In this document: positions 1 through 64,000 of the stretch, in pieces
How the letters are laid out: each line of letters starts with the position of its first letter
Numbering within the stretch: position 1 is the stretch's first letter
Program-made: the position numbers and the translations under genes
Assembly: GCA_014871385.1 (NCBI GenBank)
Contig: CM026425.1
Span: forward strand, 8,223,243-8,287,242
Length of the DNA stretch: 64,000 nucleotides
Reading direction: 5' to 3'
Source: Ceratodon purpureus
Taxonomy: Eukaryota > Streptophyta > Bryopsida > Pseudoditrichales > Ditrichaceae
The notes under the pieces: generated by a model
Database searches by the model: none
The model's input: the letters and a program-made list of their open reading frames with translations, nothing else
What the model was told of the DNA's origin: nothing

Positions 1-394
1 GTTTTGTAGACATAGTTCCTGTAGACATAGAGACAAGGTAGTGGACAAACAGACAGATCACATGAAACCACTGCTTGGTTTATGTTTCTGTACACATAGA
101 TACAAGGTACTAGACAAACCAAACCGATGCTTGATTCACACCAACCCATCTGAGAGGTTTCAATCTTTCTATCTGTCTTTGAATTTCCTGCAAGCTCCCA
201 ATTACTAGACAGGTTGGTTCAAGGATCATGGTAATCACTTTCAAATGGGGCAACACTTGTTCTGTTATGGACAACAGCAATGGATAGAATCTAGGTTACA
301 GCCCAGTGAATGGATCAGTTTTGCTACCCAGTGAGTGGTTTAGCTCAGAAATCTCAAAGAGTGACTTAACCCTTGCCTTGTTTCATCTTGTCAA

Positions 395-960
395 TTATCT
401 TCTAGTTTGAGAATTCTGGTTAGTTTGTGATTGATTGGAAGTTGTGGGAATTTCATGCTTAAACCCTGGGTTTTGCTGTTTGTTGTTTGTTGATGGGTGG
501 TTGCGGAGAGTGGTGCTGGTTTTATGTTGGTTGGTGTGCTTGATGGTTTGAATTTCAAGTTTTTGCTTGACTAGCTTGTAGAAGAATTGGTGGAATTTAA
601 TCAGTTTTACCCTAAACCCTGAATTTTCTCTCTGGAAGCATTGATTGTGTGGGCGTTGCTTGTTCGTGTCTGTTGTTAGTGTAGATGAGGATCTTAGTCT
701 TGATTTTCTACACAACTGGGTTTAGTGGGTTGGAGTTTGTTGGAATTCATTCAGCTTATACCTTAGCTTAAACCCTAAGCCCGGGATTTCTTGTCATTTG
801 TCTCTGTGTGCTTGCGGAAAGCGTGGGTGAAATGGTGTTCATGACGATTTTTAGTTTTGAGATTTGAATTAGTTGATCATGGGGAGCCTGGTTGATTGAG
901 AGTTGCTGGATTTTGATGATTTCAACCTTAAACCCTAAACCCAGAGTGTTTTTTGTGCAG
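395..960 (+). promoter_or_regulatory. Promoter/leader of the MTHFR-like gene with four telo-box repeats
   Basis: AAACCCT-type telo-box motifs occur at about 461, 613, 770 and 929, roughly 155 bp apart. Each sits in a diverged repeat of the form GGAATTyaT..ttAAACCCT..TTT. The last copy ends in a T-rich tract plus TGTGCAG at about 960, which could be a 5'UTR intron acceptor, just before the ATG at 978. Telo-boxes are common in plant promoters of housekeeping and translation genes. The long reverse-strand open frame here has no coding character. Confidence 0.4.
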
Positions 961-977
961 GTAATTCATTTCGAAAG

Positions 978-3900
978 ATGGCGGTTGCTATGGCGATGAC
1001 CATGGCCGGCGCTCGCCCGTCGCTCTTTGAGCAGCACCCCTTCGTTCGCCTTCTGGAGCTTCCTGCTACAACGTCGTCGCCCCCCCTCCCAGTTCTTCAG
1101 GTGCGATTTGTGAACATTGTTGTGATATTTTTGCGTCTTGTTGAGTGTGATTGCATCGCTTACACATTCTTCCCAGAGAGATCATTATGTCAAAATCCAC
1201 CTGCTGGTCGATATGGAATTTTGAGGCGAATCAGTTTGGAGGAAGTGCTAATGCCACTGTTGTTGAACTTTAATGCTTGTGGCATTAACCGATTTGATAT
1301 ACATTGTTCACTTTCATGATGTCGTAATGCCATCATTTTTGGATTAATTTGATACTATCCCTTACTTTGTTTCCATATCGTGAATATCTTGGATCACTTA
1401 ATTCGATTAGGAATGAAGAATCCCTACTAGTGATACTTTGGTTGCATATCTGGCGAGATCATATTTGGCGCGAGATTATAATGTAGTGCTGCAGCAATTT
1501 AGTAGATGAAATTCTTTTTAATTCTTTTGTGTTTCTTTCGAAGTATCGAGTCTGTCTGTCGTCTCTGGGCGGACTTCTTCTGAGGTCATATGACATTTTC
1601 CTAACACACTTCGAGAGCCCAAGTTTGATGTGTGATTTTGCTTATTCGCTTTTGTCGTGAACCTCTTTTTCCAATCTCAGATTCCAAGTTGGTGTTTCCT
1701 TTGGTCTTCTTTCTAAGATATGAAGTACATTGACGTTTTTTTTTTTCCTTTTTCGAAGGACTTGTGTTGTAGAAGTCCATGGTTGCTGCTGACAATGGTG
1801 TAAAATTTATCTGTTATCATGTGCAGACTTCTAGAGGTCCTTCATTTGAGACAATCAATGGAGTTGTAACTCCAGACTTACCAATTAAAGCTTCTCTTAT
1901 CGAATACTTTCACTCTTTAGAATTGAAGCATATTTTGCCAAATTTGAGGCAAAAAAGTTTGAAGGAGGAGATTTCAAGCTTTGATTCATCACTTGATAGT
2001 CAAACGAGTTCCTTCGAAACTTTGCGAGGCTTCAACTGTTGGCAAGTTAGAACAGTTGCTGCTCAAACAAGATCACTTCCAGAGCTCCAGGAACGTATGA
2101 TAAAATCTTCTCATGAGATTGAGGCCTCAGGATGTGGAGGCTCCCTGCTACTTCTATCTGGAGGTAACAAGCTTGAATCTATTTGAGTCGCTGAGTGTCG
2201 GTCTATAGGAGAGAGAAACTTGACATTATGGTATTTACGGTAAATTTGTTCAGGATGTGAATACCCAATTCACTTGTTACCATGTAATATGCTTTACAGG
2301 GCTTGCCTAGACGATATTGCAGAATCCTGATTACATGCCATTTGCCTGTAGTGTACTCTCTGATGTTTATCTGATATCGTTATGTTGCTTAAAATTCTGT
2401 TTTGAACCTTTTTACCTCCGAGGATTTTCTATACTGGTAATCATTTTTCAGTGGGACGTGCGTAGGGCACCCCTTAAGAAGAGTTTGGTTTGCCAACCAG
2501 CTGCTTCCAGCAAACTCGTTCGTGATGTTAAAGGCAGCACACCAATTACGAAAGATAGGCCTTTTGTCTCCCGGTAATTATTCATGAAACAAATTTTTGT
2601 TTTCATGGCGTGTGATGATACAAGTCGAGAGTGTTACTGCCCTACTATTGCTAAAATGCTTGGTGCATGATTGTGTTCATTGTGCAAGGATTGCAGCTTT
2701 GGTGTGTTGAGAATCCCCTCGTCAATTCCATCGAACGCCTTGAACAAAAGGTTACTTCCTTACAGACTTTTGTGTTTTCATTCGCTACGTTTTCTGTAGG
2801 TAGTGTCCCTGCACAGTGAGTTCATTTTAATCTGATCTGGGCACGATAATCTTTCCTCTGTAGTTATGTACTATCTACTGTTTATTGATGCATTGCTGTC
2901 AATATTAGATAAATGCAGGCGCAGAAGCTGTTGTCGTCCAGCCCCCCTTATTGCCTGAGCGTTTTGCGGAGTGGTGGAGCAAAGCAGATCAGAGAGGGTA
3001 TTACAACCTTTATTATTTTCAGGAGTAAATCAGTCATTCTTTAGACATGACCCGTTGATGTTGAAAACCCGACGTTTTAGGAAGTTGCTATTGCTGTTGT
3101 GCTTCTTCAATCTTGTATGAAGCACTGCTCTGGAATTCTATTTCAGACCAAATACTATTTCTCTCTAATCTTTTTTGAATACTATTCAGTTTAGTTTGAG
3201 AAGAATCATACTTTGCTGAAAATTTTGCCAGCTCCCTTGTCTAGTCGTTTCATAAAATATATTGAGATGCCAATTGTAGTGGGCCTTCATTGACGAGATC
3301 TATGCGAATTTTTTTGTATTGATATACGTCCTTGATTATCAGGTTGACGAAGGCAACACCAGTGATTGTTGGTCTTCCTTTGTTGACGTCATCTCGAAAC
3401 TACTCATTCTGGCTTGAGCTGACGGGAGCATCAGGTCTACCTTCCTCATGCTTATAATTTGTTTGTACATGTCATATGGAAGACAGTACCTGAGAATTGG
3501 TTATGCGGGTAACTTGAAATTAAGATTTAATTTTAGACTTCAATGTATTGAGGTTCGTCCACTGTTTCTCAGTCTTGAGCCCATTGTGAATCTGTGCAGT
3601 CACCACGTGTAGTCAGGATGTTAGCTTTGTAGCGTTACATATCAAATCACACCTCGTAGTTGTGACAGTACTTTTGTATCCAAGAAATTCAATTTATAGC
3701 ATTAATCGTTGGTAGATGTTGAGTACAATCAGGCAGCTCAATTATTCAAGCAGTGACTGTTACTACAGAAATGTTAGGAAACTGGAAAAGCCAGGTAAGG
3801 CGAGGGTTACTTGCTGAAATATGGCCTTATGGAAACAGGTGGAGTTGTGTTTATCTAGAGTTAATTTGCTCTTGTTTTATAGGGAAGGAAGCGGATGCAA

Positions 3901-4291
3901 TGAAAGCTCGATGGAAGCGAGTAGAGTCTGAACACGCTGGTGATTCGGTCGCCTTTGCCAGGTTTTGTTATAAGGAGAGTGTCCAGCTGATTGAATCTAT
4001 TCGAAGTTTACCTGGTGAGTTTGACGTTTCTTATTTTACGTGCAAGAGTTAGCATAGCCGTGGCTCACCCTGCCTAGATATGACCCTTGCTGCATGGGGT
4101 TTTCCCTATGCTCTTTGTTTCAAAGTTCGTCTCTTGCTGGATTTGCTGCTGTTTGCTGGTTCACCAGTGTACTCTCTACTGATGGTCTGTTGATTGGGTA
4201 ACGTGCAGGAGTGGCTGGAATCCATGTAATGCCTGTCACACGGGCTGGCTGGAGACAATATCAGAAGTTGGTTTCAGAAGGAAGGTTATAG
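978..4291 (+). CDS. MTHFR-like (MetF-type TIM-barrel) oxidoreductase, eight exons
   Basis: Exons read by splice site and phase: 978-1100, 1827-2163, 2466-2573, 2689-2750, 2909-2997, 3343-3434, 3883-4014 and 4209-4291, giving 341 aa. All junctions are GT-AG and the joined frame is open. The second half reads like the MetF/methylenetetrahydrofolate reductase barrel: LLLLSGGHP, LWCVENPLVNSIERLEQ, INAGAEAVVVQPP, TPVIVGLPLLTSSRNY and GVAGIHVMP come in the family's order. In the family this barrel binds FAD and reduces methylene-THF. Canonical plant MTHFR is about 590 aa with a C-terminal regulatory domain, which is absent here, so this is a catalytic-domain-only paralogue. The first ~41 residues are Ala/Ser/Pro-rich and could be a plastid or mitochondrial transit peptide. 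Substrate and location are not settled by sequence. The least certain joins are exon 1 to 2 and exon 2 to 3. Confidence 0.7.
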
Positions 4292-5447
4292 AAGATCAGG
4301 GAATCATTCTAGGAAATTTTAATTACCACATTGGTTTACATCCTGTACGGAAATTTTCAAGCCACATGGTATTTCGAAATCGCCTCTTAGGGATCATTCT
4401 GTTTTAAAGCAAGGACCCCATGTGAATCACCTTTTGATTACCAAGGTATCGTGCAATAAGCCAGCCCTTACTTTCAGAGTTGGGTATTTGTCTGGTTAAA
4501 TGAACATGCCAATATCTGATCCAGTGGGCAACTGGCAATAGCTCTCTTTTGATTGCTAAAGAGCAAAGTCTGAAGCAAAGTGAGATATCACAAGGGTTCC
4601 TTTATCCTGTGCATGGAAAGATTCCGTAGCAGGAAATTCCTCTTCACATTGCTAGATTGCATTGTAAATATTTCTGCAACAGAATGGAACACAGGTCTGA
4701 CTCCTGAGAGCCAGACACAGTACATCTTACATGAGTGCTGAAGCCGCGTAGTCCCACACGGTGTGTTGAATTGAGCAAACAGAGCCATGTAAGGCTGGTC
4801 TTTTATCCTTTATGTGAAGAATCAATTTCAATTTTCAATCATGAAACAAAACAATTCTGGCAAGGAGAATAATAACCGAAAGCATACAGGTACAATTGGG
4901 AATGCCAGGAGAGTGTTTGACTTTTTGGGACATGGCCTCCTCTGCCCACTCCCGTGTATGATAGCTGAGCACATGATTCTGGTGCTGGGCACTGCCCAGT
5001 ACACCTCTCTCGGGTAATAGGCAGTGTAAATCCTATGATTTATGGTTTGGTGCTAGGGTGGCCACAAAGAATACATTGGGAGAAATTTTTTGGCTTCATC
5101 AATTTCTTTTATGGAGAAGCCCTTCGGCAATCCCTGTTTTTTTCCCACTAATTTCGGGTATTATGTAATTTTATGTCATTGGACACCTTAAAAAGTGCAA
5201 TTTGTTGGGGGAATGATGGCTCCACCCAAGTTACATGTTGGATAATTTTTGGCTCCGACCAATCAATGATTTTAGGAATTTATGGCCAAATATAGAAAAT
5301 TTCTATTTTTATTTTGCCATTTGGCTCCATTTCGCCAGTAAAAGAAACACTGGTAATAGGGATTTGTACAATCCACCGGCGTCTTGAAGAACAGAACACA
5401 ATTAGATGAATGCACCCCAGATTCACCAAGGCCTTGTACCAGGCTTC
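4292..5447. other. Intergenic and 3' flank, no gene seen
   Basis: This is the 3'UTR and downstream sequence of the MTHFR-like gene followed by ordinary intergenic DNA. Short open frames on both strands (4588-4788, 4814-5017) lack splice context or recognisable protein character. Confidence 0.5.
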
Positions 5448-5449
5448 TA

Positions 5450-5741
5450 GGGTAGAATGTCCTTAAACCGCAAACTTAAGCATTTGGGTATAGGTGTGGG
5501 GCTCTTATGTATTTTCTGAAAATTTTCATCAAAGGTAGAACAAGAATGATGCTGAAGGCAATTTTTTTCGGAATTAAATAGCAAAAATCCAATTTATTAT
5601 GAATTTTGTAAGTGAAAAGTGTCCCAGACCTTAAATCGCAAAGATGCTGAAATGTACAAAAGAGGTACATTTGATTTTTTAAAATCTAGAAATCAAGCCT
5701 GATCGGTTTAAGGACATTTGCGGTTTAAGGACATTCTACCC
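5450..5741. mobile_element. 292-bp MITE with perfect 25-bp TIRs and TA target duplication
   Basis: The left end begins GGGTAGAATGTCCTTAAACC and the right end is its exact reverse complement over 25 bp. Both sides are flanked by TA (5448-5449 and 5742-5743). Inside the right TIR the AAGGACATTTGCGGTTT block is partly repeated. A TA duplication with no coding capacity fits a Tc1/mariner-type non-autonomous element. The ends do not match the common Stowaway consensus. Confidence 0.8.
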
Positions 5742-5744
5742 TAA

Positions 5745-6580
5745 ACTCCGGAACACACGGGTCGCTTTATTTCTCCCCATTGAGCCTGATTTGGATGCCA
5801 TGCTCAGTTGGGTCCATTTTTCTAGCCCTCCCTGTTTAGGGGTCTTGTGGTCTTTTTTTGGTTTTATTTTGGCTAAATTTGAGGCTAGAGGTCCGAAATT
5901 ATTCTATGGAGGTCATCTTAAGATTAATAGGGCCCCACTCAAGTATAATAATAGGGGCATAGATTTGCCCCACGCCGCCTCGAATATGGAAAATTGAGTG
6001 CTTCTAATTGGTGCAGAAGTGCTCTATTTTCAAAATCCAACTTTTCATGAGAATTAAGACCCTGTGAATGGTTAATGGCCGCTCTATGCTTTCATACTTC
6101 AAAATTCATTAAAAATTTGTAGAAATGTTCAATATGTGACTTTTCGGAGGATGCCTTTGTACTAGCTTTGCGGAGCATCCAAAATTTATAAACTTTTCTT
6201 TCACAAACCTAAGTATACAAACCTCGAATTTAATTGTGAATACAAACCACCACCTTATTGTTTGATACATTATAAGTTGTGAGCTTGAATTATTGATAGA
6301 ACCACCAATTTGCATTCAGAAAACTCAACCAAATTAGTAATGCCTTCATCTCTGCTCTGACCAGTTGCAAGTGAATAAGTGGTTGCATTTCTTTCTTATT
6401 CCTTGATAAAACTCATTGCACCAGTCTGACCAAAGTATAAGAAAGAAAAGTAGATGCTTGTTCCTCTGCAATGAATTTCTTTAGCATTCTTAGAGTACAT
6501 AAATTTGAGTAACTCAACTTTTCCATACAAAGAAGAAATACAAAATATGCTATGCATTCATCAAAAAACTTTGTCCAGGG
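5745..6580. other. Intergenic DNA, no gene seen
   Basis: AT-rich sequence. The open frames 5791-5997 (+) and 6109-6315 (-) have no recognisable domain and no splice context, and look like chance. Confidence 0.5.
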
Positions 6581-6589
6581 TTAATTTAG

Positions 6590-6880
6590 TATTGATAGAA
6601 ATGACATCACAGTGGCATTGGTGGAAAATGATATAAAAATATCATCAAAATGACAAAAATAAAAAAATGATGATAAAATGATAAGTAATGAAAGTGAAAT
6701 GACATAAGTTAAAATTGACATCAAAATGACAACACCTTGACATGAAATGTCATTTTTATGATGTTTTGATCTCATTTTGATGTCATTTTTTTATCGTTCT
6801 AACATGCATTATTTTGATGTCATTTCAACATCATTTTACATTTAAAATATTTTGATGTCGTTTTTATACAATTTTGATAG
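6590..6880. repeat. TGATGTCA-rich degenerate low-complexity block
   Basis: Dense repetition of GATGTCATTTT and its complement AAAATGACATC in both orientations, so the segment can fold on itself. A related but weaker stretch lies at about 50,960-51,170. It may be the core of a foldback element; clean termini were not found. Confidence 0.45.
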
Positions 6881-6899
6881 GTGTTAACTTGATATTAAG

Positions 6900-7420
6900 A
6901 TAAAGTCAAGTAACAAGTTTTTTCATGTCGTATAGATGAATTAATGATTTTTTTTGAGATTCTTGGTGTTGGGGTTATTTTCAAAGGTTAGGGGCCACAA
7001 AGTAAGATGCACAGATTCCGCTTTGACTATAGGCATTGCATTAAAAATAAAAATTAGTGTTTCATTTGGTTCCTACCACAAAGATTTTTGCATCAATAAC
7101 AAATGAAAATAACACAATCATAGATGTTGGAGTGAAGCAAATATGATGCCTTTTCTAGAATGAAGCCTCTTTCAAAAAAACTAGGTAGTTGCATTAATGC
7201 AACTTTAACACAAGTGTTAAAACAAAGAAGTGAAAGTCAAGGAAATTCTCAAAAAAAAAGTCTTCATTGTCAATTGAAAATTCAACTCAAATAGAATTAT
7301 ATCTTCTACAAATTAAAATAAAATCCTTGGAGGTCTTTGAAAGGATTTTGAAAGATGTTATCATTGTTATGAGTATAGTGTTAATTGACATCCCAGATGA
7401 AAGTATCCCAGGTGACATTT
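6900..7420. other. AT-rich intergenic DNA, nothing recognised
   Basis: No open frame of note, no clear repeat ends and no RNA gene seen. Confidence 0.4.
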
Positions 7421-7421
7421 A

Positions 7422-7785
7422 TGCATTAATTAATTAATGCAGAAAAGTCACCAAGGGCACTTCTCCCACATGGACCCCCTTGAGGGGATGCTACATGGAC
7501 CTGGGATGCAATTGGTATTTTTAAATTAAATTCCCTCCCCACCCTTTAGCCTCCTTGTACTTTCCAGGGGAAGTGAAGAGCTGCAAACGTTATGGGATAA
7601 CACCCGCTTCCCAAGACCCCCAAGACCTCTCTAGACCCCCCTAAGACCCTTCCAGACTCCCCTAAGACCCCTCTAGAGCCCCCTAAGACCCCCCCCCCCC
7701 CCAAGACCCCCCGACCCTAAGACTGTTCCGACTGCGCCACGTATCCCCTGCCCCCTCCTCATCCATGCATTAATTAATTAATGCA
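7422..7785. repeat. C-rich block bracketed by two identical 20-bp palindromes
   Basis: TGCATTAATTAATTAATGCA occurs at 7422-7441 and again at 7766-7785. Between them lies a strongly C-rich, G-poor tract (about 7604-7728) built of degenerate CCTAAGACCCC(TCTAGA) units and ending in a run of about 14 C. The direct copies of a long palindrome could be an insertion footprint or a duplicated recombination site. This sits 48 bp outside the MULE's left end. Confidence 0.5.
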
Positions 7786-7833
7786 AATCCAGGTGCATAG
7801 TGAGATTTGGGGACATAGTGTTAACTATTTAGT

Positions 7834-7913
7834 GAGGGAAGCTTGTACGTGAGCGGAGAGCGCAGAGCGGAGAGCGGTGAGCGCAGATTTGGAGAGCGGA
7901 GAGCACAGAATGA
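7834..7913 (+). repeat. MULE left terminal inverted repeat
   Basis: Starts GAGGGAAGCTTGTACGTGAG and continues as short repeats of GAGCGGA/GAGCGCA up to GAGCACAGAAT. It carries about 9 extra bases of the GAGCGGA repeat compared with the right end. Confidence 0.88.
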
Positions 7914-8024
7914 GGGACAGAACCTAAAAATAGCACTTTTTTTACTAAAAATAAATTATAAAATTAAAAGATTCGAATATTTTTAGTGTATTTTTGGAAA
8001 TATACTAATTTTAGTAATTTAGAT

Positions 8025-8040
8025 GACCCTATAACCGTGG
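8025..8040 (+). repeat. MULE subterminal inverted motif, left copy
   Basis: GACCCTATAACCGTGG, an exact reverse complement of 22756-22771 near the right end. Its conservation between otherwise dissimilar AT-rich subterminal regions suggests a transposase or host-factor binding site. Confidence 0.6.
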
Positions 8041-8816
8041 ACTAATTACAGTATTTTCATTGAATTCGTAGTTGATATTCTCTTTTATTGGTGATTAATT
8101 TTTTAACGTGCACCAATTACTATGCTCCAGCTCCTTCTAACTAGTTCAGGCGTACAGTAATTCCCCTTATCTCCTTAAATTTATATGCAAATTACTACTT
8201 AAAATGTATTGGTATTGAACCTCTGAACAGGGATCAAGTAACATTTAATTTCGTAATATTTTCTTAACATTGCTAGAATTCATCCACCATAGTCTACATG
8301 CCTTTCTCCTTTTTTTTTTTTTTTTTTAATTTTTTTGATATTTGTCTTGTATTTTTTATAAAATTTTCTTTATTCTATCTATCTTGTTAGAGGGGTCAAA
8401 AGCCTCCTTGCATTTGATTCTCTCCTTCATTTTATTTTCACAATCATTTTATTTTCACATTCAATTTGTTGATCTCCTTCATATTATTTTCAACCTTCAT
8501 TTTAAATATTGCTATTCTTTTCTTTAATCTTTTTAATTTCAATTTATATAAATGTCTTTTTTTTTTTAATTTTTTTTTTTTTTTTTTTCATTCTTTATTT
8601 TTTGAAGAAAAATTTAAATGCTAAATGACCTCTGCTAAACCTTCATCTTTTTCCATTCGGTTTAGGAAGATGACAACTTTTAAATGAATGAATAGCCGAT
8701 TTTCAAGGGCGCCAAGCATCTTCTTCAGGGATATTTAAGATAGGAGTAGGGAATGTCTCTGCCTCTTTTGTATTGGTGTTATGTGAAGCTCTTTTCCGTA
8801 GTGCGGGACAGCACCT
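8041..8816. other. MULE left subterminal region, AT-rich with T-runs
   Basis: Non-coding appearance: long T-runs at about 8310-8330 and 8560-8590, and no convincing frame. The last ~150 bp before 8817 is less AT-rich and may be the leader of accessory gene A. Confidence 0.4.
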
Positions 8817-9269
8817 ATGGAAGACGTCAGAGATATTGTTGTTTCACTCGCTGACGATGTTTGTCCATTTCAACCATATGTTGAGGTGGAGGACGAAGAA
8901 GAGGTGATGGCCAACAGCCAAGGGCGTCCGTCGACATCGGATGTTGCGGTACAACCGGATGTAAGAGCTGACCCTCCACGTTCAGAAAATTCGGATGAAA
9001 TCATAGTGCTAGAGAAGGACGCAGATGTGCCTTTGCAACCACATGCATACTCGAAGGTTGGAAAGATCCCAAGGGGAACCTATTCCAGGGAATCAGTGAA
9101 TCGGAGGCGGGGAGGTGGGCCATTGCTGAAACGATCATTCCAAGGACATTTGCCAAGTGTGGGAACGAAAGTGAATGCGAATGTAGTTTCTCCTGTAGTA
9201 CAGTCAGCGGCTGGCAATCCTGCTGATAGTGTAGTGGGCAACCCTAAACGTGTTAGGTTCGAAGATTAG
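8817..9269 (+). CDS. MULE accessory gene A, small acidic/basic hypothetical protein
   Basis: A single 150-aa open frame with an acidic N-terminal half (EVEDEEEVM around residues 22-31, then ENSDEIIVLEKDADV) and a basic, Gly/Arg-containing C-terminal half (ESVNRRRGGGPLLKR, ending NPKRVRFED). No known domain was recognised. The charge pattern suggests a disordered nuclear or adaptor protein. It runs convergently to the transposase, with stops about 250 bp apart. Its base composition matches the coding parts of the MULE, not the AT-rich flank, which supports it as a gene. It could also be the last exon of a longer gene, because the upstream 150 bp contains possible splice acceptors. Confidence 0.45.
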   Translation: MEDVRDIVVSLADDVCPFQPYVEVEDEEEVMANSQGRPSTSDVAVQPDVRADPPRSENSDEIIVLEKDADVPLQPHAYSKVGKIPRGTYSRESVNRRRGGGPLLKRSFQGHLPSVGTKVNANVVSPVVQSAAGNPADSVVGNPKRVRFED

Positions 9270-9523
9270 GACATCTAATAACAAGTATATGTTTGCCTTA
9301 ATAAAGGGTACATGTCAGGGGATACGAGGTATATAGTGCACTTCTTCAAGATACAATGTATTGAAATAGAATGCAATCAATGTGAACGCCAAAGCCTTTA
9401 ATATAATGAAAAAGTCAATACAGCTTCTCAATAGCTGACTTAGTATATGGTATATTACTAAAATCATTCACTACGTGACAAATGGCCATTGTGGAAATGG
9501 AAGTTCTAAAGTAGGAGGGCTAC

Positions 9524-12500
9524 CTACTTCTTCGCCAAGGGGTGACGCAAGATTCCACCCTCTAAGAGTAGCTTGACCTCGTTGAAGCTGAAGGTAGGCG
9601 CATGGATGAAAAGCTCCGCTTCGGGATCACGGTTGCAGACCTTCAAGAATATGTAGTATAGGTGCTTACAATACGTGAACTGAGTCTTGCCACGGAACGT
9701 AGTCATTGTCTTCTTGAATGCTGGGCAACTGCAACCAGGGTAAGAACTGATGGTAATCTGGTACCGTGTGATGTGTGGAGCGACGTCGGAATCCAGCCCA
9801 ATGATGCAACCGTGACCCGGCTCAGGTATCATGGTGACGGAACGGAGGCGCGCTTTAAGAGATTCGGAGGAGCCCATGGAGAGTCGCTGCGCTTGATTGG
9901 GACGAGTGGCAGTGCGCTTCACCATCTTGCCGTCTCTCTTCCCTGGGTAGCGGTCAGCGTCTGCAGGGACTGGCACCGAGCTGAGATTTGCAGGGGGCGG
10001 GGCAGAGGAGAAGAGGCGTCTTGGGGAGACCGGTTTCTTCTGCGGAAGTTGAAAGCCCGCTGCTTCGAGGGCAAGAATCTCAGTAAGTTTTAGGTTAGTA
10101 CCTAGTTTCACTGGCCAGACCTCTGGAATGGAGGGGAATTCCTGGTCCTTTGAGTAGTGCGCTACCCACTTGCGCTTAGAGCCTTTCACGCAACGCTCAA
10201 TATCGTCGGAGCAGAAGAAGAACTCAGTCTTCTCCACTAGGTTCCTGCGATAGTTAGTCCAGAGCCCAGTGTAGGTCGGTGCAGCTGTGCAATGGGGCCC
10301 CCTGACGATTCTCTCAGTGCACTTCTTCTTCGTTTCAGCTCTTTGGGCCCAGCAGCACTTCGCAGAAAGTTTGTGAAGTCTCGAAATGTGCCACTCCTTC
10401 ACGTCCACCTTGGTTTCTTCAACCGCGTTGACATGGCGAATGCCGCCCTTGTTCACAGGTGAAGGTAAAGGGGAATGAACTTCCTGGGCAGGAGGTTGCG
10501 TACATTGTACCTCGGTGTCGTGTTCGGAGTCGTCTTCCACAATGACGGGCATCTGCATAGGGCGAGCCCTGACGGCACGTCTTGGGCCTCTTGGGCGTGA
10601 GAAGTTGGTCTTATCTGGGCGATGAGACTCTTCGTCAGCTCCGATAAGGACGTCGGCCTTTCGCTTCTGTGAACCGAAGACTTCCGCTCCTGGCATAATA
10701 GGCTGACGGGTGCAGAACTCATCAGCGCCTGGCATATCGAGCATGGGCTTGTCGAGCAGTGTAGGATTTCCCCATTTCTTCGCGTTGCGTTCAGCCATCC
10801 GAAGCCTGAGTTCCTTCTTGGATGGTCCTGTTCCGCCGACGTCACCTTTGAGGAACTGGTAGTAGTTAACAACCTGTAGAAATGCCCGAACGAAATCGTC
10901 CACGGTAGCAACGTAGAGGTCGTTCCCGTTGTTTCCTGAAGCTTGGAGCCACTTGTTGTGAACTGTTTCGGCGAGGTTACAGGTGGGCATCTCTGTGAGT
11001 TCTTCTTTTGTGAATTTCTGCAGGTTTGACAGTAGGTGCCGTTAGATTCACGGATTAGACTTTTGTAGGTTAGGGCTAGGAAACCAGTATGAAAAACATA
11101 AAAACAGAGTGCAGAGATCGTACCTCGGTCATGAATCCCCCCCACTGGCGGAAGCGGTGGTGCCAGAATGACAGCCACTGATCTAGTTTGATGAGCCCGC
11201 TCTCGCCAACGACCCCGGTGGATGCCCACCATGCTCGCAACGCGTGGTACAGAGTTTCCGCCTCTGCCATGCTGGTCGCATTCTTGTACTGAGTGCACAT
11301 CTTCTTGTGCTGTTCCCAGAGTTCTTCGGGGAAGTGCTTCTGCGTATACGCCACCATGTTCTGAGTCCAATGGAACAAGCACGACCGCTCCCGGTCCTCC
11401 ATTGGGTCCTCTTTGTTGCCATTGCCGTAAAGGATCCGCACTGCATTCCAATTGGCCTGTGCGTTATCCGCCATGAACCCCTTGAAGTTCGGCGCTGCAA
11501 CGCCATTGATCTCCATGACCAGGTTCAGGTTTTTCCAGAAGACGAGCTGGGCGTCCGTGTCCTCGGACTGCATGTCGCAAGTGGCGATTGTCATCACGCG
11601 GCAGTAGGTGGCGTCGTACACATGGCACGCCATCGTCGACCAATCTTTGACGCGTTTGACATGGTCGAACATGATCCATGCGTTCTCCAAATCGCCACCA
11701 GCTTGCATACGGCTGACCAAGTCGACACCACTGCCCGGCCCGACCTCCGACATCTTGAAGACAAAGACTTTGTCACGCATCGATCCCTGACCAGGAAACC
11801 TATTCTCCTGGACATACGCCCAGAGACTATTACCACGGAGCTTGGTGATACCGTCCATGATTCCGTACCTGTTGAATTTTTTGAAGGTGGCAACTTTGTT
11901 GCGGATGTTGGGCGATGCCATGTCTTTGCATCGATCCAGAACAGGAACCAGCTCCTCCATCGTCAGTTTCCTCGGTGGTGCATCCTCGGGCTGTAGAAGG
12001 TAGCTCCCGATGAGGAGTTTGCTCGCCTCCAGGACAACGGCGCTCTTCGTTGCTTTGTTGTTCATCTCTACCTGCTCTTCTATTAAGCTACTAATCTCTG
12101 CTTTAGAGTCTCTGTAGTCTCCTACTTTCACTGGATGATCATGTGTTCCTATGTGAATACACGCTCTAGTCTGATTCGGTTTGCCCACAACGTAATAAAT
12201 CTTAGCCTCGCATGTAGCTACACATGATGGAGGTTCTTTACATACCTTGCACACTAGCGTGGAGTCGGATGGAGGAGGCTGGTCCATGACAAAAGCTTGC
12301 AGGGTACAGCCTTCGAACTCAGTCTCGTTGACCTCGAAGATCTTGGGAACACGCTTGAGAAAGTCACACTCCTGGTTGCTGCACCGGAGCCATCCGACGC
12401 AGGTGGAACTTCGAAAAGAGAGTCCGAAGTCGTTTTTGATGTTTGTTGTGATGGTCTTGGTCCACAAGTGTCCGTCGTATCGTTTGTCCATTCCCTGCAT

Positions 12501-13280
12501 AGACTTGGCGGCGAGCTTAGAGGATCCTGCAGCAGCTGGGGGCAACTCAAAAAGAACCGGACCATCAAACTTCGCAGGCAAGTACTCTACTCTCTCGTGT
12601 CTAATAGTGGAATAGTCTATCTTCTTCAAAATGTTTTTGGACCCACGCGTCTTAGCAATCTCTTTAAGGAGCGGAACAATGCTAACTGTGACCTGGGACA
12701 ATGGAGGAGACACATTGGAAGGAGGAGCATCTGCGTGGACCTTAGGCACCAACTTGACGGGACTGACTTCGTCATCAGAAGAGAGAGATATGACGGTCGG
12801 AGGAGGTTTCTCTACATCTGAAGTCTCGGTACCAGGCTCGACTTTGACTTTGACATCACGAGGTAAGGGAGTCTGAATTGTGCAAGTAGAAGAGCGACGG
12901 GGGGTGAGGATCTCAGTGGATGCAGCCATAAGAGAATCAGTAAGACCGTAGACTCTATAGGATCCAGGGAGGAGTCTCCACTGCAACATGTTGTTCTCAT
13001 CTCTCACTGAAGGTTGCCCGAGGGTGTGGGTAACCTCGGCAGTAACGTCATCGAACATCTCCTCCTCTATACTGATGGAATCCTCACGAAAATGGAATCT
13101 GAGACTGAGGCGAAGAGAAGACACTGTAGCTAGACCATCGTCATCTACGCGAAACCTTAGAGGGATGCCCATGCCTTGGGCGTACAGACAGACCATCCCC
13201 ATATTCGCAGGCAACTCAGAGATACTAGAGGAAGAACGGAGAAGAGTGAGTGTACTAGCCAAGCTGTATCGCGAGAGCAA
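9524..13280 (-). CDS. MULE transposase (WRKY/GCM1 finger, DDE core, SWIM finger)
   Basis: Two exons on the minus strand, 13280-11124 and 10990-9524, joined in phase 0 across a 133-bp GT-AG intron (GGFMTE to MPTCNLAE). The result is about 1,207 aa with no internal stop. In order: a long divergent N-terminal part with an acidic SDDE patch; a WRKY/GCM1-type zinc finger (about residues 280-385: CVGWLRCSNQEC then IHIGTHDHP); and the MULE DDE core. Candidate acidic residues are the D of HVYDATYCRV, the D of GFMADNAQANW and the E of PTCNLAETVHNKW, with the MULE-type C..H motif CLFHWTQN between the second and third. The C-terminal SWIM finger is CSCPAFKK...YCKHLYYIF (about residues 1138-1170). A linker has basic tracts (RPRGPRRAVRARP). 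MULE transposases bind TIRs and cut and paste the element. The start at 13280 is the first in-frame ATG; a later start is possible. It appears intact. Confidence 0.85.
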
Positions 13281-13999
13281 AGTGAGAGGAATGATGCATC
13301 GCTGTTGATCATTTTATTCAAATTGGAATGTCCATGTGGACGACTAGGTAATGATTTATTCAGCTACGTAACGAATGTATGATTTAAGAGAGACGGCGCT
13401 AACTAATTATGATGTTGCTTTTTGCAGGCCCATAAATATGTAGGAAGATTTTTAGAATATTGCTTCGCGTATTTGAATGGTGGAGCAGATTCTATATTTT
13501 ATGGGGTGTGATTGGATTAAAAAGAGCCGTCTACTCTTTCTGCATTTAAAACAATAAATATATAGAATTTGAATTAATCAAATTCATGCATTAGTTATAT
13601 ATTTATTGGACTAATGCAAGCATATGATTTATTCAAATTCTATATTTTATTCAGTGTTAGAGTTCCTCAATATTCAAAATAAATTGCTCGACAGACAGAC
13701 TGTGAGTGAGATTAGAGTGAGCCGTCACTTGCATCCATATTTAATACAAGTATTCCTGTGCTTAATTCAAATCTTTTAAAATTTTGTGGGCTTGGTTTAT
13801 TCTCTTCAAATATAGATTGATCTCATCAGCTTTAATTCAAGTTGCAATTTATTTATAGTTTTCATTAATTCAAGTAGGTTTAGAATATGGGAAGTATTTA
13901 GGGCTGAGTCAGGGGGGTTGCAGGTTTGGGATACATAAGTTAGAGGGAAGTTAGGAGGAGAGTTATATTGTGAGGAGACTTCTCTCGTTAGTTAGACAT
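13281..13999. promoter_or_regulatory. Divergent promoter region between transposase and gene B
   Basis: About 720 bp separate the transposase start (leftward) from the gene B start (rightward). The region turns AT-rich and holds an imperfect inverted repeat at 13561-13644: an ATAGAATTTGAATTAATC-type arm, a short TATATATTTATTGG loop, then its near complement. TTCTATATTTTAT is also repeated at about 13510 and 13638. A shared bidirectional promoter is likely from the layout alone. Confidence 0.45.
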
Positions 14000-16900
14000 A
14001 TGAAGGAGAGTGGAGGGTCAGCTCCCTCCACTTATGTCACTCCTAGGCGTAGAAGAAAACCAGGTGGTACAGATTTTACTAACAGGAGATCGAGGAAGAG
14101 GAGAGAATTACGTAGGAAGTCAAAGTCGAAAGGCAACCTCTTGAGTGCACCTCTGAAGGTTCGAGGAGCTGGGCTGCCTGTGGCAATTAAATTTTGTAGC
14201 ATCCGTAAACTCATTCTAGAGTCCATAGTAGAGGCGGAAGATGAGGTTTTAGAGGATACCGCAGTTGAGCATGAGGAGCATGAAGTAATAAGGAGTGGAG
14301 AGGAACATCTGGAGATGACGGAAGAGCTAGGGTTCAATTGCAGTCCGACTTTGGAGACACCGCAACCTTCTTTCGGATTCAAGGAGTGTTCAACAAGAGG
14401 GACAGATTCTCAGTCAAGTGACCATGCTCATACGGATGTGGTAAGTTTCATAATCCACAAATTTGAAAATGCTAAATGTAAGTTATGTATTTTGGTAGAG
14501 TTATATTTGGTGAGAATTAATGTCTTTGCTGCAGGTTCGCTGTTTTACTGTTTAGAATAGTGAAGCTGCATTAAACTGAACGGTTGTTTAAAATAATAGT
14601 GGAGTAGTAATTCTCGTCTTAGTCGTAAACATTTGCGCAGACTGGGGACTGCTTTAGGATTGAGCAAGATGTTGTAGAGGAGAAGACGCCAGAAGTGGAT
14701 ACGGGCGAAGAGTCAGATCATGAGACGTTGAGAAAAGTCGCTAGGAGAGCGAGACGCCAAATTATGGAGGCGGGCGAAGGTGGGGAAGCAGTTGCTGCTA
14801 TACGAGCGGGGCGAGGGCACCCTGGAAGTCCTACTGAAACAAGTGGGGAGGATAGTGATTCGGTCGACATTGCGGTAGGTCCAGGAGAAGAGGACATGGA
14901 TGAGGGGTCGGCCCGAGGGAGAGGTCGAAGGGCTGAGGTGAGGGGTCGAGGGAGGGGTAAGGGTCAAGGTGGGAGAGGGAAAGGCTCTTCGCAAGCCCCA
15001 TTGCAGCATACAGCCGCGGCCCAAGGAGAGATCGTGAAGGAGATGGAGGGTCGAGGAGCGGAGCGTGAGGAGGAGGAGATGGCGAGTAAGCAAGGTGCCT
15101 CAGACCGTGGCCCTCCAACAGATGAGGTGAGGTTTCGTGTTTGCCTGCGATTGTTGTTTAGATCTTGGGTTGTTGCGGTTGTGCGTGTGAGTGGAAAGAG
15201 AGAGAAGGATTAAGCCGCGAGTGCTGCAGTCGCAAAGGCCGTGAAGTAATTTGTGAGGTAGGAGATTTTGAATGCGGGGGTGGCTGCTCCGAGCTCTCTT
15301 TTCGAGGCCTTGGCCAAGGCCGTCGCGGTCCCATTACGAGCTGCAGAGGGCGACATTGCAGTAGCAGCCCCGCGGGGAGGAGCCCCCGCAGGACCGCATT
15401 CGGAGCCGACACTCCCCCATGAGGAGGGGGAGGAATCGGGGGCTCACTCCCTTACTGCTCCGAGCTCTCTTTTCGAGGCCATGGCCAAGGCCGTCGCGGT
15501 CCCATTACGAGCTGCAGAGGGCGACATTGCAGTAGCAGCCCCGGGGGGAGGAGCCCCCGCAGCACCGCATTCGGAGCCGACACTCCCCCATGAGGAGGGG
15601 GAGGAATCGGGGGCTCACTCCCTTACTGCTCCGAGCTCATTTTTCGAGGCCATGGCCAAGGCCGTCGCGGTCCCATTTCGAGCTGCAGAGGGCGACATTG
15701 CAGTAGCAGCCCCGGGGGGAGGAGCCCCCGCAGCACCGCATTCGGAGCCGACACTCCCCCATGAGGAGGGGGAGGAATCGGGGGCTCACTCCCTTACTGC
15801 TCCGAGCTCATTTTTCGAGGCCATGGCCAAGGCCGTCGCGGTCCCATTTCGAGCTGCAGAGGGCGACATTGCAGTAGCAGCCCCGGGGGGAGGAGCCCCC
15901 GCAGCACCGCATTCGGAGCCGACACTCCCCCATGAGGAGGGGGAGGAATCGGGGGCTCACTCCCTTACTGCTCCGAGCTCATTTTTCGAGGCCATGGCCA
16001 AGGCCGTCGCGGTCCCATTTCGAGCTGCAGAGGGCGACATTGCAGTAGCAGCCCCGGGGGGAGGAGCCCCCGCAGCACCGCATTCGGAGCCGACACTCCC
16101 CCATGAGGAGGGGGAGGAATCGGGGGCTCACTCCCTTACTGCTCCGAGCTCATTTTTCGAGGCCATGGCCAAGGCCGTCGCGGTCCCATTTCGAGCTGCA
16201 GAGGGCGACATTGCAGTAGCAGCCCCGGGGGGAGGAGCCCCCGCAGCACCGCATTCGGAGCCGACACTCCCCCATGAGGAGGGGGAGGAATCGGGGGCTC
16301 ACTCCCTTACTGCTCCGAGCTCTCTTTTGGAGGCCATGGCCAAGGCCGCCGCGGTCCCATTTCGAGCTGCAGAGGGCGACATTGCAGTAGCAGCCCCGGG
16401 GGGAGGAGCCCCCGCAGCACCGCATTCGGAGCCGACACTCCCCCATGAGGAGGGGGAGGAATCGGGGGCTCACTCCCTTACTGCTCCGAGCTCTCTTTTC
16501 GAGGCCATGGCCAAGGCCGCCGCGGTCCCATTTCGAGCTGCAGAGGGCGACATTGCAGTAGCAGCCCCGGGGGGAGGAGCCCCCGCAGCACCGCATTCGG
16601 AGCCGACACTCCCCCATGAGGAGGGGGAGGAATCGGGGGCTCACTCCCTTACTGCTCCGAGCTCTCTTTTCGAGGCCATGGCCAAGGCCGCCGCGGTCCC
16701 ATTTCGAGCTGCAGAGGGCGACATTGCAGTAGCAGCCCCGGGGGGAGGAGCCCCCGCAGCACCGCATTCGGAGCCGACACTCCCCCATGAGGAGGGGGAG
16801 GAATCGGGGGCTCACTCCCTTACTGCTCCGAGCTCATTTTTCGAGGCCATGGCCAAGGCCGTCGCGGTCCCATTTCGAGCTGCAGAGGGCGACATTGCAG

Positions 16901-18155
16901 TAGCAGCCCCGGGGGGAGGAGCCCCCGCAGCACCGCATTCGGAGCCGACACTCCCCCATGAGGAGGGGGAGGAATCGGGGGCTCACTCCCTTACTGCTCC
17001 GAGCTCATTTTTCGAGGCCATGGCCAAGGCCGTCGCGGTCCCATTTCGAGCTGCAGAGGGCGACATTGCAGTAGCAGCCCCGGGGGGAGGAGCCCCCGCA
17101 GCACCGCATTCGGAGCCGACACTCCCCCATGAGGAGGGGGAGGAATCGGGGGCTCACTCCCTTACTGCTCCGAGCTCTCTTTTCGAGGCCATGGCCAAGG
17201 CCGCCGCGGTCCCATTTCGAGCTGCAGAGGGCGACATTGCAGTAGCAGCCCCGGGGGGAGGAGCCCCGGCAGCACCGCATTCGGAGCCGACACTCCCCCA
17301 TGAGGAGGGGGAGGAATCGGGGGCTCACTCCCTTACTGCTCCGAGCTCATTTTTCGAGGCCATGGCCAAGGCCGTCGCGGTCCCATTTCGAGCTGCAGAG
17401 GGCGACATTGCAGTAGCAGTCCGGGGGGAGGAGCCCCCGCAGCACCCTTTTTTCGAGGCTCTTTTTGATTTGTTAAATTCGGTAGTCTTTGCTTTATATT
17501 TTTTATTTGCTGTTATGTGTATTTTTCTTATAATTTGATTTTCCTTTGTATTGTAGGAGCTGACAGAGCAATTCACCGCAAGTGACTTTGATGGCCCAAC
17601 TCCAGCAGAAACTGAGGTAAGTTGTTCGACTTTGCCTTTTGGATTGAACATAGCATTATTTGTTGAACTTCGATAATCATTTGTTTTTTTTTCCTCTCAA
17701 GGCTTAGATGGGAATCTGACAATGTCTTTGTTATTTTTCTCTAGGTATTCTCAGATGCACCCTTGTCCATCAGTTCCCCGACCTCCGTGATCAATGTTTC
17801 CGACCTCTCAGATTCATTTGATCAGCCCCATGTGTGTAGGTGTGATTTAGGAATCCCCGTAGGTGTAGGTAGTGGACCTCTTGAGGTCCACTCTCCTCAG
17901 TACATGCCTACGTCTCCTGTCTATGAGCCTACATCCCCTGGCTACATGCCTACCTCTCCAAGACTTGGGACCCCGCCTATGTCTCCACCTTCTCCATCCT
18001 CGCCCATTAGAGTGAGGAGGCCAGCCCATGTTGTCTTCGCCCTCCCAGCGATATTGCCATGCCCTGTCCAACAAACCAGGCGATTTTGGAAGAGGCGCCG
18101 TCACTGGAACTGTAGACAGGCTAGGGAGTATTATAGTCGTGCACGACGCACATAG
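14000..18155 (+). CDS. MULE accessory gene B: disordered repeat protein with Pol II CTD-like heptads
   Basis: Five exons in phase 0: 14000-14440, 14641-15126, 15262-17481, 17557-17616 and 17745-18155, about 1,205 aa. Residues ~20-55 are strongly basic (TPRRRRKPGG, RRSRKRRELRRKSKSK), a likely nuclear signal. Exon 2 is acidic, then Gly/Arg-rich (RGRGRRAEVRGRGRGKGQGG), like RGG boxes that bind RNA. Exon 3 is a 57-aa tandem array. The last exon holds YMPTSPV, YEPTSPG and YMPTSPR (17901-17963), which fit the RNA polymerase II CTD heptad YSPTSPS, and ends in a basic tail (RRFWKRRRHWNC). No enzyme domain was recognised. It lies upstream of gene C on the same strand, and skipping its stop through an alternative donor could fuse the two. 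The exon 3 donor is a choice between weak sites. Confidence 0.55.
15286..17440 (+). repeat. 171-bp tandem repeat array, about 12.6 copies, coding 57 aa each
   Basis: Units start at 15286 and every 171 bp thereafter to 17338, where the thirteenth is cut short. Each codes for a unit starting APSSxFEAMAKA, with GDIAVAAPGGGAPAAPHSEP and a PHEEGEESGAHSLT tail. Units are nearly identical; the variants (SLF/SFF, KAV/KAA, PLR/PFR) fall in blocks, e.g. units 3-6 and 10-11 are SFF/KAV while 8-9 are SLF/KAA. That indicates recent expansion and homogenisation. The period is a multiple of three, so the frame is kept, and a reverse-strand frame also stays open. Confidence 0.93.
17901..17963 (+). other. Three RNA polymerase II CTD-like heptads within gene B
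   Basis: Three consecutive seven-codon units read YMPTSPV, YEPTSPG and YMPTSPR. Tyr1, Pro3, Thr4, Ser5 and Pro6 are kept in all three, while the codons differ at synonymous sites (ACG/ACA/ACC, TCT/TCC, CCT/CCA). This suggests selection on the protein, not a fresh microsatellite. PPMSPPSPSSP follows. Confidence 0.8.
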
Positions 18156-18310
18156 TGGCCTAAGCTCTATTTATTTCTGCTGCAGCTATTTGTGTTCTCA
18201 AATGATATGTACCAGTCTGAGAAGTAATTCTTATATTCTACATTATTGTTTTTGATTTGCTTACGATCAATATCTTTGAATAAACTCTAAAAACGTTTGA
18301 CCTTTGACAG

Positions 18311-21300
18311 GTAACTCAAACACAGGATCAGTTGCCAGCGCCATCTTGTCCTACTGAATTGACGAATGCAGTGGACAGTGAATTGGAACACAGAAATCAT
18401 TTCAAAGCGGACTCTACAACCGTCATCAACGATCTCCGAATACTCCCAAAGACGAAGTCCCGTATCCTCGTACCCCTCTGCAGGATGCAGTCAATGGCAA
18501 GAGTGCGACCTGTAGGAGAAATGGGAGTTCAGCATTTGGAGCGAGAGTTTGTCAATGGATATAGAGATGGTGACCGGGTCATGTACATTTCCATGTACAA
18601 CCACGAGGAGAAGACAGCGGAAGTCACGCCTGAGATCAAGGCTGACTGGAGCCCTTGTTGGTAGAAAGTCAACGATGCTTTCGAGGATGAGCTCTTAGCC
18701 GACCCGGACTGGAAGGAGTTCTCTGGGAAGATGTTCTATGTCTGGGAAGGTAACCATCGCCTTGCCGCATGGTATAGACATATTAACAACCATCACTATG
18801 ATGATCCAGCTTGGCACATCTCCGTGCATTGCATTGTTCTTGACCCACGCGGTCATGTGGGAAACCTTCTTCATGCCATGCACGACATCAACTGGTAAAC
18901 ATTTGTTCTATACTTCTTGTCCTCACTTCTTGAAAGCTGCTTGAACCTGCACTACACGGCTTTTACTAACTACATATCCTCATGTAGGTCTACAGAGAAT
19001 GATCACGTGAAGAGTAATCTCCCTGCAAAACTCTTTCGTATTCGCTCTTTTGGTGTGATGAAATTGGAGGAATTCAAGGATCTGCTCTCACCGGCGGAGT
19101 ATCAAATATGTTTGAATCACAAGCCATCAATTCCTGGATGGTTTACTTTGCCAACCAAAATCTTCATCACATTTCTTTATCGTGTAAGCACTTCTTCTTC
19201 GCCCCCCCCCCCCCCCCTAACGCTTCTAAATGTCATCAATTGCCATGCTCTTTACACTCAGAAGTTGATAATTTTATTTTCCAGAGAGAAATCGTGGCTG
19301 CTTCTGACGAAGCTGCCCGGACCTACAAGGAGAAGACACCCATAACAGAGCAAACGGCGGCAGGGGTATGGGATGCCATGTCTGCCGCTTCGTCCAGCAT
19401 GGTCGACCACATTAAGAAGAAGGACTTCACCAAGTACCTCGCCATTGCCAATCCCAAAAACGGTGATGACTTCCTCGCAGAGGTAAGTTTCTTCACATCT
19501 CTACTTTACTTTTGAATAAGTAATTTAAACACTAACCTTCCCGTTCATGTAATGTTCACTTCCCAGATCAATCGGCATTACAGTGAATTCTCCAAGCCGG
19601 AGATGACAGTGGAGAAGCTTCAGAAGATTGTTCCTGCAGCTGTTGATGCAAAGTTCAAAGCGCGTTGGCTGAGGTGGTGGAACTCCTCACCAAGTGCACG
19701 ACAATCTTACAGATTTTTACCCCTGGAGTTCAAGGAGGCCGACTTCGACCCTTGGTTGAACAAGACAACATTCTCGGCTGGGGTATAGTTCCTTCAAACT
19801 TTATAAAAAATACTAAAACCACTTCTTCTTTGCACCACGTCAATATTTATCTCACCGACTTTTCCTTTCTGTCACAGATAGAGGATGCTGTTACCCGGGA
19901 GTTTGATGACATCTGCAAGACCGAGAACCTTGTCATCAAGTGGAAGTCCTTCCCGGGACTGTTAAGGCCAGACGCATATGTGGAGAGTTGGCGAATTCTC
20001 CTCTGGGAAAAGGCTTTCCCCGCATTTATTAGTACCCGCGCAGAAAAACCTTTTGATAAGAAGTCTGATTTCTCCACTTATCCGGGAGCAGCAGATGTTG
20101 TCAAGCGTGTGACATACCGGTAGGACATTTATGAACTTCGACTTTGTATTGTTTTCCCTTTTCGCATTTCTTTATTGTCAATAATATGTTTCTGATACAT
20201 GGCAGTTGAATTTTATTAGGTACTTCAAGAGAGAGCTGGTTCCAAAAGGTGCAATTGACCCTGAGAAGTTCCCTTCATACTTCGCCTCGTGGATTCAGAA
20301 AGGTTCTGATCAGTGTATCTATACTCCTCTGCAGCTGAGGAGGTACAGCTCTCCGCACCTAGCCGCTGGTTGTTGGTACCTCGATTGTATTCGAGGTTTC
20401 GTTGTTGAGTCTGAAGCGGAGCTCAAAGCTGAGCTTGACGCGGGATCAATAGCCATCGACGATTCTGGAGACGGTTCTGATGAGGCCGAAGGCCTCCAGG
20501 ATCAATCATCTGCACCTCCACCGAAGAAAGGGCGGGGGCGGCGACTGCGAAAGCTGGGTGGTACGTCCCAGGGCTCTCAGGAGACTGGTGCAGAGTCCTC
20601 CGCCCCGGAGAAGGGCGCTGCCGTTCCATCTCCTGTGATTGTCGTTCCCAATCTGTCCCATACTCCTGCGCCTTCATCGGTCAGTGCATCCGCTATCACC
20701 AGAGGTCTTTTGGAGCAAAGGAAGGCCAGACTTCTCCCGGCAAGCACCTCCTCCGCAGGAACTCTCCATTCCACTGGTGTTTCTATCATCAACTCATCCG
20801 TGACTCCGTTACTGGTTCGTAACATGGAGCTCAAAGACAAGGGTGGCCATCCGGATTGGGTGAAAACTCTAGAGTTCGTGCGCAAGGTATGATTCTCTTC
20901 TTACATAATTCGATATTACATACACTTCAATTAATTTCATATTGTCTAACCCTATAGCGTTGTTTCTCCAGTTTGGACGTGGCCGCCAGAACGAAGTTCC
21001 TGAGCGGTGCCAGGTTGAGAATCATCTGGGAGTCGACTTGATCATCGTTGACATCCCTGAGAATCTTCCTGTCCCTCTCGTTTCCGATCCTCCTACCGTG
21101 ATTCCTCCTTGGAACTCCCGTGAAAAGGATTATGTGTACGACATTTTCTATTTCGCAAGTCTTTACTTGCAAAATGATGGCGCTCTGTGCATCATCTACA
21201 ACAATGATCAAGCGTTGGCTACGGAGATTCTTGAAGAAGCTAGCGCCACTAAGTTCGTCCTTTACAAAGACTGGTGGGGCTTTAATGAGCTCGGCCTGAC

Positions 21301-22330
21301 TTCTCCTACGAACCCCGGAAACCTGGTAATTTCATCCTTTACTTTCCTTCAGTTTACTTAGTACTATCCCATCCGTTTATTCATTCTGACATAATTTGGT
21401 TGATTGCAGACTAATCGGTTCTGGATCCGGGTCTTCGTTCGTGGTGGCGAGCCGCCATCTAAGTTCTCCTTTCAAACGAAGAAATCCCATGTCATACATG
21501 GCGACCTCAACATTACCGAGAGTGATGCGATTTTCAACTTTATCGACGTTGATTCTCAGCAAATGAATGGGGATGTTCCATGGAGAGGGCCAAGGGAAAA
21601 ATCCCCTGGGATGATGCAGAGCATAATTGGAGAGCTCTCGAAGCCCGGCGACATAGTCCTGGACTGGAAGGCAGGAACAGGTAACCGTTCTTACATGTTT
21701 CTACAGAATTATTTCTCTGATTCCTTCCTCATTTTCTCACGTCTTCACCTTGCTTTGAGTTGCAGGGGCCTCTGTCAAGGCTTGCCAGGCTATTGGTCGT
21801 CATATTATAGCTTTTGAGGATGACGAAGCCATATTCAACGCCCTTCTCAAACCGTATATGGCAGCAAAATCTCCCATGGGCCCCCCTAAACATCCTAGAC
21901 CGGCAGCAGCAGAGGAAGCACCAGCAAAGAAACAAAGACCCACTAAGTATTGTAAGTCTTACTCTAGAATTTGTATGTTTCGTGCAATGCATCTAGTATT
22001 ATTTCTGTACGCAAATTTACCTATTCGATCTAACCACTTCTGGCTTTCTATTGCAGAGTAGTTGTGACAACACCGCCAAGTGGGCATAGAGCCGTGTTCA
22101 CTCCATCGTGGCGTCTTAATTCCAGCCCGGTTCAGCCTTTTATTCTTCCGGACTATGCAGAGGGCTTAGCACAAGCGCTTCAATGTGGTGCACTTAGATA
22201 TGTTCCTAGTCAGCCCACTAATTTTGATCCCAGGGCCCTTCTATTTGTCGATGAAGAGGCTGTAGAAGGAGAGTCTGAGTCCTCGGGTTCTGAGAGTGGA
22301 AGTAGCGACTGTAGCATCTTCGAAGTTTGA
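18311..22330 (+). CDS. MULE accessory gene C: ParB-like domain joined to a degenerate beta-class DNA methyltransferase
   Basis: Ten exons fit by phase: 18311-18894, 18988-19183, 19285-19482, 19567-19782, 19878-20119, 20220-20886, 20972-21325, 21410-21680, 21766-21951 and 22059-22330, about 1,060 codons. Around codon 146 KMFYVWEGNHRLAAWYRHI followed by the strand HISVHCIVLDPRG resembles the ParB/Srx core (G-x-H-R-x-x-A). The middle is helical and unassigned, with a disordered basic linker (KKGRGRRLRKLGG). At codons ~720-910, VDLIIVDIPENLP sits where motif IV (DPPY-like) belongs, followed by FASLYLQNDGALCIIY; after that come PREKSPGMMQSIIGELSKPG and DIVLDWKAGTGASVKACQAI, a good motif X/I (SAM-binding) block in the IV-then-I order of beta-class N6A/N4C methylases. 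DIPE in place of DPPY predicts loss of catalysis. A TAG (18662-18664) interrupts the frame before the ParB core. The 5' end is uncertain: no ATG heads exon 1, so an upstream exon or fusion to gene B is likely. Confidence 0.6.
18662..18664 (+). other. In-frame TAG in first exon of gene C
   Basis: The frame reads SPCW, TAG, KVNDAFEDELL with coding-like sequence on both sides and no usable short intron around it. CAG to TAG would be a single C-to-T change. It may mark an early pseudogene, a sequencing error, or a start of translation further down (an ATG follows within ~70 bp). Confidence 0.6.
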
Positions 22331-22755
22331 AAGAGGCCTCGCTCTATCATTGTTTCCATTTAATTTGATTTGATTTCAGTGGAGTTCATTACATACTACA
22401 TCGTCTACTCTATTGCATAGCACTAAAATATTCATGATTCTCATTTCCAGTTTATACTCGTGTATACCTTGCCTCCTTTATGTTCTATGAAAGTTGTTTT
22501 TTTCCTTGTGCATTTACATAATCCTATTAAAGAATTATTTGTTTGATCTAAAACTCAACGCCTGATCATTGTATCTTGCCCAAACCCATGATAAATCTAA
22601 AGGAATGTATGCATGACGTCATCATGACATCAGCCCTAATTTGTATCTTTGAGAACAAACGTAATAAATTCTTACCAGAGATAACCCTAAATTCCACGGT
22701 AATATACTCTTTTTCTAAAAAAAGTGTCAAAATTAAGCCTTAATTTAGTAATTTT
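22331..22755. other. Gene C 3' flank and right subterminal region of the MULE
   Basis: AT-rich, no gene. Contains AATAAA-like words and a second CCACGGT-type word (about 22696) resembling part of the subterminal motif. Confidence 0.4.
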
Positions 22756-22771
22756 CCACGGTTATAGGGTC
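22756..22771 (-). repeat. MULE subterminal inverted motif, right copy
   Basis: CCACGGTTATAGGGTC, the exact reverse complement of 8025-8040. Confidence 0.6.
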
Positions 22772-22802
22772 TACTTTGCTTTTGAAAATTTTCCTAATTG
22801 TC

Positions 22803-22873
22803 AATTCTGTGCTCTCCATTCTGCGCTCACCGCTCTCCGCTCTACGCTCTCCGCTCACGTACGAACTTTCCCC
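22803..22873 (-). repeat. MULE right terminal inverted repeat
   Basis: Reads outward-in as GGGGAAAGTTCGTACGTGAG followed by GCGGAGAGCG-type repeats, matching the left end with few mismatches and one short length difference. It is followed directly by the ACTATTTAGT target copy. Confidence 0.88.
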
Positions 22874-24846
22874 ACTATTTAGTCTCTTTGTAATATTACA
22901 TTGTTGAAAATTGATTGTATATAGCTTCAAATTTTCAAAAAAATATTCTTTATGAACTCAAATTGTTTTAAGATGGAGCTTGAATATCTTGAACCGGGTA
23001 TACTGAGAAGATTAACTATTATCATAATAATGAAGCAAGTTAGTAAAGGAGCAAATATTCTATCATTAGATTTACAAAATTAAATAGTTGGAATAGAAGC
23101 GTTATCTTGATGAATCAAAAATTTAATACAAGCAATAATTTCTTCAATGCATTTATTGTATGAATGGCATACACTTTCTACCATTTTATAGAACAAAAGG
23201 CTTATTGGATTTTGTTGAAGCTTGCATTGAATGAAGGTAGGCTCTTTCCTCTCTGTTCTCCAAATTATTTACAAGTGGTCCTCCTTAAATTGTATAGTTT
23301 TATCAAATTTAATCAACGCTAATTTTCCTCCTTAAGATATTTGTCGGTATCTTTGGCTAAATATATTTGGTAGTAACTTTTCACTATCTTTTAATTATGC
23401 CTTATCACATTTTCACTAAATTCTTTTTACTATGCACATTTATTAAAAGTTTCTTACAATTCATCTTCACCAAATTTACTTGATTAATTAATTCCTTTTA
23501 TCAAATAGATTTCTTTATAATCCGTCCTACCAAGGTAATTTTGAGTCCATTACTTTTATCATAAATGTAAAAGTATTGAATCCTTAAGAATATGGTGCCA
23601 AGTAAAAAGTGTATGATCATATGCAAGTAAAATCAAGTTCCATCCATGGAATTAATTCATCCATGTTGCATTACATTTTATGAATGATTCCAATTATAGG
23701 CAGTAAAATTTAAATTGTGATTTTTTTCCATCAAATAGATATTTAGAAATTTTCATCAACATGAGATTCACCCTTCATCCATTTCTGACTAATTCACTTC
23801 AATAATAAAAAAAATTCTTACAACAAATAAATCCTTTTTGAAATTCATGAATGGGCTGGATTATATATTAATAAAATGGTAAATTTAATGAATGCAATAC
23901 AAGGGCAAAGCCTGGGACTTGGAAGAGCACACCAAGCAAAGGCCCATGGTGTCTCTAAAATAAATAAACAATTTAAGAAAGCCATTCAAAAAGTATTGTT
24001 TGACAAAGTATTTTAGATATCATAAATAAATGAAGTTTGTAGACTTTATAACTTTTATAATAGTTAGATTCACTTGTGTTGACATCAATATTCTATTTGG
24101 ATTAGGTTATATGTGGCTTATCAACCATTGCAAATCATTGGTGCCATTGGATCGAGTTGCAATTCCATTTTGTAAGGAATTATAAATCATTACAATTTAA
24201 AAATATTTATACAATCATTTTATGAAAGTGTTTTTTATCATCAAAATTATTTATATATTCCAAGAAGTTTACAATATAATAGAATTGTGAAATATCGGGT
24301 TTTTTTTATTTGTTATAAAAAATTATATTATTAAGAAAAAAACAAAAGTTCATGTTAAAATGTACATTTTTTGAGATACACACCTAAATTTATATAATTT
24401 TCATGATGTACCAAAATATTTTTGTGTTGCCTATTAACTTTAAGTTCAAATCTGGTTTTTTTGAATATATAAAATTTTAGATTATTTTTTTAAACTTCAA
24501 GAATTTAAGATTTTAAACAAAAATCCTAAATGCATTACGATGTGAAGATTAAACAACACATGCTAACCATACATTAGCATGTGTTGTTACAGTGTTAGTT
24601 TTCTTTCACACTATGTTGAATGGTTTATTTTGTTTCTTATTGGTTTCGTTTTTTTTAGTTAGCATGCATTGTTAGGGTTCAATTCATTGATGTTGAATAG
24701 TTTAGTATCGTGATCTACAAACAATGTGGATGCTTTCATGCGTAGGTTACAATGTTAACTTTCTTTCACTTCAATGTTGAATAGTTGTTATGAGGATTGA
24801 ATTTTGATGAAAAGTAACTAATCTAATGTGATTCATGTAATCTTGT

Positions 24847-25122
24847 ATGTTTACTAAACTCAAGTTCTTAGAAATCATCATGGTGTTTAGTGGATCAACT
24901 GTTGGAGCTGACAAAGGCATGGAGAACGGTGGCAAAAATTTTGACGGTGTCAAGAATGACGGGCACAACGACAAACTCAAGGAAGGAATCAGAGGTAAAG
25001 GCTATAAAGGCGATGACTTTAGGAGTGACAAAGATGTCGGCGAAGACCTCGATCACAACATGGTAAACGGAGATGAATGTTACGACAAAGATGAAGACAA
25101 ATTCGATGGAGACGATGAATAA
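24847..25122 (+). CDS. Small Asp/Gly/Lys-rich open frame, doubtful
   Basis: A 91-aa frame, very rich in Asp, Gly and Lys (KGYKGDDFRSDKDVGEDLD, ending DEDKFDGDDE). Base composition from about 24,900 to 25,110 is noticeably less AT-rich than its surroundings, which is the main reason to list it. No domain, homologue or splice context is recognised. It may be a fragment of a decayed gene or repeat. Confidence 0.2.
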   Translation: MFTKLKFLEIIMVFSGSTVGADKGMENGGKNFDGVKNDGHNDKLKEGIRGKGYKGDDFRSDKDVGEDLDHNMVNGDECYDKDEDKFDGDDE

Positions 25123-26040
25123 TGAAAATAACCCTTCAAGTAATGAAAAAGGTGGCATGTGTTGAAAAGACACATAAATTAATACTTATGTAAGGTTTAT
25201 GGTGGAATTGGCTTTATGACGGACAAGCACTATTTTTTTAAATTGTAGATATTCAACAATTATAATTAAAGTAACCTCTACTTTTTCTATATAAATATTT
25301 TTTTTATTTTTATGATTGATTCAAAATGAAATATTCTTTATTTGGTAATTTAAGAATTTTTTGTTTTGCTTATATTTATGACTTTAGCCTTTAATCTCCA
25401 AAATATTTTCATCATTTCTCACCATATTCACTCCAAAATTGTCATTTCAAAAGCAAAGAGTGAAAGAATAAAACAAGAAACTAACTTTGAATATCCAACT
25501 ATATAATGTTGCCTAAAATATTTATACATAAAGAATTTCATTAAATTTGACCGCATGGATTGGAAGAATATAGAATTTGTAATAAGTAATTTAATAGTTT
25601 TTATTTTATTTCATCCAAATAGAGTCATTAGACTTTGACTTTTCTTGTAGACAATTTTCTGTACTACACAAGGTCTAAATTTTACATTAGTATTGTGTAT
25701 ATAATGACATTGTAAAAAGAGTATAGCATTATGAAAATAATTATGAGAGTCATGGTTTTGTGATATTACCAATGCACAGTTTTATTCTTTTGTTAACTCG
25801 ATTTCTTATAGAATTTGAATCTATAAGTTCAAAAAATAAAATTATGCCTATCATTGAAGTAGAAAAAAGAAAATGAAAGAAGAACGTGCTTAATATCCTC
25901 ATTGTTTACCAAATGAACAATAGTTTTTAAGGTATTAAAACCATTTTTGAACAAAAATCAATGGAAATTTGGCTTTATTAAAGTTCTACATTCTTTAACA
26001 TTTGTAATTTTGGTGAAGCTTATACCGTAACAATATCAAA

Positions 26041-26115
26041 TTTGAATGTTAGATAGAGGAATAAGTCAATGAACTTCAAGAATTCATTGACTTATTACTC
26101 TATCTAACATTCAAA
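26041..26115. repeat. Long hairpin, 33-bp arms with one mismatch
   Basis: The left arm TTTGAATGTTAGATAGAGGA.. and the right arm ..CTCTATCTAACATTCAAA are complementary over 33 bp with a 9-nt spacer. It could be a foldback remnant or a small-RNA-type hairpin; no flanking duplication was identified. Confidence 0.7.
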
Positions 26116-26566
26116 TTCTTTGATAAGAATGTGAATGACTTCATCACCAATTTCATTGAATTTGTATGTGATCCTAAAAAAGTGCACTTGTAAGAATTTT
26201 AGTACATTCAAAAAATTGTATAAAATTATAAGAAATTATAAATGTCATAGTTGTAGAATATTTATTAATAACGCGCACTTTAACAATATTATTGAAAATA
26301 AGGAGGATTAGCATCAATGTCATTACACTATGATTCCAAATAAGAATGCAATACATGTGTCTTACCTTTATATTTATTTATTATTTGACAAAGAAACATT
26401 ATATATTTCATCATTGTTGCACTTAATTTATTGATTGTTAGAAAAACATGTATCTCACTAGAACCTCTTTTATTATTTTGGTTATTGTTGAACGAAAAGT
26501 GTGATATATGCCTCATCATCTGTATATCTTCTTTAGTTAGTGTTAATTAAAAAATGATTCTTCAAC

Positions 26567-26830
26567 TACTATAACACCATAGCCGAGTCATTCTTAAATA
26601 AATTCCAAAATAGAAAACAAAAAAATTAAAAAATTACAAAGACAAAAGAAAAAATCAGATTCATCTTTTTGTGATACTATATTATATCTAAGCCATTTGA
26701 GGTTATTTTTGTGATTTTTCGCTAAAAAACAAAAATGAAGAAAATCAATTTTTGAAGGACAAACCTTATTTTTCCCAAAAAATTAAATATTTGTTCAACA
26801 TGGAACGAACCTTGCTATGGTGTTATAGTA
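26567..26830. mobile_element. MITE family 1, copy 1 (264 bp)
   Basis: Ends TACTATAACACCATAGC and its perfect 17-bp reverse complement. The interior shares words with the copies at 44.2, 48.1, 55.1 and 56.9 kb (AAAAAATTAAATATTTGT, AATCAATTTTTGAAGGACAAACC, and a GGTTCGTTC block next to the TIR). No coding capacity. Confidence 0.75.
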
Positions 26831-27916
26831 CTTTGTTTGGAGAGCTATGTGGATGCACTGGGTATACTTTAACTCATTAAGGTTTCATTTGTAATTAGTT
26901 TTATATGTTGATTTTCATTAGTTATTTGGCCCATCCTCTATATCTTGTTAATCACCTTCCTATATTGCTATAGACTTCTTTATTTTAATTTTCAAATCCA
27001 CACGTTATTATAGAACTTTATATATTATATTAAACATTGGAATATATACTATCGTCCACTTTTTGCATGTGTTTTTCAACAAATTTATATTTACTTTAAG
27101 ACTTATGAAATTATAAGCTTATGCTTTCTAAATGACATATAAGCAAGTATATTGTTGAAGCTCTTACATCACCTTGTACATCCTTTACCTTTTTGGTTAT
27201 AATTGAACGAAAGATGTAGCATAAACCACACTCTTTCTTTTGGCTTCTTTTTTGGTTACAATTGAATGGAGAATTTAGCATATGCAACACCCCATGTCAT
27301 TCCATCTTCTTAATTATTTATACCCAAATATAGAAAACTTAGGAATATTGCAAAGTCTTCAAAAGTTCAAATTCTCATGTCCAATGACAATGAGCCATGT
27401 AGTTTTTGAAATAGTCTATGACTAGCTGATTTGGCTCATACTTATTTGAGATGAATATATTAACTACATATTGATCATTTTTACTATATATACCTTATTT
27501 TTACTATAGTCTTTTTAATCTAATATCATTTTTCTCAAAAATGATTTTTTATTATATACAATTTTATAAAGTATATAATATGCTCTTAGATATATGCGTG
27601 TGCACCAAATGTACAAATGCGTGTCTGTAAAATGTTTAGCATTTTGATACATGTATACAAATGGCATCCATGCATAAAAGTACAATTTAATATACCAAAC
27701 TTCACACTTTATTGACATGCTTTGTTGTAAAAATGTGTTTGATTGAATTTTTTATGGTACTTGAAGACTATAAAGGACAGTTTGAAGGTGGTTCATAGCT
27801 CATGTCTTTCTTCTCAATTTCTCTTTTTCCACTCTTTAATTTGATGACTAATATAGTAGAATCCACGAGAAAAAAATGCAAAAGCAACTATTTGAAAAAA
27901 TGAAAAAGCAACTATT
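26831..27916. other. AT-rich DNA, no gene seen
   Basis: Contains degenerate copies of a TTTTGGTTAYAATTGAAYG motif (about 26,475, 27,195 and 27,250) but nothing with clear ends. Confidence 0.4.
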
Positions 27917-28636
27917 TGTACTCTTCACACGCTCAGTCTTAATTAAGGTTTTTAAATCGTATAATTCTATTTGTACATTTCACACACTCAACCTTAATCA
28001 TGGATCTCAAATTGTACAATTCTATTTGTACATTTCACACACTCAACTTTAAAGGGATATTTAAGTAATTCTGGACAAAACGTCTAATTCTGGACTTTTT
28101 ATCATTCCGTCGGCGGGCCGCCGACCAAAATAGCAGGGTTGAAAAAAACTTTTTTTTTGCAATTTTCGCTCAAAATGTGCTATAAAAACCATTTTTTGGC
28201 TCAAAATTCATTGTTTTGACTCTGTTTCAGCCATAAATTGTACATTTGGACATCATTATGTCTAATTTTTTGTGAATTTTGTGAAATATGCATTATTTTA
28301 TAGTATTTATTCTTTTTTTTTTTGAAAATTTTCAATGATTTTAAGTTATTTTCTACAAACATTTTGTCGGCGGATGAGCTGACTATTAATTCTGGACTTT
28401 TAAAAGTCCAGAATTACCTAAATATGCCTTTTTAATCATGGGTCTCAAATAGTACATTTCACACACTCAACCTTAATCATGGGTCTCAAATTGTACAATT
28501 CTATTTGTACATTTCACACACTCAACCTTAATCATGTGTCTCAAATTGTACAATTCTATTTGTACATTTCACACACTCAACCTTAATCATGTATCTCAAA
28601 TTGTACAATTCTATTTGTACATTTCACACAGTTAAC
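27917..28636. repeat. 55-bp tandem array split by a MITE
   Basis: Units of AATTCTATTTGTACATTTCA + CACACTCAACCTTAATCATG + GRTCTCAAATTGTAC repeat with a 55-bp period at 27917-28050 and 28433-28636. The array resumes in register after an inserted element. Confidence 0.85.
28053..28431. mobile_element. 379-bp MITE inserted in the 55-bp array
   Basis: Imperfect ~24-bp TIRs: AGGGATATTTAAGTAATTCT at the left and AAAGGCATATTTAGGTAATT (read inward) at the right, then GGAC at both. Comparison with intact array units shows that TTAA (or part of it) is duplicated. GTCGGCGG words lie inside. TTAA suggests piggyBac-like, TAA suggests Harbinger-like; the ends do not settle it. Confidence 0.75.
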
Positions 28637-28639
28637 CAT

Positions 28640-30698
28640 TACATCCAAGTTTGAGTGTCATTATCTTGTCCCTTTGTACATTTATGTATCAATTTGAAAT
28701 CTATATATCAATCAATCAAACACCTCACACATTAACTAACTTTATACATAATTATAAATATAAAAACCTTTAATTCTAATTGGTTGTTTGATGACCTTTC
28801 AGCCACTACAAACCATACGGAGCTCAAGTACTAATGATCATTACATTCATCCATAGTAATAAAAAAAAATAATGCCCATCCAATTCCTCAAAAAACCTTA
28901 CATAAATCTAATTTATGTGTCTTTTCATAACATGCAATCTTTTTTATTACTTGTTTATATGTCCTTCAAAATGCTTCAATTGTTTTCAATGGATCTTTTT
29001 ACACAATCATCATATTACACAACTTTGTATAGATCCACACAAATTTCATGTTATGAAATTTTATAAATACAATCTTAAATGCAATCATGAAATAAAAATA
29101 AAAATATATACAAATGTAAAAATTACAAATCATGAAAATGATAGATTTACAAATGTAAAAATTGAACCAAAAACTACTAATCAATGCCAAAATGTTTTGG
29201 CACATCATGAAATCTTTTAAAGTTACGTGTGTTATCACAAAATGTTCACTAAAATATGAACTTATATTTTTTTCTTAATCATGGGTATTTTTACATTGAA
29301 TAAAATAGAAATTAAGTTTACATAAAATTATTTAAATGTAAATTACTAAAAGTAAAACTACTTTGATAATGAAAAAACATATTAATAGGATGGATGCATA
29401 AGGTTTTTTTATTGTATAGTTTTATAATGGCAACACATAGAGATTAATTTACATTGGCGCCATATGCGCCAACGATTTGATTTGTATACCTTTGAACAAA
29501 AAATCGCTTATGTTTAATTTTTTTGAAATGTCGTTAAGCATTGATTGTAGGAATAGAACTATTTGAAAAGATTTAAAATATGAAAACACATAATTGCATT
29601 ATGACATATGTATTGTATGGAAGAATAAGTTGAAATCATTGAAAATGTTCAAACGCTAATGCACAAACAAAAAATTGTAGGAAGAACCATATAGGATGTT
29701 ATTTTGCGTGTACCTTGAAGGAACATTCAGACATCTATTCTTCTTCTTTCAAAGCTCTCGTTTGTGCATATCATTTTTTCATTTGGATTTTATCTAGGAT
29801 TTTATACAGACATTGTGATTGATAGACATTGATAAATTTTTTATTTTTTTAATATAGATTAATTTTCAATTGTAGAATTGAAATCCTAAATGCACGCATT
29901 GTATCCCATGTCTCATCTATTCAATTCAAACAAGAATAATAATAATAGAAATACAATTTTTCCATTTACCTTTAATTTATGATGAAGTTGACAACAGAAC
30001 CTTTGAAAAACGTAAATCATTTGACAAAATACATTCACTATAGACTTAACCATGTAAAGACGTGAGATGAGTATACAAAATTCTCAATTGGGTGGAACAA
30101 ATAGATGTTTTGTTTATAATTTGTTTTGTTTTATTTTTATTTTTAAGATTGGAGTTTTTAATCTTTTTAATTTTTATAAATTATTTTATGCCATTATTTA
30201 GTTTGATATGTAGATAAATACATGGTAAAATACATTATGACATTCTTTAGTTTGATATGTTAATTCCGTCGACAAAGAACTTGGAGATGGTTTTACCTCA
30301 AAAAAATTTAAAGAAAAATTGTCGTCGTCATGTCTTTTCGTATTATTGGTCCAAAAGTTATTTCAAATAATATTTAAAAATAAACCGGCATATATTAATA
30401 ACAAAAAAAAAACTCGGCCTCACTCATTTTTGGTGTAAATTTTATTTTGTTTTGTTTTTACATGAACAACTTTCATTTTTTATATTCAAATTAAAAAATT
30501 GTGATTTTTGTTGACAGTTGTGTAATATGTGAAATCTGTAATATGAAATTGGAGAGTGTAGAGTTTGGATTGAAGAGTTTATTTGAGGTTTTCTTTATAA
30601 AATTATACTAAATTTATAGATTAATTTTTTTTTGTAAAAACATCCAATATTTGTTTTAGATACCACAAGCCTTAATTGAATACAATGTTTTTTTTCAC
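28640..30698. other. AT-rich DNA, no gene seen
   Basis: Weak frames such as 28915-29220 (+) are low-complexity AT translation. A GC-rich hairpin, TTGGCGC-CATAT-GCGCCAA, stands out at 29454-29472. Confidence 0.4.
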
Positions 30699-31639
30699 TT
30701 TAAACCCTAAAGGTCCAAAGTGTTTTGGGACCTCCAAGGCCCAAAACTGTAGATTTTGACCACCTAATGGAAATTGATGTATGTTTCCAATAAAAATTCC
30801 TTTTTTGGTATTTCCAACCGTAAGATCTTCAACCTAACTACTTGCACTAATACCATGTCACATTTCAACAGTTGGATCTTTACCATTTATGATTTATGAT
30901 ATTATAATGCTCAAAGTATACAGTTTTTTTTTCTGGCTTTCCTCGAAAAGCAAAGTCTAAATGGTGCCAAGGGAGGCTTAATGATTGTTAGTCCAAACAT
31001 TTTGCTCATATTTTTTTCCATCTAGGTAACTAAGTTGGGCACCTCTATGCAAAATTTTGAAGACTCATTTTGATTTTTTGGCCTTCATGAAAATTATTTA
31101 CTAAAAAGGAGGTACAAAATCCTCAGTATGGTAAAACTTAAATAACATTAAATTTTTTTGGCTTGGAAAAAAAGTGAACGGTAAAAAGTTACATCTATGA
31201 GTTTGAAAAATTTGGAAGAAAGAAAATTTGAAAAAAACTTAAATCTCTAATTTTGACAGTATTTGAAAGGAAAAAATGTAAAATTACAAAAAACTTTGAA
31301 GCTTGTTCATATAATTTTTGGAGGCTGCCATTGTAAAATTGTTAAACTTTTTGACTTGGGTCACTTTGGATTTTGAGTAATGATTTGGTTATGAACATAT
31401 TAAAAAAATTTGAAAAAATACCTAATTTTAAATTGCCCTATCTCGACTTGAAATCTAAAATTTCTAGATGAGGGTTCTAAAATTGGAATTTGACTTTGAA
31501 AATTTCACCACGTACACCTTGCGGTAAAGGGAGCATCCAATAAAAATACTAGGCAAAAATATTATTTTTAGCCTCTTCATCTAGGCTGCGCAAAATAGCA
31601 AAATCCACAATCGGGTATCATGGACCTTTAGAGGTTAAA
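30699..31639. mobile_element. Non-autonomous element family 2, copy 1 (~940 bp)
   Basis: The left end TTTAAACCCTAAAGGTCC and the right end, read inward, TTTAACCTCTAAAGGTCC form TIRs. The interior is alignable to 49589-50543 through shared blocks: CATTTTGCTCATATTTTTTTCCATCTAGG, then TACACCTTGCGGTAAAGGGAGCATCCA, kept in order. No open frame spans it. Confidence 0.7.
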
Positions 31640-33938
31640 TAATTAATAAACATGGAAGAACTTGGAGTTTTCTAAACTCAAAAAAATAAAATTTTGAAAG
31701 ATGAAAGAACAACAAAATTAGATTCTCAACATATTTAGTCACCACCAAGCTCCTACATACAAGATATAGTGATATTGCCAAGCTCCTTTATGTCTTCAAA
31801 TTCCAACTATTTTAAATATAAACATAAAAAGGAGTAGTTTCTGATTATTTGGAATTAAAAATAAAACTATAGCAAAAAAAAATCATTGTATCTCATACAT
31901 GTAGTATACCTTCTGCATTATAGAAAATTAGATTTTTTTACCATAATATTCAATACTATGTTAGTTACTAATGCACAATAAATTTGATGTAGAAGATGAG
32001 TAAAACAATCTTCCAATGGAATAAGGTCCAAACATTAACAATACATATTTTGTCTATTTCATAAAATCACAATCTCAAATGTCAATACAAATGACACTAT
32101 TTCTTTTTGAAGTGGGAAAGAAAATTTCTCTTTTAAGCCTTACAAGTAGCAGGAGATTTTATTTTTCTTGCAAGGTTTGATGTCCAAGAAGAAATTTGTC
32201 CCTATTTGAGCAAAGTTTTTAATTTGTGATTTTTCACCTTCCCATGACAATCTTAAACATAAGATCAATCAATATGACCATATTTGTTATATTGAGACTT
32301 TTTGTTGATTTTGAGAGAGAATGCTTATTCTTAAAGAAATTAATTCAAAAAATAAAAAAATAAAACCAAAATTAGATAATACTCAAATAGTGATCCTATA
32401 ATAAAAATTGTGATATTATCTATTAATAAAGAGTTGAAGCAATTTATCCTCGAGTCAAGGATAAAAATGAGACTGTGAAAGGTTGCAATATAGCAAATAT
32501 GGTGTTCAATATACAAAAGATGTCAAGTTAATGATTTAGAACCACGCACATACAATCAAATAGTTTTTGTAAATCTTCTTAAAAAAGGTGGCTTAATATG
32601 ATTTTCAAATCTTTAAAATTACTCTCAATTACTTTATCATTATTTAGCGTACAAAAGTGTGTCCAATTCATGCTTCTAGGAAGGTGGTTTTTAAGTAGGT
32701 TAGCATTATAACACATATATTTGGTTTATCCTAGCTAAAAATATTCTAACTTTATTTGTTAGTGATAATCAATTAATCCATAATTGGTTGTGATCATTTC
32801 TCACCAAAAAACACTCAAAAATTGCCATTTTTGAAGCAAGAGTGAACAAACTAAAACTAAAGCTTTCTTTTCATCTCTAACCATAGAATCTTACCTAAGA
32901 CTTTTAGAAAATCATGCTTAAGAACTTTCAATAAATTTGACTCCATAGGAAAAGAAGATTGTAGAGTGTAAAGTAGAAAACATTGTTTTTTTTTTATCCT
33001 TTCCAAACATGATCAACAAACTTTGACTTCTCTTTGTATAAATGTTTTGCAATATACAAGTTGGAGGTTTTGTAGTGGCATGATGTACATGATGTTAGTT
33101 ACTTGTGCACCAAATTTTAGATTTAACAAAAACGTGTAGCATTGTAAAAAAAAAGGTTGTGAAAGGAACATGAGTTCATAGTATTGCTAATAATTATTGT
33201 ATTTTATGATAACCCATTTTTTGCCAAAGTACAAATCCATGCGGTCTAATAAAGGTACAAGCTTTTCTGCAACTTGACCAAAAAGTATAAGAAATTTTTA
33301 TTCCTTGTAGAAGGATAATCTTCCAAAATATAAGATTTATTTTTTTGATAATTTCAAAACCAATCATGTTAGTTACTTGCATAAAAAATCCCAAAGGTAC
33401 TTGAAGGGTGTAGCAAATTTTTTGGATTAGCCTCGAGAAGTAGGAAAAACAACTTTGGGCACAATAAATATTTTTTCTAAGGTCTAGTGTCAAAAAAACT
33501 ATAATCCTCCAAAGCTCTTGCAATTCCCTATGTCTACAAAAAAAAATCAAAAACTCATATCCAGAAATGACATAATAAGAACTCGCCGCAAATTTCAAAA
33601 AGCCCTCTTTAGGACTATGGCAAATTAAGAGCTAAAAACTAAAATGTTTATTAAACAATCTTAGATTCTAAAAAATTTAAGATTGTCATATATGAAAATA
33701 TTGATCATTGATTTTTCCATTATAAGAGCCCTACTAGCATGAACAATGTTTTGGATATATTATTTTGAACTAGATGTATATTTGAAGGTCTACAAGGTCT
33801 TAAAAGAGTTGCATGTATAAGGAAAACTTTGATAGAGGACGTCCATGTAAATTGGAATAATGTGAGCAGTTTTTAAAATCATTAGAATTCTTAACTAATC
33901 ATTAGAATTGCCAATTGATTTCTCTTAAGTTTTTTAGA
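31640..33938. other. AT-rich DNA, no gene seen
   Basis: Includes the second member of the dispersed repeat shared with 25.4 kb (about 32,790-33,045). The 134-aa minus-strand frame 33194-33598 has no recognisable domain. Confidence 0.4.
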
Positions 33939-34677
33939 GGGGGAGAAGCACAATAAAGTGGACCAAAAAAGCGCTTAGCTATTTGCCAGTGTTAGCCCTT
34001 TTGCAAAAATTGCACAAAACTGTTGGAAAGATGTAATTGAAGTCAATTTTTTTGGCTAATATGGATTCTCAACTTGTTTTTTTACAACTTGAAAAAGTTT
34101 CGTACATATTAGACACTTTAAAGTTATTGTATGAAGGCTTTAAATCCAAGCAAAGTGAATGCAGTCATTTGAAAAAGTGACTATAAAAGAATTAAAAACT
34201 ACCAAAAAATCACTTTTAATTAAGTGGTGCCCTGTATATGTTTAAGAGGTATTCTAAAATAGTCAATTCATATACTCATTAATTGGTTTAAGGTTCCAAA
34301 AGTACTACAAGGATGTTTTTACAGGGGGTCACTTCCGCGGTACTTTTTGTGCGTTATTTTTCACCAAACATTGTTTTTTAAATTAAAAAAACATCCTCTA
34401 AAGACAATAGAGGGCACCAAATGAAGAAATCAAGACTTTGAAAAAGTTCATTTTCATGATTTAGAATTAGTGGTCAAATTTAGTTTCAATCGAGGATGTT
34501 TTTTTAATGAAGATGGGTGTAAAATACCTTATGACACCCTTGAAAGTGACTAAAATGCTCAAAAACTACACCAAAATGCTCAAAATCAGCTTTGAGCTTT
34601 AAAAAACAGCACACTTTATATTCACTTCTTAGTGATCACATATTGCACTTTGTGGTCCACTTTATTGTGCTCTCCCC
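33939..34677. mobile_element. ~740-bp element with GGGGGAGAAGCACAATAAAG ends
   Basis: The left end GGGGGAGAAGCACAATAAAG + TGGACCA matches the right end read inward, GGGGAGAGCACAATAAAG + TGGACCA, with one indel. No coding capacity and no convincing flanking duplication, so the superfamily is open. Confidence 0.6.
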
Positions 34678-35430
34678 ACAGAGCTTATATAATTGTATGG
34701 AACCAAATTAAAATGAACATATCTATTTTAGTGACAGATGCATATATATGCTGAACAATTTAAAATTTAAAATAACAATAAATATTGAATCTCAGCTCTA
34801 GATATAAATAATTTTGATATGTTGTTTGGAAAAAAAAATTAAATAATTAACCTAATTCGAGAAATAAGTTTATCCTCCAAGTTTCCTTCAAGAAATATTA
34901 TGTATGGAATACTCTTCAATATTCAAATTGATTACTTTCAATCTTGTTCTCAAGTTATTGTTTTAAGGTTGTCTTAATTCATTATATATAAACTATTTTT
35001 TATTGGTTGATAAGGTAGAAACTTTAAAATAGTGCACAAAGATGTTGGTCGAATGCGTAATCATGTATAATATATACCTTCAACTTTTATTGTGTACATC
35101 AAAATTATGGTTCACATAAAGTCACTGTAAAAAGAATCTAGGAGTTCTTAGACATTATAATATTAATATATACTTCAAAAAAAATTGATGATGTAATTTA
35201 TAGAAAATCTCATAATAAAAATTTCATAATTACTATTTTATAAAACCTTCTTCATTAGATCATTTTTTTATTAATTATTATACGAAACAATGTAATCTAG
35301 CTCTAAAATGTTTAAAGGTTAAGAAAAAATAAAATTAACATTAAATATTAATCTAAAAACAATATATCAATTTTATCTTTTTAAATGTTAACAAAATCCA
35401 TTGAATGAAATCATGTACCTATATTTTTAG
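34678..35430. other. AT-rich DNA, nothing recognised
   Basis: No gene, RNA or clear repeat ends seen. Confidence 0.4.
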
Positions 35431-35438
35431 TTTATACG

Positions 35439-36625
35439 TCTTAGTCATTTCATCTATCTTAGCCATCAGACATCTTCAATTATATACCTTCATTTATATA
35501 TCCTGAATCAATTATTAGTCATTTCAAGCATCTCAGACATCTCAACCATGTGAGTCATGTATCCTCATTCTTTGTTCTCAATTATATATCATGAGACATA
35601 TATTCTTTGTTACATTAGTTATTTCATGCATTTAAAGCATCTAAAACTTAGGTGCCATGTATTATTGATCATTTCATTCATCTTGGTCATCTCAGCCATA
35701 TTTTTATTTAAATTATATATCTCAAACATCTTAATCATGAATTTTGGATCATCTTAGTGATCTCAATCATCTCCGTCATCTCAACCATATATTCTGAGTC
35801 ATCTCAGTCCTTAGTCATCTCAATTATCTTATTAATCTCAATTTTAAATTATCTTAGTCAATTCAAGCATCTGAATCATCTCAAAATCTATTTTTAATCA
35901 TAGCAAGCATCTCAAAGACATCAACTATTTATTCTTAGCTGACTCAATTATCTCAAGCATCCTATTAATTTTAGACATCTATTTCAGGCATCTGTATATT
36001 CTAACTCGTCTTAATCATCTCAAACATCTTATTAACTTCAGACATGTCAGTCCTCAGTCATCTCAAGCATCTTGGTCAGCTCACTCCTTAGTCATCTCAG
36101 GCATCTTGGTCAGCTCACTCTTTAATCATCTCAGGCATCTTGGTCAGCTCAGTCCTCAGTCATCTCAAGCATCTTGGTCAGCTCAGTCCTCGGGCATCTC
36201 AGTCATTTCAAGCATCTCAATCATCGTAGAGATTTATTTTTAATGATAGCAAACATCGCATCTCAGGCATCTTGGTCAGCTCAGTCCTCAGTTATCTAAG
36301 TCATTTCAAGCATCTCAATCATCCTAGACATTTGTTTTAATGATAGCTATCATGGCATCTCAGGCATCTCAGGCATCTTGGTCGGCTCAGTCCTCAGTTA
36401 TCTCAGTCATTTCAAGCATCTCAATCATCTTAGAGATTTATTTTTAATGATGGCAAACATCGCATCTCAGGCATCTTGGTCGGCTCAGTCCTCAGTTATC
36501 TCAGTCATTTCAAGCATCTCAATCATCTTAGAGATTTGTTTTTAATGATAGCAAACATCTCCAACATCATATCTATGCATTCAGAGTCATCTCAATCATC
36601 TCAAACATCCTATTAATCCAGGTGG
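35439..36625. repeat. Hierarchical CATCTCA-type tandem repeat field
   Basis: The whole region is built from degenerate ~10-bp words (CATCTCAGTC, CATCTTGGTC, CATTTCAAG). From about 36,080 they organise into larger ~100-bp units (GCATCTTGGTCRGCTCAGTC, then AGTTATCT, then ATCTTAGAGATTTRTTTTTA), the last three nearly identical. This looks like a satellite growing from short words into long units. Confidence 0.8.
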
Positions 36626-39600
36626 AGTTATCTCGAGATGGCTCTAACTAGTTTTTTTTCTCTCTCTCTAGTTTTGGTTGCCCCAATTTTGAGATATTTA
36701 TACCCGACTTTGACATAGTTTTTGCCTGACCTTGAGATACTATTACTCCATAATACTTTGAGAATTTTAAAAATGCCCAACTTTGAGATATTATTTTTTG
36801 AACTGCCTAATCATTTTTTCCACTTTAATTAATTACTAGGCAAAACATGCCCAATCTGCTAGTAACCTACGGTATGAATTGTTACATTTCTTGTTTTTCA
36901 TCAAAGTTTTTTTTTTTTTTTTTTTTTTTTGTTTTTTGTTTTGAAGCAATAAAAGGAAATTTCATTGCAAGAAAATAGATTACACACCCTCATCGAACAA
37001 TCAAAGTTTTTAATATGGTGTAGAAACTTGCAGGTACCAACTTGTTTAAAATCTAATGGAGGATCTCGCACATACTTCCCCTTTTCATCTTCTTTTTCAT
37101 TTTAAAATGAATACATACTTAAGTGAGATAAATACTCAATTGAGTTATTTGTAAAGGCATCTAGTCTTTTGTCCTCGTTTTTTCATAGACCAGAGCTAGT
37201 ACCATTCCTCCTCCTCTTCACGGTCCTACCCCTCTACCCAATTCTTCTCCCTCCCTCCAAATTTTTATGAATAAAAATTTCAATCTATCCAATATTCTAT
37301 TCTGGGTCTACATTGAGATCATGCCGATCTGGTCCTTTCCAAATTACAGGTCAAAAACTCAGGATTTGAGGGACTTTACAAATAAATCTAATATGCCATA
37401 AGTTTAACAACTCATTTTAAACTCCAATTCTCTTTCAAAACAGATGGTATTGTGGTAACCTTTCTGATGTAGCTGTTTCTAGGTGGATTGGTCAGAACAT
37501 AAGTTATCTTTAGCAATTCTGAAATTTCCAGATTTTTTTTTGATAATCCTTTTAAAATAACTATGTAATTGATGATAACCGAATCTAGAATTTTGAATAA
37601 TAAATTGGGAGAATTTCCCAAAATAGCGTAGGAACTACTGTGTTTGCTATGGTACTGAACTGCATTGACTCACACAATCAGAATGATCTCAATACAGGAT
37701 AATCATTCCCATTTATCGATAATGCTTCTGATATGCTTCAAATCTAGAAGAGCCTAATAGTAAAAAGCACCAGGAGTCCGGCCCGCTGCATATTATTCTC
37801 AACCTTGATCTAAGGTTATGTGGTAAACACATCTTCATGATGATGATATCGTTGTATTTCATTGTTGACTGATTTTGTATGTATTTATTCAATATGTTAG
37901 CATAAGCAGTGTACACTGTGACGAATAGCTCTGCTTTTTCTTAGTTCTTAGGCCGCGGTTCACATTGTTGCACAGTGCCTCTTATCGTTGAATACTCAAC
38001 AAATCGGATATTGGGTGCATTTCCGTCTATCGAAGCAACAAATCTGATCTTATGTCGGATAGTGGATGACAGCCGTCAAACCTCTCTACAATAAGTTAAT
38101 AACAAGACCAAAGCTTTAGACTAAAAATGCACATGCACTGCAAAAGCCTCACTGTTTGAGACCTGAAATTGCAGTTATGGTAATCTATGACAGCACCTGC
38201 ACAAAAGACACTAAATTCAATGGATGCTATTAAATTTTCTGAAGAGGTGATATGAAAAGTTGTCCGGAGGGAGCCTTCTCCGTTGAGTACTTCCTGAATT
38301 TTTGGAAATTAGCAGGTGGATCAGAGAATTAGCAACACAATACTGGGCTTGACATGGATAGCAATGAGGTCATGTTCCTTACAGACACTGGCAAGCTCTC
38401 AACTATTGCTAGAAAAATTATTTATGTTCATTACTTAGACGACAAGGCCTTGGTTCCGACATAACCATCTGCATGCTCTCTCTCTCTGTTTCTGAAAGTA
38501 AATCATAGCATAAGTTAGTATTCCATGAATCCATTTTGGAGGGTACATTACCTGGTTGTCCATTATCCATGTCCTCAGTATTTGGGTGTTTCCTAACATT
38601 TTCAGTACCAACACATGCCCTTGGCAGGATGTAAGTTCTCAAGACCAAATGCACTGCAGCAACATCATTGGAGTGCCCCCATCTTTCAAGTGGGGGTAAA
38701 AAAGAAGAAGAAAAAACATCATTGGAGTACAACCATACCTTAGACTTTCTGACCTTCAATAAATAAAAGGTCACATTTTTTCCCCACACTACCACATCAC
38801 TCAAATTGCAACATTTTATTTCTTATTCTTTTAGACCAAAAGACGTACCAGGGGCTCATTGCTTAAAGCCTAAAAGGCCATAGGAAAACAACCGGGAAAC
38901 ACGCAAGCAGAGCCAGGCCAGGTCCACAGGGAGAGGCACCGTAAAAAACAAAAAAAAAAACAGTACGGTTTTTGTGAGGAGAAATTGCAATACTCCATAT
39001 TGCAGATGACTCAAGTTTCACACTTACATTTGCTCCAGTGCCCACAAAGCCTCCATGTGGACACCATTGACTCTTTATCAGGTTAAAGACACAGATATTT
39101 AACATGCTAATTTTCAAAGCAAAATAAATTCACCAGATTTCACATATGTAAAAGGAAAAAAAACCACTGCACAACCTGCAGGGACACAGATTCACTGTAG
39201 AGAAAAGTGTTATCAATTCCTTTTCTTTTTGATTGGCACAAGACTCACTGCAAAGAATAACAGTACAACCCACAAGCCCAGACTGTGCAGAAGTCAGGAG
39301 TCAGGACAATGTGCCCCAAGTAACTCAATTTAACATATAAGAATCCCACTGAACCTTCATAAACTCAATCAAAAGTATTTACAATTGTGCATTTGCATGC
39401 CGAAGAAGTTTAATCCCAGGTTGTTGTTGCAAGTCTACCACTAACTTATCCTACATTCTAGAACCATGTTTTTTTATGCTCCGAAAATGGGTTGATTATC
39501 TCTGATTCACCCTCCTACAAAAATTAATGCTGCCCTTCGCATGTGCAAGTCCCCAGTCTGCAACTACTGTATAAACTCAGACTCTGCAGGCTGCACGCCT

Positions 39601-39705
39601 CTAACTTTACAACATGCTGCAATAACTCTATGCAATAATCAAGTCATTTGATCCTACCTCAGTTTAATCCCAGTCAATTGGGTCCAGAGTCGTCCACAAA
39701 CCGAC
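36626..39705. other. Intergenic DNA upstream of and around the MYB 3' end
   Basis: A T-run at about 36,908-36,930. Base composition becomes less AT-rich from 37.6 kb. The minus-strand frame 38418-38804 (128 aa) has no recognisable domain, although a short duplication (ACATCATTGGAGTRC at about 38,660 and 38,716) lies in it. It could be transcribed 3' sequence of the MYB gene; I see no supportable gene. Confidence 0.4.
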
Positions 39706-41339
39706 TCAAAACTGCGATGGATCGAAGCCACCGCCATTGCTGACGACGTCGAAGCTCAACGGCACGATCATCTCTAACCCGCCACCTTCCGAAGCGTCCA
39801 TGTTCTTCAGATCCTCGAGGAGGCTCACAGCGTGCTGTTCAGCTTGCCAAAAGGATTCCGGAATATCGACGCTCATGGAAGCCGACGTCTGTGCATGCTC
39901 AGCTGCATACTCGCCGTCGATGAGAGGGAAGCTGTGGTAGCTGCTTCCCGGAGCATCATGGTGCAGGAACTCGAAGTTGCAGTCTGAATTATCCCCTGAC
40001 CCGCTGCAGGAATCGGAGTCTGGGCCCTGCAGGATGCTAGTCGGGGAGAAATGATTCTCTAACCCCACGCCCAGCTGATCGTCGGTTACGAAGCCGAAGA
40101 CTGGATGATTCCCTGGCCGCTCGGAGATCTCCTTGAACATGTCCGATAAGAGGTCGGGTTTGGATTGGAATACAGAGTTGGTGGTTTGAGATGGGAACCC
40201 GATGTCCTTCATCGCCATGGCTGCGTACTTTTCTAGGAACGGAGATGCGGTTGTTTGGATCCCCAGCGCGGTGTTCCAGTCTTGGAGAGGTTTCTGGAGT
40301 CGGGTTATGTTGGGCGTGGGGGCGGGTGTGGAGTAGTCGATGTTGAGGCGTTCCCGATGGGGCTCTAGCTTCACGGTGCCGAAGGCGGGTCGCAGTGTGT
40401 CCTCCACCTTGGTCTTCCAGGAGCGCATGAAGTAAGCCGACGGGTGGGGGACGGTGGTAGCGCTGCCTTGAAGCTCGCTTAGTAGTGACGGCGGCGCGGA
40501 TAATTGGGAAAGGCGAGCCTCGGCCTCGGCGAGGGCGGAGTGCCACTGCGTGTTGTGGGTGAGCTGGGTGGACACGAGGGGCGTCCACGCCGGCGCCAGC
40601 GCCAGGCCGGCGCTGCTGGTTTTGTGCGTCACTGGGTCGATGCCCATCTGGGACAGGCGTTTCTTCAGATGCGTGTTCCAGTAGTTCTTAATCTCGTTGT
40701 CGGTGCGGCGCGGCAGGTGGCTCGCAATGGCAGACCATCTGATGCATTCATGCAAACAAATACGTTAAGATACGCAAAACCTTGAAAAATAGAACATCCG
40801 CTCTTGCTGTAGTCTTGGAAATGTGGCAGAAATGGGAGTTGACGTGATTCTCTACCTGTTGCCAAGGATGGCGTGAAGTTGGATAATAATCTGGTCTTCT
40901 TCGTTGGTGAATCGGCCGCGCTTAATATCAGGCCGCAGGTAATTCGTCCACCGTAACCTACAGCTTTTGCCACACCTCGCAAGTCCTGCAAGCCAAAAAA
41001 AAAACCCAACCCACGTATGAGAATTTTATTACAAACAATCGCTTTATGGAAAAACCATTAGAACAGCAGCTAGCATTTCTTCTTCCAAGAACAGAATTTC
41101 CAAAAGAAAATCAGCCAAAACCAGCACGTGAATGCGAGACAGCCACGAAAGAATCCCAAGCACCAGAAGGAAAGAAAACGAAGAGTCGCTCAGATAATTG
41201 TACCAGCTTTCTCAGGAAGATGTCGCCAGCTTCCATGACCGTGCTTCTGGATGTACGCCACGAGCTTCTGATCCTCATCGGGCGTCCACGGCCCCTTCTT
41301 CAACGCCACCCTCTCATCGCAGCATGGAGCCCTACCCAT
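39706..41339 (-). CDS. R2R3-MYB transcription factor, subgroup 9 (MIXTA-like)
   Basis: Three exons on the minus strand, 41339-41204, 40985-40856 and 40738-39706, give 432 aa. The introns (218 and 117 bp) lie at the conserved R2R3-MYB positions. The start is [21 protein letters not shown]2 holds W at GPWTP, GSWRHL and LRWTNYL, and R3 has the usual hydrophobic replacement of the first Trp (RGRFTNEED), then [11 protein letters not shown] and [18 protein letters not shown] follows, and [13 protein letters not shown] fits the subgroup-9 motif (QWESAR..AEARL). The C-terminal part is Ser/Asp-rich with acidic stretches suited to activation. Known subgroup-9 members control epidermal cell outgrowth and cuticle genes, and this is the expected role. 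It is intact, and the nearest upstream features are a TATA box and a G-rich repeat. Confidence 0.88.
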
Positions 41340-41642
41340 GTTCACAAACACTCCTCACAAACTCCAAACACCCCAAAACACTCCTCACACTCCTCACACT
41401 CCTCACAACCCCACCACTCCAAAAAACCAAGTTCCTTCCACCCTCAGATAAAAAAACCACCACCTTGCTGATCCAACCGTAGAATTCCACTCCTCACAAC
41501 ACCTGCTCTAAAATACAGCTCAAAAGTGTAACCCTGGCCCTGTTATAACCCCTGCAAAAGTGGCCAACCTGCAGAGACCTGGAGAGGTCATGCAAGTACT
41601 GAAGACGAGAGATCACAGCAGCAGAAGCGCGCAGATGGAAAA

Positions 41643-41650
41643 TATATATA
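41643..41650 (-). promoter_or_regulatory. TATA box of the MYB gene
   Basis: On the minus strand the sequence reads CTATATATA, about 300 nt upstream of the ATG. It implies a transcription start near 41,610-41,620 and a 5'UTR of about 275 nt that carries GA-rich (GAGTGTGAG) repeats at 41,370-41,410. Confidence 0.55.
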
Positions 41651-41771
41651 GCGGTGCAATGAAGGCGGGAGGGAGGGAGTGGAGCTGCGATGATGAGTGG
41701 AATTGTAGCTTGCTTGCTATGGCTTAGGTGCAGCGGAGGCTGAGGGTGGAGATGATGAATTGCGGCAACAT

Positions 41772-41806
41772 GGGAATGGGAATGGGAATGGGAATGGGAA
41801 AGGGAG
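41772..41806 (+). repeat. GGGAAT hexamer repeat upstream of the MYB gene
   Basis: Four GGGAAT units followed by GGGAAAGGGAGG: at least four evenly spaced G3 runs on the + strand, able in principle to form a G-quadruplex, just upstream of the MYB TATA box. Confidence 0.7.
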
Positions 41807-42119
41807 GAAGGGAGGATGTGAGCCTGCCTGAGCTAGTTGTGGGGGCTGTGAACATGCATGGCGTAATGAGAACGGTACTGGAGCGGGGGGGTTGTCTTTA
41901 TAACTTCCTCTGCGCTGCGCAGCCAGGACATGGTACTTATGGTCTCCCTTAGTCAACTCCAGCACGCGGTGATCCTGCCAGACTCCCCCCCCCCTCCAGG
42001 CTCCGCACTGCACTTCCCCTGCCATGCCCCCCCCCCCTCCTGACATCACCATGGCTCCCCTTCCCCTTCCCCTCCAAAGCACCGGGAGGATCGGCAGCTA
42101 GTTACAGATCGGCGGACCA

Positions 42120-43071
42120 GATTGACGTTCGGCCGGTAGAACTTGAATGTCTTAGGATGTTTACCGGTTGAAATACTAGATACTATCGATGTATTGCATG
42201 AGTATCACATGGGTATCATCTAAATATTATCAAATTATCATCAAGGTATCATCTATCTTTACCAAATGGCTTTAGAGAAAAAAAGATATTAACTGGGTTA
42301 AATCTAAAATCTCCCCGATATCTACTCCCCTCCCCCTCCTTCTTTCATGATCTTCCTGATTTTTACCTTGCTGACCGTCTGACTTCTCCCCATGTGTGCC
42401 TACTTGGCGCACTTCTTCGGAGTTCGAATTCATGCCTCAACCATGGTTTCTTTTTTTAGCCGGTTTACAGTTATTTAAACTGGCAATAGCATGTACTCAT
42501 TTCTAACTGTAATCTCGAGAGGGCTCTCCACCTCTCTTGGATCTTTGTTCCAATCACATTGGAAGTCAAGCTACTTTTGACATGTGAATGGACTAATTCA
42601 AAGTAACTCCTTGTCTGCACTATGAATTTCCACTTTAATATTAATATGTTTCATGATTTTCATATTGTGGACTAAATGGAAGAAGTATGAATCAAAGATG
42701 ATAAATGGCAATGTTCATTCAACTTTGGCAAGTTTATGCTTGTTGATATGAAATTTGGAGTTTCAAAATATACTACATATTGATGTCTAGAGAGGATTTT
42801 CTGAAGCTTTGGAGTTTGAAGAAACTGCCAATGTAATGAATAATTGCATGATATTTCAGGGATTTCCCATTCTTGGGTTTAGGCTATAGAAAATGGTCTT
42901 TCAAAGACTATGTTTTATGTCTCAGATTTTTTCCATTTCTTGGGTTTTTGTTCAAAGGAAGTTGTCTTTGAGGGGCAATATTTTGTGTTTTGGGATATTT
43001 CCGTATTTGGGTTTTTGTCTGAAGAGAATGGCTGTGTTTGGGAGCTGAATCTGTTTAAAGTTTGAGATTTG

Positions 43072-43075
<4 letters not shown>
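42120..43075. other. Intergenic DNA, no gene seen
   Basis: Short GTATCATC words recur at about 42,190-42,260. No open frame with coding character. Confidence 0.4.
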
Positions 43076-43129
<54 letters not shown>

Positions 43130-43175
43130 TTTTGTTTTGTTTTGTTTTGTTTTGTTTGGTTTGGTTTGGTTTGGG
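43076..43175. repeat. Poly-T tract followed by (TTTTG)n and (GTTTG)n microsatellite
   Basis: About 50 consecutive T from 43,077, then repeated TTTTG and TTTGG units. The reverse-strand open frame with a poly-lysine stretch is an artefact of this tract. It may be the 3' tail of a retroposed sequence on the minus strand, but no body was recognised. Confidence 0.75.
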
Positions 43176-44160
43176 TGGCAAAAATCTATTTGAGGTTTTC
43201 ACGCAGGTGGGGTTGTGTTTGGGCGCTTAGGTTAGAGGGGTGTGATTTGGTTGGGAAATCATCAACAGTGTAGTGAAAGACTGCTACTAAAGTTTGGCTT
43301 TTGGGCTGTGGTTTGGGTCATTAGTATTATGGCAGTGAATGAGTACTTGATTGCAAAGTTACTTGATTACATACATTGAGTTATGACTGGCTATGATTTT
43401 ATGATATTATGAGTAGTTAGTAGTTAAGTAACTTAAGTTGCTTGCAATATGCTCCCAGGCTACTGAGTTGGATGCTATGAGGTAAAAAAGAATTCTTTGA
43501 ACTTTTTCAGATCTTTTTATGCATTAATGAACAAAGGAATTTAGTTGCAGTGCATAGTGCTTCTGAATTGCTGTTTCCTGTAAGCCTTTGAGCTGTTTGT
43601 GATGCAAGGAAGCCTTAGTGTTCCACGGTAATGTGGATCAGCGTAATGTTTTAGGTACTGCAGTCTGCAAGGAATGGAATGTGATGTCTATGCTGTTGTC
43701 ACCTGTACTCACTCAAGCAGAATGGGAAACAGTACTTCTGTTATCAGTCAAAGGGAAAGGAGAAGAAGAAAAAAACATTATATTGGTAAGTTGTCGGTTT
43801 AATGTTTTCTGTTTTTCTAGCCGCACAGACAGGTATATGTAAGTTGCATGGAGAGTAAAATGTACTGGTGTGTACACAATTACTTGGATGTACTTAGGAT
43901 ACAAAATACATTTACTTGGATGTATTCCTATATGAGTACAACTATTGTACCCAAGCTAACCCAGGCCATGTGTCAAGTGTTCTAAACTCAACAATCATTT
44001 TCTGTAGTGATAACTAGTACCCTCAAAGAAAGCAATGATCAGAGTGTGGCTTGTTAAAATGTTGCTTGAGGTAGACGGAGCCGTAGGTAATAACTATCTG
44101 ATTTAGCTTTGATAGAATTTCTTGAATTTTTTGTGCATGCAAATCAATTTCTTGCAGCAT

Positions 44161-44404
44161 TACTATAACACCATAGTTCTTTATCGAACAAATAACTTAT
44201 TATTTTTGGAAAAATAAAGTTTGTCACTCCCAAAATGATTTTCTTGAATTTTTTTAAAGCAAAAAATCACTAAAAACACCTCAAATGGCTTAGATATGAC
44301 AAAATATCACCCAAAAAAAATTACTCCTATTTTCCTAATTTTTGTCTTCACAATTCTTTTTTTGAGGAATTATTTATGAACGAACCTATTATGGTGATAC
44401 AGTA
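44161..44404. mobile_element. MITE family 1, copy 2 (244 bp)
   Basis: Left end TACTATAACACCATAG; right end, read inward, TACTGTATCACCATAATAGG with the adjoining GTTCGTTCA block. The interior shares CTCAAATGGCTTAGATATGA and AAAATCACTAAAAA-type words with copy 1. Confidence 0.7.
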
Positions 44405-47400
44405 CCTATATCTGGTGATTTTCAAAAACAACAAGTATACATTAGTGAAATCACATTTGCACCATTTTGAAATAACCTATGTATTAGTTTCTCACTTTAA
44501 AACTTTGATCAATTTGAGTCATGGAGAAGAGACTGTTAAAAAATTGCATTTTTCAAAACTATTTTTTGGGGGGGGATATTTTTCACTATTACTACTGTAG
44601 GATGGTAGAAAGGTGAAGTTCTAGGTCATAATTTTCTCCAAATTCAAGTTAGCATCATTTGAAAATCTTCATGACACATATTCAGCATAATCGAGAACGC
44701 ATCACATATACATATTTGGATGCATGTGTATGTGAATATATGTATTTTGTTTACATGATATCTTTGACAGTATAATACACTCAATTGCTTGGTGCTAAGG
44801 CTTTGAAAATATCCCAGATGGTCCAGCAAGTTGGACTATGATATAAGGAGACAGATGTCATTTTATTGTAGGCTGCCTGCAAGGTCAGCTTAACGTGGAA
44901 ATGAGATGGAGACACAATTTAATGTACAATTTTCAAATGTGCCCTTGTTCCTAAATCATCACTGGGAGAATTCTCTGCCACGCATACACATCTCTATGCA
45001 AATTCAAATGCGGGTGTGGAAAGGGCTTGGAAGAAAAAGTTTCAGATGTAATATAAAGAGACCATGGGCTAGAGTTGTTTGAATGATGTACCTAGTTGCG
45101 ACGGATAATGTGGTGGTGAATCCACCACCCCCCTATGTGCACACAGCTTGATTTTGTTTGCCAAGCTGTTGCACGCCAATGAGTCACGGGCAGAGTGTGA
45201 AGCCCATTGATCTGGCAAAACAAAATGCTTATCTGGGCCACACCTGTGATGTAACTGGTTCTTTTTTCTTTTTCTTTCGTTGTCCATGGGGACCTCCTCG
45301 CAAGTGTTGGGATATATGATTCATGTGCAGCAATTTTCTATTGCTCTGTGCTGAATATTTTAAGGATTACAAATTTAATTTTTTTTTAAAAATGTACTCT
45401 CACTTTAATTGTTGGGAAAAATACATCAATGAGATGGTGAAACCTTACCATAGAGTAAATGCAACACAACCTTTCTATCATATGGAGATTATACATGGAG
45501 AGACAAAATAAACATGCTTGTAATTCATGGAAAGATCTTTTTATGATTCATAGGTAGGCTACTCTGTTGTGTGTTACTTGGACTTCATACCTCTATGAAG
45601 GCTGCAATGTAGGTGAAACATGGGTGTTATATATATGATTACTTTGTTCCAATTTATTTATTTCTAAATATCAATCATACACAAAATGGTAGTTTTGATA
45701 ATCATAACATTTATAAGCACTACTTGTAATCACCCATCATTCATTTTTACTTGTATAATTTCTCTATGATTAATCATTGAAAATAAATTTTAGGGCTCTT
45801 TTATTGGAGCAGTGTGACGGCTAAAATCTAAAACAATGTTATGGTGATCTTAGTAGTGATTGTGCAAGTTAAACTTAGTTTGTACCCAGGCATTGATGAG
45901 TTAAAGCACACTGAGTTGCTCTAGTGGAAAGCTGAGACATCCAACTTATGTCTAGAGATCTAGACCCAGTTGATATTTGGTGTGTGTGTTGTCAACTACT
46001 TAAGAAGTTTTGAGTATGTTTACGGAGTTGCTAACTTACTCCTGCAACGAGTTGACATCTTGTATACAGTGTGTGTAATTGAAGGTCACCACCATAATTG
46101 AGGTCTGTAAACCACATTCACACCTAGATAAGCACTTCAGAAGGGGGCAGCCAGATTTGTGGAACATTGAATGTAAGCAATTCTGATCAAAACATGTCAC
46201 TCCTGAATGCACATTTCCTAGTAGCTTTATAAATCAAATGACCCCAGCTTTCCAAATTCTAACAAACAAACAGGCTTCTACCTGCTCGGAAATGCTTACA
46301 ACTCAGCAGATAATATTTCTCACAAAATCATGTTGAAGATATGAAAAAGTAGAGTACTCTACAGCATTCAAGTTTTCATGATACATATCCATAACAACCC
46401 ACTGATGAGTTGACTCGGGCCTGATACTCAAGCCAAATTAGGATTATTTTGTAAGTAATTGCACAATCAGATGTAGTATACAGTGGCTATAGTTTTGGGT
46501 ATTTGATACTGCAGGCGTCATATTTTAACTTAAAATTATAACCCAGTTGAGTTGACTTGATATTTTGAAGTCTGCTTGGAACAACACACCTTCTCCAAGC
46601 ACTGGAATTGACGGCATGGAACATAAGCCTAACCGGGGATTTTATGGATTGTCTAAGTTAATGTAAGCTTGCTATGTAAAGCATGTAAATATCATGCGAG
46701 CAGCCTATGTGGTGTTCTGTTCTGTCATCACCAGCTTGATTTCAGTGTTTAACCAACTTGTTTGAGATTACAATTTTTGGGGTTTAGGATTTTTCTGATA
46801 TACTACAAAATGAAGAATTTCTACGGGAAAGGGTAAAATTGCAGTTATCAATTACCCAATTTTTTGTGCTGTTTGTTACAAAACAGATGCAAGTTGCAAC
46901 TAATGTTTAGTTTCAAAGTCCTATGTAATTGATAATAGTAAAAATATAAATATTATCAAACATAAAATTCAGGTAGACTTTGAAATTTTACTGCAGATGA
47001 AATTTTTCTTATAATGATTTTTTAATAAACTTTAATCTGAAAAAAATGAACCAATTTAGTCAAACTTTTAAAATACTCAACAAATAATTAATTTTTAATA
47101 AGAATATATTACTATTTCTTTTAGTATATCTTATATAATTATTACATCAAATTTACCATTTCTTGATTCAATTAAAATCCATTTATTCACTTTGATTTTG
47201 CTTTGGAGCTCTTCAAAACCAATTACAAAGTGATGGAGGAACTTTGACATTAAATTAAGTAGAAACTTTGACATTAAGTTAAGGAGCTAGTTGATATAGT
47301 GGTTGTTTTTTTGAATTTGTTTGAATTGACCATAATGGTAACTCACCATAAGCCTTACTTTTTACTATAAATTCTATTAGTAATACACAAATATTTTTAT

Positions 47401-48046
47401 ATTGTAAGAAACAATAGTACACTTTATACTTATAGAAAAATCCACCAAATATTTTAGAACACATTCTCTATACAAAAAATACTACCATGAAAATATAAAG
47501 ACGTTTATTAGTTGTGTCATGGAAGACATACATAACTTAGTCCTACTTATCACAACATAAAAATATTTTTGTATTTGATAACAAGTGACAATAACCAATC
47601 GATGTCATTGAACTATGCAATGTACCACAAAAATTCAACACTCAAGAACTTGGCCAACACACCACTACAACACTTCCAGATAATACTACAATGCTAATAA
47701 CATTAGTAAACCAAACACAAACTACTACTCACTAGCCATCAAAGAATTGTTAAGAATAGAAATAAAGTCCAAAATCGACCAAATGTATGAAAATTTAGAT
47801 AGAATTTAAATTAGTAGCTAAATCACATAAAATAATTTTAAAACCATCATTAAATGGTAGTTCTAAAAACTAAAGAGATATTGAATAGGCCACCCCAAAC
47901 TTATGAACAACATATTTGAGGATGATGAAAGGACCTTTTAGTCACAGGTGTTGTTGATGGCAAATCACTATGAAGCATGAATGGTTGTTTGTCAAATTTC
48001 AACACTAGTTTCTGTTGTGTAAGATTATGAATATCTTCCTAAATTC
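44405..48046. other. AT-rich DNA, no gene seen
   Basis: Short frames only (e.g. 45069-45287 on minus), none with recognisable domains. A small ACTTTGACATTAA duplication lies at about 47,245-47,280. Confidence 0.4.
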
Positions 48047-48311
48047 TACCATATGTCAATAGCAAGTTTGTTTACCCTTGAAGTAATATTTAATTTTCAT
48101 GGAAAAACAAGGTTCATCTCCTAAAATTTTGAATTTTGAATTTTTGTTTTTCCAAAAATAACTAAAATAACCTTAGATAGATTAACAATAACCAAATATC
48201 ACACAAGACAATTTCTCATATTTTTGTTTTTCCATCCTTCAAATTTTCAATATTTAAAAAATAAATAAATAAATAAATTTGTGAACGAACCTGCTATTGG
48301 CTATTCACGTA
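48047..48311. mobile_element. MITE family 1, copy 3, diverged
   Basis: Starts TACCATATGTCAATAGCAAG, with TTTGTTTAC then AATATTTAATTTT and GGAAAAACAAGGTTC, matching copy 1 in reverse orientation. Ends near GTGAACGAACCTGCTATTGG. The TIRs are degraded, so the boundaries are approximate. Confidence 0.5.
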
Positions 48312-49588
48312 CGGTAATGAACCTAAACAGCTGAAATTTTTGGTGACATGTTCAAGGCTTTGAGCTTCATATCTCAATGGTGTGTGTGCACCATTGCCTA
48401 CTTTTCATCCACAATATTATCACTTGGAGCCAACAACTTACCGGAGAGGTCTATACACCATCAGCATGTTTACACTTCATTCGTTTCAAGTACCATGTGA
48501 AAGTGAGCAAAGTGTCTTTGAGCAATGGATTTTTTTACTTGCACCCTCTAAAGAATGAAGATATAAGACAACCACACATTCCTTTATTTTTTTCCTTCTT
48601 TAAATTTATAATTATAAAATAAAATAAAAACTGAACTATGTAGTTATAAGTGTTCTGCAATAATTATTTTATTGTAAGAAAAAATATTTAGTTGTTTTTT
48701 GCAGAAATATTGACTTGCCGTGCTAATAGAGGTCCTTGTTGGAAGGACAACTAAAGCACCGTTCTTGACGACTGAAGCATTAATCTAGTCAAAATATTTT
48801 TTTGCAATTTGAGTGAGGTTTCTATAATTACATACTTAACCTTGATTTTTGAGATTTTTTTCCAAGCTAAGGAATTGTGAAAATTGATGAAAAATATGTG
48901 AAACTTTTTGCACCAAGACATTTGAAGAAAAAATTATGCTACCCAAAAATTCTTTTTATAAAACTTTCAAGCATTGCTTGTAATTAAGCTACACCCATCA
49001 AGTGTCTTTGAATTTTTTTATACAAGTTCCTAACATGGCTTTTCTAGAGTTCTATAAGTTTTGTTCCAAGAAGGACCAAACTTTTTGAATCCTACTAGAT
49101 AAAGTACAAAAGTATATTTCTACATTTCAACATTCTTAAACATAAAAAATAAATTATTATTTTTTAAATTAAATAAATAAAATTTTTGAGGTGCTTTAAG
49201 AACAAGAATAATTTTTATATTTATACTTTGAATTGATATTTTATAAAAAGTTGATTCTATTAAAAAATAAAAGATGAATGACATAGTTTAGACCTCTTTC
49301 TATTGCAAGATATTTTTAAATAGGTTACACATGGCAACTATGTCAAAAAATTTGAACACAAGTATCTGAAGTCAAATGGATTATATTGGTGAAGACTTAA
49401 AAATTAGTATGGTGCAAATATTCCATTCAATACAGAATTGAAATGAGATGATCTTATAAATCAAAGTGCTTTAAATTTTGGTATAAATCTTATAACTCAA
49501 GTTAAAACCAAGATTTATACCAACTTTATTACTCAAGTTAAAACCATTTTTCAAGGACGGAATACCATCAAAACTAGTTTTCTTTGAG
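48312..49588. other. AT-rich DNA, no gene seen
   Basis: The frame 48377-48622 (+) has no recognisable domain. Nothing else was found. Confidence 0.4.
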
Positions 49589-50543
49589 TTTAACCCCTAA
49601 AGGTTCAAGCCATTTTTGGACCTCCAAAACCAAAAACTGTGATTTTTGACAACCTTGTAGAAGTTGGAGTATGATTCTTATTTTTTATTCTTTAGTACAT
49701 CCAACCCTAAGATCTTGAACCTAACTACCTGAAATTATACCATGTCAAATTTCAACGGTTGGATCTTTACCATTTGTGAGATTATAACGTACAAAGTTTA
49801 CTTCTTCTTTTTTTTTTTTTTTTTTTTTTTTTGGCTTTGTGCAAAAGGCATACTCTAAATGGTGCCAAGAGAGACTTGATGATTGTTACCTCAAACATTT
49901 TGCTCATATTTTTTTCCATCTAGGTGACTAAGTTGGGCACCTCAATGCAAAATTTTAGAGTCTCATTACGCTTTTTTGACCTTCAAGCAAATTATTTTCT
50001 AGAAGAAGGTACAAAAACCACAATATGGTAAAACTTAAATAACCTCAAATATTTTTGGTTTTTTAAAAAAGTGAACAATGAAAAGTAACATCTATGAGTT
50101 TTTGAATTATTGGAAAAAAAATTTTGAAAAATTCTAAAATCTCAAATTTTGAAAAATTTTGAAAGAAAAAATTGTAAAATTACCAAAAACTATGAACATT
50201 GTTTTTGTAATTTTTGGAGGCTGCCTTTGTAAAATTAGTAAGCTTTTTGACATAGGCCACTTTGGATTTTGACTAGTGAATTGGTTATGAACACATTTCC
50301 AAAAAAAATAAAAAATCTAAAAAAACCTAATTTTAAACTGCTCGTTTTGGACTTGAAACCTAAAATTTTTAGATGAAAGTTCTAAAAGTGAAATTTGGCT
50401 TTGAAAATTTTACCACATACACCTTGCGGTAAAGGGAGCATCCACTAAAATTCTTAGGCAAAAATATTACTTTTAACCCCTTCATGTAGGTTGCCAAAAC
50501 AACCGAGAGCCATTTCGGATTTTCAGAACCTTTAGGGATTAAA
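49589..50543. mobile_element. Non-autonomous element family 2, copy 2 (~955 bp)
   Basis: Left end TTTAACCCCTAAAGGTTC; right end, read inward, TTTAATCCCTAAAGGTTC. Collinear with 30699-31639 through most of its length, with an internal run of about 25 T at 49,810. Confidence 0.7.
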
Positions 50544-52840
50544 ACCACTAAGGTCTTGTACACCAAATATGGTAAGACCACCAAACTCCTCTATGCCTTC
50601 CAAATATTTGGAATAAAAATAATAATACAATATATCAAAACTCAAGGTATTTCAAAGTAACTCAAAGTGACTTTAAGGATAACTCTATTGTATAATATTT
50701 TTCAACCACGTAATATAACTTTACATCTTACATGCTACTTTCAAATGATATAATTTCTACAAGGTTTGATACATCATATCAGTATTGTGGTTGTTTTGTC
50801 ATTGGCCATTTAATCTTTGGATGTTAGAAGATATTATTTATATTGGAATGGAAGTTTCACTTATGGAAGGTTACATAAAAGACATTGTCCCATCATATGT
50901 AAACTTTCCGTGCATCAATCTGACATAAGGTCAAACATCTAATTCACAAGTTAGAGATTTAACATTAGTTTGATGTCATCTTGGCATCAAAAAGGCATCC
51001 AAATAATATTAAAATGATAATAGTAGAAATGACCAAAAAATAGCATAAAAATGGCTTAAATAAAAACAACTGAAAATTAGATTTAGAATAACATAGATTA
51101 AATTGATGTCAAAATGATATGAAATTGTCATAAAAATGGCATACGTTATAATGACATAAATTGCAAGCTTAATGTTTGCTTAATATAAAAACACAATCTT
51201 AAAATAAAAATGTTTCTTATAAAGTGTCTTATATAATGATTAAGGACTAGCGGCGGTTTGTCATTTTGTTTGAGTCTTAGATTCCAATTTAGAAAGATAC
51301 AAGAAGGTCAAGCACCTTAATATGCAGGCAATCTTCTAGAATGTCAAGCATTCGAGTAAAGTGTGAGTAGATAAGAACTCTTAAAATAAATGTTAAAAGG
51401 TTCGTCAAAATGATTGTCATGAGTTGAATTGTTACAATTAAGATGCTATTCAAAAACATTGGTAACTTAAAGTGCATCTTAAAAATATGTAGTTTTTTTA
51501 AAACGAATTTCAAATCACTAAATTGTCTTTAAATATATCTTTGAAATATATCTAAATAGTTTCTTGAACATCCATCTTTTTAATGGTAGGTATTCCGTAG
51601 ATGAGGAACTCGGAGAAGTTTTATCAAAATTTTGCATAAAATGTTAAAACCAACATTCAAAATTAGAGAGTAAGACCCTTTACTGTTGTCCTTTATTGTC
51701 CTTGAAGTTGTATTAAATTACAATGTCTTAATGGACATTTAAAAAAAAATCAACTTTAATAAATCTACCTTGCAATATGTCAAAACAAATGTCCTTATAA
51801 ACACATTATAAATGCTATTTAGATTCAAGCCATCAGTTCACCATTATAATCAACAGACTTAGCCATTCATTCATTTTTCTATGTAGATGTGTTATGACAT
51901 AATTACATATATTCTTATTATATTTTTAAAACAATACAAAAACATCATCTTTAAATGTATCTTAAAATAAATCTTGTAGAGTGTCTTCTACAATGTTTTA
52001 AAATACATGTCAAGAAGTTTGTTAGTATGATCATTGTAATTTAAATTGTTACAATTAAGATACTATTTAAAACATTTTAGTGATTAGAAATGTATTTAAA
52101 AAATCTAACTTTTCAAAGACACATTTTAAATCGCTAAAATGTCTTAAAATATATCCTTTAAAAAAAGTCTACATAGTATCTTAAGCCACCTTCCATTTCA
52201 ATGGTGCTTCTTCAACAATTACAAGAGGTTAGTATAGGAAGAAAAATGCTACTAAACAATTTTGACTGCATTGATATGTTGGATGAAGTTCTTGATATGT
52301 TGTAATACTTCTTTAGCATTCCTTTGATATGTTTTGAGTAAAAACTGTTGTGATACAACGTCATTCGAAAGTTTCAATGCATTCTTTCTGGGTTCTCTTT
52401 AAGACTACCTCCAAGGTAAGGTAGAGAAATCAAAAACCGTAAATGCCCTCAAGGCGTGCAATAGAGTTTCCCAAAAACAGAGGAGTGGCAGTCTAAAAAC
52501 CGAGAAATTATACATGGTTTTGGTCGACCAGCCAGGTTTTGATGGACGAGTCAAAATTTTGCCACATAATGTTAGTTCTGATTATTTTTAGTGTTTTACG
52601 TCCAATTTTCCGTGATATTAATTAACGGTTTTAGAAAACCATCACGTTTGATTCATGAAGAGTCTAGAATACAAGAAGGAGGTTTGACAAACATTCCAAT
52701 TCTTGCATTGAGAATTCTCATTCCATGAGTCCATGGCAATTCCCACACATCAATCCTCAAGATCCCAGTCCAAGGCTGCATGGTTCTAACTTGTCAAGCA
52801 CTAGTGGGTACTTTCAGTCCAAGGTAGAGTCGTGGACCTC
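50544..52840. other. AT-rich DNA, no gene seen
   Basis: Includes a weak TGATGTCA-rich patch (50,960-51,170). From 52.2 kb the base composition is more balanced, but no gene was recognised. Confidence 0.4.
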
Positions 52841-52865
52841 TTGCTACCGGTATATTGGAGGACAG

Positions 52866-53953
52866 CGTTTCGGAGTGCGTCACTCCGAGTGCGCATAGCC
52901 CTGTCTACTGACAGATTCAGAATCTGAAAAGTCACTGGTCCTGTGGGAGGAGGGGATGAAAACGAAAATTTATGCTGGCTTCAATGAAATATACAGTTCC
53001 AAATTGTGACTGTAACCGTTCCTTTGAGGGAAAAATCAGGAAAATAAATTAATAAATAAATTTAATTAAATTTTATAAATAAATATATATTTCACATAAG
53101 AAATATCTAAACAATACTAGGCTTTTCAAACCCATCGAGCGGAGCGAGAAGGGTTTGAATAACGGCAACGGGTCCGGTAGGACTCGTTGCCGGTTAAGTA
53201 ATTTTAGGGTTCACATAAAACAACGATAGCGGGATGGCTAGGGTTGATTTCATTGAATTTTGGGTTTTATAGCCCTTATTTTATCATGCAAATAATGTTA
53301 AAAATAAATAAATCTCAAACTTATCAAAATCAAAAAATTAGGATGCAAAAATATAAAGCCTTTCAAATCCATCGAGCGGAGCGAGAAGGGTTTGAATAAG
53401 GGCAACGGGTCCGGTAGGACGCGTTGTCCGTTAAGTAATTTTAGGGTTCACTCAAAACAACGATTGCGGGATAGCTAGGGTTGATCTCATTGAATTTTGG
53501 GTTTTATAGCCCTTATTTTATCATCCAAATAATATTAAATATATGTAAAACTCAAAATGATCAAAATAAAAAAATTATATGCAAAAAACCATTTACATAA
53601 AATCATTTATCATTAAATAATCAATTGACCCAATCAATCAAATTTATTTTTCATTCTTACAAAATCACAAATGTAATAGTTAAATTTCTAAAGGTTAATC
53701 ATGAAATACTTAATTAAATAATTTATCATAAAATTAAATAATTGAATTATTCTGTATATTAAAAATAAAAATAAATAAAAAGCAAAGCAAAATGACTGAG
53801 TTCCAAGGATCTGGTGGCTTCAATGGCAATGTCACTGGCTGCAAATTCTCGTTGCTGACACTGGTTTCTATCCCTTATGATGATGTAGTCTACATTGCAG
53901 GTGAATCACCCTAAATATACCCTTGCGCACCCTAAACGACGCACTCCGAAAGC
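52866..53953. mobile_element. ~1.09-kb element with TTTCGGAGTGCGTC ends
   Basis: CGTTTCGGAGTGCGTC at the left matches GCTTTCGGAGTGCGTC read inward at the right. The near-copies CTACCGGTATATTG (52844-52857) and CTACCTCGGTATATTG (53955-53970) lie just outside in direct orientation. A 237-bp tandem duplication lies within. Superfamily unknown. Confidence 0.5.
53121..53595. repeat. 237-bp tandem duplication (two copies)
   Basis: The block with CATCGAGCGGAGCGAGAAGG, CAACGGGTCCGGTAGGAC and GTTTTATAGCCCTTATTTTA appears at 53133 and again at 53370 with a handful of differences. Islands of GC-rich sequence sit in AT-rich DNA. Confidence 0.85.
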
Positions 53954-54293
53954 ACTACCTCGGTATATTGTATGCATAGTGGGTATTCCGGAAGATGCAC
54001 AATTGATCTTGGTGATACTAAATTGAAACCTCCCTAAGTTGACTACACTACAACTTCTTTCACCTGTGAAAAGAATCTCACTGCCAACTACCCTCTTGAG
54101 ATATTAATAAAATATTGTAAAACAAAGTACATGATTCCATGTCTCCCAAGACCTAAGCATTCTGCACTGGGATGCTTTATTACAGTTACCATTGTTTCGG
54201 GTCAGGTCTAATACTCAAAATCAAGAGTCTCGGGTACATTTTTCATTTGTACGAAGACTAGGATATTCTCTCTACTGTAGAATCTGTTCCATT

Positions 54294-54542
54294 TCTCACC
54301 CTCCCTGGAAAAACCAAACTGGCCTGAAAATAGCAATGTTGGATCCTATACTTTCTGATGGGCGCATTCAGACATTTTTCTCAGGTGACCCACCACAAAC
54401 CTATGCATTTGAATGTAACTGTGAAGAGATGACTAGTAAAGTGCAAGGAAAGGTTTCAACTGATATTGATTTCTGAGGGGTTTGCCAACACACCCGGCCA
54501 AATCTATTTTAAACCAATTTGGTTTTTCCAGGGAGGGTGAGA
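54294..54542. mobile_element. 249-bp MITE with 29-bp TIRs
   Basis: TCTCACCCTCCCTGGAAAAA + CCAAACTGG at the left equals the right end read inward with one mismatch. No coding capacity. The flanking TT/ATT suggests a 2-3 bp duplication. Confidence 0.75.
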
Positions 54543-55050
54543 TTTAGAGTCCTCAATTGCACCGCACAAGGTTGCCACACAGTCACTTGGTTTCCTGCTT
54601 TCCGTTGCCAACCTTAACACGAAATGCAATCAAACTGTGATATTTGGTCACAAAATTCGGTACCTTGTTGTCACACCCACATAATCTCAATACAGTCAGA
54701 TCTATCTATTTTCCTCCATCAAGTGGTGGCTCGGGGGGTGGGAGGAGAGGGGAGGGGGAAATCTCTGCCCCTATTATTTGCCTTGAGTGGGGGTCCTAGT
54801 GATCTCAAGGGGACCTCCTTAGGGTAATTTGGGGCTTATGGCCCCGAATCTTTAAAAAAAAAAATTTAAAAAAAAAGATAAAAAAGACCCTAGAACCCCA
54901 AAACGGGGAGGGCAGCAAAATGTAACCCACCGAGCCTAGCAACCAAACCAGCGGTTGCACCTCTCGATGGGGGAAAATAAAGAGACCCAATACAGTCTAT
55001 CCTTGTCACTGTGTCATGATATCTTTGGACAAGAAGAGAGGATTTAGAAC
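54543..55050. other. Intergenic DNA, no gene seen
   Basis: A G-rich tract (GGGGGGTGGGAGGAGAGGGG) at about 54,733-54,760 is the only notable feature. Confidence 0.4.
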
Positions 55051-55052
55051 TG

Positions 55053-55282
55053 ATATTGCAGCATCATAGCAAGTCTGCGAAAAAATAATTTAAAAAAAAT
55101 AAAAATGTATAAGATAATAAATTATTAGAAAAATTTAATTTTTGTAATATTTTTAAGTTATTTTGAGGTCATTTTAGTGATTTTGTGCTAAATAATTAAA
55201 ATAAGAAAATTCAATTTTTGGAAAACAAATCTCATTTTTTCAAAAAATTAAATGTTTGTATGGCATGTGATATGGTACTATG
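55053..55282. mobile_element. MITE family 1, copy 4, diverged
   Basis: Begins GATATTGCAGCATCATAGCA; the interior shares TTTTGAGGTCATTTTAGTGA and AATTCAATTTTTGGAAAACA words with copy 1. The right end is degraded. Confidence 0.5.
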
Positions 55283-56875
55283 TTCATGCTAAAGAGTATT
55301 GGCTTCTTAGCAGTTAGCATAAACAATCCACTAAGTAGGAAGCATGACTTAATTGGACTCTATATGCAAGCTCAATTTTACTTTTCTTTGTTCTACTACT
55401 TCAATGATTTTATGATTCAGAGAATTGACATAACTTGTATTAACATCATGTTTGGGAATTCAAATCAAATACAATCATAAGTGACAATTGTAGATCAATA
55501 CCTTTCTGGCCACTACCATACTTTATCATGTCTTTGCATGGTGTTGTATCCTAAATCTTTGTTTGCTTTTGAATTCTTTGATGTATATAGTTTGATGGAC
55601 TTTCAAGTTTAGTACAACATTGTTTCCAAGCAAGATAAATGATTCCAAATTATTGAAAGCAAAAACCAAATAAAATATACGTCTTCCATTCTTTACGAAA
55701 GATTTGACATAGAACACTTTAAAACTATGGTAGACTTTATTCCTTCAAGAAGGATTTATGTCTTAAAAGATATTTTTGAGAACATTGAGGTGAGATTTTG
55801 TAGAATAATGTAAAACAATATTTTTCTAGTATATTCAGAATGTTTGGTTTTCAATAAATTCTTGATGTTTATTTAAAGTATTTAGTTTCTTTACCATCAA
55901 ATTACTTGAAGTAATATGAAGATGTTGCAATAAAAATGACAAATGCATCGAGTCAATGTTGATTAAGAGGTTGTAATGTATCAAAAGGCTGGACATTGAT
56001 AGTCTTATATCAATAATTGTTTTTTGGCTAATATATACGATGAAGATTGGTAGTGTAGTTGAGATATTTTTTTAGTGCATTTGAGATGTATTGAGAATTA
56101 CATTGCACTAAAATTAAACCTTCAATAAGACAACATTATTAATATTAAATTTATATCACAACACCATGATCTAAGTATTAAACAAACAATTAAGGCAACA
56201 AACAACTTGAGTCTCCTTGTACCACAAACATCTTGGAGAATGGGCAACAAACTATGTACAATGGAGTACCAATCAAAATGTCGTTTTTGAATTTGTAGTG
56301 AGAAAAATATCAGTATTGCCAACTTTGAAAGCCTCCTTAGAGCTCAAATATTGGTATTTTACCACAATTTTTTTTACAGAAGAATTGTCTTCAAGTTAAT
56401 TATATATATGCCATTTTACAACGCCAAAAGATTCACCAAAAAAAGTTATTCAAAATTTACCACCATGGAAATGTTTTTACTACTGCCGACTTTGATAGCC
56501 TCTCAACAGTTGAATTTTTTTTTTGGCCATAAAAATTATTGGAACAAAAACCCCTTTATATTGATAATATATGATAAAAATTTTAAAGCCAAAAGACTAA
56601 TAACAAAAAAGATATTAACAATATACCAAAATGTGTAGTTGTAGGAAACAATGGGGGAAACCATTTCATTGTAACTAGCAGTTGAGAAATTGTCCATTTA
56701 CCATAAATTGCAACTTTGCATGTAAGAGAGAATTTGCAACACAAACCTTATTACAATTTTTTTAACTTTTGCTACATTAACTTTATAATTGATATTTAAT
56801 TGATACCTTGTGTGAAAAGAAAGAGATGAACTCCTGCCCCTTAAAGAGTTGGTGTGAATAACGTGATATTTAACT
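55283..56875. other. AT-rich DNA, no gene seen
   Basis: Only low-complexity short frames. Part of 56,765-56,875 recurs in diverged form at 57,195-57,310, either side of MITE copy 5. Confidence 0.4.
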
Positions 56876-57145
56876 GATATTGTAGTACCATGGTAGGTTT
56901 GTTCATAAATAATTCTTAGAATAGAAAAATCAAATATTTAAAATTTATTGTTTGCAAAAAAACAAAAAATAGAGAAAATTATTTTTTATAATATTTTGTT
57001 ATTTCATAGCCATTCGAGGTCGTTTGATGTTTTTTTTGCTTAAATTTTTTTTTGAAAAATTCTATTTTAAAGAGGCAAACCTTATTTTTCAAAAGAAATA
57101 AATATTTGTGCGAGAGGTCTAGAACCTACTATGGTGTTACGATAC
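56876..57145. mobile_element. MITE family 1, copy 5 (~270 bp)
   Basis: Left GATATTGTAGTACCATGGTA + GGTTTGTTC; right, read inward, GTATCGTAACACCATAGTAG + GTTC. The interior shares CCATTCGAGGTCGTTTGATG-type words and GGCAAACCTTATTTTTC with copy 1. Confidence 0.65.
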
Positions 57146-57908
57146 CCGTCTTGTACATCAACTTTGAAATTGATATGCAAGTAATACCCCTCTTGTACAT
57201 CAACTTTATAATTAATATTTAAGTGATACCCTTCTTGTACGCTCTTTACAAACACGTGAAAAGGGAGAAGAACTCCAATCCCTTAAGAGGGTTGGGATAC
57301 CCTTCTTGTATGCTCTTTTTGTATGCTCTACCAGTCTCATAAAGAGTTTGGTGTGAATAAAGTGTCTGTTTGGTCGAGAGTACCCTTCCAAAAAAATAAA
57401 CAAGCTCCTGTAAATCCTAAGTCAACACATCGGCGGCCACCTCAAAAAAATGGACAAGAAAATGAACATTGAAAACACTTTTGTGACATTCAAACACTTC
57501 CAACTCCGCCAAAGTTCTTACTCCGATGCTCAAACTTGAAAGAGCACCAAACTTCTGTACTCAGTCCACGGTGTCAGTCCACGTCAGCAAAACCCGCCAC
57601 CTAAGCAACACAGTACAATATCCAACCCAATGCCACCTGGCACACTCCCCCTCGTCCTATCCCCATTCATCAACTCTCAACGTAGATAATCCAGACTCAT
57701 CCATTATTCATCCAATAGTCGTCGTTTTCATCCACTGGAGGGACCAGAAGGCCTATCCGGGAATACGAGTCATGTTTTCGGAGCATTTTTGCAGAGGATT
57801 GAGAGCAGGTTTCGCCATAGCCAGCGCCAAACCCCAGACCTCCAGAACGCCGTATAATCACACTCTCCCGCTCTTCTGCTGAGCGGCATAGCGTCCATTC
57901 TCGCTGCC

Positions 57909-60900
57909 ATGGACGCCGTGCTGCACTTGGCCGTGCCGAGTCCAACCCAGGCTCAGGCGCATTCGAAGTCCTCCGGAGTGTCGCGTTCTAAGAGGTGAGT
58001 AATTAGCGGTTGTATTTGCTTCTATCGTATTGCATTGCGTGTTTTTTGATTGGATTTTTTGTTTGCGGATGTGTTTGGATTGGTTGTTTGAGTTTGGTGG
58101 TTTCGTTTTGCTTGGTGTCAATTTGGAGGAGTGAGTCGGGATGTTGGTTTTTGGTTTCGGTGGGAGTGTTGCGGCAATGGTGGTGTTGGATTGGTCGATT
58201 TTGGAGATTTCGGCTTGGTTGGAAGCCGTGAGGGATGAATGTGGTTACTTCAGTCAGTCTTGCGAGTGTGTTGGATTGGCGCTGTGTATGGGTCGTTTTC
58301 GCGTTTGAAGCTTGGTAGTTTCGAATTAGGTCTGTCGTGTGTTTTTTTGGAAATTAGGGGTTGGCGTTTGGAAGGAAGGGTTTAAGGAGCTCGCATTGTG
58401 TAGTTTCTTGACTCACTGCATTTGCCCAAAGGGCAATGGGAGTTGCAATGTATTTGTGAAATTTAAGATTGATTATGGTTTGCAGCTCCATGGCATTTTA
58501 AGCAGCAGGCCGATCATTCAAAATCTTGAATTCTTTCTGTTTTGAAATGCTGGTTTTTGTTTGTAATTTTTTTTTAATTTTTTTTAATTTTTTTTTATAA
58601 TTTTTTTTTTATAATTTTTTTTTTTATAATTTTTTTTTTTATAATTTTTTTTTTTTTAAGCCATTGCATCTTTAATTCGCCTCATCAGAAGCCCCACTCG
58701 TATTAGACAGCGTTCTTTTTATGTATTGCTAGGAATGGATTGACATAGATGATAGGATGTTGCATAATGCAGGTCGATACCATCAACATCAACAGCTTGC
58801 TTGATAGGCAGGAGGAGCTCAGCAGGAGGTTCCCTACAATCCCAGAATGACGTCTTTTCGTCGTTTGCTTCTCAGCAAACTGGGAGAATCCCTCGCACCC
58901 GTCAGACTCCGGTGACTGCTTCGGCAGGCTCTGCCTCTAACTCATGTAAGTGGATGGCACGAGAAGTCTGTGCTAGGGGTAATATAGCTACTGTTGTTAT
59001 CTTCAATTACAAGTATTCCAGTTCTATGTTAGCTTTGAATGTTGGCCTGTAATTACTTCCTAGTGATTTACTCTTAGGATTTCTCGTCACATGAATCGGC
59101 GATTTTCCTACTGTATACCTATATTTGGGACAGATCATCCATGTGAGTACCATAATTTTGAGGGTTGTAACTGTTCGCAGCTGAAGATTATGAAGCAAAC
59201 GCTGGAAAAGGAGGAAATTCGTTGGATCGGAGGCAAGCTGCCTTGGTGACAGTTGGTGCAGTAGCAGGTCTTAGTTCTGGGGCCATCTTGGCACTCTCTG
59301 GTGGAGGTGGAGGGGGTTTTGGTGGTTTCATTTCTGGTGGAGGTGGCGGAGGTGGTGGTGGAGGAGGTTGGAGATTCTGGCTGGAGAACTTTGCTTGGGC
59401 AGATGCAAGGAATGATGAAGAAGGTGCTGATGCTTTTGATCCTCACGGACTGCAGGTTGGTCGTAATGTGCCCCTTAATAAGCTCAACCCAGCCAAGCGG
59501 TACCGTGTTTCGGAAGTTGAGCTTGTTGATAAGCGCACAAAGCAACCTGTCGATGCCAAGGATGCGTTTTACGAACTCGTTACCTTAAGGTCAGGTGGAG
59601 TGGCAACCAAAGCCCAGTTGGAAGCAGAGGTGGAGAACCTAATGAACTGTGGGATGTTCCAAAGTGTGGAGATGGAAGGGGTGACTGAACTTGATGGAAG
59701 TGTGAAAATGCAAATCTCATTCATCGAGAGCCAATGGCAACCTGCCGACTCGTTCAGGTGTGTGAATGTTGGGTTGTTGGCCCAAAGCAGGGCTCCTGAT
59801 GGTGATGAGAAAATGACGGATCAACAGCGAGAAGAAATTGCAAAATCACAGGAAGAGGAGTACAAGAACAGGCTTAGGAAAGCACGCCCTTGCATGCTTC
59901 CCAAGAGTGTAGAGGTAAATAATAGATCCAAAAATCTTCGCACTGTCGAGTAGCTTTGGACCTCACCTGTTCTCTTTGAACCTAGCAGTAGAAGGTAAAC
60001 GAGAGTTTCTATGAACGTATACTAATTAAACCCTTCCTGTGCTTTCAGCGCGAGATTTCGGGTTGGCTACGAGGAGAAACACGCGTCACTGCTCGCATGC
60101 TGCAGCGCATTCGAGACCGGGTACAGAAGTGGTACCATGATGAAGGGTACGCATGTGCCCAGGTTGTCAACTTTGGAAACCTGAATACAAACGAGGTAGT
60201 TTGTGAAGTAGTAGAAGGCGACATTACTAAAGTGCTAATACAGTTCCAGGATAAGATGGGCTTCCCTTCTGTAGGTCACACCCAAGAAGTGATTATTCAG
60301 CGAGAGCTGCCTGACCAAGTAAGTACTCACAGCAAATAACCTTTACATGAGCAAGTAGCGTGTCTTGGTCACTTGCTTTGGGTTTATCAATTTAGTTTTG
60401 TTTACTATCATAGGATTCGATTCGTGCCTTTTTATGGAATCAGGGTCCAAGGGTTATATCTACCACCCAGTTTTGCTACCAAACTGGTGGTTATCCAGAA
60501 AGACAGTTTTAGTTAATTGTGAACATCTGTGACTAAGCAGGAATTCTGTTGTGCAGTTGAAATCAGGTCAAATTTTCAATATCGAAGCCGGTAAGAAGGC
60601 TCTGAGGAATGTTAATTCTCTAGCTTTATTTTCGAACATAGAAGTCAACCCTCGTCCAGACGAAGATAACGATGGCGGCATCGTGGTTGAAGTTAAGCTG
60701 AAGGAGCTGGAGCAGAAGACAGCTGAAGTTAGCACTGAGTGGAGTATTGTGCCTGGCAATAACGGACGGCCTACTCTGGTAATGAGCTTTACTTGCATTC
60801 TTGAAAGGCTGTAGCGGGTTTCAGTTTTAGCCTCTTGCTTTCGTTTGATTTAAGATTGAAACTTCTATATGTCGTAACACATCATCCGTTTAACAAGACT

Positions 60901-63146
60901 ACTGAACTTAAAAAAAAAATTGTGCCGAATGTTTTTTACAGTCCACTATTCAACCTGCTGGTAGTGTCACATTTGAGCATCGTAATCTACAAGGATTAAA
61001 TCGCTCTATTCTCGGTGTTGTAACTTCCAACAACCTCTTCAACCCTCAGGTATCCCGAATGCCCATTTAACTAGTTACAGTTGTTCTTTTCAGTCGCATG
61101 TGGATGACCAGTTTGATCTTGGGTATTTTAGCTTATTATGTGTCGTTCCATGTTTACCGAAGGGGATGTCAACTTCTAAGTTCTAGATGTCTACATGCAG
61201 GATGACCTTGGCTTTAAGGCGGAGTATGTCCATCCATATGTGGATGGCGTCGACGATCCTCGCAACCGCACCTTCCGTGCCAGCTGTTTTAACAGCCGAA
61301 AGCTTAGTGCTGTTTTCACCGGGGGTCCTGGAGTGGAGGAGGTACCATCTGTTTGGGTGGATCGTGCTGGTTTCAAAGCCAATTTGACTGAGGTTAGATC
61401 TCATTTTTGATATCGTGGTTATATTTACAGAGCCCTTTAAATTGTATATATATATCTTGTTCTTTTGATTTGTGTCTACAGTATTTTAAGATCACCTTTA
61501 TACTTAGTCTTTTCATAGTTCTTTATACTTACAGTCCTGTTTGGTTGTACGTTTGACCATCTTTGTTGCTCATATTAAAATGCACTAAAACCGAGAAAAT
61601 TAGTAAAGAAACTACAGAACATTTGTCAGGGGTGAAAGTATTACCCCTCCTAACTTTCTCAACATGTGTATCCTTTTAGACTTTGATACTACATATTAGA
61701 GAAATGACTTGAGTGGTGAAGAAAGCATACTGAGTCAAACCGCCCTCCAAGGATAATCTCATAAGTATCTAGGCGATATGTGTAGGGGTAAAGAAAGCTC
61801 CTTCGAAGATGTTATGTAAAACAGGAACACCTCTTGGCATTACACTTCTCAAAATCATTATTTTGTCCATTTGGGTTTTGCAGTGTTTCACCCGGCAGAG
61901 TAAGTTTACTTATGGTCTGGTGTTAGAAGAAGTAACGACAAGAGACGAGACCAGTGCAATCTGTGTCCATGGTGCAAGGACTTTACCCAGTGGGGCGCTT
62001 ACCAGTGACGGTCCCCCAACCACACACAGTGACACAGGCATCGACAGAGTGGCGTTTGTGCAAGCTAATCTAACCCATGACAATACTCAATTTGTTAACG
62101 GTACACCAATTGGTGATAGGCATATTTTTCAGGTCCGTATTTCTCTTCCTTGTTACTTTGTCAATGGTTGGTATAAAGTTGCAATACCATCGTGATGCTA
62201 TTTGATATTTTCAAGAGAATCATGCAAGATAACAGGACTTATCTTGTACGAGTCTTGTCTTCTTATTACAGGTCGATCAAGGCCTCGGCATCGGCAGCAA
62301 GTTTCCCTTTTTTAACCGACATCAACTGACAGTGACTAAGTTCATTCAACTGCAACCAGAAGACAAGCAAGACCCTGAGAAACCTCCTCTAGTCGGAGTT
62401 GTCCACGGCAGGTATGGAGGCTGTGTAGGGGACTTGGCAAGCTACGATGCTTTTACTCTGGGTGGTCCTTACTCTGTCCGTGGGTACAACATGGGTGAAC
62501 TTGGTGCTGTCAGAAACTTCCTTGAGGTAATGTACTGAATTAATAGTGGCTTGTCATTTCGTGAGACATCCTGAAGAAAAGTGATATGTACAATAGACTG
62601 AGTCAGGATCCCCCCCCCTGAATTTAGTGTTATCGTATGAACATAATGAAATGGTGTTTTGTACATTTACAAACCTTTCCTGATAGTGTTCTATCATATG
62701 CTGTTCTATCCAAATGTTCACTGGTTTGGTTAATTATTGTCGGCCACATGGTTTACTATTTTCTACACCACCTGAGGATAGTAGCATGTAGTGTGGTCAA
62801 CAATAATTGAGAAAATCAGTGTAGCTTTTTGTAGCAATTCCTTCTGTTGTAATTATGAGTCAATTGTGGACTAATTTGTTTGCGTGTTAACTGTACATTC
62901 CTGCAGATGGCTCTTGAATTGCGAGTGCCTGTAAAGAAAACTCACACTTACGGGTTCCTTGAGTATGGAACCGACCTCGGAAGCTCGAAGGATGTCCGAG
63001 GCAACCCCACGGAATTTTTCAGACGTGCAGGAAAGGGAGCTTCATACGGTGTGGGTGTGAAACTGGGATCTATCAGGGCTGAATATGCCAGGGATTGTAA
63101 TGCTGGGACAGGTGCACTTTTTGTTCGATTTGGAGAGAGATTCTAA
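57909..63146 (+). CDS. TOC75: TOC75, protein-conducting channel of the plastid outer envelope
   Basis: Ten exons: 57909-57994, 58773-58945, 59181-59914, 60049-60318, 60557-60778, 60942-61049, 61201-61392, 61884-62132, 62272-62526 and 62907-63146. All junctions are GT-AG and in phase, giving 842 aa, close to the ~820 of seed-plant TOC75. The N-terminus is a Ser/Arg-rich transit peptide (SIPSTSTACLIGRRSS), followed by the poly-Gly stretch that marks TOC75 (GGGGGGFGGFISGGGG..., 59301-59372) just before WRFWLENF. POTRA domains run to about residue 490 and the Omp85 beta-barrel follows (VTFEHRNLQGLNRS, DRAGFKANLTE, VDQGLGIGSKFPFFNRHQL). The loop-6 motif GGPYSVRGYNMGELG is intact and the protein ends GALFVRFGERF. 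It forms the import pore with TOC159/TOC34 receptors. The protein core reads as TOC75-III rather than OEP80, which lacks the poly-Gly stretch. The start ATG sits in GCTGCCATGG. Confidence 0.95.
58561..58662. repeat. Low-complexity (TTATAATTTTTTTTT)n in TOC75 intron 1
   Basis: Units of ATAA plus 8-12 T repeat five or more times within the 778-bp first intron. Confidence 0.75.
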
Positions 63147-63455
63147 ATTAACCTACTCAGTCCTTCAACCATTTGGCCATCTGTGCCTTACTAGTTAGAG
63201 AGGGTGATACGACGGAGGTTTAGGCTCATGTAGTCTCACAGTTCCCCAGCTTTTGCGAACATAGAGGCACCTAATTTTTCCCGTCATTCTGTAATTTTTG
63301 CTGTAGCTCCTGCCTACAATAATAGTGAATGTGCATTTTATTTTCTCCGTCTGGGACCTCCAGGGCAAGGGTAATCCCCCGACATTGGGAGTGCTCATGT
63401 TTATTATAATGATTTAGAGAAGCTCTTTCGACATCTCCGGTGGGACGCACTCACT

Positions 63456-63529
63456 GCCTAATTAGCTCAGTTGGTTAGAGCGTCGTGCTAATAACGCGAA
63501 GGCCACAGGTTCGAGACCTGTATTGGGCA
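63456..63529 (+). tRNA. tRNA-Ile (anticodon AAU)
   Basis: A 74-nt cloverleaf. Acceptor GCCTAAT pairs with ATTGGGC (one G-U), discriminator A; D arm TAGCTCAGTTGGTTAGAGC; anticodon stem-loop CGTGCTAATAACGCG with AAT at 63490-63492; T arm ACAGG-TTCGAGA-CCTGT. No intron, and A and B box sequences are normal. Decodes AUU/AUC/AUA after A34 to inosine. Lies about 310 bp downstream of the TOC75 stop; the T-run soon after (about 63,533-63,546) can terminate Pol III. Confidence 0.95.
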
Positions 63530-63546
63530 GTATTTTTATTTTTTCT

Positions 63547-64000
63547 TTTCTAAAAAAGGTGTTTAATTATTCCCACTCCTTTTCCCAGATTTGATTATTT
63601 GCTTTTTCCTACAACTCTTGGAAAAATTGGATTTTTTAATTTTTTTTTAATTTTTTTTTCATGCAATCATGCATGCCATCTGTTCAAAGAACTTGTAAAT
63701 TTAGGCAGAAACTATTTTGGTTGTAAAAATTCATAATAAGCTACCAATTGACCCTGAAGTGATAGCCTTATTTATAACTATCAAAACTTTGATACTTGGT
63801 AATTACATTGGTACACTCAAATTAAATGAAATTTGTTTTAGGTCAATTTTCACATCTACTACTACATGCCTTAGGTAAGGAATATAAATTTTATATTTTT
63901 ATATTGAGCGTTGGAATCACAATGAATGTTTGAAGGAAACGTGAAGTGAACAAAATTCATCTCAAATACATATTAATACACTCCAAAATACTAATATTTT
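63547..64000. other. AT-rich DNA, no gene seen
   Basis: Nothing recognised to the window end. Confidence 0.4.

Follow-up and report, generated by a model that had tools for sequence, protein, structure and literature searches.

A window of 64,000 nucleotides of the Ceratodon purpureus genome, meaning here the whole stretch of DNA that was analyzed, contains a MULE-like element of 15,040 bp at positions 7834–22873. Its family is a recently active MULE-like DNA transposon of this moss, and we regard it as nearly certain that the element is composed as described below and that the family has many copies. A transposase on the minus strand stands divergent from accessory genes on the plus strand, where gene A is followed by a candidate acidic, RG-rich exon, a 171-bp tandem array, a CTD-like exon and gene C; the three accessory gene regions originally predicted to lie between the terminal inverted repeats (TIRs) were thus all found. 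Our overall reading, which taken as a whole we favor modestly, is that of a large, recently active family whose accessory genes counter silencing and whose parts have been exchanged.

The ends of the element are as had been predicted. A 10-bp target duplication, ACTATTTAGT, lies at 7824–7833 and at 22874–22883 with a match of 10/10, and the inverted arms extend over 64 nt and are 89% complementary when the target duplication is counted in. The TIRs are ~70 bp long with GAGCGGAGAGC units inside, and both recur genome-wide: the left TIR (7834–7911, plus strand), in which these units are repeated, has at least 40 genome copies at 99–100% identity, and the right TIR (22804–22873, minus strand) has at least 40 at 100%. 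A subterminal ACCGTGGA is present at 8034–8041 on the plus strand and again on the minus strand at 22693 and 22755, with three further sites in the window. Element lengths range from 13.4 to 17.5 kb in six end-paired cases, the window copy included, and a seventh end pair of 23.4 kb is a composite (C7:28501).

The transposase is a stop-free protein of 1190 aa encoded by two minus-strand exons, exon 1 (11124–13202, 693 aa) and exon 2 with the stop codon (9524–11017). It had been described as an intact WRKY/GCM1-DDE-SWIM transposase; the frame is indeed open, and for the domains Pfam returned SWIM only, below threshold (12.4 bits against a cut-off of 19.6), with CxC...CxH visible, and a profile search of the transposase gave no match to a MULE profile. 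By eye, we take exon 1 to hold the WRKY/GCM1-like and DDE-like regions and exon 2 to close with a SWIM-like end. Motifs read in the same way (YDxTYC, ADxAQANW and CLFHW) are kept in a relative ~54% identical. Target duplications in the MULE superfamily measure 9–11 bp, and duplications of 10 bp flank six other copies (10, 10, 10, 10, 9 and 9 matches), which makes seven copies at 9–10/10 together with that in the window. Membership in the MULE superfamily is therefore assigned on duplication length, TIRs and residues read by eye, the profiles being silent or below threshold.

The genome searched was the window's own (Ceratodon purpureus, 362.5 Mb), and only the best candidates were scored, such that all copy counts are lower bounds and the high identities are partly a result of that choice. 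Within these bounds, identity was 99–100% for 40/40 left ends (best 40 of 1322 candidates), 100% for 40/40 right ends (best 40 of 1389) and 99–100% for 64/64 matches to transposase exon 1 (best 64 of 2766), 60 of which are stop-free. The CTD-like exon gave at least 150 matches at 90–100% identity (best 150 of 1136 candidates), and gene C exon 6 gave 151 matches at 60–100% (from the best 150 of 1812). The arrangement of these matches is directional. At least 71 of the 150 CTD matches listed are followed by an exon-6 match 1–4.5 kb downstream, with none on the mirror side; a CTD or gene C exon-6 match occupies the proper side and strand of at least 18 of the 40 left ends, again with none on the mirror side among those listed; and at least 35 of the 64 transposase matches have a properly placed CTD or gene C match, with none on the mirror side and two wrongly oriented.

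Of the 39 other left-end copies, 24 were read in part, and 23 of these have gene A together with the transposase (86–100% identity, piece by piece). Only L016 departs from this pattern, as an 8.8-kb derivative that carries no transposase. In the composite C7:28501, which is among the 23, gene A and the transposase belong to the second left end. The original prediction held that the extra genes belong to the element, and that copies sharing the TIRs without the CTD-like gene and gene C, with these two occurring elsewhere as ordinary host genes, would speak for gene capture; the pairing of gene A with the transposase and the fixed order and strand bear out the former, and the matches beside at least 18 of 40 left ends give no refutation. 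That one copy simply captured host genes, making them Pack-MULE-like passengers, would have a precedent, since MULEs often capture genes (PMC13317346). However, gene A accompanies the transposase in 23 of the 24 copies read, the CTD and gene C exons each exist in at least 150 copies, and the accessory exons show the purifying selection described below; for these reasons simple capture was rejected as extremely improbable.

The first accessory gene, gene A, has an exon at 14000–14440 that encodes an Arg-rich and then acidic protein and is open in 17 of 18 sequences, window included. The candidate acidic, RG-rich exon is an open frame with approximate boundaries (14629–15213), and the tandem array of 171-bp units follows at 15284–~17440. 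Arrays occupy the same interval in other copies, with units of 171 bp in the window, L016 and L035, 213 bp in L012 and ~198 bp in L022. One plus-strand frame of the array is open in the window copy; in the counterpart arrays of L012 and L022 none of the six frames is open, so the view of the array as a sure coding repeat was dropped, and by this frame comparison it may instead be a noncoding, subfamily-specific array. A small candidate exon of 20 aa (17557–17616) has a phase that would fit splicing to either 17745 or 18311, and the 5' starts of the gene B and gene C models are provisional.

The CTD-like exon of gene B, with its stop codon, lies at 17745–18155 and carries YxPTSPx heptads at ~17892–17960. 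Three units are present in the window copy and up to five in L022 (3–5 units across six copies), and these heptads, which persist at dS of about 1, uphold the original description of a CTD-like protein. The basic, Trp/Tyr-rich tail at the end of the exon is likewise conserved. Heptad comparison retrieves RPB1 chains, with single stretches being weak, and the Pfam model RNA_pol_Rpb1_R scores 20.0 bits, under its cut-off of 20.3.

Gene C consists of ten plus-strand exons between 18311 and 22330, with in-frame joins and GT-AG introns, and encodes a protein of more than 1000 aa with a long middle region. Exon 1 (18311–18894) is followed by exons 2–5 (18988–19183, 19285–19482, 19567–19782 and 19878–20119), a linker exon 6 (20220–20886), three exons for the methylase-like domain (exon 7, 20972–21325; exon 8, 21410–21680, up to motif I; exon 9, 21766–21951, the end of the PF01555 match) and exon 10 with the stop codon (22059–22330). 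The window copy has one in-frame TAG, at 18662–18664 in exon 1, that is missing from five other copies (L010, L012, L016, L018 and L035). A fold prediction for exon 1 from the single sequence was unusable (pLDDT 41), and an alignment of 29 sequences was used instead; the structure predicted from it is a ParB/sulfiredoxin fold, in agreement with an earlier reading of this region as ParB-like, and the fold matches include one phage "DNA methylase". At the level of Pfam families, none of 53 members gave a ParB hit. Searches of the protein collection gave no match with whole gene C as query and 8 and 52 matches with its parts, and no gene C relatives were confirmed in prokaryote or virus contigs.

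Could the C-terminal part of gene C be a working N6/N4 DNA methyltransferase that marks element DNA? This domain is beta-class methylase-like with similarity to CcrM/DpnA, matches PF01555 above the cut-off (31.8 against 26.7 bits, residues 820–877) and retains the GxG loop and the acidic residue that follows it, and its exons 7–9 show omega values of 0.19–0.35, all of which would fit a working enzyme. The catalytic motif of beta-class N6/N4 DNA methyltransferases, however, is (D/N/S)PP(Y/F/W), and the DPPY site of gene C is replaced by D(I/L)PEN (DIPEN in the window, in exon 7) in 9/9 family sequences read over the motif (window, L010, L035, P0001 and P0003–P0007). On this sequence comparison an active DNA methylase is therefore unlikely, the earlier suggestion of DNA modification is not supported as far as active modification is meant, and we give little credence to a gene C product that marks element DNA.

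The accessory exons compared are, judging from their substitution patterns, very probably under purifying selection. Omega was obtained by Nei-Gojobori counts, excluding pairs with fewer than five synonymous changes. Its median is 0.09 for transposase exon 1 (11 of 23 copies plus the window, 12 sequences, 65/66 pairs usable), 0.30 for gene A (17 of 23 copies plus the window, 18 sequences, 145/153 pairs; L018, L019, L021, L022, L033 and L034 excluded), 0.16 for the CTD exon (5 of 7 copies plus the window, 6 sequences, 14/15 pairs; L010, split, and L013, partial, excluded) and 0.13 for gene C exon 1 (4 of 5 copies plus the window, 5 sequences, 9/10 pairs; L020, broken, excluded). Across all ten gene C exons, the window and L035 differ by dS of 0.85 and dN of 0.17, with omega equal to 0.20 (0.10–0.41 per exon); against the near-identical L010, omega is 0.78, from few changes. 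Stop codons were observed in the gene A exon of L020, the CTD exon of L018, the transposase exons of L013 and L020 and gene C of the window. The omega values thus indicate that these lineages retained the genes as proteins, at any rate during their past.

Sequence divergence is distributed unequally along the elements. The rationale for this statement is a comparison of 23 copies with the window, picked by left-end similarity, a choice that favors similar transposases. In ten of these (L014, L017, L018, L020–L022, L028, L030, L031 and L034), nucleotide identity falls from 90–97% in the last transposase bin to 75–79% in the 300-bp bin that follows, which lies immediately upstream of the start codon in the spacer at 13234–13999. 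The drop occurs some hundred bases later in L027 and L029, and other copies remain alike further on. Codon constraint does not explain this break, since the noncoding interval 8734–9333 after the transposase is 92–100% identical in 22 of 23 copies. Moreover, among nine copies with both exons, five differ from the window by dS of only 0.05–0.13 in the transposase but 0.61–1.02 in gene A (0.049 and 0.83 in L027), and the remaining four have gene A dS of 0.07–0.09. L025 and L032 are 94–100% alike from ~8734 on but differ in the left flank (84 and 71%). Without recombination, the accessory genes would be expected to resemble one another as closely as the transposases to which they are linked, so their unequal divergence indicates that parts were exchanged; on these grounds we consider it likely, with good confidence, that the elements are mosaics assembled by recombination. 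The original prediction had offered no view of differing histories among the parts of the element.

The route of exchange may have been moving cassettes, cassette pieces or gene conversion. Gene conversion, homogenizing the transposase and ends without transfer of accessory genes as units, is a serious candidate that we consider quite possible, if short of probable. Consistent with it, homogeneity among scored copies is a feature of the ends and transposase; the left flank at 8134–8733 also falls into two classes; and breaks occur within the accessory part as well, the L024/L035 copy having 92% identity in gene A and, in gene C, 89% in exon 1 and down to 59% in exon 6. That 10 of 23 copies break within one and the same spacer argues against it, as does the joint divergence of gene A, the CTD exon and gene C exon 1 in L012, L018 and L020, the three divergent copies showing all three. 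Given the internal break of L024/L035, movement of the whole accessory cassette as one block was not accepted as proven. The more specific proposal of exchangeable modules, in which a conserved transposase and ends would be combined with fast-diversifying cassettes that encode a pseudo-methyltransferase with a ParB fold and a mimic of the Pol II tail and are traded as anti-silencing counter-defense sets, we regard as rather doubtful.

How might the accessory proteins serve the element? We hypothesize that gene C would act in trans on element DNA, through a ParB/sulfiredoxin-type domain that binds DNA and/or nucleotide, and that its methylase-like domain would have ceased to methylate and would at most bind SAM or DNA. 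The CTD-like protein would recruit factors normally bound to the Pol II tail, and the accessory proteins would jointly sustain transcription of the element in the face of host silencing. By analogy with VANC in VANDALs, diversified accessory genes may provide subfamily-specific recognition. Element-specific anti-silencing or transcription activation is our leading guess, and an anti-silencing or expression role for the accessory genes is put forward tentatively. An alternative hypothesis is that they are transposition co-factors for excision or integration, like MURB of MuDR, with silencing uninvolved. Linkage and purifying selection would fit any element-serving role, and ParB-type domains can have nuclease or nickase activity (PMC5512222). 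However, co-factors should co-evolve with the transposase and TIRs, and here copies whose left ends and transposases are nearly identical differ widely in their accessory genes; for this reason roles that differ among subfamilies are favored over a pure co-factor function, which we think rather unlikely.

No described element of the same make-up was found in the open-licence PMC literature: the accessory set joins a predicted, prokaryote-type ParB fold to a methylase domain whose changed catalytic site is common to the family members read, and includes a Pol II-tail-like protein under selection. A further new observation is that similar transposases are paired with deeply diverged accessory genes within the same copies. 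This mismatch could serve as a natural experiment in the trading of counter-defense or regulatory parts among transposons, and the plant offers recent copies in abundance. For plant MULEs a few forms of accessory gene have been described (MURB, VANB/VANC and ULP1), and we know of no ParB, methylase or CTD parts in MuDR or Mutyl.

The VANDAL/Hiun MULEs of Arabidopsis, with VANB and VANC, resemble the moss element in having a MULE transposase plus further genes. According to PMC5735166, VANC is an anti-silencing protein that differs between families and often contains tandemly arrayed peptide motifs, its targets are tandem-repeat motifs, and fast-evolving tandem repeats occur both in the noncoding targets and within VANC proteins; the array of the moss element bears a resemblance only. 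VANDALs are called non-TIR MULEs (PMC13317346), whereas the moss element has long TIRs and a different protein set; the passages on VANDALs in PMC5735166 and PMC13317346 name no ParB or methylase-like parts. MuDR (mudrA/mudrB) and Mutyl (mutB) share the combination of a transposase with a further ORF (PMC6446971), and Kaonashi/ULP1 MULEs share an accessory gene conserved within MULEs across eudicots (PMC13317346), but the accessory domain there is a ULP1 protease. Pack-MULEs are transposase-free carriers of captured host fragments; the moss element has an open transposase and family-wide accessory genes. DNA transposons that encode a methyltransferase are also similar in that respect, but those described in PMC3627910 are mariner elements with endonuclease and Methyltransf_26/C5 cytosine domains. 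A likeness to gene C in domain make-up is seen in bacterial and phage ParB-methylase fusions such as Bacillus cereus Bce_0392, which unite ParB and adenine-methylase domains in one protein (PMC5512222), and from these gene C differs in its length of more than 1000 aa, long middle region, introns, altered catalytic motif and location in a eukaryotic transposon.

The CTD-like exon of gene B, beginning at window position 17745, and exon 1 of gene C, beginning at 18311, both start in phase 0 after an acceptor, and a single upstream donor exon (17557-17616) could, on the predicted gene models, serve both. Because these phase-0 acceptors could share one donor exon, what is described here as genes B and C may be one gene with alternative products. 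At L010:151-1009, in the nearest complete copy to the window, the CTD-like exon is split or partly duplicated relative to that of the window.

The 8.8-kb derivative at L016:907-9700 on contig C6 retains both ends of the element, the CTD exon and the first part of gene C (exons 1 to 4 and some of exon 5), and its own transposase is absent from this interval. It lies within transposase exon 2 of another element, and the insertion is flanked by a 10-bp duplication. A different arrangement is found in copy L011 on contig C7 (L011:502-5595, C7:28501), where a left end identical to that of the window precedes an open transposase with only ~54% identity; beyond this come another left end and a transposase of near-identical sequence. 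Judged from its sequence, this order is that of apparently nested or composite elements, and the ~54%-identical protein would represent a second transposase lineage.

At positions equivalent to the window's 171-bp tandem array, copy L012 carries 15.8 copies of a 213 bp unit (L012:3970-7327) and copy L022 carries 7.3 copies of a ~198 bp unit (L022:7639-9096); with all frames read, neither array contains an open frame. The window holds a further repeat pair (30687-31595 and 49577-50499; 80% identity over ~930 bp), and by eye its host genes include one resembling R2R3-MYB (39709-41057, minus strand) and one resembling a TOC75-type chloroplast channel (59171-62192, plus strand).

Contig C6, a putative sex chromosome, spans 110.5 Mb, or 30% of the genome. 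Among the matches listed, it holds 11 of 64 for the transposase, 46 of 150 for the CTD and 63 of 150 for gene C exon 6; within these same listed matches, divergent gene C copies may be gathered on this chromosome.
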